A stretch of 64,000 nucleotides of DNA from Cinnamomum chago (Eukaryota; Streptophyta; Magnoliopsida; Laurales; Lauraceae): positions 69,518,001 to 69,582,000 of the forward strand of contig CP142451.1 in the NCBI GenBank assembly GCA_038049695.1, in the 5' to 3' direction. The position numbers and the translations under genes are program-made. Numbering within the stretch: the stretch's first letter is position 1; every line of letters starts with the position of its first letter. Below the pieces are notes generated by a model, which saw only the letters and a list, made by a program, of their open reading frames with translations, was not told where the DNA came from and searched no databases. Below, piece by piece: positions 1 to 64,000 of this stretch.

Positions 1-474
1 ATTCCCCCTAGGTTGAAAGAAGAGTTCAACCTCGAACTTAGTTGTTCATGTTGCTTCAGTAGACATGGAGCACATGATGCACTTCCTTAGTGGCATTTGC
101 TCTTGATTTCCTCTTCGGCGATTCTGGTTTCATTGGATAAAGTGTGACTTGCTTTCCACCGTGCATAAATGTGAACGTGTTGTCGCGCATACCTTGAGTG
201 GCATTTTCGTCATATATCCATGGGACCCAACCACTATCCATTGGTAGCACATCACACCAAACTGTATCTTTATGACCTTCACCAATGGCAAAAGTAACTT
301 GACATATATGCCGCACTTGCACTTCATCACCTATCATTAACCATTTGACAAAGTATGGACGATTGTGCTTATAAACCTTCAGCTTCAAGCGATCAACAAG
401 AGTTTGAGAGATGATGTTTTCACAACTTCCACCATCAACCACAACTGTGCAATTTTGCCCATGTACTTACTGTA
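1..474 (-). mobile_element. Ty3/gypsy fragment with aspartic protease region
   Basis: The minus strand encodes a retropepsin-like stretch (about 56-442) with a DGGSCENII active-site motif. It is followed by the VLPMDSGW and YPMKPE segments typical of the protease-to-RT linker of plant chromovirus-type gypsy elements. It is a fossil fragment: no LTR, reverse transcriptase or integrase adjoins it, and it stops at the neighbouring LINE tail. The assignment to Ty3/gypsy rests on motif recognition; the lineage within chromoviruses is uncertain. Confidence 0.7.
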
Positions 475-1225
475 GCTTTTTTTCTTTTCTTTTTTGAATG
501 GTAACTTGAATTAAAAAAGGCTTAACAGTACAACAGAATTATACCGAAAAGAAGGGCCAATTACACCGAAAAGAAGGGCCAAGACTCCAAAAAACAAGAA
601 CACTCAGCAACGTAAAGCCAAAAAACAAAGCAGCACTACAAAAAAACAGCTAAAAAGACCAAAACCATTAATCTGAAGGGGAAAAGAATAGCAAATGCTG
701 CCTGTTGACACCGTCCTTAGCTAGCATATCTGTCGCACCGTTCGCTTACCTCTTTACATGAGAGAAGGAAGTAGAGGTAATATTGGCAAGATCCCGAATC
801 TCCTCTACGATGTCTGCAAACCTCCATCGTGGCCTAGAGCTCCTCGAAGCCCACCCACTAACACGAGGAATAACCTTCCATCGGAAGATTATCTATGTAC
901 AGACGTTGCACTTCCCAAAGTACCGTCCTTAAAGCTAAAAGCTCAGCTTTATTAACTGAGCAATATCCAACATGACATGATCTGAATAAGAAGAGATGAT
1001 CTTTGCATCACAGTTACGAATGACCCCACCGATACCTGCTCTTCCTGGATTTCCAATGACGCTGCTATCAAAATTCAGCTTAAACATTCCAGCCAAAGGT
1101 GGAGACCATAAAATAGATCTACTGGTGAAAGAAAAGGCAACCTCTTCCCAATTTCTTCCAACTAATAAATGGGCCAGACTGTATAATTCCAAGAATAATA
1201 TGTATCTGACATACAATCATATGTG
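475..1225 (-). mobile_element. LINE 3' fragment with RNase H domain
   Basis: The minus strand at 935-1216 encodes W-S-P-P-x-A-G-M-F-K-L-N-F-D, then GNPGRAGIGGVIRN. This is the start of the RVT_3-type RNase H found at the C-terminus of many plant L1-like LINEs. The low-coordinate edge (about 475-495) is an A/G-rich run on the minus strand, which suits a degraded poly(A) tail. Only the 3' end is present, so this is a 5'-truncated LINE copy, the usual product of target-primed insertion. It lies directly beside the gypsy protease fragment, probably having inserted into it. Confidence 0.65.
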
Positions 1226-1640
1226 CTATTAGTCCTTTTACTATGCTCCTTTTTTTAGCACCCTTTTACAATACCTTTTTTTTTTATATATATCATCCTT
1301 TTACAATACTTCAAACATTCACCTCATGTAGAAAAACCAGGTTGTGTTGATACAGTCCAGTAGTACTTTGGGTCATAATGGGAATTACATTTTGGCATCC
1401 GGAGATCATCCTTTATTCTTTTAACAATCATTTCACCCATAAGATGAAAAATATAACATAAGGTCACGTTATTGTAAATGGATTGGGTCAAATTTGACTT
1501 CATCAGAGGAAAAATAACATCAAATTTGGAATGAAAATTGGGCCACTGAATATGCTGGGCAAGGCACATTATTGTAAATGGATTGAGTCAAACCCTAACA
1601 TGGTGATTAACATCATCTTTAATTGAATGATGATATATGT
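1226..1640. other. Noncoding AT-rich stretch
   Basis: I see no gene. A T-run at about 1280-1290 and a short repeated phrase (ttattgtaaatggattg at about 1470-1486 and 1570-1586) are the only structure noticed. Confidence 0.5.
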
Positions 1641-1659
1641 AAGTGGGCCTCACGTTCTC

Positions 1660-2045
1660 CTAGCCAAAAAATAAAAAATACAAAAAGAAAAAGAAAGTGG
1701 ACCAGACGTTTTGATACTCATCAGAACCATTGCTTAAAAAGTAAGCATTCAACACTTTTATAAAAAGGTCCTCCCGAAGTCGAAACCCATTTCGCAAAAC
1801 CCAGACAAAGGAAATGAACAGAAACGAAGAAGAAATGGAAAGAGAGGGAGGGATCGGCATACCTGGTTCTCTGAGGGCTTTTCTGCAAAGAAATCCGATG
1901 ATAGCAACAGTGACAGTCCTCTGCAACAAAGGAGACGCACCCAAAGCAAGGGAGAAAGCATCCAACAGTGAACAATCTCAAGAAATTGCAAGGTAAATAG
2001 GGCAATGGAGGATTTCATGGCTGATATCTGTATATTAGAGTCCAA
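1660..2045 (-). CDS. Possible orphan 5' exon of an unrecognised host gene
   Basis: The minus strand has an ATG at 1965 followed by 34 codons (MDAFSLALGASPLL and on), ending at a textbook splice donor, CAG|GTATGC, near 1863. The sequence after the donor is pyrimidine-rich and intron-like. An alternative start at 2045 reads another frame. I recognise no protein family. No continuation is visible on the left, where LINE and gypsy fragments lie. It could be the displaced first exon of a gene broken by insertions, a captured exon, or chance. Confidence 0.22.
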
Positions 2046-2440
2046 TTTATAGATCGATTGGGAATACTAAAGCTGCATGCCGTTGAAGAAGATGAAATGA
2101 GATGTCTAATGTTATGGCTCTCTCCTGCATGCTAGACAAGACGGGGTATTTCAAATAGTTTCATTTATTTCTCCCAACTTGGATTCGTCCGAATCAAGAG
2201 TTTAGGATATTGTTCGCCCAAAATTAGGGCTTTCGAAACGAAACCCTGTTATTCGGGCGAATTTAAATGAATTTAGAATTGAACATCTTCAAACGAGATG
2301 TTCAGTTTGTTTTTTCCTACGAAACGAGATAAATCGGACATTTCATCCGAAACGAACCGAACTTGACAGCTATGACTAAAACCCATGAAGCCATAAGGAC
2401 CTTTACCTTCTCTTTCAAATGATCAATAGAAGAGTTAGTT
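2046..2440. other. Noncoding stretch beside the LINE
   Basis: I see no gene. The short phrase aacgaga recurs around 2290-2330, and the sequence merges into the 3' part of the LINE. Confidence 0.4.
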
Positions 2441-3719
2441 TTTAAAGAATCTTGCATTGTGCGCTCTCGAAATAAACCAAATGATAGCTAAGAAAGAGAC
2501 TTTCCACATGATTCTACCCTTTGGCGACCCTACCACCAATTTCCATGACTCAATGTTGAATGAGAGATTCTAAGAAAACCCAATCACAACCAAACCATCT
2601 GAGCACTACAGTCCATAAAGAGTGGGCCGCCTTACAGTTGAAAAACAAGTGATTGACAGATTCCTCATTGAGGCACAAAGGGCACGCGTTAGCAAGAACA
2701 ATCCAGGGACGTTTTAGATTGTCTATGGTTAAGAATTTTCCTTAAAGAGCACTCCAAGCGAAAGCCAAGACCCTTGGAGGAGCCTTAAAACTCCACAAGC
2801 TACACCCAAAGCTAGCCACAAAAGGTCCCTTTACTATACTCGTAAAGAAAGAACAGACAGAGAGAACCATCTGTTGACACTGTCCACACCCTTCTATCCT
2901 TACCTGAAACCGGAATATACACTTCTTCAAGCTCAACAAGCATGTAGAACAGTTGAAGTTCCCCTTCTTCTGAAATATTTCTCCTAAATATTGGAGCCCA
3001 AACAACAGAGTTGCCAACTCTAGAAAAAAAATTCTCACGTTAGCATTTTTGTCTGCAACGCAGGAGAAGAGCCTGGGATACTTGTTTGCAAGAGAGAAGT
3101 TTCCAACCCATAAATCCAACCAAAACTGAATCTTTTGCCCACAACCAACCTTAGATCTGATGTACGAAAGAAAATCAGTTTTAGCTGATAAAATTCCTTT
3201 CCATAAGCCTGAACATGTTTGAATGGTCTTTGGGACATCCCACCCCTTTCTGCCAACACCATATTTGGCTGAGACTACCCTTCCACAAACCATCTTGATT
3301 ATCCCCTAGCCTCCAAAGCCATTTACCTAGGAGGGTAAGGTTCATCTCCTTTATGGGTTTGTTACCCAACCCACCCTTCCTCTTTTTTGGAGTTAAAGAC
3401 AGTCTTCCATGCCACTAGATGAAATTTGTGCTTCACCTCCCGACCTTGCTAGAGAAAATCACATTGAAGTTTTACGATCCTAGCGGCAACTTCAATCGGG
3501 CACTTAAATAAAGACAATAAGTAAATGGGGAGATTGGAGAATGCTGACTTGATAAAAGTGATGCATCTGGCTACAGATAAGTGTCTGGACTTCCATGAAG
3601 ACAATTTCCTCGAAATTCTTTCCAATTGAGGGTTCCATAGAGCTTTTGTGGCCCTTCCAAGGCAAAGAGGAAGGCTGAGATAGGTGATCGGAACGCGACT
3701 AACTTTGCACCCTAAAATC

Positions 3720-4221
3720 TTAGCTAAATCTTCGAGCTAACCGGACTCTACATCCACCCCCAATAAGTTCACTTTTAAAGAAATTAACCTTGAGCCCAGA
3801 AACAGCTTCATAACATAACAAGGTAGCCTTCACATTTTTCATTTGGTCTACATCTGCTTCAAAGAAGATAAGAGTATCGTCTGCATATTGTAAATGGTTG
3901 ATAAGGGGCAATCCTCTAGCTAGAGTAAAACATGTGATTAAACCCGCCCTTCCTGCTTCTGCAAGCATTCTGCTTAAAGCTTCGCCAACAAGAACAAAGA
4001 GGAAAGAGGAAAGGGGAGAGGGGGTCACCCTGACGCAAACCACTCTTAGCATGGAAGAAACCATTTGGGGGACCATTGATGAGAATTGAAAGGTGAGACG
4101 ACGAGAGGCATTCTTTAATCCAACCTCTCCACTTTGCACCAAAACCCATTCTTCTCATCATACACTGAAGGAAGTCCCAATCAACCCTGTCATAGGCCTT
4201 TTTAAGGTCAAGCTTGCACAA
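3720..4221 (-). pseudogene. LINE reverse transcriptase core
   Basis: This is the RT palm and fingers of the LINE. LKKAYDRVDWDFLQ carries the first catalytic Asp region, INGPPNGFF is followed by GLRQGDPLSP, and YADDTLIFFEAD is the active-site box. The two reading frames overlap between 3916 and 4142, which shows a frame change inside the RT. Family: non-LTR retrotransposon RT (RVT_1). Confidence 0.85.
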
Positions 4222-5719
4222 TAGACCTGGTCTTTTGCTCTTATGCCTTAAGTGCGGACATTCATTGGCAATAAGGACATCATCTACGATTTGACAACAA
4301 TGTATAAAAGCTCCTTGAGCTTCCGAAATAATGTGGAAGAACTCTCTGAATCCTAGAAACCAGCACCTTTGCTAAGATTTTATATATATACTTCCAATGA
4401 GGCTAATAGGGTGAAAGTCTCTTATGCTCTCTGCTCCTGATTTTTTAGAGATGAGCACTATGAAGGAAGCCCCAATGTGTTTAGATAATCTCCCTCTATA
4501 GTGAACCTAAGACATAAATGCCATCATCTCCTCCTTAATATCTTCCCAAAACCGTTCAAAGAAAGCAATCAGGACTCTATTCAGGCCTAGAGCTTTGTCT
4601 CCTGCTAAGTCAAAAATGGCATCCTTAACCTCACCTTCTTCAAACTCTCTTTCAGGCCAATGGGCTTTGTGCACCCCTATGCTATCAACCTCTAAGTTGT
4701 CCAAAGTGGATCTGGGTCTGAACCAATCTTCTTTTGAGTAAACATTTTCATAGAACTACAATATATGTTGAATAATAGAGTCCCGATCTTCAAATTTGAT
4801 GTCTCCATCTTAAATGGCTCCAATTCAGTTGGTGAGATTTCTAGCTGAAGCCAAACCATGGAAGAACTTTCTATTTTTGTCACCTTCCTCCAACCAATCA
4901 CAACGCGATCTTTGCTTCCATTTGATTTCCTCTTCGTTGCTTTTTCTTTGAAAAGCTTCTTTTAACTCACATCTTCTTTGTAAATATTCAGCTGAAAGCT
5001 TGCCCAATTCCTCCTTAGAATCTAAACTATGAATCTCTTGAAGTAGACCCTCTTTAGCCATTTCAATGTTTCCAAATTCTGCCCTAGCCAATTTGGTTTT
5101 CAGTTTCATTTGCTTCAATTTCCAGCCAACCTAAAACCAGCCCAACCCTCAATCCATGTGGAATTCCACCAATCACGAATCAGGCCCGGGAACTTGCTTT
5201 CTTCCAACCACATTAATTCAAACCAAAATGGGGCGGGACGCCACCTCTCCATGTTTGAATCAAGAATAATTGGGTAGTGATCAAAAATCGGTTTTGGCAG
5301 AACCGACTGGCAGGCATGAGGGAACATGTCCAACCAATCGACGGAGACAAGGAATCTATCGAGTCTCAACATTGATGGGTTGGATTGGTGGTTACACCAA
5401 GTGAAGGAGGCTCCGATCAGTTGCAAATCCACTAAGGCATGGGAATTAATCCAATCTGAAAATGCCCTCATATCAGCTAAAAAAGTACAACCCCCCAATT
5501 TTTCCCCTGGGAATCAAATAATATTCCAGTCCCCTCCAATGCACAAAGCACCCGCCCATCTTGCTCTGATGGAGTCTAAATCATTCCAAAAGTCTCCACG
5601 ACGATGGTTGTCAGTTGGCCCATAGACAGAAGAGATGACCCACTCCTTGTTAGACTGTAAAGATTTCAGAACTATGGAAACAGAGAAAGCACCAATCCAA
5701 AAGTCTTCGAGGGAGCAGT

Positions 5720-7481
5720 TGTTAGTTTTATGGTCTCAATACCAGTATATGATGAATAAATTGATTAATTTCTTTATTTATCAATATATATTATTGCTTT
5801 CCTTTCATGAGATGAATGGTGTTTTATTACTTGTTTGCACATAACTAATACGAATGACATAATGGTTCATAAGATGAACCGGAGTCCACAAGTATACTCG
5901 ATGTAATACATGTGTGTGGATGAGATCCACATACAGGAGATATGTATTGCAAATCTTATACTTAAATATCTTCACAACCAGTGATGAGATTGGGCATCTC
6001 ATCTGACAAGGTTGCAGCACTTTGATCACTATGAAATAGTGTGATTTGTCTCGATCATCGGAATGTAAGATTCTGGATCATGGTACTAGTACATTGGATG
6101 TATTGAAGGACCATGAGAAGCACCTTATATACACTGTCTTTACTTTAAGGTTTGCTCTCATAATTCCCTAGCAATCGGCTCATAATCCTGAGACATTAAT
6201 GAACTCAAGTTTCTATCTATACATTTGCTTTGAGTCACCAATGAGTGAGGCCAATTGTAGGTCAACACCTCGGTGATTTGGATACGTGGTAGTAGAGTTG
6301 TGGGAACATTCAATGGTCAAGATGGAATCTATCTTTAATATCCCCTTGTGCCAATTAATAGATTTATCATTGGTAAGTGCGCACCCATTCCAATTAAGAG
6401 TTAATTGGATCGGTACCAAATGATCACTATAATTAATTGGGGCTCAAGGATAATAAGATATGGATCTAATTTGGTGGACAGGTCCAATTGATCCATGGAT
6501 ATAGATAAAGGGGCCTACTTGTGGTAATGTGGAAGTTTAGGGTCTTCATTGTAATTTATTCCTAAGACTGGAGTGCAATTGCATTTATATAGTGGAAGTT
6601 ATTTGCAATTAACTGTGGGCCCGGATTACACATGAGATGTGGGGTCACGTGTCCCAGTTGGAGCCAGCTTTCTAAGGAATCCCTAGTGGTCCCCACGCTA
6701 GCCCAAGATATTAGAAAGATACTAATTATAGTATAACTCTAAAAGGAAATAGAAAGTTACTATTTCTATTTGAAGTGAGACTTCTAATAGTGGTAATAGT
6801 AAGTTACTAATTATTAATGGAAGTAGGACTTCTATTTTAATTAGTAAAAGAGGAAGTTACTAATCATATTTGAAGTAAGACTTCTAATTGTGATTTAGTA
6901 AGCAACTAACTGTAGTGGAAGTAAGACTTCTATTGCAATTAGTAAGAGGAGGTGGCTTCAATGCTATAAAAAGAGAAGAGGAGAGCCCTTGGACGTCCCC
7001 TATGCAATTCCATCTTGGAATTCACGCCCAAACACCTCTTGTGCAAGTGTTGCATACTCCTCTTCCTCTCCCTCTTCTAGTTTCTCTTCTAGTTTCCTTT
7101 AGGGTTTTTCTCTTGGAGATTCCACTATCTTCTTGAGAAAAGAGAATCTGATACGGGTCATAGCGTGGAAGATCAAAAGGTGTTGGAGATTCTAGTTTGA
7201 TTGGTGAAGGCGTTCATCATCAAAGAAAGAATTCAACTTCTCCATTAGAGCACTACAAAGCTCCAAAGGTATAATCTACATCCTTGTATGTTGTAGATTT
7301 CGTGGTTGCATGTTTAGATGCTATTTTCTATCTTCTAGATAGGTTATGTTGCTGTACATGGTTTATGAGATTGAGGGATTGCATCCTGGATTGGGTTTGT
7401 TGCCTTCTAGATACTTGATCCCTGCATCAAGTGGGTCAAAAGTTTTGAAACCTATCTGAAAGGCCCACCTATTTTCCAACA
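5720..7481 (+). mobile_element. Solo LTR-type insertion (copy A) in the LINE
   Basis: The segment starts TGTTAG and ends CCAACA. It is flanked on both sides by GCAGT (5715-5719 and 7482-7486), a 5-bp target duplication, and it interrupts the LINE endonuclease. No coding capacity is seen, so it is read as a solo LTR of about 1.76 kb. Inside are four copies of the dyad GAAGTnnnACTTC at 6772, 6820, 6872 and 6918. A TATA-like box (tataaaaag, 6965-6973) follows 34 bp downstream, an arrangement expected for an LTR promoter. Related copies lie at 46689-48302 and 50085-51207. The parent family could not be assigned. Confidence 0.75.
6965..6973 (+). promoter_or_regulatory. TATA-like box of LTR copy A
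   Basis: tataaaaag sits downstream of the four GAAGT dyads and upstream of the pyrimidine-rich stretch at about 7050-7100. The matching position in copy C reads tataaataa (50689-50697). It is probably the LTR transcription start region. Confidence 0.45.
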
Positions 7482-7854
7482 GCAGTGTCTATAGTCCCAG
7501 ATTAAGATAATACCCCCTGAAGCACCATTTGCATCAAGGCAAATCCATTTGCAAAACTTGCCCCTCCCCCACACCTCTCTGACAAAACTGTCCTGTATTG
7601 ATTTGCATTTAGTCTCCTGAATCATAACAATGTCCTCACTCCTGCGAATCGTCTCCTTCACCACTGCTCTCTTCACTCTGCTTCACAAGCCTCAACATTC
7701 CAAGAAAATATCTTCATTTGCAACGATGGTGAACCCCCTTAGAGCTCTTGGCTCCTGTACTCGATCTAATCTCCCGTGGCTGACATTCTTTCTTCTTCTC
7801 GCAATTAATAGAGCACACCAGAGATTGTAATTCTAAGGAACCCTTTTTTCTCGA

Positions 7855-10800
7855 CATCTCTACAGCAAACGATTACGATTTTGTTTGTCTGTAGCAAATG
7901 CAAAATCTATGAGATCTTTCCAACCTTCCCTACCATTTGGTACTGAAATAAACGCCCCTTCATGCTACAACATCCTTCTTAGACGCCCCTGGATACATGA
8001 GAATGGTGTCGTCCCTTCAACTCTACATCAGTGCATCAAATTCATTGGCAACGACGGCTTAATACATCGAGTGTTTGCAGACAAAAAGCCCTTCAAAGGC
8101 AAAGACATCCATTTTGCAGATGCTCAGATGTACAAGGATGAAGAAGAAGAAAAAGAGGAAGAAACAACGCCCTTTGCCAAAAATCTCTAGAAAGATAAAG
8201 GCAAGGCTCCTCAACAATCATCGGAAGAAAATAAATCTTCCGGCAAAACCAAAGAGAGCATTCATTCTCCCTTCGTTGTCTCCCTCAAACCTTCAAAGGC
8301 TTTGGTAATCACCACCAAAGCAAAGAAGAGAAAACAAAAGTCTGGGGGCAAGTTCACTATCTCCTTCGTGTCTATCATGCAAGACACGAACTCGGACTCA
8401 GAGCCAGAAGACGATACATCATCAACCCAAACTAATACTCAGCAAGTTCAGCCGCTCTCACCCCATTGGAGGCACCTGCCGGTGTAGAAGACCCTATGTC
8501 TGCTTCCTTCGTTGTTCCGACAACTTTGGTAGAAGGAAAAACAATATTCTTCCACAAATTGGAAGCCTCTTCACCAAAATCATCACTTGGAACCTTTCCA
8601 AAACAAAGGTATGCCTCAACTATTCCTGTATAATCAAACGACACAAGCTATCATGAAGAAAATAGGCTATGATGCTCAAAATCCAATCAGTTTGGGAGGT
8701 GGCCGTGGTATTCTCACACCATTGGAACCCACCCTGGCCGAAAGTCAACTAGAGGATTGGAAACTCCATCATCACATAGACAAGTCTTCATACGGGTTAG
8801 GGTATGATCCTGACGCTCTGATGAGACAGTTGACACAAAGGCTACAAAGTCGTTTCGCTGATCAAGCCCCAACATCTCGTGTCCATGAAGAAATTGATCT
8901 CCCTGGATATCTCTTTGAGGGGTCCCCCGTCAAGGATCCAGGAAGCTCTTCCGATTGGTACAATTTCTCTGATGATGAAGAGGAATTGTCTGTTGACACA
9001 AACGCACGGTTTTCTAGCCCAGAAGAACCATCGTCTCCAAAAGAAGTACCTTACTTCGACCCAGTTTCAACAGGTGATTGGGATCATCTCATTGCCAGTC
9101 TTGAGAAGAATACCGATCAAGAAGACCCGTGGATAAAAGCAAAGCTTCGGTCTGTAAATGGCTTTGGAACTCCAGAAGGTCTTGTTAAGTCGGAAGCCTC
9201 CGAAAACATTGTAGAGGAACCACTTTCAAACCTTCCAACAAAAGATCTTGTTCAAAAGATAGAGTTGGGGACTCCCGATAACCCATATCCTGTATTCATA
9301 AGTAAGAATATAAAAGATGATGAGTTACCCGATGATCCATATCCTGTATTCTATGTGATGATCCAACAATCAACATCGCTTTTCTTCGTGATTGTTGATT
9401 GTTTTGCATGGTCTTACGTTGAAATGCCTGGCTTAGACCCCAAAATAGCAGTCCGCAAACTCAATCTGCAAAAAGACGTCAAGCCCGTCAAACAGGGCTA
9501 AAGAAGATTCCGTCCTGATGTGATGGACAAAATTGAACAAGAAGTTTGGAAACTCAAAAGCATTGCCTTCATCTGCAAGGAACAGCATCCTGAATGGCTG
9601 GCCAACATCGTCCCCATGACAGAGAAAAATGGGAAGATCAGGGTCTGTATTGACTATAGAGACTTGAATAATGCATGCCCTAAAGATGAAGTTCCCCTCT
9701 CCATACCAGAGGTGATGATTGAGAACACCTACGGATTCGAGCGAATGACATTCTTGGATGGCTTCTCTGGCTACAATCAGATAAAGATGCATCCTGAAGA
9801 TGAAAGACGCACATCATTTCAGACTCCATTTGGCGTGTATTGCTACACAATCATGTCATTCGGTCTGAAAAATGCTGGTGCAACATATTAGAGGGCTATG
9901 ATGAAAATATTCCAAGATATGCAGCACAAGATGGTCGAATGTTATGTCGACGACCTCGCCGTCAAAAGCAAAAGAAAGGAAGACCATCTTAAAGATCTTC
10001 GAGAAGTCTTCCTCCGACTTCACAAACACAAATTGCAGATTAATCTACTAAAGTGCTTCTTCGGTGTCTCATCGGGTAAGTTTCTCGGATTCATAGTTCG
10101 GAAAGGCGGAATAGAACTTGACCCCACCAAAGTTAAGGCTATCATAGAAATGCGATCTCCAAGAACCCTAAGAGAACTAAAAGGGCTTCAAGGGAGGTTG
10201 ACATACATCCGACGATTCATCTCCAATCTGTCAGGGAAGTGTCGTCCCTTCTCTCGCCTAGTGAAGAAAGTTGTCGACTTTGTTTGGGATGCTGAATGTG
10301 AAGCTGCATTTCAAGACATTAAGTCATACCTGACCAAACCTCCAGTGTTGGCTGCCCCCACGACTGGAAAATCATTCATATTGTACACGAGCTCTCGACT
10401 ACTCTTTGGGCGCTCTACTAGCACAAGAAAACAACGAAGGAAAAGAAGCTGCTCTATATTACCTCAGCCGCATGTTGGTAGGTGCAGAGCATCGCTACTC
10501 TCCAGTCGAAAAAGAATGTCTTACAGTGATGTTCACCGTACAAAAGCTGTCACTATCTGTTGTCCAACACAATATACCTGATTTCGAGGATCAATCTCTT
10601 AAAGGTCCTTGTCACAAAAGCAGGTTCTCTCAATGCCCCGATTGGCAAAATGGTCCATCCTTCTGTCGCAATTCGATATTATGTATGTGCCACAAAAGGC
10701 AATCAAAGGCTAGGCTCTAGCAGACTTTCTTGCAGAGCATCCATTGCCTAAAGATTCTCCACTAAGGGATAATCTCCCAAACGAATCTGTCTACAATGTG

Positions 10801-11650
10801 GAAACTTCCTTACCAAATGCTTCCTGGGACATGTACTTTGACAATGCAACCAAGACAAATGAAAAAGGGAAGTAAATATCGGGAATTAGCATCCTCATTG
10901 TCAGTCCCGACAAATACATGATTCCTCACGCTTTCTCACTTCTGGAACCATGTTCAAACAATGCAGTTGAGTACCAAGCCCTGATTGTAGGATTGGAACT
11001 CGCCCTTGAATCTGGCATCACCATGCCGGAGGCTTTTGGGAACTCACAACTAATCGTCAACTAGATGAATCAGAAATTTGAAGTCAGGAAGCCTGATATG
11101 TTGCCTTACTACAAGAAGGCGCAATCACTTCGACAAAAGTTTGAAATCTGTCACATCACCCACATCCTTTGAGGTGAAAACATCCATGCAGATGCCCTAG
11201 CTGGACTCGCCGCATCTATGGCGATCCAAGAAGACGAAAACATGCAAATTATGGTGTATCAAAGAAGGATTCTCCCTCCTCTTAACACACACCAAGTAGT
11301 TGCAGAATGCCACCAAGTGGTTGGAAGTCGGATGTCCATCCTCAAACCTCCGATTGGTGACTGGAGGGATCCGTTCATTAATTACATTATGTTCGGAATC
11401 CTACCTGAAGATCCAAAAGAACGGGTAAGCCTTCAAAGACGAGCCCCAAACTACTTCCATTTGGATATTCCTTCAAAAATACTTTACAGAAATCCTTCAA
11501 TGGAGTACTTCTACGCTGCTTATCACAACAAGAAGCTGAGGAAACTCTCAAAGAAGTACATGCTGGTCTTTGTCGAACTCTTTAGGCTGATCCTAAGCTC
11601 TACGATCAGATAAAAAGGTTAGGTTATTATTGGCATACTATGGTAGCAAT
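7855..11650 (+). mobile_element. Tat-lineage Ty3/gypsy fragment
   Basis: The plus strand has a protease-linker region (7885-9501, with LLRRPWIHENGVVPSTLHQ), reverse transcriptase (9520-10330; IDYRDLNNACPKDE, FLDGFSGYNQI, CYVDDL), a first RNase H (10380-10750), a second archaeal-type RNase H around 10830-11210 (MYFDNA) and the integrase zinc-finger linker to about 11640. Two RNase H domains are characteristic of the Tat/Ogre group. LTRs, gag and the integrase core are absent, so this is an internal fragment with multiple breaks. It resembles the element at 51.2-61.7 kb and probably inserted between the two ORFs of the LINE. Confidence 0.8.
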
Positions 11651-12330
11651 TCTACCACAGTCTTCCCAATTCTACCACAAATATGCATTTTTTGGGACGG
11701 CCATTCATTGCACTGATCTTCATTTTCCTTTAAAGATTAAAAGAACTGTTTTCTTTCTCCTTTGGGTCCGACTCAACTATCTATGTCACAATAACCACTG
11801 CTAATATAGTTAAATTGTTCTGGAGTAGGCAAGGACAATCTTCCCCCTGCAAAAGTATCGGCAGTGGGAGTTGACGTTATCTGCTTGCATATGGGATTAC
11901 TCTTCTGCGTCTCCTTGCCTTAGAAATTTCTGATGATTAATGAAGAAGGGGAATAACCCACATGCAAAGGCTGAAAGGGTTGAACACTACCATTCCAGGT
12001 ACGGCAAGTGAGACCTGTGCTCGAGCGACGCCTGGTGCTACTTCCTAGCGAGCACTTTGAAGGACGTAATGGGTCGCTACAGGGGGATGGACTATTAAAG
12101 TAGCTCCATTTGGACCCCCCACGTACTAATTATCATGTCACATGTGGTCAAAAGATGCAATCATGTACAGTTGTAACATCCCTCATTAGGAGATTTGATT
12201 ATATAATCATTAATTAGTAATTGATTAACATTGACTTGGCCCATGTAGGTCCAAATGCAGCTACTTTAACATGGACCACTAGTTCGCAATATCCTCTTGA
12301 GCTGAAGCATCTTCAACTGAGCGGCAAACC
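11651..12330. other. Noncoding stretch after the Tat fragment
   Basis: I see no gene. Around 12174 the phrase TGTAACATCCC resembles the start of many plant gypsy LTRs, but no partner copy or target repeat was found. Confidence 0.35.
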
Positions 12331-13860
12331 CTAAGGAGATGCTCCCTTCGGTGCTGCTTGGATCCAAGGTGGAAACGGTTGTCTCTCCATCTGACGAGGA
12401 AGTCTTAGGTGAGGAGCTGTACACAGCACGCAGACGTTCTAGAGCTCCTACTCTAGAACAGAAGCTGAGCTCGTCTCAGAGAAAGAAGGTAGGCTGTTGG
12501 AGACGTGATCAAGTTAGAATTGGAACAAAAGTAGGCGTCCGCTTTGGTCGGCAGGATGGACTCTTCCCCACTCTCTCCCATCTTCTCCTCCAAATCCTTC
12601 TTCTGCGAAGAGAAAGGGGCAGATGACCTAAACTATTCGAGATTAATTTTTGCTTTCTCGAAAGGCATATATGGGTAGTTAGCGTGCCAACTAACAGCCT
12701 CCACATACGAAATGGGCCCACTAAGTAAGTTGGCCTCTTGGCCTTGGGCAGGGCCTATAGAGCTTAGATCCTTATTGCGGGCCCAATATTTCTCTTGGCT
12801 TAATTTACGAAAAGCCTGCTCATATCCAGCCGGACAGACTTTAAATTTTAAAAGATCTCTGCCGACGTCATCGTCTCCAACCTTTGTGACCACAGTTGTT
12901 ACCTATTGTTTCTACCTCCACTTTTACACAGTAGAGTAGATCGTCTATCCATAGAGGAAAGGACGGCAGCTTCCGGGACTCCTCTAAAAGAACCTTGACT
13001 CTTCCATGGGATAAGACTTCCATAGCATAAGTTTTTTTATCCACTTCCACAGTGCGGCCCAAACAATCACCAACAAGATGGAAAACTCCTTCACTCCACA
13101 CTTGTAAAAGGACTCCCGTCACCTTCAACCAACGAGGACTGGGCGGTCCCCCTATGATCTCCATCCACCTATCTATAGCATAGAAAGGGGTCGAATGAAG
13201 AATCTAAGCATAGGTTAAGACCTTTACAACCTCCTGATCTGTTTGAAACTGCATTAGGATAGCATCCTTGCCTAGCAGTTTTGTCCTCCTTGGTTTCTTT
13301 CCACAATGAAACTCCAGCCAAGAACAGATTTTCCCCAACATGAGGATCTTTCAAGAAATCTACTAGGCTGTACCGAAAAGCCTTCTTACCTTTCTCTACC
13401 ACCCAAGGGGCAACCCTAATCACTTTTTTGGACCCTTCTTGGATGATACAACCTTCTGTAAGTGAATGAGGTAATGAATGATCTTGGATATTCTCTTTAG
13501 TATTAGCAACACTAACTGGGGGTTCTCTTTTATCCCACAGTTTTTATAGGATTTCTACTCAGATCTGGCAAAGCTTACACGAATCTCCCTCCCCCCAACC
13601 CCCAATGATCCATCTCGGGCCAAGTCGATTGCTCTAGCAGCTTCCTTTTCTGATCTGAAACGGACAAGGGCAAAACCTCTGTTCTTCCTTTTCTAATCGC
13701 ATTCTAGTTCTGCTTTGAAAATCCCATCAGGCAGATTAGAGACAAATAGCGAGATAGAACCATTTCTCAGAGCCTGAATGCGATCTTGAACCTTAGATGG
13801 GCAGTTTCTCCTTTCCTCATCTTTGCAAAGAATAAGAAGTCAATTTTCTAGATGTATGTA
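12330..13860 (-). mobile_element. LINE ORF1 region (RRM plus DUF4283-like)
   Basis: The minus strand at about 13840-13570 encodes an RRM: SLFVSNLPDG, then GFALVRFRSEKEAARA and VGGREIRVSFA, which look like RNP2 and RNP1. Downstream (13423-12633) are segments such as WLKVTGVLLQVWSEGVF and GRVKVLLE, like the DUF4283 and zinc-knuckle part of plant LINE ORF1 proteins. Stops and frame changes are present. The orientation matches the LINE ORF2 at 2.4-7.8 kb, and the region between them is a gypsy fragment, so this is probably the ORF1 of that same LINE. Confidence 0.65.
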
Positions 13861-13899
13861 CTTACTATACCTGTTGAATGAAAAAAAAAAATTCCGCAA

Positions 13900-16560
13900 C
13901 CATTTCTTCTAAACAGTAGGCGTAGTTTCTTTAAGGACCATGAAAGCTTCAAGACCCTTCTCGGGACCTACTTCCTCCACTTCCTTTGTGTCATTACCCT
14001 TCGGATCATCTGAAGAATCTTTCACATCACCTGCACCATCAATGGGGTGTATGCATTTTGGACATTCCATTGCACGATGCCCCAATTGTTTACAATGAAA
14101 GAAGGTGATCCCATTATGACCTTCAAGGTTGCAAAAACCCTTTTCCGAAGAACCACTTGGTTTAGAATCTTATAAGGTCTTTTGTAAAGCCCTTTTAGAT
14201 GCACTAAATTTTCAGGCTTGATAATTTGCAATATCCTCGGCCTTGACAGCATGTTAAATGATCTCATCAACATTATCAAAACTCTTGAATGCAAGCGTAG
14301 TAGAAGGTACATTTTCCATTTGTCACAAAAATTTTAAAGTGTTATTTGATCCCAGTTCCACACATTCTTACATATCACCTTCATTTGCTAAGAATATAGA
14401 TGAATATGCTTCAGGTCTACCATTCAAAAAAAATTACGATTCAAATCTAGATTACATCTTAATAGTAACAAGCCCCATAGGGAAGAAAGTAATATGTGGC
14501 ACCTATTACCCAAACTATTTAGTGAAAATATGAGAATTTTCGATAGCAACAGTCCACATATTATTAGACATGAACAATTTTGATGTTTGGGTATGGATTA
14601 GTTAGTGAGGTATCATGAGATTATAGTGGATGAAGGTTATTGCGATATCAGATTTGAATAGGATCAAAAGAAAATTTCAACACATGTTATTTTCGAATTA
14701 AAGGCAGAACTCCTTATAAAAAGTGAGTGTGAAGGATATATATATATATAGCCTTTATCACAGTAGATAAAGAGTCCAAAGCTGTGTAGGAGATTCCTAT
14801 GGTATGTGAATTTCAAGATTTCCTTTTCCCCGGAAGAAATTCCGAGATTACCTCATATTAAAGAGATGGGTTTCACAATAGAACCAAGGGCGGACCCAGA
14901 AATTCTTCCTTGGGGGGCCCGCTATGTAGAAAATAATTCTTAGGGGTGGGGCACATATGAAAATTTTATGTAGTTTTCAAGATATATATATAGGGGCTTT
15001 TTTGAAAATTTTGGAGGGGCCATATGTAAAAAATTATGAAACTCTCTAAACATTCAAGGGGTTTTCAGAAATTTTGACGAAGCAAGGCAAGGCTGGTGAG
15101 GGATTGACCCACAACTTCTAACCCACAACTTCTAATGTGCACGATGTAAGGAGTTCCCATGGACTGGCATAGTTCTATCACCAATTTGTGAGAAACTTCA
15201 GTTATATTGTTTCACCTATCACTAACTACATCAAGAAAGGGACTTTTATATTGACCAGAGAAACCGATAAGAGCTTCCAATTAATTAAGAAGAAGTTGAT
15301 TGAACCTCCAATCTTAGCCTTACCTGAATTTGATAACGTATTTCAAGTAGATTGTGATGCATCTCAAAATGGCATAGCTGGAGTATTAAGTCAAGAGAAC
15401 CGACCTATAACGTTCTACAATGAGAACTTGAATGGGTCGAGAATCAAATATTCTACCTATGAGAGAGTTTTACGCTATTATTCATGCTCTTAGGCATTGG
15501 TGCCATTATTTGATTCAACGGGAGTTTATCTTATTTTCAAACCATAATCAAGGTCATCCATGGTCAACACAAGCTGATTCCTAGACATGTTAAGTGGGTC
15601 TCATTTTCATAGGAGTACACATTCACTATAAAGCATAAAGTAGGAACACAAAACAAGGTGGCTGATGCACTAAGCCGCAAAACTTTTCTTGCTACCTCAA
15701 AGGTGAAAGTGGTTGGATTTGATCTCTTCCACGAGATGTATGTTGATGAAGCGGATTTTACGCAGATGTGGAAGATAGTTCAAATAGTTCACATGGTGAC
15801 TATATGTTACATGACAACTTTCTCTTTTGAGGTTCGCAGCTTTTTCTACCTAATTGTTCTCTACGAGATCACATTATCATGGGGTTACATGCCAACGGAC
15901 TAGCACATCATTTTGAGAGATACAAAACCATTGCTATGGTAGAGGAAAGTTATTATTGGCCTAAGTTGCAACATGATGTGGCGAAATATGTGGAGTGATG
16001 CAGAACTTGTAAGATGGCTAAAGGGCAAGCAAAAAATATAGGTTTCTACACACCTCTTTCCATTCCAAAAGCACCCTGGGAAGATGTCAGCGACTCAACA
16101 TGTACTTGATATTGGGTATTCCGCACACTCAATGAGGTATGGATTCTATCTTTATGATTGTTGACAGGTTTTCCTAGATGAGCCATTTTATTCCCTACCA
16201 CAAAACTTCCGATGCTACATACATTGTAAATCTGTATTTTCGGGAAGTTCTTCAATTGCATGGCATTCCTAAGACAATCACCTCTAATCGAGATACAAAA
16301 TTCATGAGTCACTTTTGGCACACCTTATGGAGGAAATTAGGGACAGGTATACTCTCCAGCAGTGCTTATCATCCTCAAACCGATGGACAAATAGAAGTTG
16401 TTAATCAGAGCCTTGGCAATCTCTTGCAAAGTTTGATGAAAGGCAAGCCAAAGCAATGGGATATGATGCTTCCACATGTTGGGTTCACCTACAACAGCTC
16501 ACACAACATATCTACTCAAAGGAGTCCCTTTGAGATGGTCTATAAATACATGTATTGGAT
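13900..16560 (+). mobile_element. Decayed chromovirus-type Ty3/gypsy element
   Basis: Parts in order on the plus strand: zinc-knuckle remnant (about 14045-14080; HFGHSIARC), retropepsin (14258-14533; LFDPSSTHSYIS), a small piece of the protease-RT linker (about 14820-14880), RNase H (15188-15500; DCDASQNGIAGVLSQ), VADALSRK (15658), then the integrase core (16178-16550; YHPQTDGQIEVVNQSL). Most of the reverse transcriptase is missing, its place taken by about 250 bp of unrelated sequence. It is heavily broken and old. LTRs could not be delimited. Confidence 0.8.
14881..15140. repeat. Short noncoding insertion inside the chromovirus
   Basis: Sequence beginning ccaagggcggacccagaaat and rich in G runs replaces the RT region. 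The phrase acccacaacttcta occurs twice in tandem at about 15108-15135. It resembles the debris of a nonautonomous element, but no terminal inverted repeats could be defined. Confidence 0.35.
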
Positions 16561-17074
16561 CTTGTACCTATCCAACGGGCGGATTGTGCTTCCGTTTGAT
16601 GCGTCAAGGAAGCATAGAAATTGGGAAAACACAAGGGAAAAATGGAATCGACTGGGGATATGGTCTAATGCGACGATTTTCGTCATTTTCAACAAAGAGG
16701 CAAGTAAACAATCTTATAACTATTGTTCATACATGAGTTTCTATTTGATTCTGATTTACACACCTAATTTAAGACTTGAAAGCCAATTCTACTATGTATA
16801 TATGTGTGTAAAGCATGGAACCTTAAGATCTCATGAAATATGGGTTGTAAGCAATAAATATACCACAAAGGGGATGAAATCCCATTGGCCAATGCACTAT
16901 GGGCTTGCACCTCACTAGCCAAATATGGGTTACATCACAATCGGGTTCAATTAACCCATATTCATGAGGGCGCATTGGATTATGCTTATAAATTCACAAG
17001 TTTACATAATAATGATGACTCTAGTTTCTATATTGTTATACATGTTCTCAGATGATGTTTATGAGGGTTTTTAA
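16561..17074. other. Noncoding stretch up to the next LTR
   Basis: I see no gene. It may be the 3' untranslated or LTR part of the chromovirus, which would resume at 26438 on the far side of the nested insertion. Confidence 0.4.
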
Positions 17075-17446
17075 TGCAGGACAGCCCGTGACCCATTGGG
17101 CTGACCAATCCTTTGGGCCCAATCAGTCTAGTCCATAGGCCCATTAATTTAATTTTCTTTATTTACTTAATTATTTGGAGTTTGTTGAGTTATGCAAGTA
17201 CGGTCCATAGTTTTTATTTAAGTATTTTAAACTTGACCATTAACTGTTTCTACCGTAGAGATTAGTTTTAGGATTTTTCTTTTACCTATATAAGTGAAGC
17301 AATGCCTCAATGGCTTCTGACTTTGATGAATGAAAGAAAATTTTGAGTGCTTTGTGCTCTCTTTTCACTTTCCTACGAAAGGTATGGCGTGAGGCCTATT
17401 CAACTCAAGCGTGAGGTCTGAACCTATCCCCCATCGCCCATCTTCA
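17075..17446 (+). repeat. Left LTR
   Basis: It is colinear with 26034-26437 and ends in CATCTTCA. A TATA-like ctatataag lies at about 17285-17293, and a tail phrase gcgtgaggcctatt is shared with the right copy. Confidence 0.75.
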
Positions 17447-18765
17447 TCCCATGCCCGCCCCGCATCGATCCGCCGTCCGCATTCCGCATCATTTGGTATC
17501 AGAGCTGAAGATCGATTCATCTAGATTTGAGATTCGACATTCCAACAACCCTGCTGAAACACCATCATCACCATATCAGCAGCACCAATAATCCCCAAAT
17601 CCATGCACAACATCATGGTCGAATCCCATTACTACCAAACCCAATGTGTCCAAACTCCAAACCCCATCCAAGCCCTAAACCCAATCTGCCCGAATTTCCA
17701 CGACCCATCCCAGACACAATCAAATACTAAAACCCAGTCTGAAACCCATCCTCTCTTCAACCCTAAACCCAGTCCGAAACCCAAAACCCCAATCTCCCGG
17801 ACCACACCCCACCTAATTGAACACAAATTCCCTTCACACAAAAAATAAAAAAAAATAAGGAAAGAGAAGATCCACAAAAGAAACAAAAAACGAAAAAAAA
17901 GAGATCGAGAAAGGAGAAGAGAAACAAGCAGAAAGCGTACCTAGCACCTCCCCAATCCACCATCGCAGTCATCTCCAGAGACCATCGATCCAACATCTCC
18001 GCCACTGGTCTCCGCAAGCAACAGCACCACCACCAGCCATCGCATCACCTTCGTCGACATCAGTTGCCTTCATCATCGTCAACAGAGACCAAACAGAGCA
18101 GTCGCAGCAACTCTTCTCCATTGCAGTCTCCATCTTCATCTTCAACAGCACCGAGAGAGTCACCACCATTCAAGTCCCTCGTCGCTATCAGTAACCTAGG
18201 CAAGCACCACCGTCGGCTGCAAAGATCAACCTAGCAACAACCTCTCTCTTCTCTCGCTGAAGAGCAGTCACAGCAACTCTTCTCCATTGCAATCTCCATC
18301 TTCATCTTCATCAGCACCGAGAGAGTCACCGCCATTCATGTCCCTCGTCGCTATCATTAACCTAGGCAAGCACCACCGTCGGCTACAAAGATCAACCCAA
18401 CAACAACCTCTCTCTTCTCGCTGAAGATTGCTAAGAAGAAGCGCATCACCAAATAAGGCAATACACACACAGAGAGAAGAGCCTCTTCCCCTTCACACGT
18501 GCATCACTGTTGTGATGTGACAAGCCCAGCAGTGGGCATGATTTTGGATCAAGCTCAAGTCCGGAAAAAAAAATGTGTTGAGCCCAACCTGACAACTACA
18601 ACAGCCAGCATCACTGTCATCATCCAAGTCGAGGCCTACTTTGATCAAATCAAATGATTCAAATTTGGTTTGCTGATATCCTAATCATTACGATCAACAA
18701 TTTGTCTTCGCCTGTGAACTCCGGACACACCAGATATACGCAGAAGGTCAGTTCATAATTTTTCA
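17447..18765 (+). other. Leader region of the gypsy-like element
   Basis: This holds the primer site (17494-17505) and a long, C-rich, low-complexity leader. A duplicated block is present: agcagtcgcagcaactcttctcc near 18097 recurs as agcagtcacagcaactcttctcc near 18265, each followed by nearly the same sequence for about 100 bp. No protein gene is credible here. Confidence 0.5.
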
Positions 18766-19135
18766 TTGCGCATCCAAATCAATATGAAGTTGCAAACAAG
18801 TGAATTCGACAATGCACTTCAAAGAATTAGATATAAGTTTTTCTATGGAAAATGGTATGAAGAGAATGAAGTCTACTTTGACCAGTTCCTTAATTTGAAA
18901 CAAGGAGATTTAACCATTGAAAAATATTCTTATCAATTTTCAAGGCTGCATGAATTATGTAGATAAATGAGAGTGAGATACATGATTTGAACAGTTTTAT
19001 TAGAGGTTTGAGACCAGATATATTGGAGAGTATGGAAGATAGCAAGACCATTCATGAAGCATATTCGGAAGCAGCCTGTGTTGACCACATGATTAAATAG
19101 TCTCATTGAAAATCAAAGCCTCCACAAACAATAGA
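18766..19135 (+). pseudogene. gag remnant of the gypsy-like element
   Basis: RIRYKFFYGKWYEENEVYFDQFLNLKQGDLTIEKYSYQFSRLHELC matches the helical gag pattern (xxFYGxx, LxQGxxTVxEYxxxF) of plant Ty3/gypsy elements, split here across 18824-18963. It is a fossil, cut on its right by the copia insertion. Confidence 0.65.
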
Positions 19136-19153
19136 AGCACATGGTGTGGCATG

Positions 19154-22100
19154 TTTCATTGTGAGAGATGGAAACAGAACACAAAGTATGCTAAATGCAG
19201 TGCCCATGAGGGTCGACTGTTCTCATATTATATAGGGGTTGAATGCCCTAATTACATGCAATTATCAGTATCACGTCTTATCTAGATCCTAAAGTATAGT
19301 TTTACAAACTAAGTATGTACAGTTATCTTTGACTAAGTAAAAGATAATGACTCCCCCCCCCCCCAAATTGATGCTGGAGAGTCATAGAACAGCAATTTGG
19401 AGACGAGAAATTGATGTCGAGGCCGAGGAAGTCCCTTTGTGAAGATAACTGAAACTCTGTAGGGATATGAGGTAGGCTAATGACATCCCGCTTATATTCA
19501 TCCCGAATAAAGTGGCAGTCAACTTCGATATGTTTGGTGCATTCATGGAAGATGGGATTTTCGGTGATTCAGATAGCCCCAGTATTGTCAGCATGCAATG
19601 AAGTAGGAGAGGTTTGAGTGAACCCAAGTTCGGAAAGAAGTCCCCATAGCCATAAGATCTCAAAACAAGCAGAAGACATTGCCCTATATTCATCTTCCGT
19701 GGAAGATCTGGACACACATTCTTGTTTCTTGCATTTCCAAGAAATGAGTGAATTTCCAAGGTACATGCACCAAACGAGTAGTAGAACGACGTGTCTTGAC
19801 AGTCTGCCCAGTCAGCATCCGCATAAGCGGTCAGATGAAGAGGATTATCATTTAGATAATATAAACCATGAGGGACAGTACTCAGCAGATAGCGGATAAT
19901 GCGCTTCACAGTTGTCAAATGAAGATGTCAATGAGCGGTCATGAACTGGCTCACAAGATTAACAGCATAAGATATGTCAGGTTTAGTGATGGTGAGATAG
20001 ACAAGACTTCCCACCAAGTGCCGGTAGGTATTAGGATCAGGAAGATCGCCATCATCTTTACTCAGCTTGAGATTTACCTCTACGGGTGTATCAACAGGCG
20101 AAGAATCATGGAGGTCAGCCAACTCAATAAGGTCTAATGTGTATTTGTGTTGATTAACAAATAGACCTTTGGGAGATTGATGCACCTCTGAGATCAAAAA
20201 ATAATGCAAAGGGCCCAAATCCCTCATATAGAAGTAATTCCTGAGGGAATCTTGGAGAGATTTGATCATACCATCATCCGTGCTGGTGATAATATTATCG
20301 TCAACATATACCAAAAGCATAGTAACCCCAGTGGATGTGTGGCATAAAAAGAGAGATGGATCATAAGAGCTCTGAGTAAAGCCACTTTCGCATAAGCGAC
20401 CCTTGAAGGTTCTGAACCATGCTCGAGGAGCTTGCTTTAGACAATAAAGCGATTTTCGCAATCGACGGACACACCTCTTGGAGGGAGAGGAGATGCCTTG
20501 TGGTATACGCATTTAGATTTTTTCGTGCAGATCCTTATGGAGAAATGCATTTTTGACATCCATTTGGTATAATGGCCAAGATTTAGATGCAACAATGGCG
20601 AGTAGTAACCGATGTCATTTTTGTCACAGGTGCAAACGTTTCCTCGTAGTCAATGTCATACTCCTGTCTGTTTCCGAGTGCCACAAGTCCAGCTTTGTGT
20701 CTATCCAACGACCCATCAGATTTAAGTTCGTTCGAGTAGATCCATTTGCAACCAATGGGTTTAACTGCTAAAGGACACTCCACAATATCCCAGGTGTGAT
20801 TCTGATCCAATGCATCCAATTCCACCTTCATGGCCTAGTTCCAGCAATCTTGTTGTACATCCTGCAAATAAGAACTTGGGATAGAGACAGAAGATAGGGT
20901 GGTCATCAAAGAAGTATGGGTAAATCCATACCGCTCAGGCAGTCTAGAATTTCTGGTGGAGCAACACAAGGCATGAGTAGGCGTGGAACCATTTGCCGGT
21001 GGAGGATCAGGAGGACGGCCATCTGCAGTGGTAGGTTTTTCCCGTCGGTGATATACAAAAGCAGGATTAAACCGAGTAATAGTTGTTTAATCCGAAAAAC
21101 CGAGTAAGAGAGTTGGTGAAGATGGATGAGGACAGTCTATGTGAGTTTGGAAGAAATATTGATTTTCAAAGAAAATAACATTTCGAGAAACCCTGATACG
21201 ACGACCAATGGGATCATAACAAACAAAACCTCTTTGATTAGTGGCAAAACCCAAAAAGGCACACATGTGAGATTGCGCTGTTGGTTTCGTTCTTTTTGTG
21301 GGGGGTAAATGAACGAAGCAAACACAGCCAAAGGTATGGAGGTGATCAAACACAAGATGATGACCAAACAGTTTAAAATGAGGCGTGAAATGAGCAATGG
21401 TAGGGGAGGGAAGGCGGTTTATGAGATAGACAGTTGTAGTGAGAGCTTCAGTCTAGAAACGAGGGGGAACGGATGATTCAATCAGAAGAGTTCTAGTTAC
21501 ATTAAGAAGATGTCCGTTTTTCCGTTCCGCGACTCCATTTTGTTGTGGAGTATACGGACAGGTACGTTGAGAAATGATTCCTTTATTGTTTAGGAAAGAT
21601 TGAAAATCCTTGGAAACATACTCCCCCCCGAGTCTGAGCGCAAAGTTTTAATGGATTTGGAGAATTGGTTTTCAACATAGTTAACAAAAAATTTAAATGC
21701 ATTAAGAACATCAGACTTCAAATGTAATAAATAAATCCAAGTAAATCTGCTGTAGTCATCAATGAATGTTACAAAGTACTTGAAATGACTATGGGAAAGG
21801 GTCGGAGCAATACCCCAAACATCACTGTGAATCAAGTCGAAACATGCAATGCTCCGTGTTTTGGAGTGTGGAAAAGGTAAAGTTTTACTCTTTCCTAATT
21901 TACAAGCATCACATTCAAAAGAAGCAAAGTCAATAGGTTTATTTAATAATCTAGATTGAAATAAAGTAGACAATGTAGACTGTAGAGGCATTCTGATGAC
22001 CAAGTCTATTATGCCACAATCGAGAATTATTCTGAATAAAAAAACAAAATAACTGATGTAAAGTTTTATTCGAAATAACTGAAGACATTGGTAAGGAAAA

Positions 22101-24512
22101 AAGTCTTCCACGCTTAGGCCCCCTTGTGATCACTTCCCCCGACTCCTGGTCCTGCACAACACATCCAGAAGAAGAAAATGAGACATTGTAATTATTTTCA
22201 ACAAATTGACCCACAGAAACCAAATTAGTAGCAAGATGAGGAGAAACAAAAACATTGGTTAATGGTAAGGGGCCAAGGGTATCACCAACAGAGGTGATGG
22301 GAAGATGATCACTGTTGGCAGCTTGAACATTGAGATGAGCAGTGTAAGGAACAACATTTTGTAATTTTATGGGTGAAGATGCCATATGGTTACTTGCACC
22401 AGAATCTAAGTACCATGTATTGGTAAGAGAGGAATCAGTACCTGCAATGTTCATGGATGTCAAGGCAATGATGATCATTTGGTTTACCATCTTAGGGGTG
22501 AGAGGAGCTGGGGACGCAGATTGTGATGAGGAACCAGGCTGTGAGGATGACTCATACTGCAGAGTACCACTGAAGTAAGAGGATGCATATTGTGGAGTGG
22601 TCACTGTGTAAGCAGGAGCTGGCGGCACTGTGTAAGTACCAGGAGCTAACTGCACATAGTTGCAAGAAGTAGAATTGTGAGCCTTCTTTCGACATTCGTC
22701 AATAACATGACCAGTGGCCTTACAATATCTGTAAATTTTCGCCTTGCATTGATTTGCATAGTAACCATATTTTTTGCAGGTATGGCATTGAACTTTACTG
22801 ATGTCCCGGGGAGGTTGTCTGGTTGTAGCAACATAGGCAAACGGAGCCTCAACAGATCGTTGTTATTCCAGAGTAGTTTTAGTAGCCAAACGTTTTTCTT
22901 CCCGCAAAAGTTCCTTAAGGCAATCATCCAAGCTAGGAAGAGTAGCCATGCTCATCAAGTTCGATCTAACTGTCTCAAACTCCAGACGAAGTTTCATGAG
23001 AAGCTGATCCCGATGACTACTTTGCTGTAATGGAAGTAATTCCGGTAGAAGCGTTGCAGACACCGTGGCAAACTTAATCTCATCATATTCGGACCACAGT
23101 CTGCGGAAGCCATTGTAATATTCCTGAATATACTAGATGCCTTGAGTGAATTGAGAAATTTCAAGTTCCAATTGAAACTGGCGAGCAGCATTGCCTTGTA
23201 GATAAATCTTCACATTTCACGGGCATTTTTGCAAGGTTTTAGGTTGAGGATAAAATGTGATTCAACAGGGCCCAGCAATCAGGTTTTGATTTTAGCATCC
23301 TTCGTCTTCCAAGCTAAAATATTTTTATCGTCTTCCTCAAGTTGAGGTTCAAATCCATCAATATGCCCCCAGAGTTCTTTTCCCTCCAAGTAAATTTGAA
23401 ATTGGAAGGCCCATGAGGTATAATTTGTTCCATCAAAGCGAACCAGGGCAATCTCATATTTTTCCATTACTAAAGACTAGTAGGAAGCACACACAAATCA
23501 TTCTGCCGAAGATACTGTCAAGGAAGACAGGGTGCTAATCCTCTATGTTTGGAGAAAACCAAGTTTTAAAATAGTGGAAATTGAGCTGCAGTACTGTTGC
23601 AGTCCAATCGTAGACAGATCAGACCACAGTCAAAATTGTACTAACACAATCAGGAGGTGTCACAGCAGACAGCAACCAGCAGCCAGGAACGGACGTGAGA
23701 AGATGTCCAAACCAGTTCCTAGAAGCCACAGGCTAAAGAGATTACAAAAGTAGTGCACAGAAAAGAGGTCCAAAACAGTTCCCAGAAGAACAGAATAAAC
23801 AGTGCGCAAAAACAAGTCACAGGCTGACACAGACGACCCTATCGTCACTGTGTAGATCTGCACGTGGGCCCCACCAAGCGATCTATTGATAGATCTGAGG
23901 ATGGGGATGGTTCACAGCAAATTTCCGCAACTATTGGAAGAGGTCTCAGGTAGAACGAATCCAAATCCAAACTTTTGGGTGGCTGAGATGAAAAGAAATG
24001 GACAAAACTGATTTTCTACAAAAAATGGTGGATGGCCTACCTCTGATGATCCATAAATCTTAAGAAAATCTTCATAAATATGTATAAATCCAGGAGACCA
24101 ATATGGGCTGCTTCCGCTGAGTAGCAGATGATGATTGCAGGTGGGCCACATCTGATCTGAAACAATCAGGGATGATCAAAGACGATCAGGCTAGAGATAT
24201 GATCTCTAAAGGGCTTCCAGATCTTGGAAGATGACTAGGAGAGTCCACAATTCCTTGGATCTTGAAGAATAAAATTAGTTGAAGCACTAATTTTTGACTT
24301 GGTTCTGATACCATTTCATTGTGAGAGATGGAAACAGAACACAAAGTATGCTGAATGCAGTGCCCATGAGGGTCGACTGTTCTCATATTATATAGGGGCT
24401 GAATGCCCTGATTACATGCAATTATCAGCATCTCATCTTATCTAGATCCCAAAATATAGCTTTACAAACTATGTATGTACAGTTGTCTTCGACTAAGTAA
24501 AAGATAATGACT
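19154..24512 (-). mobile_element. Ty1/copia element with both LTRs, nested
   Basis: Two 199-bp LTRs, 19154-19352 and 24314-24512, flank a minus-strand copia body. From the 5' side (high coordinates) it has a primer site complementary to tRNA-Met (24303-24313), gag (about 23467-22640, with a CCHC knuckle near 22800), the GAG-pre-integrase box (LWHNRLGHQNAST, about 22015), integrase (21900-21300), reverse transcriptase (20831-19928; LLVYVDDN) and RNase H (to about 19570). A purine tract (G12, 19353-19364 on the minus strand) precedes the 3' LTR. I count about 12 differences between the LTRs (about 6%), suggesting an insertion a few million years old. It is broken in several places. The LTR ends are not the canonical TG/CA and no target duplication is evident. 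Confidence 0.88.
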
Positions 24513-24660
24513 GGGCCCAAAATGGGCCTGGGCTTGGATTGACAGCATGACCCATGGCTGTAAATATCAAAGAGGACATTGAAATACAAGAAAAGGAACT
24601 GGAAGAAAAAGGGACTGCAACAAGTACAAGAAGCAAAGGAAAAGAAAAAACAAGTCATTT

Positions 24661-25742
24661 AGGCCTGTTTGGCATCGTTCCCATCTTGTTCGCCATTTTG
24701 TGCCAAGATCAGGTTGTGCTGAGATAGGGCTATGCTGAAATTGTGCTTTGCAAAACTCGTTTGACAATATATTATTAAACTGCTCTGCTGAGAATATGCT
24801 TTGTGGAACTTGTTTGGTGATATCATAAAAGTTTTGTTCTAATAAAATCTCATTGCAGCATAGATTGATTCGAGACATTATCATAACAACCACAAAAACT
24901 TAGAAATCAATTGATGAATCACATTCACAAACATGACAGTATAACATACAGTGATTCCAACCGGTTCAGCTCCAAATTGGAAAGGAAGCAAGTCATCCAG
25001 TTAAAAACAAGGTCTTAGAGTTCTACAACTCGACTGCATTTCCATCACTCTGCTTATATTTAACTCCACATGCAACATGAAGACAGAGTAGTTTAGCTTA
25101 GAAATAACTTTTGAGAGGATATGCAATCACATGATGTCTGGGAAGAAATTAAGGGCCATGTACAAATAAACATCTGAACAAGCTGAAATCCTAGATCCAG
25201 ATGGCTACTCTAGACCTCACCTCACATCTAACACAGGCAATCAAAAATCAGAAAAAAAAATCGCCTCATTATTTTCTAACATCATCCATCACCTAGTTCT
25301 TACTAACGAATATCATGCAGACTCTTCAACAGAATTGCAGGGATGTGTGGCGTAAGGGGCGCGCGCGCAGAGAGAGAGAGTTGTATCCAGGATTGGTGGG
25401 GTGAGGATGGGGAAGAGAGAGATTTGCAGCAAGGTGGGTCGTGAGAGAGAAATAGAAGAGATAGAGATCCCTGGAGAGAAATGCACGCTATAGAAGATTC
25501 AGAGAGACACGCGGGAGAAGATCTGGAGACGGACGCGTGACGTGATTGTGCCTGTGAGTTGATTCTAAAAGAAACGAAGATCTTTTGTCGAGGATTTCCT
25601 ACACCAGCATGTCAAGATTCTGGAGGATTGTTCCACGGGAGTAAAATTTGGAACACTGGTTAGCGTTACCAAACACGGTTTCCATCATCTTAACTCATGG
25701 GAATGTGGTAACGTCAGGGTGGCATAATGCCAAACAGGGCCT
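24661..25742. mobile_element. TIR element (hAT-like MITE)
   Basis: The left end aggcctgtttggca and right end tgccaaacagggcct form terminal inverted repeats of about 14-15 bp around 1.08 kb of noncoding DNA. The phrase GGCCCTGTTTGG is common at the ends of plant hAT-type MITEs. No 8-bp target duplication could be matched. It lies in the internal part of the gypsy-like element. Confidence 0.55.
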
Positions 25743-26033
25743 TCCCTACATCAATTTCATCTTCGGGATAGACTATCATTTTTAGAAGATGGTGATCCGC
25801 TTATACAGCTGATGCATCCAACGGTCAAATCACACGCCAACGCTGAATTCAGAAATTAGAAGAGGAAACAACTCCAATCTACTTATTGGAGGAGGAAAAG
25901 ACTGTCAAGCTTGGAAGCCATGCAAAGAAAATGACGGTCAAGAAAAAACTCGATTATTTGTACATTGGATTTTTTATCCTGCAAGACGTCTACAGAACTC
26001 GAGGTCAAGTTCTCTCTAAGATGGAAGAGTTGA
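25743..26033. other. 3' internal remnant of the gypsy-like element
   Basis: Purine-rich sequence before the right LTR. The open stretch at 25886-26068 has no recognisable domain. Confidence 0.35.
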
Positions 26034-26437
26034 TGCAAGACAGGCCCGTGACCCCATGGGCCGACTAGTCCTTTGGGCCCAATCAGTCTAGTCCATAGGC
26101 CCATTAATTTAATTTGCTTTATTTACTTAATTATTTGGAGTTTGTTGAGTTATGCAAGTAAGGTCCATAGGTTTTATTTAAGTGTTTTAATCTTGACCAT
26201 TAACTGTTTCTATGGTTGGGTTAGTCTTAGAATTTTTCTTTTAAAAAAAAATGAGTCTTAGTATTTTTCTTGTACCTATATAAGTGATGTAATGCTTCAT
26301 TGGCTTCGGACTTTGATGAATGAAAGAAAATTTTTAGTGCTTTGTGCTCTCTTGTCCCTCTCCTATGAAAGGTCTGGCGTGAGGCCTATATTAACTCAGC
26401 TGTGAGGTTTGAACCTATTCCCCATCGTCCATCTTCA
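26034..26437 (+). repeat. Right LTR
   Basis: It is colinear with the left LTR at 17075-17446 but carries a small A-rich insertion and a partial internal duplication (gtcttagaatttttctt / gtcttagtatttttctt). The flank gtttttaa begins at 26438. Confidence 0.75.
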
Positions 26438-28990
26438 GTTTTTAATAAACTTTGATGTTGTTTAAGTAATTTTAACATGAAATGTATCAATTAGGTTCTT
26501 CAATTTGGGGAAAAAGGATTCAAGCCCTAATTTCTAAAGGGACGATCCAAGTTTGACGTAAAAAGGGCAGCGCATGCCACATCTCAAATTTCACCAATGG
26601 TTGTGAGCCATTAATGGACCCCATACCATGGTTGAACCTGATCGGGGCATGGGATAGGCCATGGAGTCTTGTCTTTCAATGGATTTTAGGGTTGGATCTC
26701 CTAGAGTTACTTGGATACTTAGGCTTTTTCATATGCTTGATGTTTTTGAATTTAATATGAGTCCTTTAAAGTTAAATTGAGGTTTCAGATCTGTGCAAAC
26801 AATTGGTTACTGTTTTAATGGTGATTAAACAAGCCTTTCATGTAGAGATATGTGAAGCGAATGAGAACATTGTAGTCTATGGTAAAGATGAGCTAAATTA
26901 CAGGCATTAATGAAGAAGATGGGCTTTGGAGCTTTGGCCGTGGGCCCCATTAGTGGGATCCATGCTGGCCGAATGCACATTGGAAGATTAGAAGGGGCTT
27001 TTGGCTCTAGGACACCATGGATTATGGACTTCTTTGATTCTTCACATAAAAGGACCATTAGGACTAGAAATTATGGATTTGAACTTAGAACTAGGTTCTA
27101 ATAATTGAAAACGGGACCAGCAGTAGGCTTGACCTCTACTTACGGATCCCTGGGAAGCAGGTATGGGAATTATGCCAAAATAAGGGTATGGCGTTATAGA
27201 ATATTATTAGACACAAAATTACCATCGGAAGCACGAATCGTAGTTCACCAAAATCGAATTTGAAGGCCTTGTGTTTCTTCAAATTGAATTTTGGGACAAA
27301 CTAGGGGTGTTTAGGATACTACTACATCATAGGGCTAACTTGGCGTAAGGACATGCATGTGGAAGGTGATCCAAATACCTAGGTTTGATGCTTGTGATTG
27401 AATCTTGAATCCCAATTAATCTTGATGTAGATGTACAATTAAATATTCTCTCCTCTACATGACTGGTGCACATATCCTTCATGTCTCGAAGTAGTTGCTT
27501 GCGAATTTTACCATTTTGTGAAACTTGAACTAAAACCACAGAACAGACTTAGAATCCCTAGTTTTTGGTAGGATTGTCATTCCCTAAGTAATTATAGATT
27601 ACATGGGATAGACGGATTCTAATAAGGGGAAAAATCATAATTTCTAGAAAAAGGCAGCAAAGGTGTGCGGCCCAGTTTTCGAGGGTCAAATGATGTCAAA
27701 ATTCAAAGATATTTGAACATGTGGGTTCGTCTCGTCAAGTAGTATGAGATCCATATAAAGATTCATCGAATTCGGACAACGGACACAAAAGTTATAAGCG
27801 CCACACGGTTACCAATGAAAACTGCAAATCTTTAAAATTGCAATTTAGTCCCTGCTCACTTGACTTGAACTTTATATAAATGGGCAGATTTGACAAAATC
27901 TGAAACTAAGATTGAAGTTGCCATAGACCAATCTAGGTAACCCTCTTGTCTTGTCTAAGTCTAGAAGGATGATGATGTATATGGGACTTGAAAAGAGGCT
28001 ACTCAAACTAGAAGGTGAAACTTGATGGATATAGCTTGAGATAGAGTAGTTTCCTTCAATGACCTTGCTTGTCTAGGAGGAAGTCTGGATGGAAACCTTT
28101 ACTTGGAATCTCGAGTCAGCACCATTCGACTTTTTTAAATCAAACACAGCCGGATCACTAATTTATAAAGATTCTTGTTGCATTTATAACTAACTGTAGT
28201 TTAGTCTTGATGAAAGTGACCAAAATGTCACCTTGGTGCCAGACCTTATGCTTGTCTTGATTGCTATAACTATATTCATATAAGGAATCATGCTTTATCT
28301 TGTTCACTATGACATTAAAGAGGGGGGGGGGGGAGTCTCTATGATAACAGTGACTATTTAGCTTATGTGGACCGCCAAGCTTTTCTTAGGATGTTGTTTC
28401 TTGTATTTAGAACTTGTCCATAAATATTCAAACCTAGCTTACTTGCTCTAGTTTGAATATTAAAGTCAAACCAAACAAGTTCTAGTTTCTTGTTCGGTTT
28501 GATTTTAATATTTGAATTGAAACTAGAACTTTACGCTTTGCTCTGTTATGATGACTAATTTGATGACATTTTGACACTTGAAAAGTTTCTGCAGCAAATG
28601 TTTCAAATATGACCTAATCTCATATTTGCGGACTTCACTTATTTTATTGATCGTGAATCGAAAAGTAGACTTCTTCAGGAATCCAGATTTCGGGACATGG
28701 CATACTAGTTGCTCTAATACTAAAATAGCAGAGGGTGGATCAAGTTTTCGCACACATCTTAGAGCCATGCCAATGGAAAGGATTGTAGTTGCCTAGAAGT
28801 CTTCCCAAAATGTAATAGTTATCAAAAATATGGGCTCCCAATTAGAGATTACATCTTCTAATTGGTGTGGACACAATCTTCGACTCTTAGTTTGATATTG
28901 TAATTTCTAATTAAGGCTCCTAAGGATATGACTTACACATCTTTCTAAACTTGACACAAATTACAAACAAGTTGATTCTCTCAACATAGT
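26438..28990. other. Noncoding region, probably old LTR sequence
   Basis: I see no gene. Phrases such as cgaattcggacaacggacacaaaagttataagcg (split across 27767-27800), followed by tttatataaatgg (27873-27885), resemble the promoter half of long gypsy LTRs. It could be the 3' LTR of the chromovirus at 14-16.6 kb, separated from it by the nested element. No second copy is present to prove this. A G12 run lies at 28322-28333. Confidence 0.4.
28452..28516. repeat. 28-bp inverted repeat (hairpin)
   Basis: Arm 28452-28479 and arm 28489-28516 are near-perfect reverse complements, with a 9-nt loop (ttctagttt). The arms are AT-rich. It may be the core of a small MITE or a chance palindrome. Confidence 0.6.
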
Positions 28991-29480
28991 ACTTCCTAAA
29001 ATGAGATTATGCAGGCGGTCTCTTCTGTTCAAAATCGTCAGTATGCGGTCCCAAAACCCCCTCCGAGACTTCTGCTTTACTGCCTGCTGAAGGGCCTTTA
29101 TTATGTCTGGCAGTTGGCTACCTTCAACTTAGCCTCTTCTGCCCTTACATCTCAGATATCTCCAGCCCGGTGATGAATCTTCTTCCACTCCCAAACCGGA
29201 GTCGAAGAGCAATGTCTTTATTGGCGGTTGCGCGACCTTCGATTGAAGCGACTTCTGCGGATTGCGACTGCACCTGGCGTTGGATCAAGGCTCTCAGTCA
29301 CTCAAGATGTCGATGCCACCGGGTCGACCCGCAACTGGCTTAATAGATAGGGTGCTTATTACCAGCGATAGACGCAGCATGTTTGATGTTTTTGGCCCAT
29401 GGCCTGCGTCACAATCTCAAGACTTATATAACAACTTTGTCCCCCCTCTTTCTCTGGACATAGAGTACACTTGCCATTGC
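28991..29480. other. GC-richer patch of unknown origin
   Basis: The base composition is clearly richer in G+C than the flanks. On the minus strand an open run after a possible acceptor (tgcag near 29270) reads EVASIEGRATANKDIALRLR, ending at a stop near 29148. The plus strand is open at 29262-29549. I recognise neither product. It might be a captured gene fragment or an organelle-derived insert. Confidence 0.3.
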
Positions 29481-29692
29481 TTCCGTACATTAAATTTCAA
29501 TCTTGAAAGGCCGAATCTTATACTTACCAAAACAAGACCAACGGTTTAAAAAAGCTTTTAAGTGCCTAATTATACGGTTCTTAAATTGTCCACTTGTAGC
29601 CAAGGAAGGAAGTGCATTTGTCCAACAGTAATATGGAATGAAAGGCATATAATACTAATATGCCAACTAAAAAGTTCGGAATTTATGCATAC

Positions 29693-32600
29693 CGTTTCTG
29701 TTGATCATATCCAGCAATGCTGTCCCATGATATCACACCATTGCTAGGAACTGGGAAGGGCTCACTAAGGCCAAAGACTTTCACTCCCATGGCTTCCAAA
29801 GCATCTAGTGATTTTTCCCCAGAAGGTATTGGAGCACTATTTGGCCTGCTCTCCCTTCTCTCTGAGTATCGGCTTGGTCTTTTCTCTGATGCATTCCTAG
29901 AATCTGACCTTTCACTGGCTAATTTTAGTGCAGACACCAAGGTATCAAGCTCTTCAAAACTAAAACTTCCCTGCTTTATGAATTCAATTTCCTACAAGAA
30001 AATGTAATCACCCACTTAGATTAGAAGCAACAAGGTATTAGCTACACAAATTACAATAAATAGAACAAAGCATATGCAACTCTCAAATGTGATAACATCA
30101 TAGAAGGCAGTAGAAGTTGAGAACTAACAGCACTGTCTGAGTCAATGAGTGATTTGAATAATAGGATATATAAACTCCCCTCCAGTTTATCCCTATCTTC
30201 ATGAGACTCCAGAACCTTGCCACTTTCTGTAGATTTTGTAGGGGTAGTGAGTGTAAGTTGCCAAGCAACTGCACTGAAAAAGAAAATCCAAATTCCTCTG
30301 TTATACAGCCATTGGAATTTAAAAAGCTTTCAAATCCATTCATTAGGCATTATAGGTTACCAATAGGAAACTAAATAAACCGCCCCTAAGGCCCCTTAGG
30401 GAGGCAGAGTCGCAGGGTGTTGATAGAAGGAAATAATGGCCATTTGAACAATTGGACTGTAATAGTCTAGGATCACACAGCCAATAAGGCACTGCCACTA
30501 GTGCAGCAACCAAAAATTAACTCAAATGGTAAGGTAATTTATATGCATGAAATCTTAACATCATGGACTATAAACTAAACACAACTGGCCCATATCTGCA
30601 AGACCCTAAGCATTCTATGAGATGTTACAAGAGATGCATCAAAATACAATCAAATAAAATGGGAAGCTACAGATGCAATGAAAGAGAAGGTTTCACTGGA
30701 ATAAGAGAAACACCATGGCTGAAGAACTTTCCATGCTACAAACTATCCTTCATAGTAAGTGATTTTATATTGCATGAAAAAAAAAAAAAAAAAAAGCATC
30801 CCCCGAGAAAAGAAATCCAGGCTTAATGATACAAAAAAGACATGATGCTGTCCAGACATACACAATGATGTTTATGCCTTACTATAAATGCAAACCACAC
30901 ACACATGCACACGTGCATACACAAGACAATGTACAAGAGATTCCTGTTAAATAGACAAATGATACAAAATAAGACATGATAATCTCCATCCTGTTGATGA
31001 AAACCATAGTGATGTTTATGCGTCATGGTAAATTAAAAACTCGCACACATGCACATCCAACCGCACTCATGAGCACACAAACCTCGCACACTCAGACACG
31101 CACGCACACGATAGATAATATACAAGAGATTCCTAGTCAATTAGAACAGAGCATTTAAATAACGCAATGACTTAGGGGTTGTTTTCTTTTACACATGTGA
31201 AGTGAAATTTCCTTTACATACGTAAAAACTCACATGGGTTGAATATGTAAAATTTACACGCGTGAAAAACAATACCAAGTTTGTTCAGAAGCACACAAAG
31301 AACAGTTCAGATTACATATGTACGATCATCATATATCTCAAAATCTACAAATTTTTAAGACATGAAGCTGAAAGTCCAAATATAAAAGTTCTTTCCTAAA
31401 AAAATGTTCAAGCAATTTAACCACTTGATTAAAATATTGGGCCCCATAGGAGTTGAAAAAAAAATAAAAGTCAGTGACCTATTTGTGGCAGAACCTGTAC
31501 TGGAGACTACTAGCCAAGTGTTGTGAAATTCACACCTCTTCAAGCACGTAAATTCTCATATGAAAAGTTTCTCTTTTACATGCCATTTTCATGCCATGCA
31601 TAAATACGAGCAAAAATAAATAAATAAATAAAAATGACCATGCATGAGCATCATTTACATATGTAAATGCAAACAAACGACCCCTTAGTGTCAATCTAAA
31701 ATATGAAAATTTATGTAAATGAAGAGGCATTAATATGATTGATAAGATTACAATCCTATTCCATATGGATTTCAACAAACCACTGAATTTCATCGTCGTC
31801 GTCATAGCCTTGTCCCAGCGATGTTAGGGTCGGCTACATGAACTCTGTCTCCATTTCAGTCCGTCCTGAGCCAAATTATCGGATAGGTTGCACTTCTTCA
31901 AATCTACCCAAACTACTTCCACCCATGTCATCTTCAGTCTAACCCTTCTCCTTGGTGGGCCATCAGCACAAACACCCAAATTTCTTTTTCTTTGATCATT
32001 AATTATCAAAGATGTATTCCATGTCCTTTTACAAGCAAAACATAACCCTAAAACTAAACCTGGCCATTTAATCGTGTTCAATGGCTAAGACTAAAACATC
32101 CATAACTTAACAACATAAACCATACAAAAAACTATAAATAAAAATAAAATAAGAAAGTAGATGGGTTGTGCCCAAAGGGCTGGTAAACCCATGGATCATG
32201 GGTCTGTCTTGCATTAGCTCTCTATATAGCAGTCTCTTTCCACTACATGGAAGAGCTGTCATTAAGAGAAGATGTAATACATAACAAAAACAGCAGCAAC
32301 AAGCAGAAAACAACAGCAGCAAAAAAATTGCACAAAACAGTGTAACAGTATCAAAAACGTCCTTGACATCAGTGGAAGGATTTCCACGTGGGCCCCATCA
32401 GATGATCAGTGATCAGATCAGAGGTTGGGGATGGAAGGGCAAAGTATTTTCACAACTATTGGAAGAAGTCCCACTCAAAACGGATCAAAATCCACAAATT
32501 TGAACGGCTGTGATGAAAACTGCTGGACAAAACTGAAATATCACAAAATATGGTAGATGGCCTACCTCTGATGAGCCAAAATTGCTGGAAAAATTACCAT

Positions 32601-35600
32601 AAATAAGAGCAATAATAGTCAACCCTTATTGGCTATTCCCGTTGTTGCTGAGATGATGATCTCAGGTGGGCCACGTGTAATCTGCGATGATCAGGAATGA
32701 TCAAAGATGATCAGACTGATTTCTGAAGGCTTCTAGAACTTGGATGATGACTAGGAGGATCTTGAAGAAAGACTTAGGAGATATCGACCATGCTCTGATA
32801 CCATGTCATTAAGAGAAGATGTAATACATAGCACTTAGAGAGAGAGAGAGAGAGAGAGAAAGATCCTTGGCTGAATTTGTGTGTCCCCTTAGGGTTGCAT
32901 CTATTCTCATTATATAAGTGTTTAAATAGAATCCTAATACAAATACAAAGCCTAAATTATAGCTACCTAATATAGAAAGAGTACTTAAGTTATGACTAGA
33001 CTAATTGTATCTTAGCTAAAACACAATATAAAATTATAATACAATTAGGATAGGCTTGATTGACAAGAGCTTCTATCTAGTCCAACTTGTTAAATATAAA
33101 AGATTCTTAATTCAAATAACATTATAAGAAAGAAGCTTTTCAAGGAAAGAAATCCTAGAGAGGACTTTCACCAGTTTGTTTGTGCACAGAACTGTGCAAA
33201 GGTACAGCAGGCACAAATTGCAAGCTATAGGCTTCCTTTTGGGATGGATCAGAATCTGTTCTGGGCCCCACATGGGCGTTGATTGGTTGGGCAGCTGATG
33301 GGCCAGACCTGACTCGTTCTGGGCCTGATTTGGGCCTGCACTGGTTGCTGGGGCCGGTGGTTCAATATTGGGCCTAACCCATATAACCAAATGGGTTGGG
33401 CTGAATCAGAACTTCTGTGATAAATACTGAAAAGTATCTTAAAAACTCATAATAATCTTCCATCATCATGCTACAGTCTCCGCAACAGGCCCCTCCCCCC
33501 CCCCCCCCCCCCCCAAGTTAATTAGCTTTCTTTTATAGGGGTTATGACGACAATCCAGCAACCATGAGATTGCTATAATGAGAACCTTCAAACTGTAATG
33601 CAGGCTACACCAAGATCATTAAATCAAGATTTAGATGAACACATGACAATGTACTTTCAGTAACATTATCCAGTATCTGTGATCACTATATCAGGGAGGA
33701 CTAATCTTTTTTCTTTTTTTCTTTTTTTTTGGTTGTTGGCACTTGGTTGTGGGGTGGGGAAAGTTATCTGCTTTACACAAGTCCAAATTATGTGCAAGTA
33801 TCGAGACTGTTCCTTAATTACACATGAGTTTTGACGGCGACTCGAATCAAGTAGTAGTTCATGCTCTTATTGAATAGTTGAGAATCAACTTAAGCTGAAT
33901 GACAAAGTGGCTATTGCGATTCATCATCATCATCATCAAAGCCTCGTCCCAACTATGTGGGGGTCAGCTACACGAATTTTGTTTCTCCATTCTGATCTAT
34001 CTTGATCCAAATCCTCAGATAAGTAACAGTTCTTCAGACTTCCATCAAATGATACCCTTATTAAACATATGAGCATGTAAAGTTTTCTCAGGACAGCTTA
34101 CACACTTTATTAAGGACATCCGTCATTATTTTTTTCTTTTTTAATCATAGCATAATCACATGGAGCAAGACCAAAAGTTGTACAGCCCTATGATGCCCAT
34201 ATATGATATGGATATTGAATTTAGCAGGTAAACGCTCTGGACATTGCAAGGATACAGATTTTACACATGAAAAGTGAAGTATCGGATACAATACAAAATG
34301 ATACATCGCCTATTTTGAAGTATCTGCACATCACAGGTACAGTCTCATGAACTTGATTCTTGGACCTGGTCAACAAGTGAGGCATGGCTGGAGACATCGA
34401 TCCCATTTGCTATCCTGGGTTGTTCTGTTCCCTTTCCCCATTCCCCCCACCCCAACCTGCTAGGTTTAATTCTTTTCATAGCTTCTTGCCTATCAGTAAA
34501 ATGGAAGAATGTAAAACCTATCCAATGGCTGCATAGCCAACATATGTCCATGACAACAGATGTATGTACAACAAAGTCCATGATAACAATCTAGTAGATT
34601 TGCAAGGGCGTTTATTTCAAAATTTGAAAACAAGACTGACAAAAGCAATAAAAAGAAAAACTCCAGTGAATGATGTCCATCATTTCAAAAGCACAAGATT
34701 CAGATTCAAAAGAACAAGACAAATATATATATATAATTGATGTTTTTCAAGTATTTCGCTTAATGGTTATTTTTCGCATATATCAGGGGCAGAAAAAAAA
34801 CATGTCGATAACCTGTCCCAAGCACGTATTATCATTTCTGAACTGCCACCATGCTCCTCAGCCTTATGTCCAAGACGGGATGCAAGAGACACTATCAGGT
34901 GCGAAAGTTCACATTTTGGAGGGATTCGAAATTTGATGGTCACCTGCGACAGTACAAGACTTTTCAGTATCTGTTCTAATAACTGTAACAGGATTATTAT
35001 AGAGAATATCTATGGCATCTATAAAATATTATCAATCCACTCAAGACAAAACTTGATTCTAATTTCCTTTCCTAACAATGTGTTGGTCATAACTAGTCAA
35101 ATAGACCTTTAAAAATTAGTAAAATATATTCTTGAACAAATGATCAGTAAACCTATGACGGTAGTATGGGGATGTTAGTATGAAGACAAGCAAAACAAAC
35201 CAAAGTATGACACCCCATTTTCCAAAATCCAGGTTATTAATATGGATAAAAGTATTTAATCATGAAATATTGATATTAGTCTAACTATTTTTACTTGGAT
35301 AATGATACATGTGCCTTTACTGACACAGTTGCTAGCCAGTAATCCCAACACCAATTGGTGATAGGAAACAATACAAACAACTACTTAACACCCCCCCGGT
35401 CCCGTCCCGTCCCGAAGCACACGCCCACACAAGACTACAACACAGCATGGGGTTCTTTTTCCCTGCGTGGTTGTGTGGTTTCAAACCCAGGACGTGTTGG
35501 CTCTAATACCATCTCAAAGTTGCTAAGAAACATGCACCACCCAATCATTGACCGACGTGTATCTGGACACCCAGCCTAACCAACATCAGCATAAGCTATC

Positions 35601-38600
35601 AGAAGAAAAGGATTGCCTTGAGAAAAACTCAACCCACGAGTAGAAGTACCTAATAAGTATCGAATAATTCTTTTCACGGCAGTTAGGTAAAGGCGTCGCG
35701 GAGCATTCATAAACTCACTCACAAGGTTGACAGCATAAGAGATATCCAGTCGGGTAATAGTGAGATAGACAAGACTTCCCACTAATCGCCTTTACATGTG
35801 CAAGAAGCAGAGAGCCATCACCCTTCCGTAATTTAAGAATGACTTCTAATGGAGTGTCAACTGGAGTGGAATTTTGAACATCAGCAAGAGCAATAAGGTC
35901 CAAAGTGTACTTGTGTTGATTAATAAACAGACCATTAGGAGTTTGCTGCACTTCCAAGCCCAAAAAATAAGTCAATGGTCCTAAATCTTTCATATGAAAG
36001 GAGGTATTGAGAGAAGCCTAAAGAAATTTGATCATACCAGCATCGGTGCCGGTGATAATAATATCATCAACATAAACCAGAAGAACAATAACTCCTATAA
36101 ACGTGTGTCGAAGAAAGAGTGATGGATCATAGGGGCTCTGAGTGAAGTCAAGCTGACATTACGTTGACTTAAATTTGTCGAATCACGCTCGAGGAGCTTG
36201 TTTCAAGCCGTAGAGAGATCAGAATAACCCTGGTCATTTTGGCAACAGGAGCAAACATCTCCTCATAGTCAATACCATATTCTTAGCGGTTTCCCAGAGC
36301 AACAAGTCGAGCTTTGTGCCTATCCAAAAAACCATCAGGCTTAAGTTTAACCGAGTAGATCCATTTGCACCCGATTGGTTTAACTGAGGATGAACATTCC
36401 ACAATATCGAACGTGTGATTTTTTTCTAATGCACACAATTCTTCTTGCATCGCAAAAAGAAAATTGCATTCCACGGATGTGGATCCATACATGAAGATGT
36501 TCACAAAAAAGAACATCATAGATTCCAGCAAGCCATGGAATCCATGGTGTTTTTCCACATGCCCTAAAACTCACCTTCTCTAAAACATCTTTTGCTTTCC
36601 AAGAGGAAACCAATTAGTGAAGTTTTACCTCTATTTGTCCACTAAAGGAAATGAAAACCAGTGTTTAACAAGCCAAAAAGTCTGTCTATCACTTGGGCAA
36701 AGGGAGTCTTAATGTACTGCAGCTTTACAACGGTAATTTATATCAACTTCCAATGCCCGGCAAAAATGATGCAACATACTTTCACCAAAAAAAAGAAAAA
36801 AAGAAAAAAGAAAAATCATGCAGTACACTTCTAAATGAGTAGATACATTTCAAAAAATTAAGTCCACTAAGATTAAAATGTCATTAATGTCAGTCACTAA
36901 CTCAAATGCATAGTATCAAAATGGAATAAGTCTCCTTAGAAAATATTGAAAGCTTGCAAATCTTCCGATTCAACTTCATAAAAATAATTTATTTAGTAAG
37001 ATAAAAATAAGAAACTGCAGTACTTTCACCTGTTGGCCCTTGACAGCAATAGTAAATGGTGGATAAGAGCCAGGTTGCATTCCTCTATTTCTAAGTAATT
37101 CTTCTAATCTTTGCCGTTCCTGACTAACAATTCCACTCATTCCCATAAAGTTTGATGGTGATTGCGATGCCGACTGATTCTGAGAATCCGCCTACAGAAA
37201 GAAAAGTTTATAAAATCATCACTCACTTGAAATTCAAGAATGAAGGTAGAGCACATGTCAGCAGTTTCTCGATGCTATTTCATGGACCAGAATACAGCAT
37301 TATGTAAAAAATTAACCATACATCATTCAAAATTGGAAAGGGAGACATTAAGCTAGTCTCAACAAATGTTAAATGAGAACAACGAAAAAGTTAATGTAGT
37401 AACAAAACCCCGCTTGGGTATATTTCCACTCACTTTATTGGCATCTGCATGAGACATTTCTAGTATTCCCATTCCAAGAACACCTGCTAAAACAGCGGGT
37501 AACATAGAGCAGAATCTAGGCAACTCAGCCGTTCGATTTAGCCTCAGAACTTTATGTGTTTTAGGATGGATGTTGAATTCAAAAGAGTGTCCTGCATCGA
37601 GAAGAATAATTTTAGGTAGAATAAAGATGATCCTTCTATGTATTTCAGTTTCCTACTAACCTAGAATGCAGCTATACAAGAAGCTTTATCTATAAATGGC
37701 AAATATAATACATTCCCTCCAAATAAATACATTCCCACTGGATTGACAATAAGAGAGGAATGTTAGCTATTGCAAGTTTGATACTCAAAGATGTTTGTTG
37801 ATTCATAATAATAGTGCTCGACTGAAGTTATAAATATCATTGCTCTCAATATACTTGACTGGAACGGAACTCAAGATAAGACTACAATTGATGACAACAA
37901 TAAAGAAAAAAATTATTAATTACTGAGAAACTTCCCTTAGTCTTGTATATTTAAAAAATTATCCCCCCCCCCCCCCCCCCCCCCCCCAAACCCAACCAAA
38001 AAAAAAAAATAAACTTCTTCTTCTTTTTTATTTATTTATTTTATGGCTCGAGTGGGATAGAGCCGTCTAAATTGTTATTTTACTAATGAAAGTTTTTTCT
38101 ATTCCTTTTTGTTTTTGAAAAAAATGATGAATTTTTCTAAGGCTGGACTGCCAAATTTTCTTGCCCATGGCTTTCGAATTTTTTGCTGAGTCCTTTGTGT
38201 GATGATTATTATATTGCTTGAGATGTAGCTAGTTGTTGCAAATCTCTCCTTCTTTGAGTATTTATCTGGGATTTCTTTCAAGGAAGATAAAAAGCTGAAA
38301 CAAAATGTAAAAGTAGAAGCGCTTGAATTTCCAACAGCTAAATGTAAGCAACTTACATCAAACCATATTTTCCAAAAAAAAAAAATGTAGGAAAGAAAGA
38401 AAAATGACTAACCTAACCCAGAAATCGCTTTCTGGAGAAAACCCTTTTCCCGCAATAAGTAAATTTTCACCCACAGTAAGTAAATTTAAAAGAAGAAAAA
38501 ATGGTTATATGATAAACTATCTTAACATTTCTCTTATTCTATAGATGGCATAGTCATAGATAGATATGAGACGGGACATCTTCTTTATGTAACTATAAGC

Positions 38601-38872
38601 ATGTATACAACAATGAAACACATATCCCAAATCCCCAATTCCATTTTTACCGATCAAACAAATAGATAGACTATATTTCGTGAAGAAAGAGGGGCAAAAA
38701 AAAAGCAGAGAGAAAAGGGAGAGAGAGGATACTTACTACTCTGACAGTAGAACCGATGCAGTGAAAGTGAAGAAGAAGTAGTAGGAGGAGGAGAAGGTGA
38801 TGGAGGGTGTTGGGGACGGTTGATGGAGTTGAAAGCCCGCCAACTTCTCCATGCCCTGACAAGTCTCGCCAT
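29693..38872 (-). CDS. AAA-type ATPase, mitochondrial-type, N-terminal half (exons 1-6)
   Basis: Six exons join in phase with GT-AG introns: 38872-38737, 37591-37434, 37191-37030, 34943-34813, 30273-30129 and 29991-29693, giving about 343 residues. Residues 1-45 (MARLVRAWRSWRAF...) are Arg/Ser/Pro-rich without acidic residues, like a mitochondrial presequence. About residues 75-95 are hydrophobic (MLPAVLAGVLGMGIL). Then come RNRGMQPGSYPPFTIAVKG, VTIKFRIPPKCELSHLI, RAWDSAVAWQLTL and, at the end, ISWDSIAGYDQQKR, the lead-in to an AAA module. This matches a conserved plant family of organellar AAA ATPases. The exons with Walker A and B were not found, so the next intron runs beyond recognisable sequence or the gene is truncated. 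Introns 3 and 4 hold transposon fragments. A MULE lies in the 5' flank. Confidence 0.78.
30825..31145. repeat. Tandem duplication with CA-rich inserts in intron 4
   Basis: Two units begin atgatacaaaa(t)aagacatgat (about 30826 and 30960) and end acaagagattcct (about 30936 and 31121). They share gtgatgtttatgc- or atgatgtttatgc-like cores. The second unit is longer because its (CA)n/ACGC stretch is expanded. Confidence 0.6.
31172..31687. mobile_element. MITE-like element with inverted ends, intron 4
   Basis: The left end ttaggggttgttttctttta and the right end, read in reverse complement as taaggggtcgtttgtttgca, form imperfect terminal inverted repeats. Fragments such as tttacatatgtaaa lie near both ends. 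No transposase is present. The end phrase is common in plant hAT-like MITEs. No target duplication was matched. Confidence 0.5.
31785..31970. repeat. SINE/RTE-LINE tail-like repeat, intron 4
   Basis: A trinucleotide tail (catcgtcgtcgtcatagcc) is followed by ttgtcccagcgatgttaggg and then tcggctacatgaa, a phrase widespread in plant genomes at the 3' tails of short interspersed and RTE-like elements. A second copy is at 33917-34030. Confidence 0.5.
32150..32215 (-). repeat. LTR-start fragment related to the 17 kb and 26 kb LTRs
   Basis: On the minus strand it reads atgcaagacagacccatgat and continues with a ccctttgggc phrase, like the first 50 bp of the LTRs at 17075 and 26034. It is a short relic. 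Confidence 0.4.
32257..33065 (-). mobile_element. Internally deleted copia element with AGAGC target repeats
   Basis: The insert is bounded by AGAGC at 32252-32256 and 33066-33070. On the minus strand it holds a 5' LTR (33065-32804), a tRNA-Met type primer site (about 32803-32792), a leader similar to that of the copia at 24.2-23.8 kb, and then only the last 27 bp of a second LTR (32283-32257). LTR ends are TG/CA. It keeps no coding part. The (GA)n tract at 32827-32860 lies in the LTR. It sits in intron 4 of the AAA gene. Confidence 0.78.
33495..33514. repeat. C20 homopolymer
   Basis: Twenty C residues in a row, in intron 4. A longer run of 25 lies at 37963-37987 in intron 1. The lengths may be unreliable in the assembly. 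Confidence 0.85.
33917..34030. repeat. SINE/RTE-LINE tail-like repeat, second copy
   Basis: A (catcat)n tail is followed by aaagcctcgtcccaactatg and ggggtcagctacacgaat, colinear with the copy at 31785-31970. Confidence 0.5.
35385..35530 (-). repeat. TRIM-like relic with a primer-site-like motif, intron 3
   Basis: C7 plus the cccgtcccgtcccg repeat, then tttcaaacccaggacgtgtt and ggctctaataccat. The last phrase is the reverse complement of a degraded tRNA-Met primer site (TGGTATtAGAGCC). This layout is common in small plant LTR-type relics. Confidence 0.4.
35575..36560 (-). mobile_element. Ty1/copia reverse transcriptase fragment, intron 3
   Basis: Minus-strand pieces include ALEKNHTFDIVECSSSVKPI, GCKWIYSVKLKPDG, DLGPLTYFLGLEVQQTPNGL and MGSLVYLTITRLDISYAVNL. 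They are homologous to the RT of the copia at 19.2-24.5 kb and may be the missing body of the deleted element at 32.3 kb or a separate copy. It is broken and has no LTR. Confidence 0.8.
37963..37987. repeat. C25 homopolymer
   Basis: Twenty-five C residues in intron 1 of the AAA gene, followed by an A-rich stretch and T runs. Confidence 0.85.
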
Positions 38873-39088
38873 TCTAAAGATGCACAGAGAATGGCTTTGC
38901 TTTTATGCTCCGAACAGGGGGCAGAGGAGAAACGAAGACCCAAAACTCGACCGATTGATATGAATAAAATGTTGCTTGGCAGTGGAAAGGTTTTGATTCT
39001 CTAGGCACCGACTCGCAAGGAATTCTGGATGCCTGGCGGTGATTGTGAAGGTTCTCCGTTTAGAATTGCCTTGCTCTAATATGGGCCT
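38873..39088 (-). promoter_or_regulatory. 5' flank of the AAA gene, cut by the MULE
   Basis: About 216 bp lie between the AAA start codon and the edge of the MULE. This is probably 5' UTR and proximal promoter. No clear TATA box was seen. Distal promoter DNA would now lie beyond the MULE, from about 46126. Confidence 0.45.
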
Positions 39089-39145
39089 CCAAAAAGTTTT
39101 CGAGAGCAGCTGTATACACACTGCGTTTTGCTCTCTACCCTCTAC
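39089..39145 (+). repeat. Left terminal inverted repeat of the MULE
   Basis: It reads ccaaaaagttttcgagagca then acacactgcgttttgctctc, and pairs with the right end at 46075-46125. Confidence 0.55.
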
Positions 39146-39449
39146 ATCTCTTTACACAGTGGTCTTCAGTGCGGGATTTGCTCTCCACACTCTATATTTT
39201 CCCTAAAACACCCATTGCTGGACTTGATGAAACTACTCCCTACACTCTACATTCTTCCCTCCCATTTCACGTTCTGAAAACCGTCTTTCGCTGCACCTCC
39301 ACATCGACGATATAGCTAATTACGCCGAGCAATACAAAACCGTCTTCCGCTGCACCGTCTTCAGTGTGAGACCTCGTGTTCAGCCATCTCTCTCTTCTTA
39401 CCTTCTTCATCAAACTGCATTACTGTGAATCGTCGACTTTCCAACCTCC

Positions 39450-39875
39450 GTGAGTGATTTCGATTTGTTTTAATTGATTAGAAATGTCTGCAGTTTTGTT
39501 TTAAGATCAAAGATTTGGTTTTTTCAAAAAAATTTACCTCCCTCATTCACCTTTGCATCCCCCATTACTCCATCCATCGTCATCATTTTAGTGTCAGTAA
39601 GAAGAACTGGTTCGGCACTATGGGTCCGAAAACAGAGATTACTTTCGGCCTCGATGATCCGCATATATGGAATTATCTCGGTAGTATGGGGCCGAGAGGA
39701 AAAACTTTTCTCGGCCTCAATGAACCGAATAGAGTTTCATCTCTCGGCACTGTGTGTCCGATCAAAGCCTAATTTCACGGCTCTGTAACGCCGAAACTAT
39801 ATTTTCCACACGGATAGTCAGGGCCGAATGGTCTGACTCAGTGCTGCACTATGTACTGATATTGTTTTTTTCCAG
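39450..39875 (+). other. 5' UTR intron of the PMD gene, holding dyad array 1
   Basis: Donor CC|GTGAGTG at 39450 and acceptor tttttttccag ending at 39875, five bases before the PMD start codon. The intron is inferred from splice signals only. It contains the whole of array 1. Confidence 0.6.
39613..39826 (+). repeat. Dyad array 1: seven CGG-N10-CCG units at 33-bp steps
   Basis: Units start at 39613, 39646, 39679, 39712, 39745, 39778 and 39811. Each is exactly 16 bp, usually extended to T-CGG...CCG-A. The spacers are 17 bp, AT-rich and mostly unlike each other. The N10 core varies (CACTATGGGT, CACTGTGTGT, ATAGTCAGGG and others), so spacing and half-sites are better kept than the cores. See arrays 2 and 3. 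Confidence 0.95.
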
Positions 39876-39879
39876 ATAT

Positions 39880-41902
39880 ATGGATGTGCCGGGTACATCT
39901 AGGACTCGACCCACAGCGTCGAACAGGAGACTCCATCAGAGGTTTGTTGCTGATGAGGTCGATGATGACGAAGAAGTAGTTGAAGAACAACCCGAAGCCC
40001 AAGTGGAGACCGAAGTTTCCGAACCGGCAGAAGAAGTACGTCAACAAACTTCTTCTGCTGCTCATTATAGGACTGGAGATATTCCCGGGGGGGCTACAAG
40101 TTTGAGCCTGCTACCTAGTTTCAGGACGCATATTGCTGCAAGTATTTGGCAGCAGCAGGTTTGTGTTTAATCTTGGTTAACATGTTTTAATCTGTGATGA
40201 AAATTTTATTATCTTCACTAATTTGTTATTTATTTCGTTTTGCAGGAGAGACCGCCACTTAAATGCATATAAGCCATGGCCAAAAAATCACTGAATGGGC
40301 ATGGAATTCAGAGGGAAGGCAGAATACGGTTTTTAGTCGTCTCATTGGCCGTTCGGGGTTGGCTCCATTGGTGGCGACATCTTATCGTTCCATCAACAAG
40401 AAAATGATGTCAGCATTTGTGGAAAGATGGCAGCCTGAGACAAACACATTCTACATGCCTTTTGGTGAAATGACGATTACCCTTGATGACGTGGGCACCA
40501 TTCTTGGGATCCCGGTCACTAGAAAATCTGTATCATTTGAGCAACTGTCATTTGAGCGATCAAAGACACTTGTAGAGCATGGTCTTGGGGTCACATCCCA
40601 GCAGGCACACGAAGAGTTAGTAGGTGTGCGGGGCTCGTCGGTTAGACTGGAGTGGCTGAAGGACCTATACGGAGATGTGACTGATGCGGATCCAGAAGAG
40701 CACATTAGGCATGCCGCAAAGCATATCTATTGTATCTCTTGGGATGTACACTCTTCGCAGACAAGACCGGCACGAGGGTTCCAGTGGTCTATCTAAGGCT
40801 GCTAATGAACTTCGATGAGGCACGCACCTATGCTTGGGGAGCTGGTGCGCTTGCTCACCTATACCGACAGTTGGGGTTTGCTACTCGGAGTGGTGTCAAG
40901 CAGATTGCAGGATACCTTACTCTACTAGAGGCATGGATTTACGAGCATTTCCCCAGGTGTAGGCCTCACCAAAACCGCACATACACAGAAAATTTACCGC
41001 GGGTGCATCGCTGGGTGCCACGAAGAGAGTCTGGGGACCAAATGTCCAACTTGCAGTCATTACGAGAGGCACTTGACGATCTTGGTGCCCATGAGGTAAG
41101 TTCGTATAAGTTATAAATTCCAAAAATATTTAAATGAGTATCGTATAATTTAACGTATGCATTTGTCGATTAATGTTGCAGGTGGTGTGGGACCCCTACC
41201 GAGAGCATAGGGCAGAACACCCCTTTCACGAGGTCGCTTATTATACTGACTATATTAAGTGCATGGACATCGTAGAACCATATCATCCTGATCGGGTGCT
41301 TAGGCAGTTTGGTAGGGTCCAACGCATTCCCCCCACTCCACTAGCTCCACAGCGCGCCAGTAGGGGTGCCACCGCAAATCAATATCGGATCGCTTACAAT
41401 TACTTGGATCAAATATGGGAGAGATGGCATAACCACGTCCTGTCTCCGATAGAGCGTGGTGTGCCTGCGTTGCACCCATGGGACTTTGCACCCAATTATA
41501 TGGAATGGTTCCTTCGAGTGTCGCATCCAATCATTCAGAACCCTGCACATCGCTCCACGTTTAATCCGCGTGTTCAAGATTCTATGGGCAGCTCTTCTAT
41601 TGACCCACGTTTGGTAAGATCCTTGACGAGCATATCTATCATATTAAGTATAACCAACTGTACAAACATTCTAATTTGTTCATTCTGTGATTAATTAACA
41701 GCGCATCGTGAATGCCCAAAGTATTATTCAGCCTATTCTGAGGAGAGGCCATACTCTGAGTGTCCAAGATCCTGATGCCTTGTACACGGCCCTTGAGGAC
41801 GTCAACAGGGTCCTAGATGGAGTCGATCCAGAAGATCTTGTTCATAGACCGCCACGGAGCGAGGCACGCACTTACAGCCGCAGGGCTAGACGTGAGGTCT
41901 AG
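39880..41902 (+). CDS. Plant mobile domain (PMD) protein of the MULE
   Basis: Exons: 39880-40158, 40246-41095, 41182-41613 and 41702-41902, with GT-AG introns. Start MDVPGTSRTRP, then an acidic linker rich in E/V. The PMD (PF10536-like, also annotated as aminotransferase-like or 'PP7 long form') begins with HGQKITEW and includes FVERWQPETNTFYMPFGEMT, ITLDDVGTILGIPV, YLLGCTLFADKTG, YAWGAGALAHLYRQL and LEAWIYEHF. The C-terminus is basic (YSRRARREV). Host PMD proteins (MAIN/MAIL type) act in silencing and gene regulation, and PMD genes are also known in transposons. Exon 2 is shifted from exon 1 by a 2-nt (TA) excess near 40262, and again by one nt near 40715-40722, so this copy is likely nonfunctional as read. 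Confidence 0.8.
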
Positions 41903-42176
41903 GATGTGGACTTAGCATGTGATATGTATTTTGTTATGATTATAAACTGAATTTCAGCAATTGTTTTGGGTAACAGAGATGTACCACATGTAAAACTTTA
42001 TGGATATAAATTTTTATGTAAAAATTTCTTATCACCTTTTGGCCACTTTATGGATATCGTTTTTTGTGCTTCATTTTGTATTGATGTTGCTTTCTACACA
42101 GCATTTATTTGAAATAGATAACGTAATTTGTAAACTAGTATTGTTTCAGGTAATGTACACAGCATTTTGTATTGCT

Positions 42177-42390
42177 CGGCGTCTCAGGGCCGAGAATATG
42201 TATTTTCCTCGGCGTCTCAGGGCCGACCGAATTCGGTCTACTCGGCGTCTCAAAGCCGACCGAATTCGGTTTTATCGGCGTCTCAGGGCCGATAAAATGT
42301 TATCTGCTTGGCGTCTCAGTGCCGACCATATTTGGTATACTCGGCCTCTCAGGGCCGACATTATAGTTTTAACACAGCTTCTCAGAGCCG
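42177..42390 (+). repeat. Dyad array 2: seven units at 33-bp steps
   Basis: Units start at 42177, 42210, 42243, 42276, 42309, 42342 and 42375. Three are identical (CGGCGTCTCAGGGCCG) and the others differ by a few bases (TGG in unit 5, CAG in unit 7). The spacers are 17 bp. It lies between the PMD stop (41902) and the transposase stop (42582), in the shared 3' region. It reads open as an 11-residue repeat in more than one frame because 33 is a multiple of three. Confidence 0.95.
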
Positions 42391-42581
42391 AGCAAAATAT
42401 TATAACTCATATCAGGACCACTCAGTTGAAATTGTCGTAAGCTATATGCAATTAAGAGATATAGAATGTTCTTTTATAAAACAAAGTGAAAATGTTCTCA
42501 TCTTAATTTACAAAATGCTCAATTGCATTAAGCTCTTAAAAAACATTGGATCCGCATTGACATCCTTATAAAATATAACAA

Positions 42582-45500
42582 TCATTCTAGATCGATGGTT
42601 TCGCATGTGGCAACTGATGGACTTATAATCTCTCTGAAATATTGGATCCGAGATTGATAAGCTGTATCCCAACCATCTGCAGAAGGGTGATGGTGACGAA
42701 TCCAATTAGTAGCAATAGGAGGAATTGGATGACCCTGTACGAGGAAAACCTACATATAAGAAGGAGTTCAAGTGAGTCACGGCATTTCAAGTAAAATAAA
42801 ATTTGGGAATCTATGCATCTACTATTATCACCTGAACAAAGTGGTTTTGATTGACAAAACCGATTGCGATCTCCCGTCTAGCAGCAGTAGGAATAGGGAC
42901 CGATCGAAGAGGAAGAAAAGTCAAGCATTGCTGATTTGACAAATGGTATAGGACAACGTTATAGTGCGAGGCAATTAGATGTCCCATGTCCGGCATCGTC
43001 ATCCATCGATCATATGGAGGGCAATCCCCTTGGTACGATATAATATTGAGAAGTTCATCAACCCTTTGGTGTGATCCATATAGTTGTCTGTAGTGTTCTG
43101 CATGAGTCACCAACTCTCTAGAGAGATCTTTCCGTACCTGTTGCCACGAATCCTCACCAAGTCCCATCAACCCTGCAATGGCTCTAAAGCCACAATTACC
43201 ATCCGCATTGACATCTTTTACATGATGAATATAAGACCTTAAGCAATCTGGGAGTGTGTTAATATAAGTGGTTGGCTTCAAATTTCGGGTGCGGATGACC
43301 TTTTGCTTAGGAATCAGCTTCTTCACGGGCACCAAAGAGGCCCCACTGCTGACAATAGTCTCTTCCATCTTTAAGACAGGAGAATAACTATCCTGAGCTG
43401 ATTCGGCATATTCAAAGGAAGAGGTTTCACGTTTAGTAGAGTTGTGCAATTTCAATTTGGGGCGCCCCCGACATTTAGTTTTCGAATCTGGCTCGATCAG
43501 TGAGGTCGTCTCAGGCTTTGCAAGCTCCCTAAGCTTATCCAAGATCTGTAACTTCTTTCTCGAATCATAGCCCCTGAACTGTTCGACAATTAAATCTATC
43601 TCTGGCATGCAATCCAAATTGACACTGGAGTCCTGGTCATAAGCGGTATGTAGTAAGTCAAGCTTGCGCCAATGCATATGCGTGCAATCTAAAGGAATAG
43701 GGCGACCGGCACTTCTGTATTCTGCAATCTCATGAGCACAAGGTAGGCCATGTGTTTGTCGAAGTACACAGCCACAAGCATCTCTATCAATACCGACGGA
43801 TGATGCTCGTTTCGTCTCGGCCAAGATTTTCTCTAATGCACATATAGAAACGTTCCCACGAAGTTCTTTGAATTCAGAAGGCTTGAAATTGTGTTTGACA
43901 ACTGTCTTACTTTTTTCAAATGATGCTTTTATATCTGTATGTTGCAGCAGCAATAGGTTGTGTATCTTCATCCATGAGTCTTCAAAAGTCCCCTGACTTG
44001 ATCCAAGCTGCCGCTTCAGCTGTGCATGTGAACTCTCCACCCTGTTTGTAGTAGTGTTCCCAAGATGCATGACCTTGTCCGTCCAGGCAGCCACAAATCT
44101 ATCCTTGTACGCATCTAACCAAGACACTCTAACATACTGAAGTGCTGCAGGATAGGTAATGAACTCCTTTAGAAATAAGTTGAATTGCAGATTGTAATGT
44201 TTCTCTGTGGATGAAGAGACCAACATGTTCCAGCTCATTATAAACCGGTCGCACTTTTCCTTCGTCTCAAACAACTTCTTGCATTTAGCCAAGATATTTC
44301 TGTTGATATGCCATCTACATAAAAGATGTTTGGCGCCGGGGAAAACAATAGATATGGCGTTCATTAAAGTCATCTCTCTGTCAGTGACGATAATGCTAGG
44401 AAGAACACCCTCGTCAATAACTTTGCGCAAAATACCCAATGCTCATGAGTAGCAATCTTCACGTTCATTCTGGAGATATACAATGCATACCGAAAATGTC
44501 TTCTCTGTGGATGTAACCCCAACAATCTCCAATAAGGGCATTCGATACCGATTGGTCTTGTAGGTGCAGTCCATTATCAACACATGAGGAAATGCACGCA
44601 AGAGGTCTACGCTGGTAGGGTGTGTGAAGAACAAATCAATGACAGTATCTGTTGTAGGACATTTCCTATGCCACTCAATGTAACCATGCTTCGCCAATAA
44701 TTTCAACAATTGCTGCATCTGATTCCGTCCAGCCCTCTCCGCAACTTTATGTCTTTGAAGTGCATTGTAAATGGTCTTCATTGTGCTTACATTTAACTCA
44801 TTTCTATGTTTCAGTGTCACCAAGATATCCTTTGGCCGAACCATATTCTTGGACATGTCCACCAGCACTGAAGTTTCATCCTTTGTTAATCTCCCTGCAA
44901 ATGAGTGCCCTTCCAGAAAGTCTGTAGCAGGATGATTATGCACACCACACACTACATGCAACATCCATTCCTCATTTGAGCCAACCACTTTACCTTGTAA
45001 CGTGAATGGGCATCCGCATTTTTTCGAACCAGTCTGCTTCAATTTCTTCCCACCAGTCCCGTCTTTAGTAATCCTCATGTTTCTATAAGACCCACTCCTC
45101 TCACACCCAAGGGTCAGCCTTGGTTTTTTATTTCTCCTGTTGGGCGCTGCTGATGTCTTAATCACAACAATGAAACCATTTCTCCTCCCAACATCACGAG
45201 CCCAATTAATTAGGGAATCTCGACTTGTGAATATCTGCGCATAACAAAAAAAAATCATATTGAACAAAGTGACTACATCAATTTAACTATCGAATGATTC
45301 ATCTCGATTAATTACCTCTTCGGTGATAAACTCATTACTATAGTCGACCACACATTCCGAGCCAACCTTGCTGCATTCAGTAGGCGCATGAAACTGCTAT
45401 AGAACCAATTTTGTTAGAATACGTAAATGACACAACTGCACGGCTCTGAATATCCGGTCAAAATTCAATTGTTCGGCCCTGCATGTCCGCATATTTTTCT

Positions 45501-45726
45501 TATTCTCGGCACTGTAGTGCCGTGAAAAGTACCTATGTTCGGTCTTTCAGGGCCGTGAAAAATACCTCTGGTCGGCCCTGAAAGACCGTGTAGAGGACAT
45601 TCGGTCGGACATACAGGGTCGAGCAATTCGTCTCTACCGATTTACAAAGCTTGCGATGAATATGCTTACCTCGACGCTCCTAGAATGATCGGGAGACATC
45701 TTCTGCTTGTCCTTTTGCTCTTCCAT
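42582..45726 (-). CDS. MULE transposase fused to an OTU-like cysteine protease domain
   Basis: Exons 45726-45670, 45396-45316, 45234-42832 and 42749-42582 join in phase to 902 codons. Domains: FAR1/WRKY-GCM1-like zinc region (about residues 60-160; GCERSG, CGCPF, CGVHNHP); MULE core with candidate catalytic D268 (IMDCTYKTN), D331 (VTDRE) and E446 (NRVESSHAQLK); SWIM finger (about 533-547; CGC...LPCAH); an AT-hook-like RGRPK near 635; and an OTU domain with DGNC (C727) and H844 (NQNHFVQ). The last exon adds GHPIPPIATNWIRHH. One in-frame TGA at residue 310 stands where a Trp would be expected; otherwise it is open. Cut-and-paste transposase with a probable deubiquitinase-like or structural tail. 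Intron 1 carries array 3. Confidence 0.85.
45397..45669 (-). other. Intron 1 of the transposase gene, holding dyad array 3
   Basis: Donor GAG|GTAAGC and acceptor ctatag|CAG, phase 0 on both sides. The whole of array 3 lies inside it. Confidence 0.7.
45441..45621 (-). repeat. Dyad array 3: six units at 33-bp steps
   Basis: Plus-strand starts: 45441, 45474, 45507, 45540, 45573 and 45606. Five have exact CGG-N10-CCG; the sixth ends TCG. Units 4 and 5 are exact reverse complements of each other (core TCTTTCAGGG). Unit 3 has 7-bp perfect arms (CGGCACT/AGTGCCG). Confidence 0.95.
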
Positions 45727-46074
45727 TGATTAAGAATGCTAGCAAATTGAGTTTCAACTTTGAATGAAATCAAGATTAATGAGGTGCAGTCAATTGAGAA
45801 TGAAGTGAGGATTCAAACCGAGAGAGAAGATGAAAGAGGGAGGAAGTAAAGATCAGTAAAATGCGGGAAGAAGTAGAACTTCATTTCATCATGCAGAGGA
45901 GTGAATGGAAGGAAGTGGAGAGGAGGAGTGAAACCCTTAACGCTCCACGTTCAGACGTCTCAAGTGGAGGGAAAATATGCAGTGTGCAGATAGCATTTCA
46001 AGTAGTGTGGGAGGGCTGAAGTTCATACATTTTGGTAAATTTACAAGTGGGCATTTTAGTCACAATCTATTGCA

Positions 46075-46125
46075 GTGTGTGGAGAGCAAAATGCAGTGTG
46101 TTGGTAGCAGCACTCAAAGTTTTCC
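46075..46125 (-). repeat. Right terminal inverted repeat of the MULE
   Basis: In reverse complement it reads gggaaaactttgagtgctgc then acacactgcattttgctctc. Confidence 0.55.
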
Positions 46126-46688
46126 CTCGCAGGGATGGCCCACCGTCTCTTTGGTTTTTTTTTTTTTTTTTTGGTTAAGTATAAAAGTTTTGACCGTTTA
46201 TTTAAACAAAAACACATGTCCGTGAATATTTTAATCTATTTAATCTAAGGTCATAAAATTAATTATCCAATAACCTTAAAAATGAGAGATAAAGATATAT
46301 TATGAATTCAAGTTTTTGGAAATGAAAAGAAAAAATCTTGAATCCCTTTTATTTATATAATAGGCCCAAAGATATTTCAAACCCTATGACGTGTAAATAA
46401 TAGAAGGCCTGCGGCATTGCCAAAGTAATCAAGGTTCTTTCACTGTAAGGTTTAAAGGTAGAGATATTGTTGTCTTTTTTGAAAATTGTAATTGAGTTCG
46501 AAAAAAAAAAGACTTGAAAATAAATCTAAATTGATTAGGGTTGCAAAAGGGTATCCGATTATCTGTTTCTTCAAATTCTTCAATTCCAAATAAAAAGGGC
46601 GTAGATCCTATTATTGGACCAAGAGAAATTCATATCTGAATCCGGGCATATAAGATTCAGAACATTTAGATAATGAGTTGGATCCTTT
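46126..46688. other. Noncoding flank of the MULE
   Basis: I see no gene. It contains a T22-type run at about 46155-46174. It may include the displaced distal promoter of the AAA gene. Confidence 0.4.
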
Positions 46689-48302
46689 TGTTGGAAGTAG
46701 GTGGGCCTTCTAGATAGGTTTACAAAAACTTTTGACACACTTGAAGTATGGATAAAACATCCAAATAGCGAAGAACTCAATCCTAAGATCTAAAACTCTA
46801 ATCTCATACAAAGATCGAAGATTTATCCAAAGAAGAAATATCAAGAAAACAAAAAAGTATATACAATAAGATCTATTAAAATAATCTGGTTGTAGATCTA
46901 TGCCTTAGGAGCTTGGTTGTGCTCAAAACGAAAAGTTGATTACTTGATTCCACGAAACCATTTCGTAGATTTGATCTCCTCAGCCTTTGTGTTCTTCCAC
47001 ACTATAACCTTCTTGTTAGAGAACTTTTTATAGAGAATTGTGGGATCTTAAATAAGAAAAAACCCTATGATCTCAAGAAGGAAACAAGAGGAGAGAAAAG
47101 GAGGAGACAGAGAAAGGGGCTTGGGCATCCAAGTGTTAGGCGTGCAATTAACTTGGACGTCCAACCCTATGCTCCCATATATATATATATAGGTTTTGGA
47201 GCACCTCCTCTTTTATATATTTAAAAGTCTCACTTCTATTTTATTATATGTCCTACTCCTCCTTTCGTTAAGAGTTCCAATTTGAATAGAACATTCTCTT
47301 CTAAGGGCTAGCATAAGGACTACTAGGGATTCCTTAGAATCTGGCTACAACTGAAACATCCGGACCCCACATCTCATATGAACTTCGGACACACAGTTAA
47401 TTGCAAATAACGCCACTAAATAAATGCAATTACAATCCGGTCTTAGGAATATTTACAAGAAGACCATAATCTTCTCAATTACTATAAGTAGGCCCCTCCA
47501 TCAACTATATCCATGGATCCATTGGAATAAATATGTCCAACCAAATTAGATTCATCTCTTATTGTCCTTCTGATCCAATTAAACACAATGATCATCAATA
47601 CCATCTAATTAACTCCTAATCAAGATGGGTGCGCACTTACCAATGATAAAAAATATTAATTGGCACAAAGAGATATTTCTCTCTTAGATGATAGATTCCA
47701 TCTTGAGAATTATATATTCCCACAATTCCACAACCACGTACCCAAGATACTAAGGTGTTGACCTACAATTGGCCTCACATATTGGTAACACAAAGTAAAT
47801 GTATAGCATAAACTTAAGTTCATTAATCTTTTAGGATCGAGAGCCTATTACTTGAAAATTATGAGAGCAATCCTTAATCAAAGACATATTTGCATAAGGT
47901 GCTACTCATGGTCTTTCAATACATCCAATGTACTAGCACAACAATCTAGAGTCTTACAATCTGATGGTTTAGACAAACCACACTATCCCATAGTGACTGC
48001 GGTGCTACAATCTTTTCAGATGAGATGCTCAGTCTCATCACTGGTTATGAAAATACTTCAATTATAAGAGTTGTGATCCATGTCTCATGTATGCGAATCT
48101 CATCCACACATATGGTTTACATTTAATATATTTGTGGGTTCCGGTTCATCTCATGAACCATAATGTCATTTTGTACTAGTTATGTGCAATAAGAAATAAA
48201 ATATCATTCATCACATGAATAAAGCATGAAATCATAAATCAATTAAGATAATAAATGAATTTATTCACATCATCCACTGGATTGAGGACATACAATCTAA
48301 CA
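46689..48302 (-). mobile_element. Solo LTR-type insertion (copy B)
   Basis: Reverse-orientation relative of copy A. It starts TGTTGGAAGTAGGTGGGC and ends ATCTAACA on the plus strand. The flanks CCTTT (46684-46688) and GCTTT (48303-48307) agree at four of five bases. It is noncoding, with a TATA-like run at about 47180-47192 on the minus strand. Length is 1614 bp. Confidence 0.7.
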
Positions 48303-49504
48303 GCTTTTATGTTTCGATTCATGGATCTGGATCCAGCACGATTACACTCACATGTTAAGAACGTACATATGTTATACAGGCCAAAATAGCTAGAGTTATA
48401 ATCATATTTAAGAGTCACGTAGCTTTACACACCATTTAATAGTCCTACATGTTTATGTATTTTAAAATTGAAGCTCTTTTATCCAATCATATCAGTACAC
48501 TCCACATCTTATTTTGGATAAGGATCCAAAACTGAATTTGTTTTTATAAGTTGATATCGGATATGGATACAATACATAGGGTCTGTGTTGAATCCAAATC
48601 CACATCCAAATCTAGATATACAAAGACGGGTCTAGATTTGGATCCACCATGGTTCCACTCCAATTCCGACTCATTTGCTTCATGAAGTTTGACCTTTGGT
48701 CAAGTGATTGAACATTATTTTCATTAGAGTACAGGTACTTGTATATAATATTCAAAGCTAGAGTTATTTTTAAATATAAAAAAAACATTTAATTTTATGT
48801 AAGCTTTCCTTTTTTCTTATACAAGTATGGTTAATTTTTGAAGATGGTCACCAATTTCTTAGCATGGAACAACTAAGCCCTATATATCATCAATCTCAAG
48901 TCTGAACACCTGTTAGCCTTCATATTCACTGCCTCAAGTGTTAGTTTCTTTTCTTTTTTTTTGGTACCCTGGCCAAAGGGTTTGGGACCAAGAGCGCCCA
49001 CATAAGTGGGAAGGTAGCCTTCACATGGTAGAGGAGCCCACACAAATGGAAGGTAGCTCACAAATGTAGGAAGAGTGGCATATCCAGGCACTAGGTCAAG
49101 GTCACATCCGGGGTTGCCATCCAACTGAGAAACCCCTTGTTGTTGCCACATAAGTTAGTATCACTGAATTTTGACACTCATTCGGGCTACATAAACATTT
49201 AAATTAATCATAAAAAATCTATCACTCATCCAACTTTACTTGACAATTGAGATTTGCTGCCCTTGAAATAGTGTCTCTCATGATCAGATAGTTATCCTTT
49301 TTAATAAAGGTAGGCAAGAAATTACATTTTATCATGAATGCTTCCTAGTGGGCCCCATAAGACACTATGACCCGTAGTGTGACCTTGTGAAACGAGTGAC
49401 AGTTTAAAAACTAGTGCAAAAGACTTTGGTGTTTGGTAGGGTTGCCTATAGAGGAGGGGAATTGGTTCTAGACTATCTTGGAGAAAGGACATTAACAAAT
49501 GAGG
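48303..49504. other. Noncoding stretch
   Basis: I see no gene. The open minus-strand frame at 48873-49151 has no recognisable domain. The phrase accaagagcgcccacataagtg with tggaaggtagc repeats (about 48990-49060) suggests transposon debris. Confidence 0.4.
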
Positions 49505-49570
49505 CGACTGTTGGAAGTAGGTGGGCTTCGTGGATAGGTTTTTAAACTTTTGACCCACTTGAAGTAGGGA
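49505..49570 (-). repeat. LTR end fragment, inverted, of the copy A-C family
   Basis: tgttggaagtaggtgggctt and the following 45 bp match the terminal 65 bp of copies A-C in reverse orientation. The rest of that copy is missing. Confidence 0.65.
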
Positions 49571-49983
49571 TATGATAAGAAAGACCATAATTCCCATGTT
49601 CACCCACATTATCAGAGTGGACCACACATGTACAAAGAGTCAAGAGTGCCATACACGTCAAAACACAACAAACAATTCAGTAAGCGATCCATAGGATATC
49701 AATCATATCTTTGAAAATATCTTATGGGTTGGATTGTGCTCGTCTCAATTAATTGAGGAGAACCAATGAAGACTGTAGAGAGAGCTGGAATGGGCTATAA
49801 CAATCAGATTTGACTGTATCCATTTTTTTTTCTTTCCAAATGTAATAGATAGAGAATCTCTATGAAAGGAAACCTAACGCTATAAAGTGCAATGAATCAT
49901 GAAAGGGCAGGTCACATTTTTAATCTAGACTGCCATTTCTTTCTCTACTCTATCTTTCTTTATTTCTTTCACACGGTATCTGT
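49571..49983. other. Noncoding stretch between LTR fragments
   Basis: I see no gene and no clear repeat. Confidence 0.4.
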
Positions 49984-50084
49984 CATAACCCCGAACCCGA
50001 TTAGGGAATAAATCGGATCTGGGTGTGAGATTTAGGGGAAATTAAAAAAATTTGCCCTTAATGCCCAAGGATCGAAGTCTGCTG
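49984..50084 (+). repeat. Start of a long gypsy LTR, related to 56421-59409
   Basis: ataaccccgaacccgattag and the following 80 bp align with the first 100 bp of the LTR at 56421. It is joined directly to copy C. Confidence 0.65.
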
Positions 50085-51207
50085 TGGGAACATCCAATGT
50101 TCAAGATGGAATCTATCTATATTATCCCCTTGTGCCAATTAATGGATTTATCATTAATAAGTGCGCACCTATCTCGATTAAGAGTTAATTCGATAGTACT
50201 GATGATCACTGTGATTAATTGGGGCTCAAGGATAATAAGATGTGGATCTAAGATTGGATGTGACAGATTTATTCCAATTGATCAATTGATAATGATAGAG
50301 GGGCCTACTTGTGGTAATGTGGAAGTTTAGGGTCTTCATTGTGATTTATTCCTAAGACTGGAGTGCAATTGCATTTATATAGTGGTATTATTTACAATTA
50401 ACTGTGAGCCTCGCGGTGTCTTAGTTGGAGCCAGCTTTCTAAGGAATCCCTATTGGTCCCCACGCTAGCCCAAGTTATCATAAAGATACTAATTATAGTA
50501 GAACTCTAAAAGGAAATAGAAAGTTACTATTTCTATTTGAAGTGAGACTTCTAATAGTGGTATTAGTAAGTTACTAATTATAATGGAAGTAAGACTTCTA
50601 TTTAAATTAGAAAGAAGAGAGTTACTAATTGTTAGAGAAGTGAGACTTCTATTTCAATTAGATAACAAAGAGGAGGTTTTACAAAAGCTATAAATAAAGG
50701 AGATTATAGGGCTGGACGTCCCAATGAAAATCCCCACCTAGGGATTCATGCCCAAGCCTTGTTTGTACAAGAGTTGCACATGCTCTTTTTCTTCTCTTCC
50801 CTCTTCTAGTTCTCCTCTAGTTTCCTTAAGAGCTTTCTCTTGGAGATCCCACCATCTTCTTGAGAAAAAAGAATCTGATACGGGTCATAGCGTGGAAGAT
50901 CAATAGGTCATGGAGATTCTTATTTGATACGTGAAAGAGTTTCATCATAAAAAAAAGACGCAACTCCTCCATTAGAGCACAACCGAGCTCCTAAGGTATA
51001 ATCTACTTCCTTGCATGTTGTAGATTTTTATGGATGCTTGTTGGTTGAGGTTCTATCTTCTTGATAGGTTTATTTACTGATCATGATGGTTGAGAATGAG
51101 GACATGGATCCTGGATTGGTTTTATAGTCTTCTGGATAGTTGATCCCTGAGTCAAGTGGGTCAAAAAGTTTTGAAAACTTATCCACGAGGCCCACCTACT
51201 TCCAACA
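50085..51207 (+). mobile_element. 5'-truncated LTR copy C
   Basis: Colinear with about 6302-7481 of copy A, ending CCAACA. It carries GAAGTnnnACTTC dyads near 50539, 50586 and 50638 and a TATA-like tataaataa at 50689-50697. Its first part is replaced by the fragment at 49984-50084. It abuts the Tat element integrase at 51208. Confidence 0.75.
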
Positions 51208-51601
51208 GACCATTTGCAGGTGCATAAAATGCTGATGAAAAGCAATGTTTGATTTTGTATTTTTCACAAAATCTCTGCACTTGTTGGTTCTTGAAAGGAG
51301 TTCCATTGTCGGTAATGATCCTTTGAGGGATGCCAAACCGACAAATTATATTTATTCGAATAAAGTTGACGACTTCCACAACTTTAAACGCTTTGAGTGG
51401 AATAGCTTCTGCCCACTTAGAAAAATAATTAATGGCGGCAAGAATGTATTGGTGGTTAAGAGATGATAGTGGTTTTATGGGCCCAATAATATCAAGTCCC
51501 CATGCTTCGAATGGCCATGATGCCACCGTGGGGTGCAATGGTTCTGGTGGTTGATGAATAAAATCTGCATGTATTTGGCAAACATTGCATTTTTTTAGCA
51601 A
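51208..51601 (-). pseudogene. Integrase part of the Tat element
   Basis: SWPFEAWGLDIIGPI and RIITDNGTPFKNQQVQRF carry the first two acidic positions of the retroviral-type integrase core. The remainder is lost at the junction with copy C. Fossil. Confidence 0.8.
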
Positions 51602-52406
51602 AGTTCATTGAATCAGCAACCATAGCGGCCCAATAATATCCCATTCTCTTCAAATGCATATGGAGTTTTGGATCTGATTGATGCGATCCACAAGTTACTG
51701 AATGCGCTTCATTTAAAGCTTCACGGGATTCAATATCTAAAAGACATCGAAGTAGTACTCCATTTAATGATCGTCTATATAAGACACCATTAAGTAAAAC
51801 AAATTGTGGTGCTCTTCTTCTGATGTCTTTCTTATCTTTTGAGTCCTGTGGGAGCCTTCCATATTGTAAAAATTCAATAATTGGTTGTCGCCAATCTATC
51901 GTTTTGATTTCTATTACTGAGATGATATTGCTTGTTTCAGTTGGAGTTCTTTTCAAGACTTCTTGAATATTTGGAATAATTCGCCTTTCTTCAATCTTGA
52001 TTGGCAAATTAATTCTATTTGTTTGGGCCAGAGTTGCAGCCAAATTAGCGAGCGCATCTGCTTGGGTATTCTGTCCTCTTGGCATATGATAGAGTTGAAA
52101 ATTTTGAAAATTCCCAATCAAATTCTTAGCTCTTTCAAAATATTCGATTAGCTCAGGCTTTCTCACTTCATAAACACCTGTTAATTGATTAACAAAAAGT
52201 TGTGAATCTCCATGTACAATAAGAGATTCAACACCCATTTGAAGTGCTAACTCTAGTCCAATGATTAAAACTCCATATTCAGTTATGTTATTTGTACACG
52301 GCTCAACCAAAACAAATGAATATGGAAGCATTCCATTTTCTGGAGTCAAGAATATAACTCCAGCCCCAGCTCCTGATCTTTGTGATGCACCATCAAAAAA
52401 TATTTC

Positions 52407-53947
52407 TCAAGACTTGCGAATTTCAGTACAAAAGACATCTTCATCTGGCAAACTTTCAGATAATGGTGAGTTATCAGGAATTGGATGTGCTGCAAGAAAG
52501 TCAGCTAGTGCTTGTCCTTTTATTGCTTTTTGAGGAACACAAATGATTTCAAATTCTGATAACAAAAGCGTCCATTTTGCAAAGCGCCCTGATAAAGTTG
52601 GCTTTGACATAAAATATTTCAAAGGGTCAGCTTTAAAAATGAGACGGATTGAATGTTCAAGGAAGTAAAGTCGCAGCTTTTGTACTGCAAATATTAGTGC
52701 CAGACACATTTTCTCGATAGGTGAGTAATTATTTTCTGCACCAACGAGTGTTCGACTAAGATAGTAACAAGCATTTTCTTTTCCTTGTCCATTTTTTTGG
52801 GCTAGGAGTGCACCCAATGAATGATCTAAAGCAGTGATATAAAGGATCATTACTTTTCCTTTTATTGGCGTTACCAATACAGGAGGATTCGTAAGATACA
52901 TTTTTATGTTATCTAAAGCATTTTGACATTCTTCATCCCATTCAAATGAGACTCCTTTTTTCATTAATTTAGAAAACGGTTGACATCTTCCGGAGAGATT
53001 GGAAATGAATCTTCGGATATAAGCCAATCTTCCTTGAAGACCCCTTAGTTCGTGTAAATTGCGGGGTGGTGGCGTATTGAGTATAGCTTTTCTTTTATCA
53101 GGGTCAATTTCGATTCATTTATGTCGTACAACGAAACCCAAGAATTTTCCTGATGTAACTCCAAATGCACATTTAAGGGGGTTCATTTTGTATTGATTTT
53201 TACGTAAACATTCAAAAACTTCTTTTAAATCATTAAGGTGTTGAGATCTATGTTTTGATTTAATAATTAGATCATCAACGTAACATTCCACTTTTTATGT
53301 AAGAGGTCTTTAAATATTTGAGACATAGTTTGTTGATATGTGGCTCCCGCATTTTTTAAACCGAATGGCATAATTGTATAACAGAAAATGCCTTTAGGGG
53401 TTCTAAATGCTGTGAGTTCTTGATCTTTTGGATCCATTTTAATTTTATTATACCCCGAAAATCCATCCATGAAGGATAAAGCTTCGAAACCAGTTGCGGC
53501 ATCTACCATAAGTTCCGTGTTGGGGAGAGGGAATTCATCTTTTGGACAAGCAACATTTAAGTCATGAAAGTCTACACGAACATGGATTTGTCCATTCTTC
53601 TTTTTGACTGGGACAATATTTGCTACCCATGTGGGATATTTTACTTCGCGAATGAAATTGGCTGCTTGGAGTTCATTAATTTCTAATTCAATTTTAACAG
53701 CAAGATCCGGATGAAAACGATGTTGTGCTTGTTTAATTGGTCGCTTAGAAGAATCTACTGCTAATTTATGAGTTACTACTTTTGGGTCTAGTCCTGACAT
53801 TTCTTTATAGGACCAAGCAAACATATCTTTATACTCAGACAAGTAGGCAACATATTCTTTCATTTCATCATCGGACAATAACTTGCTTACATAAGTAATT
53901 TTTGGTTCTTCTGGAGAACCTAGATTAATTTCTACAAGTTCATCCAT
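52407..53947 (-). pseudogene. Reverse transcriptase and first RNase H of the Tat element
   Basis: The RT carries RVDFHDLNVACPKDEFPLPN and FCYTIMPFGLKNAGATYQ. The connection RFISNLSGRCQPFSKLMKKG leads to RNase H with YYLSRTLVGAE. It is related to the plus-strand fragment at 9.5-10.7 kb. Fossil. Confidence 0.85.
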
Positions 53948-56420
53948 TGTTGCCTACCCCCTGTCCTCGAGTGATGATGGTGCTTCCTCAGGATCATTGA
54001 TTAATTCTTCATCTTCCTTCCCAGCGTCTTGCTCTTCACCAGAGATCATATTGACAGAGTCCTACATCCCATTTTCATGATGATAAGATTTTCCTTTTGA
54101 TTTGTTCTTTTTGGTTTGTTTTTGTTGAACTGTATCTCTACCCATTTCATAGCCAATCATAATGTATTTTAAGGCATCCTCTGAAAGAGAGTCATATTGA
54201 TATTTTGACTTCTGCATTTTTCTTAAGACTGTGTGTTTGTCATGAACATCTTGGCCTAAACTTAAATCATTCATCATTTTAACGAATCTTTTCTTATTTC
54301 TTCTTTTCTTTGTAATTTGCATTTGCGGGATTGATTTTGAATTTTCTCCTTCGCAAAATTGCGAGCCAAAGAATGCCTGCTTAGGTGTCCCATACTTAGG
54401 ATAGAAGACATCATGTTTTGCAGGTTCCAGTTGATCGATACTGAGATTCGAGAGGTCTGCAACATCTTTACACCTTTTCTTTTAGGGTGTGACTTTCTTT
54501 TCCAGCATCGTTTGGGCTTCTCTTCTACCAAATATTTTGCATTAATCTGGTAAGTTGTTGCCTTTTGCTTTCTTATACAAATAGGTTCAGGCTTGGGAGC
54601 ATATTTTTTAGCTTTCGTTCTATTAGGAAGAGGCTCAATTATTCCTCCTTCTTTCAGACTACTTGGATTTTCAATATCGTAACCCATTTTTTGCATTATT
54701 TTAACAGAATTTGGAAGATAACGACTAATATCCACCAGGCCTGTAGTTGATATTTCATTAGATTCTTCAGGTAACTTTGATGCCTCACCATGTACAAACT
54801 TGATGAGTGGGTATTTTTCATTTTCAATTAGGAGAGTTGGATTTTCTTCCTCTAGAATAGAGGTGTCTATTTTGGTTAGAGGGATAATGATTTCTTTCAA
54901 GACCTCCTTTATTTTTTGAACTGGATATAGTAGAGATGCCCCTGACTTCCTCTGAAATTTTGGAATATATTGAAAAGTCGGTCTCCTTTTCGAGTCATTC
55001 TTTTTTCTTGATCTTGTTTGGGGATCCTCTTCAATCTTATTCATGGTTTCACATCCAATATAAAACTTTGCATCTGCAAAATAGGATTTTGTTTTGGTGA
55101 AAGGATTTTCGTCGGCAATCACCTTTTTCTGAATACCCTTGTAAAAATACTTGAAATATTGGTGTAATGTTGAAGGAATGATTCCATTCTCATGCAACCA
55201 AGGTCTTCTAAGTAACATGTTATAAGATGTCAGAGCATCCATCAATAACACGAAACACGCCCTTTGTAGTCAAGTCACCAATTGTGAGTTTGAGCTTAAT
55301 CGTTCCCAAAGCTTGTTGGCTACTTTGGTTGAAACCAGTTATAACCAAGTTTGAAGATTCAAGATCATTCACTGTCATGCCCAAAGAACAACGTCTTGAG
55401 GGGAATAAGATTAACTGTGGACCCACAGTCTAGCATTATCCTATTCATTTTGACTTTGGCAAGAACCCCTTTTACAAATAAGGGTCTGTTATGTGCCTTC
55501 GTCCCCAAAAGAAGATCTTCATCCGTGAAAGAAATTGTAGCTAAACAGGCCACACAAATATTTGGGCTAAATGCACTCTCAAGCTCTGTCTCGGTTTGAT
55601 GTACTTCATTGAGAAATTCATTGGGATCAAGGAGAGCTTTGATAAGAGCCTCTCGAATATGTTGTGAAAGTCTTAAAAAATCATACACACTTAGTGGTGC
55701 ATGAATCTTTTTCAAATGTGCCAAGACATCATATTTTGTTGGGGACTTTTCGTTCACAACTTTCTTTACCCCCTGTTGAGATTGTACACCTGTGGACTCA
55801 TTTTCTTCAAGTGCCTTTCCTTTGGATTTCTTTTCAACCTGTGCTGTTCTCTCTGGTAACTGTTTCCCTAAACGAAGTTGGATTGGGCAGGATTCATTAG
55901 AGGTTTGCTCCACAGTTTCTTTTTTAGGGGTGTCCTTTTCTTCAATTTCATCATGCTCTTCTTCAGTGGACTGAACCATATGGCACGATGCTGCTTTTAA
56001 TTGAGAGTTAATTTGATTTTCATCTCTTTTCATTTCATCCTGGTCAGCAACAAAGTCTACCATCATGATCTGGATAAATGAGCCATCTCAATGATCAATT
56101 GTGAGACACTCATGTTCCTGTTCAATTTCTTCAATAACAACACTATTGGTGTTATTATTTTTCTTCAGGTGAGTCATGATGCGGATTATGATTGGATTAT
56201 TGGGATCACCATCCAAATGTGCATATGGTGGAGGAACATAGCTCGTCCCTTCTTCATCCCATGGAGTGTTCTCAAAACTTTTTGGTAAACTAGGCTCTAT
56301 CAAGAAGGTCCATGGTAGTCCTCTTTCAGCCAATTCTTCTCTTGTTGCTGGTAACCCAACTCTTCGAAGAACTTCAGCATTATAAATTTCCGTTAATCTT
56401 TCGGCTTCCTCTTCTTCATC

Positions 56421-59409
56421 TGTCACGTCCCCCGAACCCGATTAGAAAATAAACCGGATCCGGAGAGTGAAATTTTGGGTCAATTAAAATTTTTTGCCCC
56501 CTTTTGGCCCAAGGATCGTAAGTCCGCTGTGAGGATAATGTATTTCAACCTCAAAACATAAAACAATAGCGGAATTCATACATTGATATCAACAATGGAT
56601 AATAAATCTCAATTAAGTTTAAAGTTGCAAGCAACAATTAAAGCTAAAGAGAAAGTTAATTTAATTACTATGGCCATCCCATAAACTAAGGTCATTAAAC
56701 AACATAAAGTCAATGAAAGAAAGTTCAACGAAGAATAACAATGAATTAAATAAAATCTAATGTTTGACCCAAAGTGAGTCTCTCATGTGCCTGGTAATGA
56801 TGACGCTACTCTACGTCATCGACACTCCACTCCCGTGCCTCCTCTGCTGGTTGGAGATCCTCTGAGATCTCCTCACCGACCTGCTCCTCGTAGTAGTACT
56901 CACCTGAGGAGTCTGCACACCAAGGAACCGAGTCAATGACATGTTGAGCAATAGATAAGCAAGATATAATTAAAACATAACATGCATCAAATATAGGAGT
57001 AATGACAAGTACAAGATCGTAGGAATACAAGGAACAATTCTAGGCATGTAGCATGAGTAACAATCAGAATCATAAATAGAAATCCTAACAATACTAACAA
57101 TCGCCACTACCAATGTAATGCAATGCACAAGAGGGAGACTCCGTGGATGTCCAAGTCACCTCAGGGGTACCAATAACAATCCTATCCGGATTACTGATAC
57201 CAAAGTCCGGCTCCAGGGGGATCCAAGCTCCCGGTCCTGGGAATAGTAGCACGGTCCAAGCCCGCTCCCAACTATTCAACGCCATGGACGCCGTCCAAAG
57301 CCGACTGCCCACCCCGATGTCCGAGTAACCGGCCCATCAATAAACCCAAAACTGCAATTGGCCATGATATGCAAATAATAATAATAATAAAGTGGTGTTG
57401 ACACACGGGGAAAACCAAGACAAGCAAGTCTGGCTAGCTCAGCACACAAAGCGTGTTCTTAGGGATTATCTCATTCAAACAATACAAGATAGACCATCCA
57501 TACGATAATCCCTTACATTCTAGCCAGTCATGTTTATCAATACACGATACATGGTTCCTAAGGTACACTCTAAATCAGGACCTTGTTCTAATTCTACAAA
57601 AGTTTATGTTTCATAATTAATTAGGTGTTTTATGCCAAGAGAGTGTACAAGGATACAAAATCAACAGATACGATTAACAAATCAAGGAGAGATTACAATC
57701 TAATCCTAGGCAAGTGTTGTCATCCATGTACCATATGTGTTTTAACGGAGTGCGTGGGGAATTTGAATCATCAATGCTTATAAAGAATTTCCTTGGTGTA
57801 CAATCATGTTAAGCATCGATTGATTCAATTCCCTACGCATTCGGTTAAACCATACACAATACACGAATACCTAGACAACTCATCGAAGCACACCAGGCCA
57901 CGTGCTACGATTTCAAAACCCCATTAATGGTCATGTGAGAGTGGTTTCATGGTTTCCAATGTCTAAGACCCAAACCTAGGCTAACAATCTCGTTACTAAC
58001 AAGAAAGTGGTCTAAATAATTAATCTCCTTAGCTACCTCCCTACCTGATCCCCAATCATCGCGGGACATGTATCATTGGATTCTACGCTCAAAGAGCTTT
58101 CCAACGGTATATGGCTCGCGAAATTCCGACGTATAGTTCAGAAGTTATGGCCCATAGAAGTTTGCCCCTTTATATATATATATATAAACGCGACAGACCA
58201 ACATGTGTCCGATTCATCGGATGGATAAACAAATAGTAGCATCATTCTTGTCAGGCCATGATACGTTTCTGTGTTTTTTTTTTCCTTACTCATCCTATGC
58301 GCAGGTGTACGTTCAGTGGCCACTGAACGTCCAGCATCTTTTTTTTTTCTTTCTGTCAAATACAGAACCCCTTTTTTTTTTTTTTTTTTTTTGCAGTCTT
58401 TCACCCTATCCATTCCAAAAATTCACCTGCACCAAAACTGAGCCACCGTGCTTCCCCAATAATCCATTCCATCCATCATCATTTCCACTTACATCAATTA
58501 ACACTAAAATTAACAATTAAATTAAATAAACCCAAATTAATAACAGAACATGCTTGGAATTAGGGAAACCTAACAAGAAAACACATCCAATCAATAGAAG
58601 ACATACACACATGCTTAATTATAAAATGCAGATCTACTTGCCTCAACCAAGAAGAAGATTGGAATTGGGGAAATCTGAGGAGAAGCCCTACCACTGCAGA
58701 AACCTCAATCTACCCCGACCAAACGCAATCTAACACGCAAAGGAGAAGAAAAGAGAGGAAAAGATAAAAATCTAACCTAAATCTAAACCAAAGAGAATTG
58801 ATTGAAAAGATGAAAGAGAAGAAAATCTTACCAAACTGATGTCAATGGAAAGAGGAGATCACGAGGAAGAAGATGAGCGGCTCGGATCGCGGAAGTGATC
58901 CTTCAGGGAAGGAGTTCTGGAGCCTTGGAAGAATGAGGAAGAAGAAGAGGCTGCGGTAGGTTATCGTTCGTTGCAGAGAAAGAAAAGAGATTAGGGTTAA
59001 TCTCTTGTTTAAGAAGAAAGGGGGGAGAAAAGACTAAGTTACCCCTTAAGTGGGTCCGGGGAAAGAATGAATTATTAGAAGGGTTTCTGGTCGTCGGATC
59101 GCAACGAGCCAGAAGACAAAATTGATCAACACGACGAGACCTTTCCAACGAACCCAAAATCATGGCGATAGAATCTTTTCGGAAAAACACTCAATTTTTC
59201 CTAATTTACAAACTACCCCCTACTAGGGTCAAACAAACTCAGAATCGCACGAAACTCCGCAGGCACTATTCTAACAATAAAAGAAACTTGCTGACCATCT
59301 AAACCCACTTAAATATTTAATAAAATAATAATTATAATAATATCAAAATAAATGGGTCAACGGGCCGGTAATTGGGCCTAACTGACCCAGTAAGGTCGCA
59401 GACCTTACA
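56421..59409 (+). mobile_element. Solo LTR of about 3 kb inside the Tat element
   Basis: It starts TGTCACGTCCCCCGAACCCG and ends GCAGACCTTACA. It is flanked by TCATC at 56416-56420 and 59410-59414. No coding region or second LTR is seen, so it is a solo LTR. The long length and start sequence resemble Tekay/Del-type chromovirus LTRs (inference). A TATA-like run lies at 58173-58187. T-rich tracts lie at 58265-58395. Younger than the Tat element it interrupts. Confidence 0.82.
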
Positions 59410-59931
59410 TCATCAAATGTATTTTCAGACCAATCTAAGAAGTCTGAAAATTCATCCATATGATCTTCCAGCCACTGAGTTCTTTCAATAATCTCCGAGA
59501 GAGATTTTATACCTGAGTTATAATTGACTTCAAAACCAGCATTGTAACAAGAGGTAATTTCTATCTTTTTCTGGCTACTTTCAACTTCAATTTTTTTGTT
59601 TAGTGGCTATGTGAGTTGAAAAGAATTCAGGTGGCATATATTCCCTTAGTGTTACTGGGACTCTAATTTTTGATATGCCAGTTGCTTGCTGGAAATGAGC
59701 TCTGTTTTTTGTCACATATTTACTGTCTATTGTCGGCATTTCACTTTGCTCAAGTGGCTTACTTTTTAAAACATTTGTCTTTTCTTGAGGAGAGTTTGAG
59801 GTAATAACTTTTGGAGTTCTGCCCTCACTCGATTTTTGGTTCCTTTTCTTTCGAGTAGTCATCTCCTTCCACTCCTGTTTTTCAAGGGCAAATACAGGAT
59901 TAGTATCAGCAATTGCTTTGCTTTCCGCAGT

Positions 59932-61191
59932 CTAATTTCCTGCTAACTTGATGGTCCCATCATCTATCAGAGCTTGTATCTTTTCTTTCAAGACAAAGCA
60001 ATCAACAGTTTTATGATTAGTCATCCGATGGTATTTGCAAAATTTCGAATGATCGACTTTATCAACTTCATCAAGTTTCTTTGGCTCTGGTAATTCCAAT
60101 AAATTTTTCTCCAAGAGTTCTCCAAGGAGATCTTCAACATCTTCATTCGGAAAAGGGTAAACCTTCTCCATTCTTTCTTTTAATGATGGACGATTTTTTC
60201 CAGTTTTTTTTCTTTTGTTCTGATTGAATAGGTTTATCCACTTGTTTGTCTTTGGATTTCCCAACTTCAACAATAGTGACCTCTTTCTTTGGCGGTGCTT
60301 TCTGATGAGTTGTTGACTGTGATGGTGTCACATTCTTGGTTCTAGCAACTTCCTTATTATGCCTTAAAGTGGAATTTTCCAGGTCATGATCCCTTTGATT
60401 TAAGGCTTCAAACGTTTCCACAGGTGAGGCTAGAAGAGGATGTTGTGTCCCTTCAAGCAAAGTTGGATCTTTTGCTTTTCTGAGAGTGGGGTAGGACAAC
60501 GGAGACTGAGATCTCTCCATCGTGATATGTATTGCTCCGCAGTTTCATTGGATCGCTGAGAGGCTTCAGTGAGTCCTTCAATCCCGACTTCTCGATTAAT
60601 ACTGTAGAAGTGTTGAAGAAATGCATGTTTCATATCCTCCCATGTCGCTATTGACCCAACTGGCAGGTGTGAATACCATGTGAAAGCCGCTCCTTTTAAT
60701 ACTGTTATAAATTGTCGCAAAAGGAGAGCTAGGTTTTTGGATGTGTCTCCACATAAAGCAACAAAATGTGCTAAAAATTCGATCGGATCACCTGAACCCT
60801 CAAAATTTTCAAATTTGGGCATTGTATATCCCGGTGGAAATGGGACTTCATCCATGTGGGATGGATAAGGTTTTTGGTAATCAAAATAAATTTTCCCAGC
60901 AGGCGTTGTGACTTCTTTGACTGTTCGAAGCACAAAATCTTTAAGGGAATTTAGATCCACATTATCATTTGACAAACCTGAGGAGCGATCCTTAGATGGA
61001 TTTTGTTTCAATGGGGCAGTTTCTGCTTCCTTTTCATTTAACTTCTGTTGCAGTTCAGCTATTATCTCCTCCATTGTTTTATCTCCTTCAGCTCCTCTAA
61101 CGAGAACATTAGCGAACGATTTTTGTGAAACAGATGGAGGTGATGGAGTGCTGACATTATTGTGCACATGTGGCGGAAATTCTTCTTCCAT
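59932..61191 (-). pseudogene. gag region of the Tat element
   Basis: Retrotransposon gag helices: YTMPKFENFEGSGDPIEFLA, AFLQHFYSINREVGIEGL and SNETAEQYISRWRDLSLRC. They are followed by a knuckle-like CxxH...HxxxxC. Fossil. Confidence 0.8.
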
Positions 61192-61676
61192 GAAGATGGC
61201 CTCAGGTCAATCATAAAGTGGGTTACTTGAGAAAGAGGACTCTTTTGCTGAGTTTGATGAAGATGAAGAGTCAATTGAGTTGACAGATTTTGTAGTCCTG
61301 CCTTTTCGAGTCTTGTTGCTTTTCTTTCTTTGAGGCTTTGATGTGAGAACTATGAGACCACGCCTTTGTGTTGAAGACGATCCCTCGCTTGTCCTTTTTG
61401 ATTGACTTCGAGTTTGTGGGCGTGATTGACCTTCAGAGGTAACCATTACTGCCACAGTAGTCATTGGGATCTTAGGTGTTTTGAAAACGCACTTAAGATT
61501 TGATGACTTCATTAGAGGTGCAAATCGGGATCCAAGAGCCGGGGTGTCCTTTGCCACATGAATCTTGCCCCCAGCATGTGGCATCTTCTTTAGATCAAAT
61601 GGTGACACACTCCCGAACACTAGAGTAGGTGGGGCCACGGCAACTATGCGGATGATTTCTGGTGCCAATTTGACTT

Positions 61677-63380
61677 AGAGTGCTGCTTCAGCAATAACGA
61701 TCACCTTGCGACTGTTGAATGCAACATTGATTATTGATTCCATTTTCCCCCATGCATTTCCAACATACGTAGGATTTAGTTAAAAGAATCAATAAATCCT
61801 TCCAAGATGAGAGGAAGAGTATGTCCCACTAGGTGTGCCAAAAATTTGTACACAATAAATTCATGCATAAATAAAGAAATGCACCAAAATTCATTGGATA
61901 CAAACTTCCCTCCATTTAATGGGAGGTTTTACATTCAATTTTGTGGGATCATCATACTCCCGATCGTGAGAACTCATCGATCGTTAATTACATCCTCAAT
62001 GGAAAACCTCTGATTATCAAGACATTGACTCAAATAAATTTACAAAGAAAATACAGGAATGAAATAAATAAATAAATAAAAATTAACAAGTTCCTGCTCT
62101 TCGCCATTGCTGTCAGAAGTAGTTCTTTAGATTTCACCTAGATCTACATGATCATTTCCCGATTGAGTTCATGAATTGATGAATTTGACGATGATTTTTT
62201 TAGTGGGTCATCCCTTGTATTTTATTGGCCCATTAGAATTATGTTCATAATGGACTTAAAATGGTCAGGCCTCACTATAAAACAGGTTGAATTGGGTAGG
62301 TTGACCCACACCTTATGATTACATGTTTGACCTTTTCTCTTTGAGAGATTTTTTTTTTGAAATTTGAAAAGTGGTGGTTTGGGCTCCCTTGTATCAAGGA
62401 GAAGTTCTTAACTTCCTCCCTTTTATCTCTTTAAACTTCTTATACCCAATTCATACGTAGAAAGTTAGAATTGCTCGGAGATTGAAGAAGTTTGCATTAG
62501 GAATACGAACACCTTGTAGAGATCAACAGTGAGGTATGTTTGCCTTCTTTTTTTTTTTTATCATTTAGTATTCTCATTTGTATTGATTAAAATTACATGT
62601 CAATCTATATATATATATATATATATTTTTTTTATACGATCACATTTCAATTTTTTTTAGCCAATATTGCAACCCAAATTTTTTGGTCATCATCATATTC
62701 AAATTTCTGCTAAAATTAGGGTTGTAACTTAGTTCAATTTCCAATCATTACTTGGGCTGATTTTGGTCTATTGTTTTGACCCAGATTTGACCTATAAGTC
62801 TTGGCAAGGTTTTGACCTATAAGTATAGTTTGATTTAGACTTGTAATTTTGTCGTGATGTATATTTATAATTCTGATCTAATTTAGGCTTGTAATTCTAG
62901 CCCAGTTATGGCCTATTTTTGACCTATCATTCTGGCCTGATTCGGGCCCTAAACCTAGCCTGATTTAAACCCAAAATCTGGCCTGATCTAGATTGCAATT
63001 GAAACCAATTACAACAGTACATCTTTGGTTAGTACTTTAGGCACCTCCTTAGGCCTGTCGTTGTGCTCACCAATTTTATTTTTTTTTTGACTGGTATGTG
63101 CTGGCTTTTTTTCTTTTAACCCATTATCATGACCACTTCAAGTCAATATTGTGATTATTATTCAGCCCTTTTTAACCTATATTTGGGCTATAGTTTTGAC
63201 CCATGTCCAGGCGGGATTTAACTTGATTTCTGATTCATTCGAAACTATAATTTGGACGTTTTTTATAACTAAATTTTGAGCTCATTTTCAGCCAATATTT
63301 GAACAATATTTCAGACCAATTCTGTCCAATTTTTTATTCATAATCAGCCTTATTTTTACTATTGTTCGGATTGATTTTCA
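61677..63380. other. Noncoding region 5' of the Tat gag
   Basis: I see no gene. It may be the leader and LTR of the Tat element. From about 62750 the phrases gacctataa and ggcctgatttaggc recur irregularly. An (AT)n run lies at 62606-62626. Confidence 0.4.
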
Positions 63381-63570
63381 ACCCATTTATAGAAACCAGT
63401 TTAGGTCAAAGTTTCACCCATTCAGAGAAATCAGTTTGGGTCAAGGTTTAAGGGTCATTGTAACCTATTTAGAGAAAACAGTTTGGGTCAAGATTTAGGG
63501 GTCAAGGTTTAACCCATTTAGAGAAAACAGTTTGGGTCAAGGTTCAACCCATTTAGAGACACAGATTGGG
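63381..63570. repeat. Five imperfect tandem repeats of 35-50 bp
   Basis: Each unit starts acccattTAGAGAAA-like and continues cagtttgggtcaaggtt. Starts are near 63380, 63418, 63461, 63511 and 63547. Unit length varies because an extra aggggtcaaggttta piece is present in the middle units. Confidence 0.7.
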
Positions 63571-64000
63571 TTGGCTTATAAACCCATTGGTAATCAATAG
63601 ACCAATGTAGGCAATCATGCTAGAAGAGTGTAAATTTCAGTATTTTCTTGGGTTGGTTTTGGTCTATAATTCTGATTCAATTTTTGAACCATAAATCTGG
63701 TCTAGTTTAGAATTATAGGTCTAGAATAGTACTAGCCTGACTTGAAGTTATAATTATGGCCTGAATTAGGCCTAAAATCTGTCTTAGATTAGACCCCATA
63801 TTTTGACCTGATTTGGACCCAAAACCTAGCCAGACTCAGGCCCAAATTCTGTCTTAAATTAGACCCAATATTCTTGCCTGATTCAGTGAACATTTGAAGT
63901 ACACCCAGCCTAATTCCAATTACTGACTGGGCTGTCTCTTTACCCATAGAGAACCTATTCATAGGACCTATTTATTTAGAAAAATCCTGCTTGTTTGTTT
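63571..64000. other. Noncoding tail of the window
   Basis: I see no gene. Dispersed gacctgatttggaccc-type phrases continue to the edge. Confidence 0.4.

Follow-up and report, generated by a model that had tools for sequence, protein, structure and literature searches.

The window analyzed here, by which we mean the whole 64-kb stretch of DNA, contains a Mutator-like element (MULE) with two genes and three arrays of short CGG-N10-CCG units. The features of the locus are the following:

39102..46115, no strand, Mutator-like element of 7014 bp, bounded by a target site duplication (TSD) and inverted ends
39450..39875, plus strand, predicted 5′UTR intron of the PMD gene (sequence-based), contains array A
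39613..39826, no strand, array A, 7 CGG-N10-CCG units, orientation - - + - - - +
39880..41902, plus strand, PMD (Plant Mobile Domain) gene, predicted multi-exon, PF10536 in three ORFs
42177..42390, no strand, array B, 7 units, all +, between the convergent genes
42811..45234, minus strand, transposase coding exon 3, with FAR1 domain, MULE domain and an unproven OTU-like tail
45316..45396, minus strand, predicted transposase exon 2, in phase, GT/AG borders
45397..45669, minus strand, predicted transposase intron 1 of 273 bp (GTAAGC...TATAG), contains array C
45441..45621, no strand, array C, 6 units, 181 bp, orientation - - - + - +
45670..45726, minus strand, predicted transposase exon 1, MEEQKDKQKMSPDHSRSVE

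The element is flanked by a perfect 9-bp TSD (AAAGTTTTC, at 39093–39101 and 46116–46124); target site duplications of MULEs are about 9 bp long. Its ends align well as inverted repeats over ~45 bp and are degenerate further in. TSD, terminal inverted repeats and the transposase domain agree for 39102–46115, so that the array-bearing element is a MULE and the arrays lie within a single one, as a preliminary description of this DNA had stated. The PMD gene on the plus strand and the transposase gene on the minus strand are convergent. The three PMD ORFs match PF10536 with E-values of 2.1e-20, 1.6e-27 and 7.3e-12, all three above the cut-off, and jointly span profile positions 5–346 of 347; the last exon and the stop of this gene were identified by eye. 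Its predicted 5′UTR intron has a GTGAGT donor at 39450 and the acceptor TTTTTTTCCAG ending at 39875, followed by the ATG at 39880. Apparent frame breaks are present near 40270 and within 40730–40796, and the PMD gene of the sequenced copy is probably dead. The three predicted coding exons of the transposase join in phase with GT/AG borders. Exon 3 matches PF03101, PF10551 and PF00872, of which PF10551 appears in two halves (38.2 and 40.8 bits, cut-off 27.6) flanking a stop; the in-frame TGA at 44443–44445 interrupts the MULE domain. Judged from their reading frames, both genes of this copy look damaged.

At the transposase C-terminus, a DxxGNC and an NHF motif were spotted by eye, which we take to be OTU-type motifs. 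The Pfam C65 model scores 14 bits on this tail, below its cut-off of 24.3, OTUD5 appears at an E-value of 0.88 as the second of two matches, and an AF2 model has a mean pLDDT of 42.8, which is too low to be used. The window contains 24 ORFs of at least 130 aa; of the ten outside the MULE that were scanned, six carry retrotransposon domains and four gave no match. The PMD and FAR1 domains suggest that the DNA comes from a plant.

The arrays comprise 20 units, 17 of them exact and three with one core mismatch. Units start at 39613–39811 in array A (seven units), 42177–42375 in array B (seven) and 45441–45606 in array C (six), and all 17 within-array intervals measure 33 bp with zero length change, which bears out to the base the twenty units, three arrays and exact 33-bp step of the preliminary description. 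Exact CGG-N10-CCG occurs 19 times in the window, 17 times inside the arrays and twice as single sites at 52977 and 61526. No chain with a 33-bp step was found in the 64-kb window beyond A, B and C when one core mismatch was allowed. For CGG-Nx-CCG with x between 4 and 30, the count peaks at 19 for x=10, and no other value of x exceeds four. Among CGG-CGG distances of up to 120 bp, 33 (18 cases), 66 (12) and 99 (9) are the most frequent, at a median of 2, and a three-unit pattern with up to three mismatches has 14 matches, where 100 shuffles averaged 0.00. A chance origin of the arrays is excluded. Their placement is non-coding, as had been described: A and C lie in the predicted PMD 5′UTR intron and the predicted transposase intron 1, respectively, and B occupies the intergenic gap between the 3′ ends of the two genes.

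The individual units are directional. When all 20 are oriented, their consensus is TCGGNNNNTCAGNGCCGA, an 18-bp sequence with TCAGNGCCGA as its strong half-site and TCGG as the half that comprises the core only. Orienting the units increased the information of the ten inner columns in A and C to 8.64 bits, from 6.00 without orientation, and oriented sets with shuffled inner bases reached a maximum of 4.33 bits in 100 trials (40 random restarts of the orientation search for the data, eight per shuffle). The strict strong-half pattern CGGCNYT is matched by one half in 14 of the 20 units, by both halves in two and by neither in four. In the window, the consensus has 25 matches with up to three mismatches, compared to 6.00 expected and a number that none of 100 shuffles reached; 21 of them fall on the 20 array units, one unit being matched on both strands, and four lie elsewhere. 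The strong side flips inside A and C without loss of the 33-bp register, and units 4 and 5 of array C are exact 16-bp reverse complements of each other. The symmetry of the profile is maximal at the dyad centre (1.76 versus 0.54 at the best position elsewhere), to which the fixed cores contribute much. Since the orientation flips around an unmoved dyad centre, the units would suit a symmetric dimer that contacts one good and one acceptable half-site. Thus, the constant N10 dyads described before hold as a geometry, but three of the 20 are inexact and the units are not plain dyads. The proposed placement of the sites on a regular face of the helix was not confirmed, since 33 bp correspond to 3.14 turns at 10.5 bp per turn and the sites do not lie on one exact helix face.

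A regular step may also arise from tandem duplication only, in which case the arrays would be an ordinary minisatellite with a period owed to descent and no function. Array B comes closest to this, as TRF reports periods of 33 and 99 for it and its inner-base identity is 0.85 (0.32 in A and 0.48 in C, chance ~0.26). The non-core identity, with the last unit of each array excluded, is 0.66 in B, which partly reaches a homogeneity of the minisatellite type, and 0.40 in A and 0.49 in C, which fall short of it. Within A, A0/A2/A4 resemble each other and so do A1/A3, and the arrays display higher-order similarity at 66 and 99 bp. This similarity points to growth by duplication, and some of the constant period would hence be inherited. 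Against duplication as the only process, however, 117 of the 120 core bases are kept amid strongly diverged sequence, with spacer identities of 0.41, 0.53 and 0.49 in A, B and C (chance ~0.3), which agrees with the constant geometry and drifting sequence noted before. All three core changes are transitions (C>T or G>A) in a CpG or CCG context, which is compatible with later decay by methylation. Star-tree distances over the 17 spacers add up to about 146 substitutions (~68 + 40 + 38 in A, B and C). Plant DNA accumulates 0.1–0.2 indels per substitution, and 15–29 spacer indels would thus be expected, a crude figure because the star tree overcounts and compensating indels are invisible; length changes observed in the spacers amount to none. 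Moreover, orientation flips with a kept register, as present in A and C, are not given by head-to-tail copying alone. A five-unit control in a prokaryote genome collection yielded 104 loci, of which 99 have a non-core identity of at least 0.6, the lowest being 0.50; array A and array C lie below this range. An open frame passes through the array in 99 of these 104 loci. In a viral contig collection, the four-unit pattern gave ten loci, eight of them with a non-core identity of at least 0.74 and the remaining two at 0.57 (L008) and at 0.38 with a GC content of 0.73 (L006), the latter as diverged as array A. All ten have at least one open frame, which is weak coding evidence in GC-rich DNA. Locus L008 was considered as a relative and rejected, as it bears no resemblance to the MULE. 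The oriented two-unit consensus had no match in the viral contig collection, and relatives were confirmed neither among viral contigs with two transposase pieces and one PMD piece nor among prokaryote genome contigs with one transposase piece; these scans, seeded by exact short peptides of one sequence, reach close relatives only and covered non-plant collections. Taken together, we regard duplication without function as unlikely. The earlier proposal of selection on spacing is favored by the kept cores and the unchanged lengths and is weakened in so far as the regularity comes partly by descent; the selection argument for a rigid spacing is drawn from one MULE copy and would apply to that copy.

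The preliminary description had offered evenly spaced RNA hairpins as an alternative to protein sites, and such hairpins in introns might serve splicing control or be a source of small RNAs. The predicted folds of the arrays do beat 200 core-preserving shuffles each, with z-scores of -2.3 (A), -3.1 (B) and -5.6 (C), and two off-centre spacer registers of nine pair slightly above expectation, with counts that 66 and 161 of 2000 shuffles attain (uncorrected). Pairing within units, by contrast, amounts to 20 of 60 cells for the three inner pairs where 23.6 are expected, with the pairs (3,12) and (5,10) below expectation and (4,11) slightly above it (8 versus 5.9, P 0.17), and pairing centred on the spacers amounts to 45 of 119 where 52.5 are expected. 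The surplus in folding is what motifs of mixed orientation and the 16-bp inverted pair in C would be expected to produce, and Rfam gave no match at the gathering threshold. An RNA role of the arrays, more conceivable for C than for A and B, is weakly supported at best, and we consider the hairpin alternative, weakened by this absence of excess pairing within units and around spacers, to be improbable. Even less probable is that the arrays encode an 11-amino-acid repeat. In its favor are the arithmetic of 33 = 3 x 11 and one open frame through array B (ORF 42000–42440), whereas A and C have stops in all six frames and sit within predicted introns; a coding function of the arrays is unlikely.

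This leads us to the reading that we favor, to which we assign a probability of roughly 0.5, namely that the arrays are platforms for binding of an element-encoded protein with a regulatory or anti-silencing role. As cis-regulatory docking platforms, they would have each 18-bp dyad occupied by a dimer of a DNA-binding protein, one subunit of which would sit, in most units, on the strong half-site and the other on the core half, and adjacent dimers would be packed side by side at the fixed 33-bp step. A dimeric DNA-binding protein had been named before as the likely reader of the arrays, and the present data support this as an inference. The CpG observed/expected ratio, which is 1.16–1.38 in the arrays and 0.60 in other non-coding pieces sampled, would fit this reading, although the value of the arrays is partly built into the CGG/CCG motif. 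The protein would most likely be encoded by the element, as the PMD protein or the FAR1-domain transposase, although neither of the two is known to bind this motif. Since the genes of the sequenced copy look broken, any such protein would have to come from another copy or from the host. By occupying the two predicted first introns and the gap between the genes, the protein might then keep the MULE genes accessible against host silencing, in a mode modelled on VANC of the VANDAL MULEs. More tentatively, the arrays may belong to a second, independently evolved anti-silencing system of MULEs, in which PMD or the FAR1 transposase reads phased dyads as a cooperative filament. Against the dimer reading speaks that only 14 of the 20 units possess exactly one strong half, and against an equivalence with VANC stand the mixed orientations in A and C.

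Two further readings share the assumption of bound protein. A host transcription factor could use the units as intronic enhancers that drive both MULE genes. Dimeric zinc proteins or CCG-reading proteins of the host are available as candidates, such as LOB/LBD and AP2/ERF-DREB proteins, and the position of A and C in the predicted first introns of the two genes would fit such a role. Array B, however, sits at the 3′ ends of both genes, the window holds no further 33-bp core chain, and a rigid packing at 33 bp would be unusual for host enhancers. The geometry is that of the Put3 site, CGG(N10)CCG, and hence readable by a dimer of a zinc protein (PMC5729217). On the grounds of the VANC and TnpA models, and of a Put3-like geometry in an element in which no zinc-cluster pattern was found, we give platforms for an element-encoded protein clear preference and keep the host factor as a possible but distinctly less probable reader. 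The units could also be landing sites of the transposase for excision, similar to the sub-terminal repeats of CACTA elements, whose end-proximal direct and inverted motifs are bound by TNPA-like proteins (PMC2613891). The transposase of the MULE has a FAR1 domain, but 511 and 494 bp, respectively, separate the outer edges of A and C from the MULE ends and B is central, which makes a role in excision very improbable.

When compared to described systems, the arrays most closely resemble the targets of VANC. This MULE-encoded protein binds arrays of a short motif in intronic and intergenic DNA and relieves silencing (PMC5735166, PMC10398659). As in the Arabidopsis VANDAL elements, short-motif tandem repeats are located here in introns, which are predicted ones in our case, and in intergenic DNA of a MULE; the preliminary statement that no counterpart had been described was therefore too strong (PMC5735166). 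VANDAL motifs are found mainly in introns and in intergenic and terminal non-coding DNA, their density matters, and repeats are gained and lost (PMC5735166, PMC10398659). Differences are nevertheless apparent from the excerpted accounts. The VANC motif is YAGTATTAY as opposed to a CGG/CCG dyad, and the tandem repeats of VANC21 motifs have one orientation where A and C are mixed (Hosaka 2017, PMC5735166). The excerpts of PMC5735166 mention no fixed step comparable to the 33 bp found here. The anti-silencing protein of VANDAL is VANC, whereas the extra gene here is PMD, and the VANC domains DUF1985 and DUF287 were absent from the six MULE ORFs scanned against Pfam-A at an E-value of 0.1, a set without the short exons, the last PMD exon and ORF 42000–42440.

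Similar features are known outside of MULEs. The TnpA sites of Spm/En and the repeats of CACTA elements likewise consist of a reiterated motif in direct and inverted orientation, and CACTA repeats combine a constant with a divergent sub-motif, presumed to be recognized by a protein of the element itself (PMC2613891); activation of Spm by TnpA is accompanied by demethylation (PMC10398659). Unlike the MULE studied here, Spm/En belongs to the CACTA superfamily, its repeats are near the ends, and those of Tgmt vary in length (PMC2613891). The site of the yeast zinc-cluster protein Put3 is identical to the units in half-sites and spacer length, yet Put3 is a fungal protein (PMC5729217). Zn2Cys6 and LOB-type cysteine patterns were found in none of the six frames of the MULE, each read singly, so that a pattern interrupted by an intron would escape notice. 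Capture of PMD by MULEs has been reported, with a use in anti-silencing offered as speculation and the function of the domain said to remain to be determined (Ikeda 2017, PMC5418596). Our element shares PF10536 within a MULE with these PMD-carrying MULEs, but the MULE transposases described from grasses and Amborella have PMD-C fused to them, whereas a separate, convergent PMD gene is present here, and the excerpted text mentions no array (PMC5418596). In the open-licence literature searched, no PMD-carrying MULE with such arrays was found among the titles and abstract starts listed. Arrayed targets in MULEs are thus already known, and what is new in relation to the literature searched is the rigid 33-bp step and its pairing with a PMD gene. 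An 18-bp candidate target present 20 times in a PMD-carrying transposon renders DNA reading by PMD or by the transposase testable. Should the binding protein be encoded by the element, the arrays would add to the known examples of transposons whose anti-silencing targets are arrayed, with a geometry stricter than that described for VANC in the excerpts of PMC5735166, and would suggest that MULEs have arrived at convergent solutions.

In array B, which lies between the two genes of the MULE, each of two adjacent spacers contains a palindrome, and these palindromes possibly represent a second motif:

42225-42238, 14-bp palindrome GACCGAATTCGGTC
42259-42270, 12-bp palindrome ACCGAATTCGGT

The C-terminal tail of the transposase (window 42811-43300, minus strand) resembles an OTU protease in appearance, with DxxGNC and NHF motifs spotted by eye. 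Profile searches with this tail gave no match at their cut-off, and its structure model was too poor for use.

A domain scan of open reading frames revealed that several retrotransposons are present as fragments at six positions of the window, and simple and tandem repeats are found outside the MULE:

9898-10581, retrotransposon fragment, RVT_1
18095-18427, tandem repeat, two 166-bp copies, 93% matches
19928-20512, retrotransposon fragment, RVT_2
21951-22655, retrotransposon fragment, Pol_BBD
37963-37987, homopolymeric tract of 25 C, some 1.1 kb outside the MULE
51492-52349, retrotransposon fragment, RVT_3
53267-53947, retrotransposon fragment, RVT_1
60430-61191, retrotransposon fragment, gag
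63376-63571, overlapping 35-bp and 47-bp tandem repeats, with AACCCATTYAGAGAAA common to the units of both

Among the 104 prokaryotic control arrays with the same 33-bp step, non-core identity, the similarity between units outside the CGG/CCG cores, is lowest in L015, L065 and L098 (0.50-0.56). No open frame was found in the L065 array. The unit letters are alike in all three arrays, whose records are GC-rich (0.70), those of L015 and L065 being Streptomyces by title.
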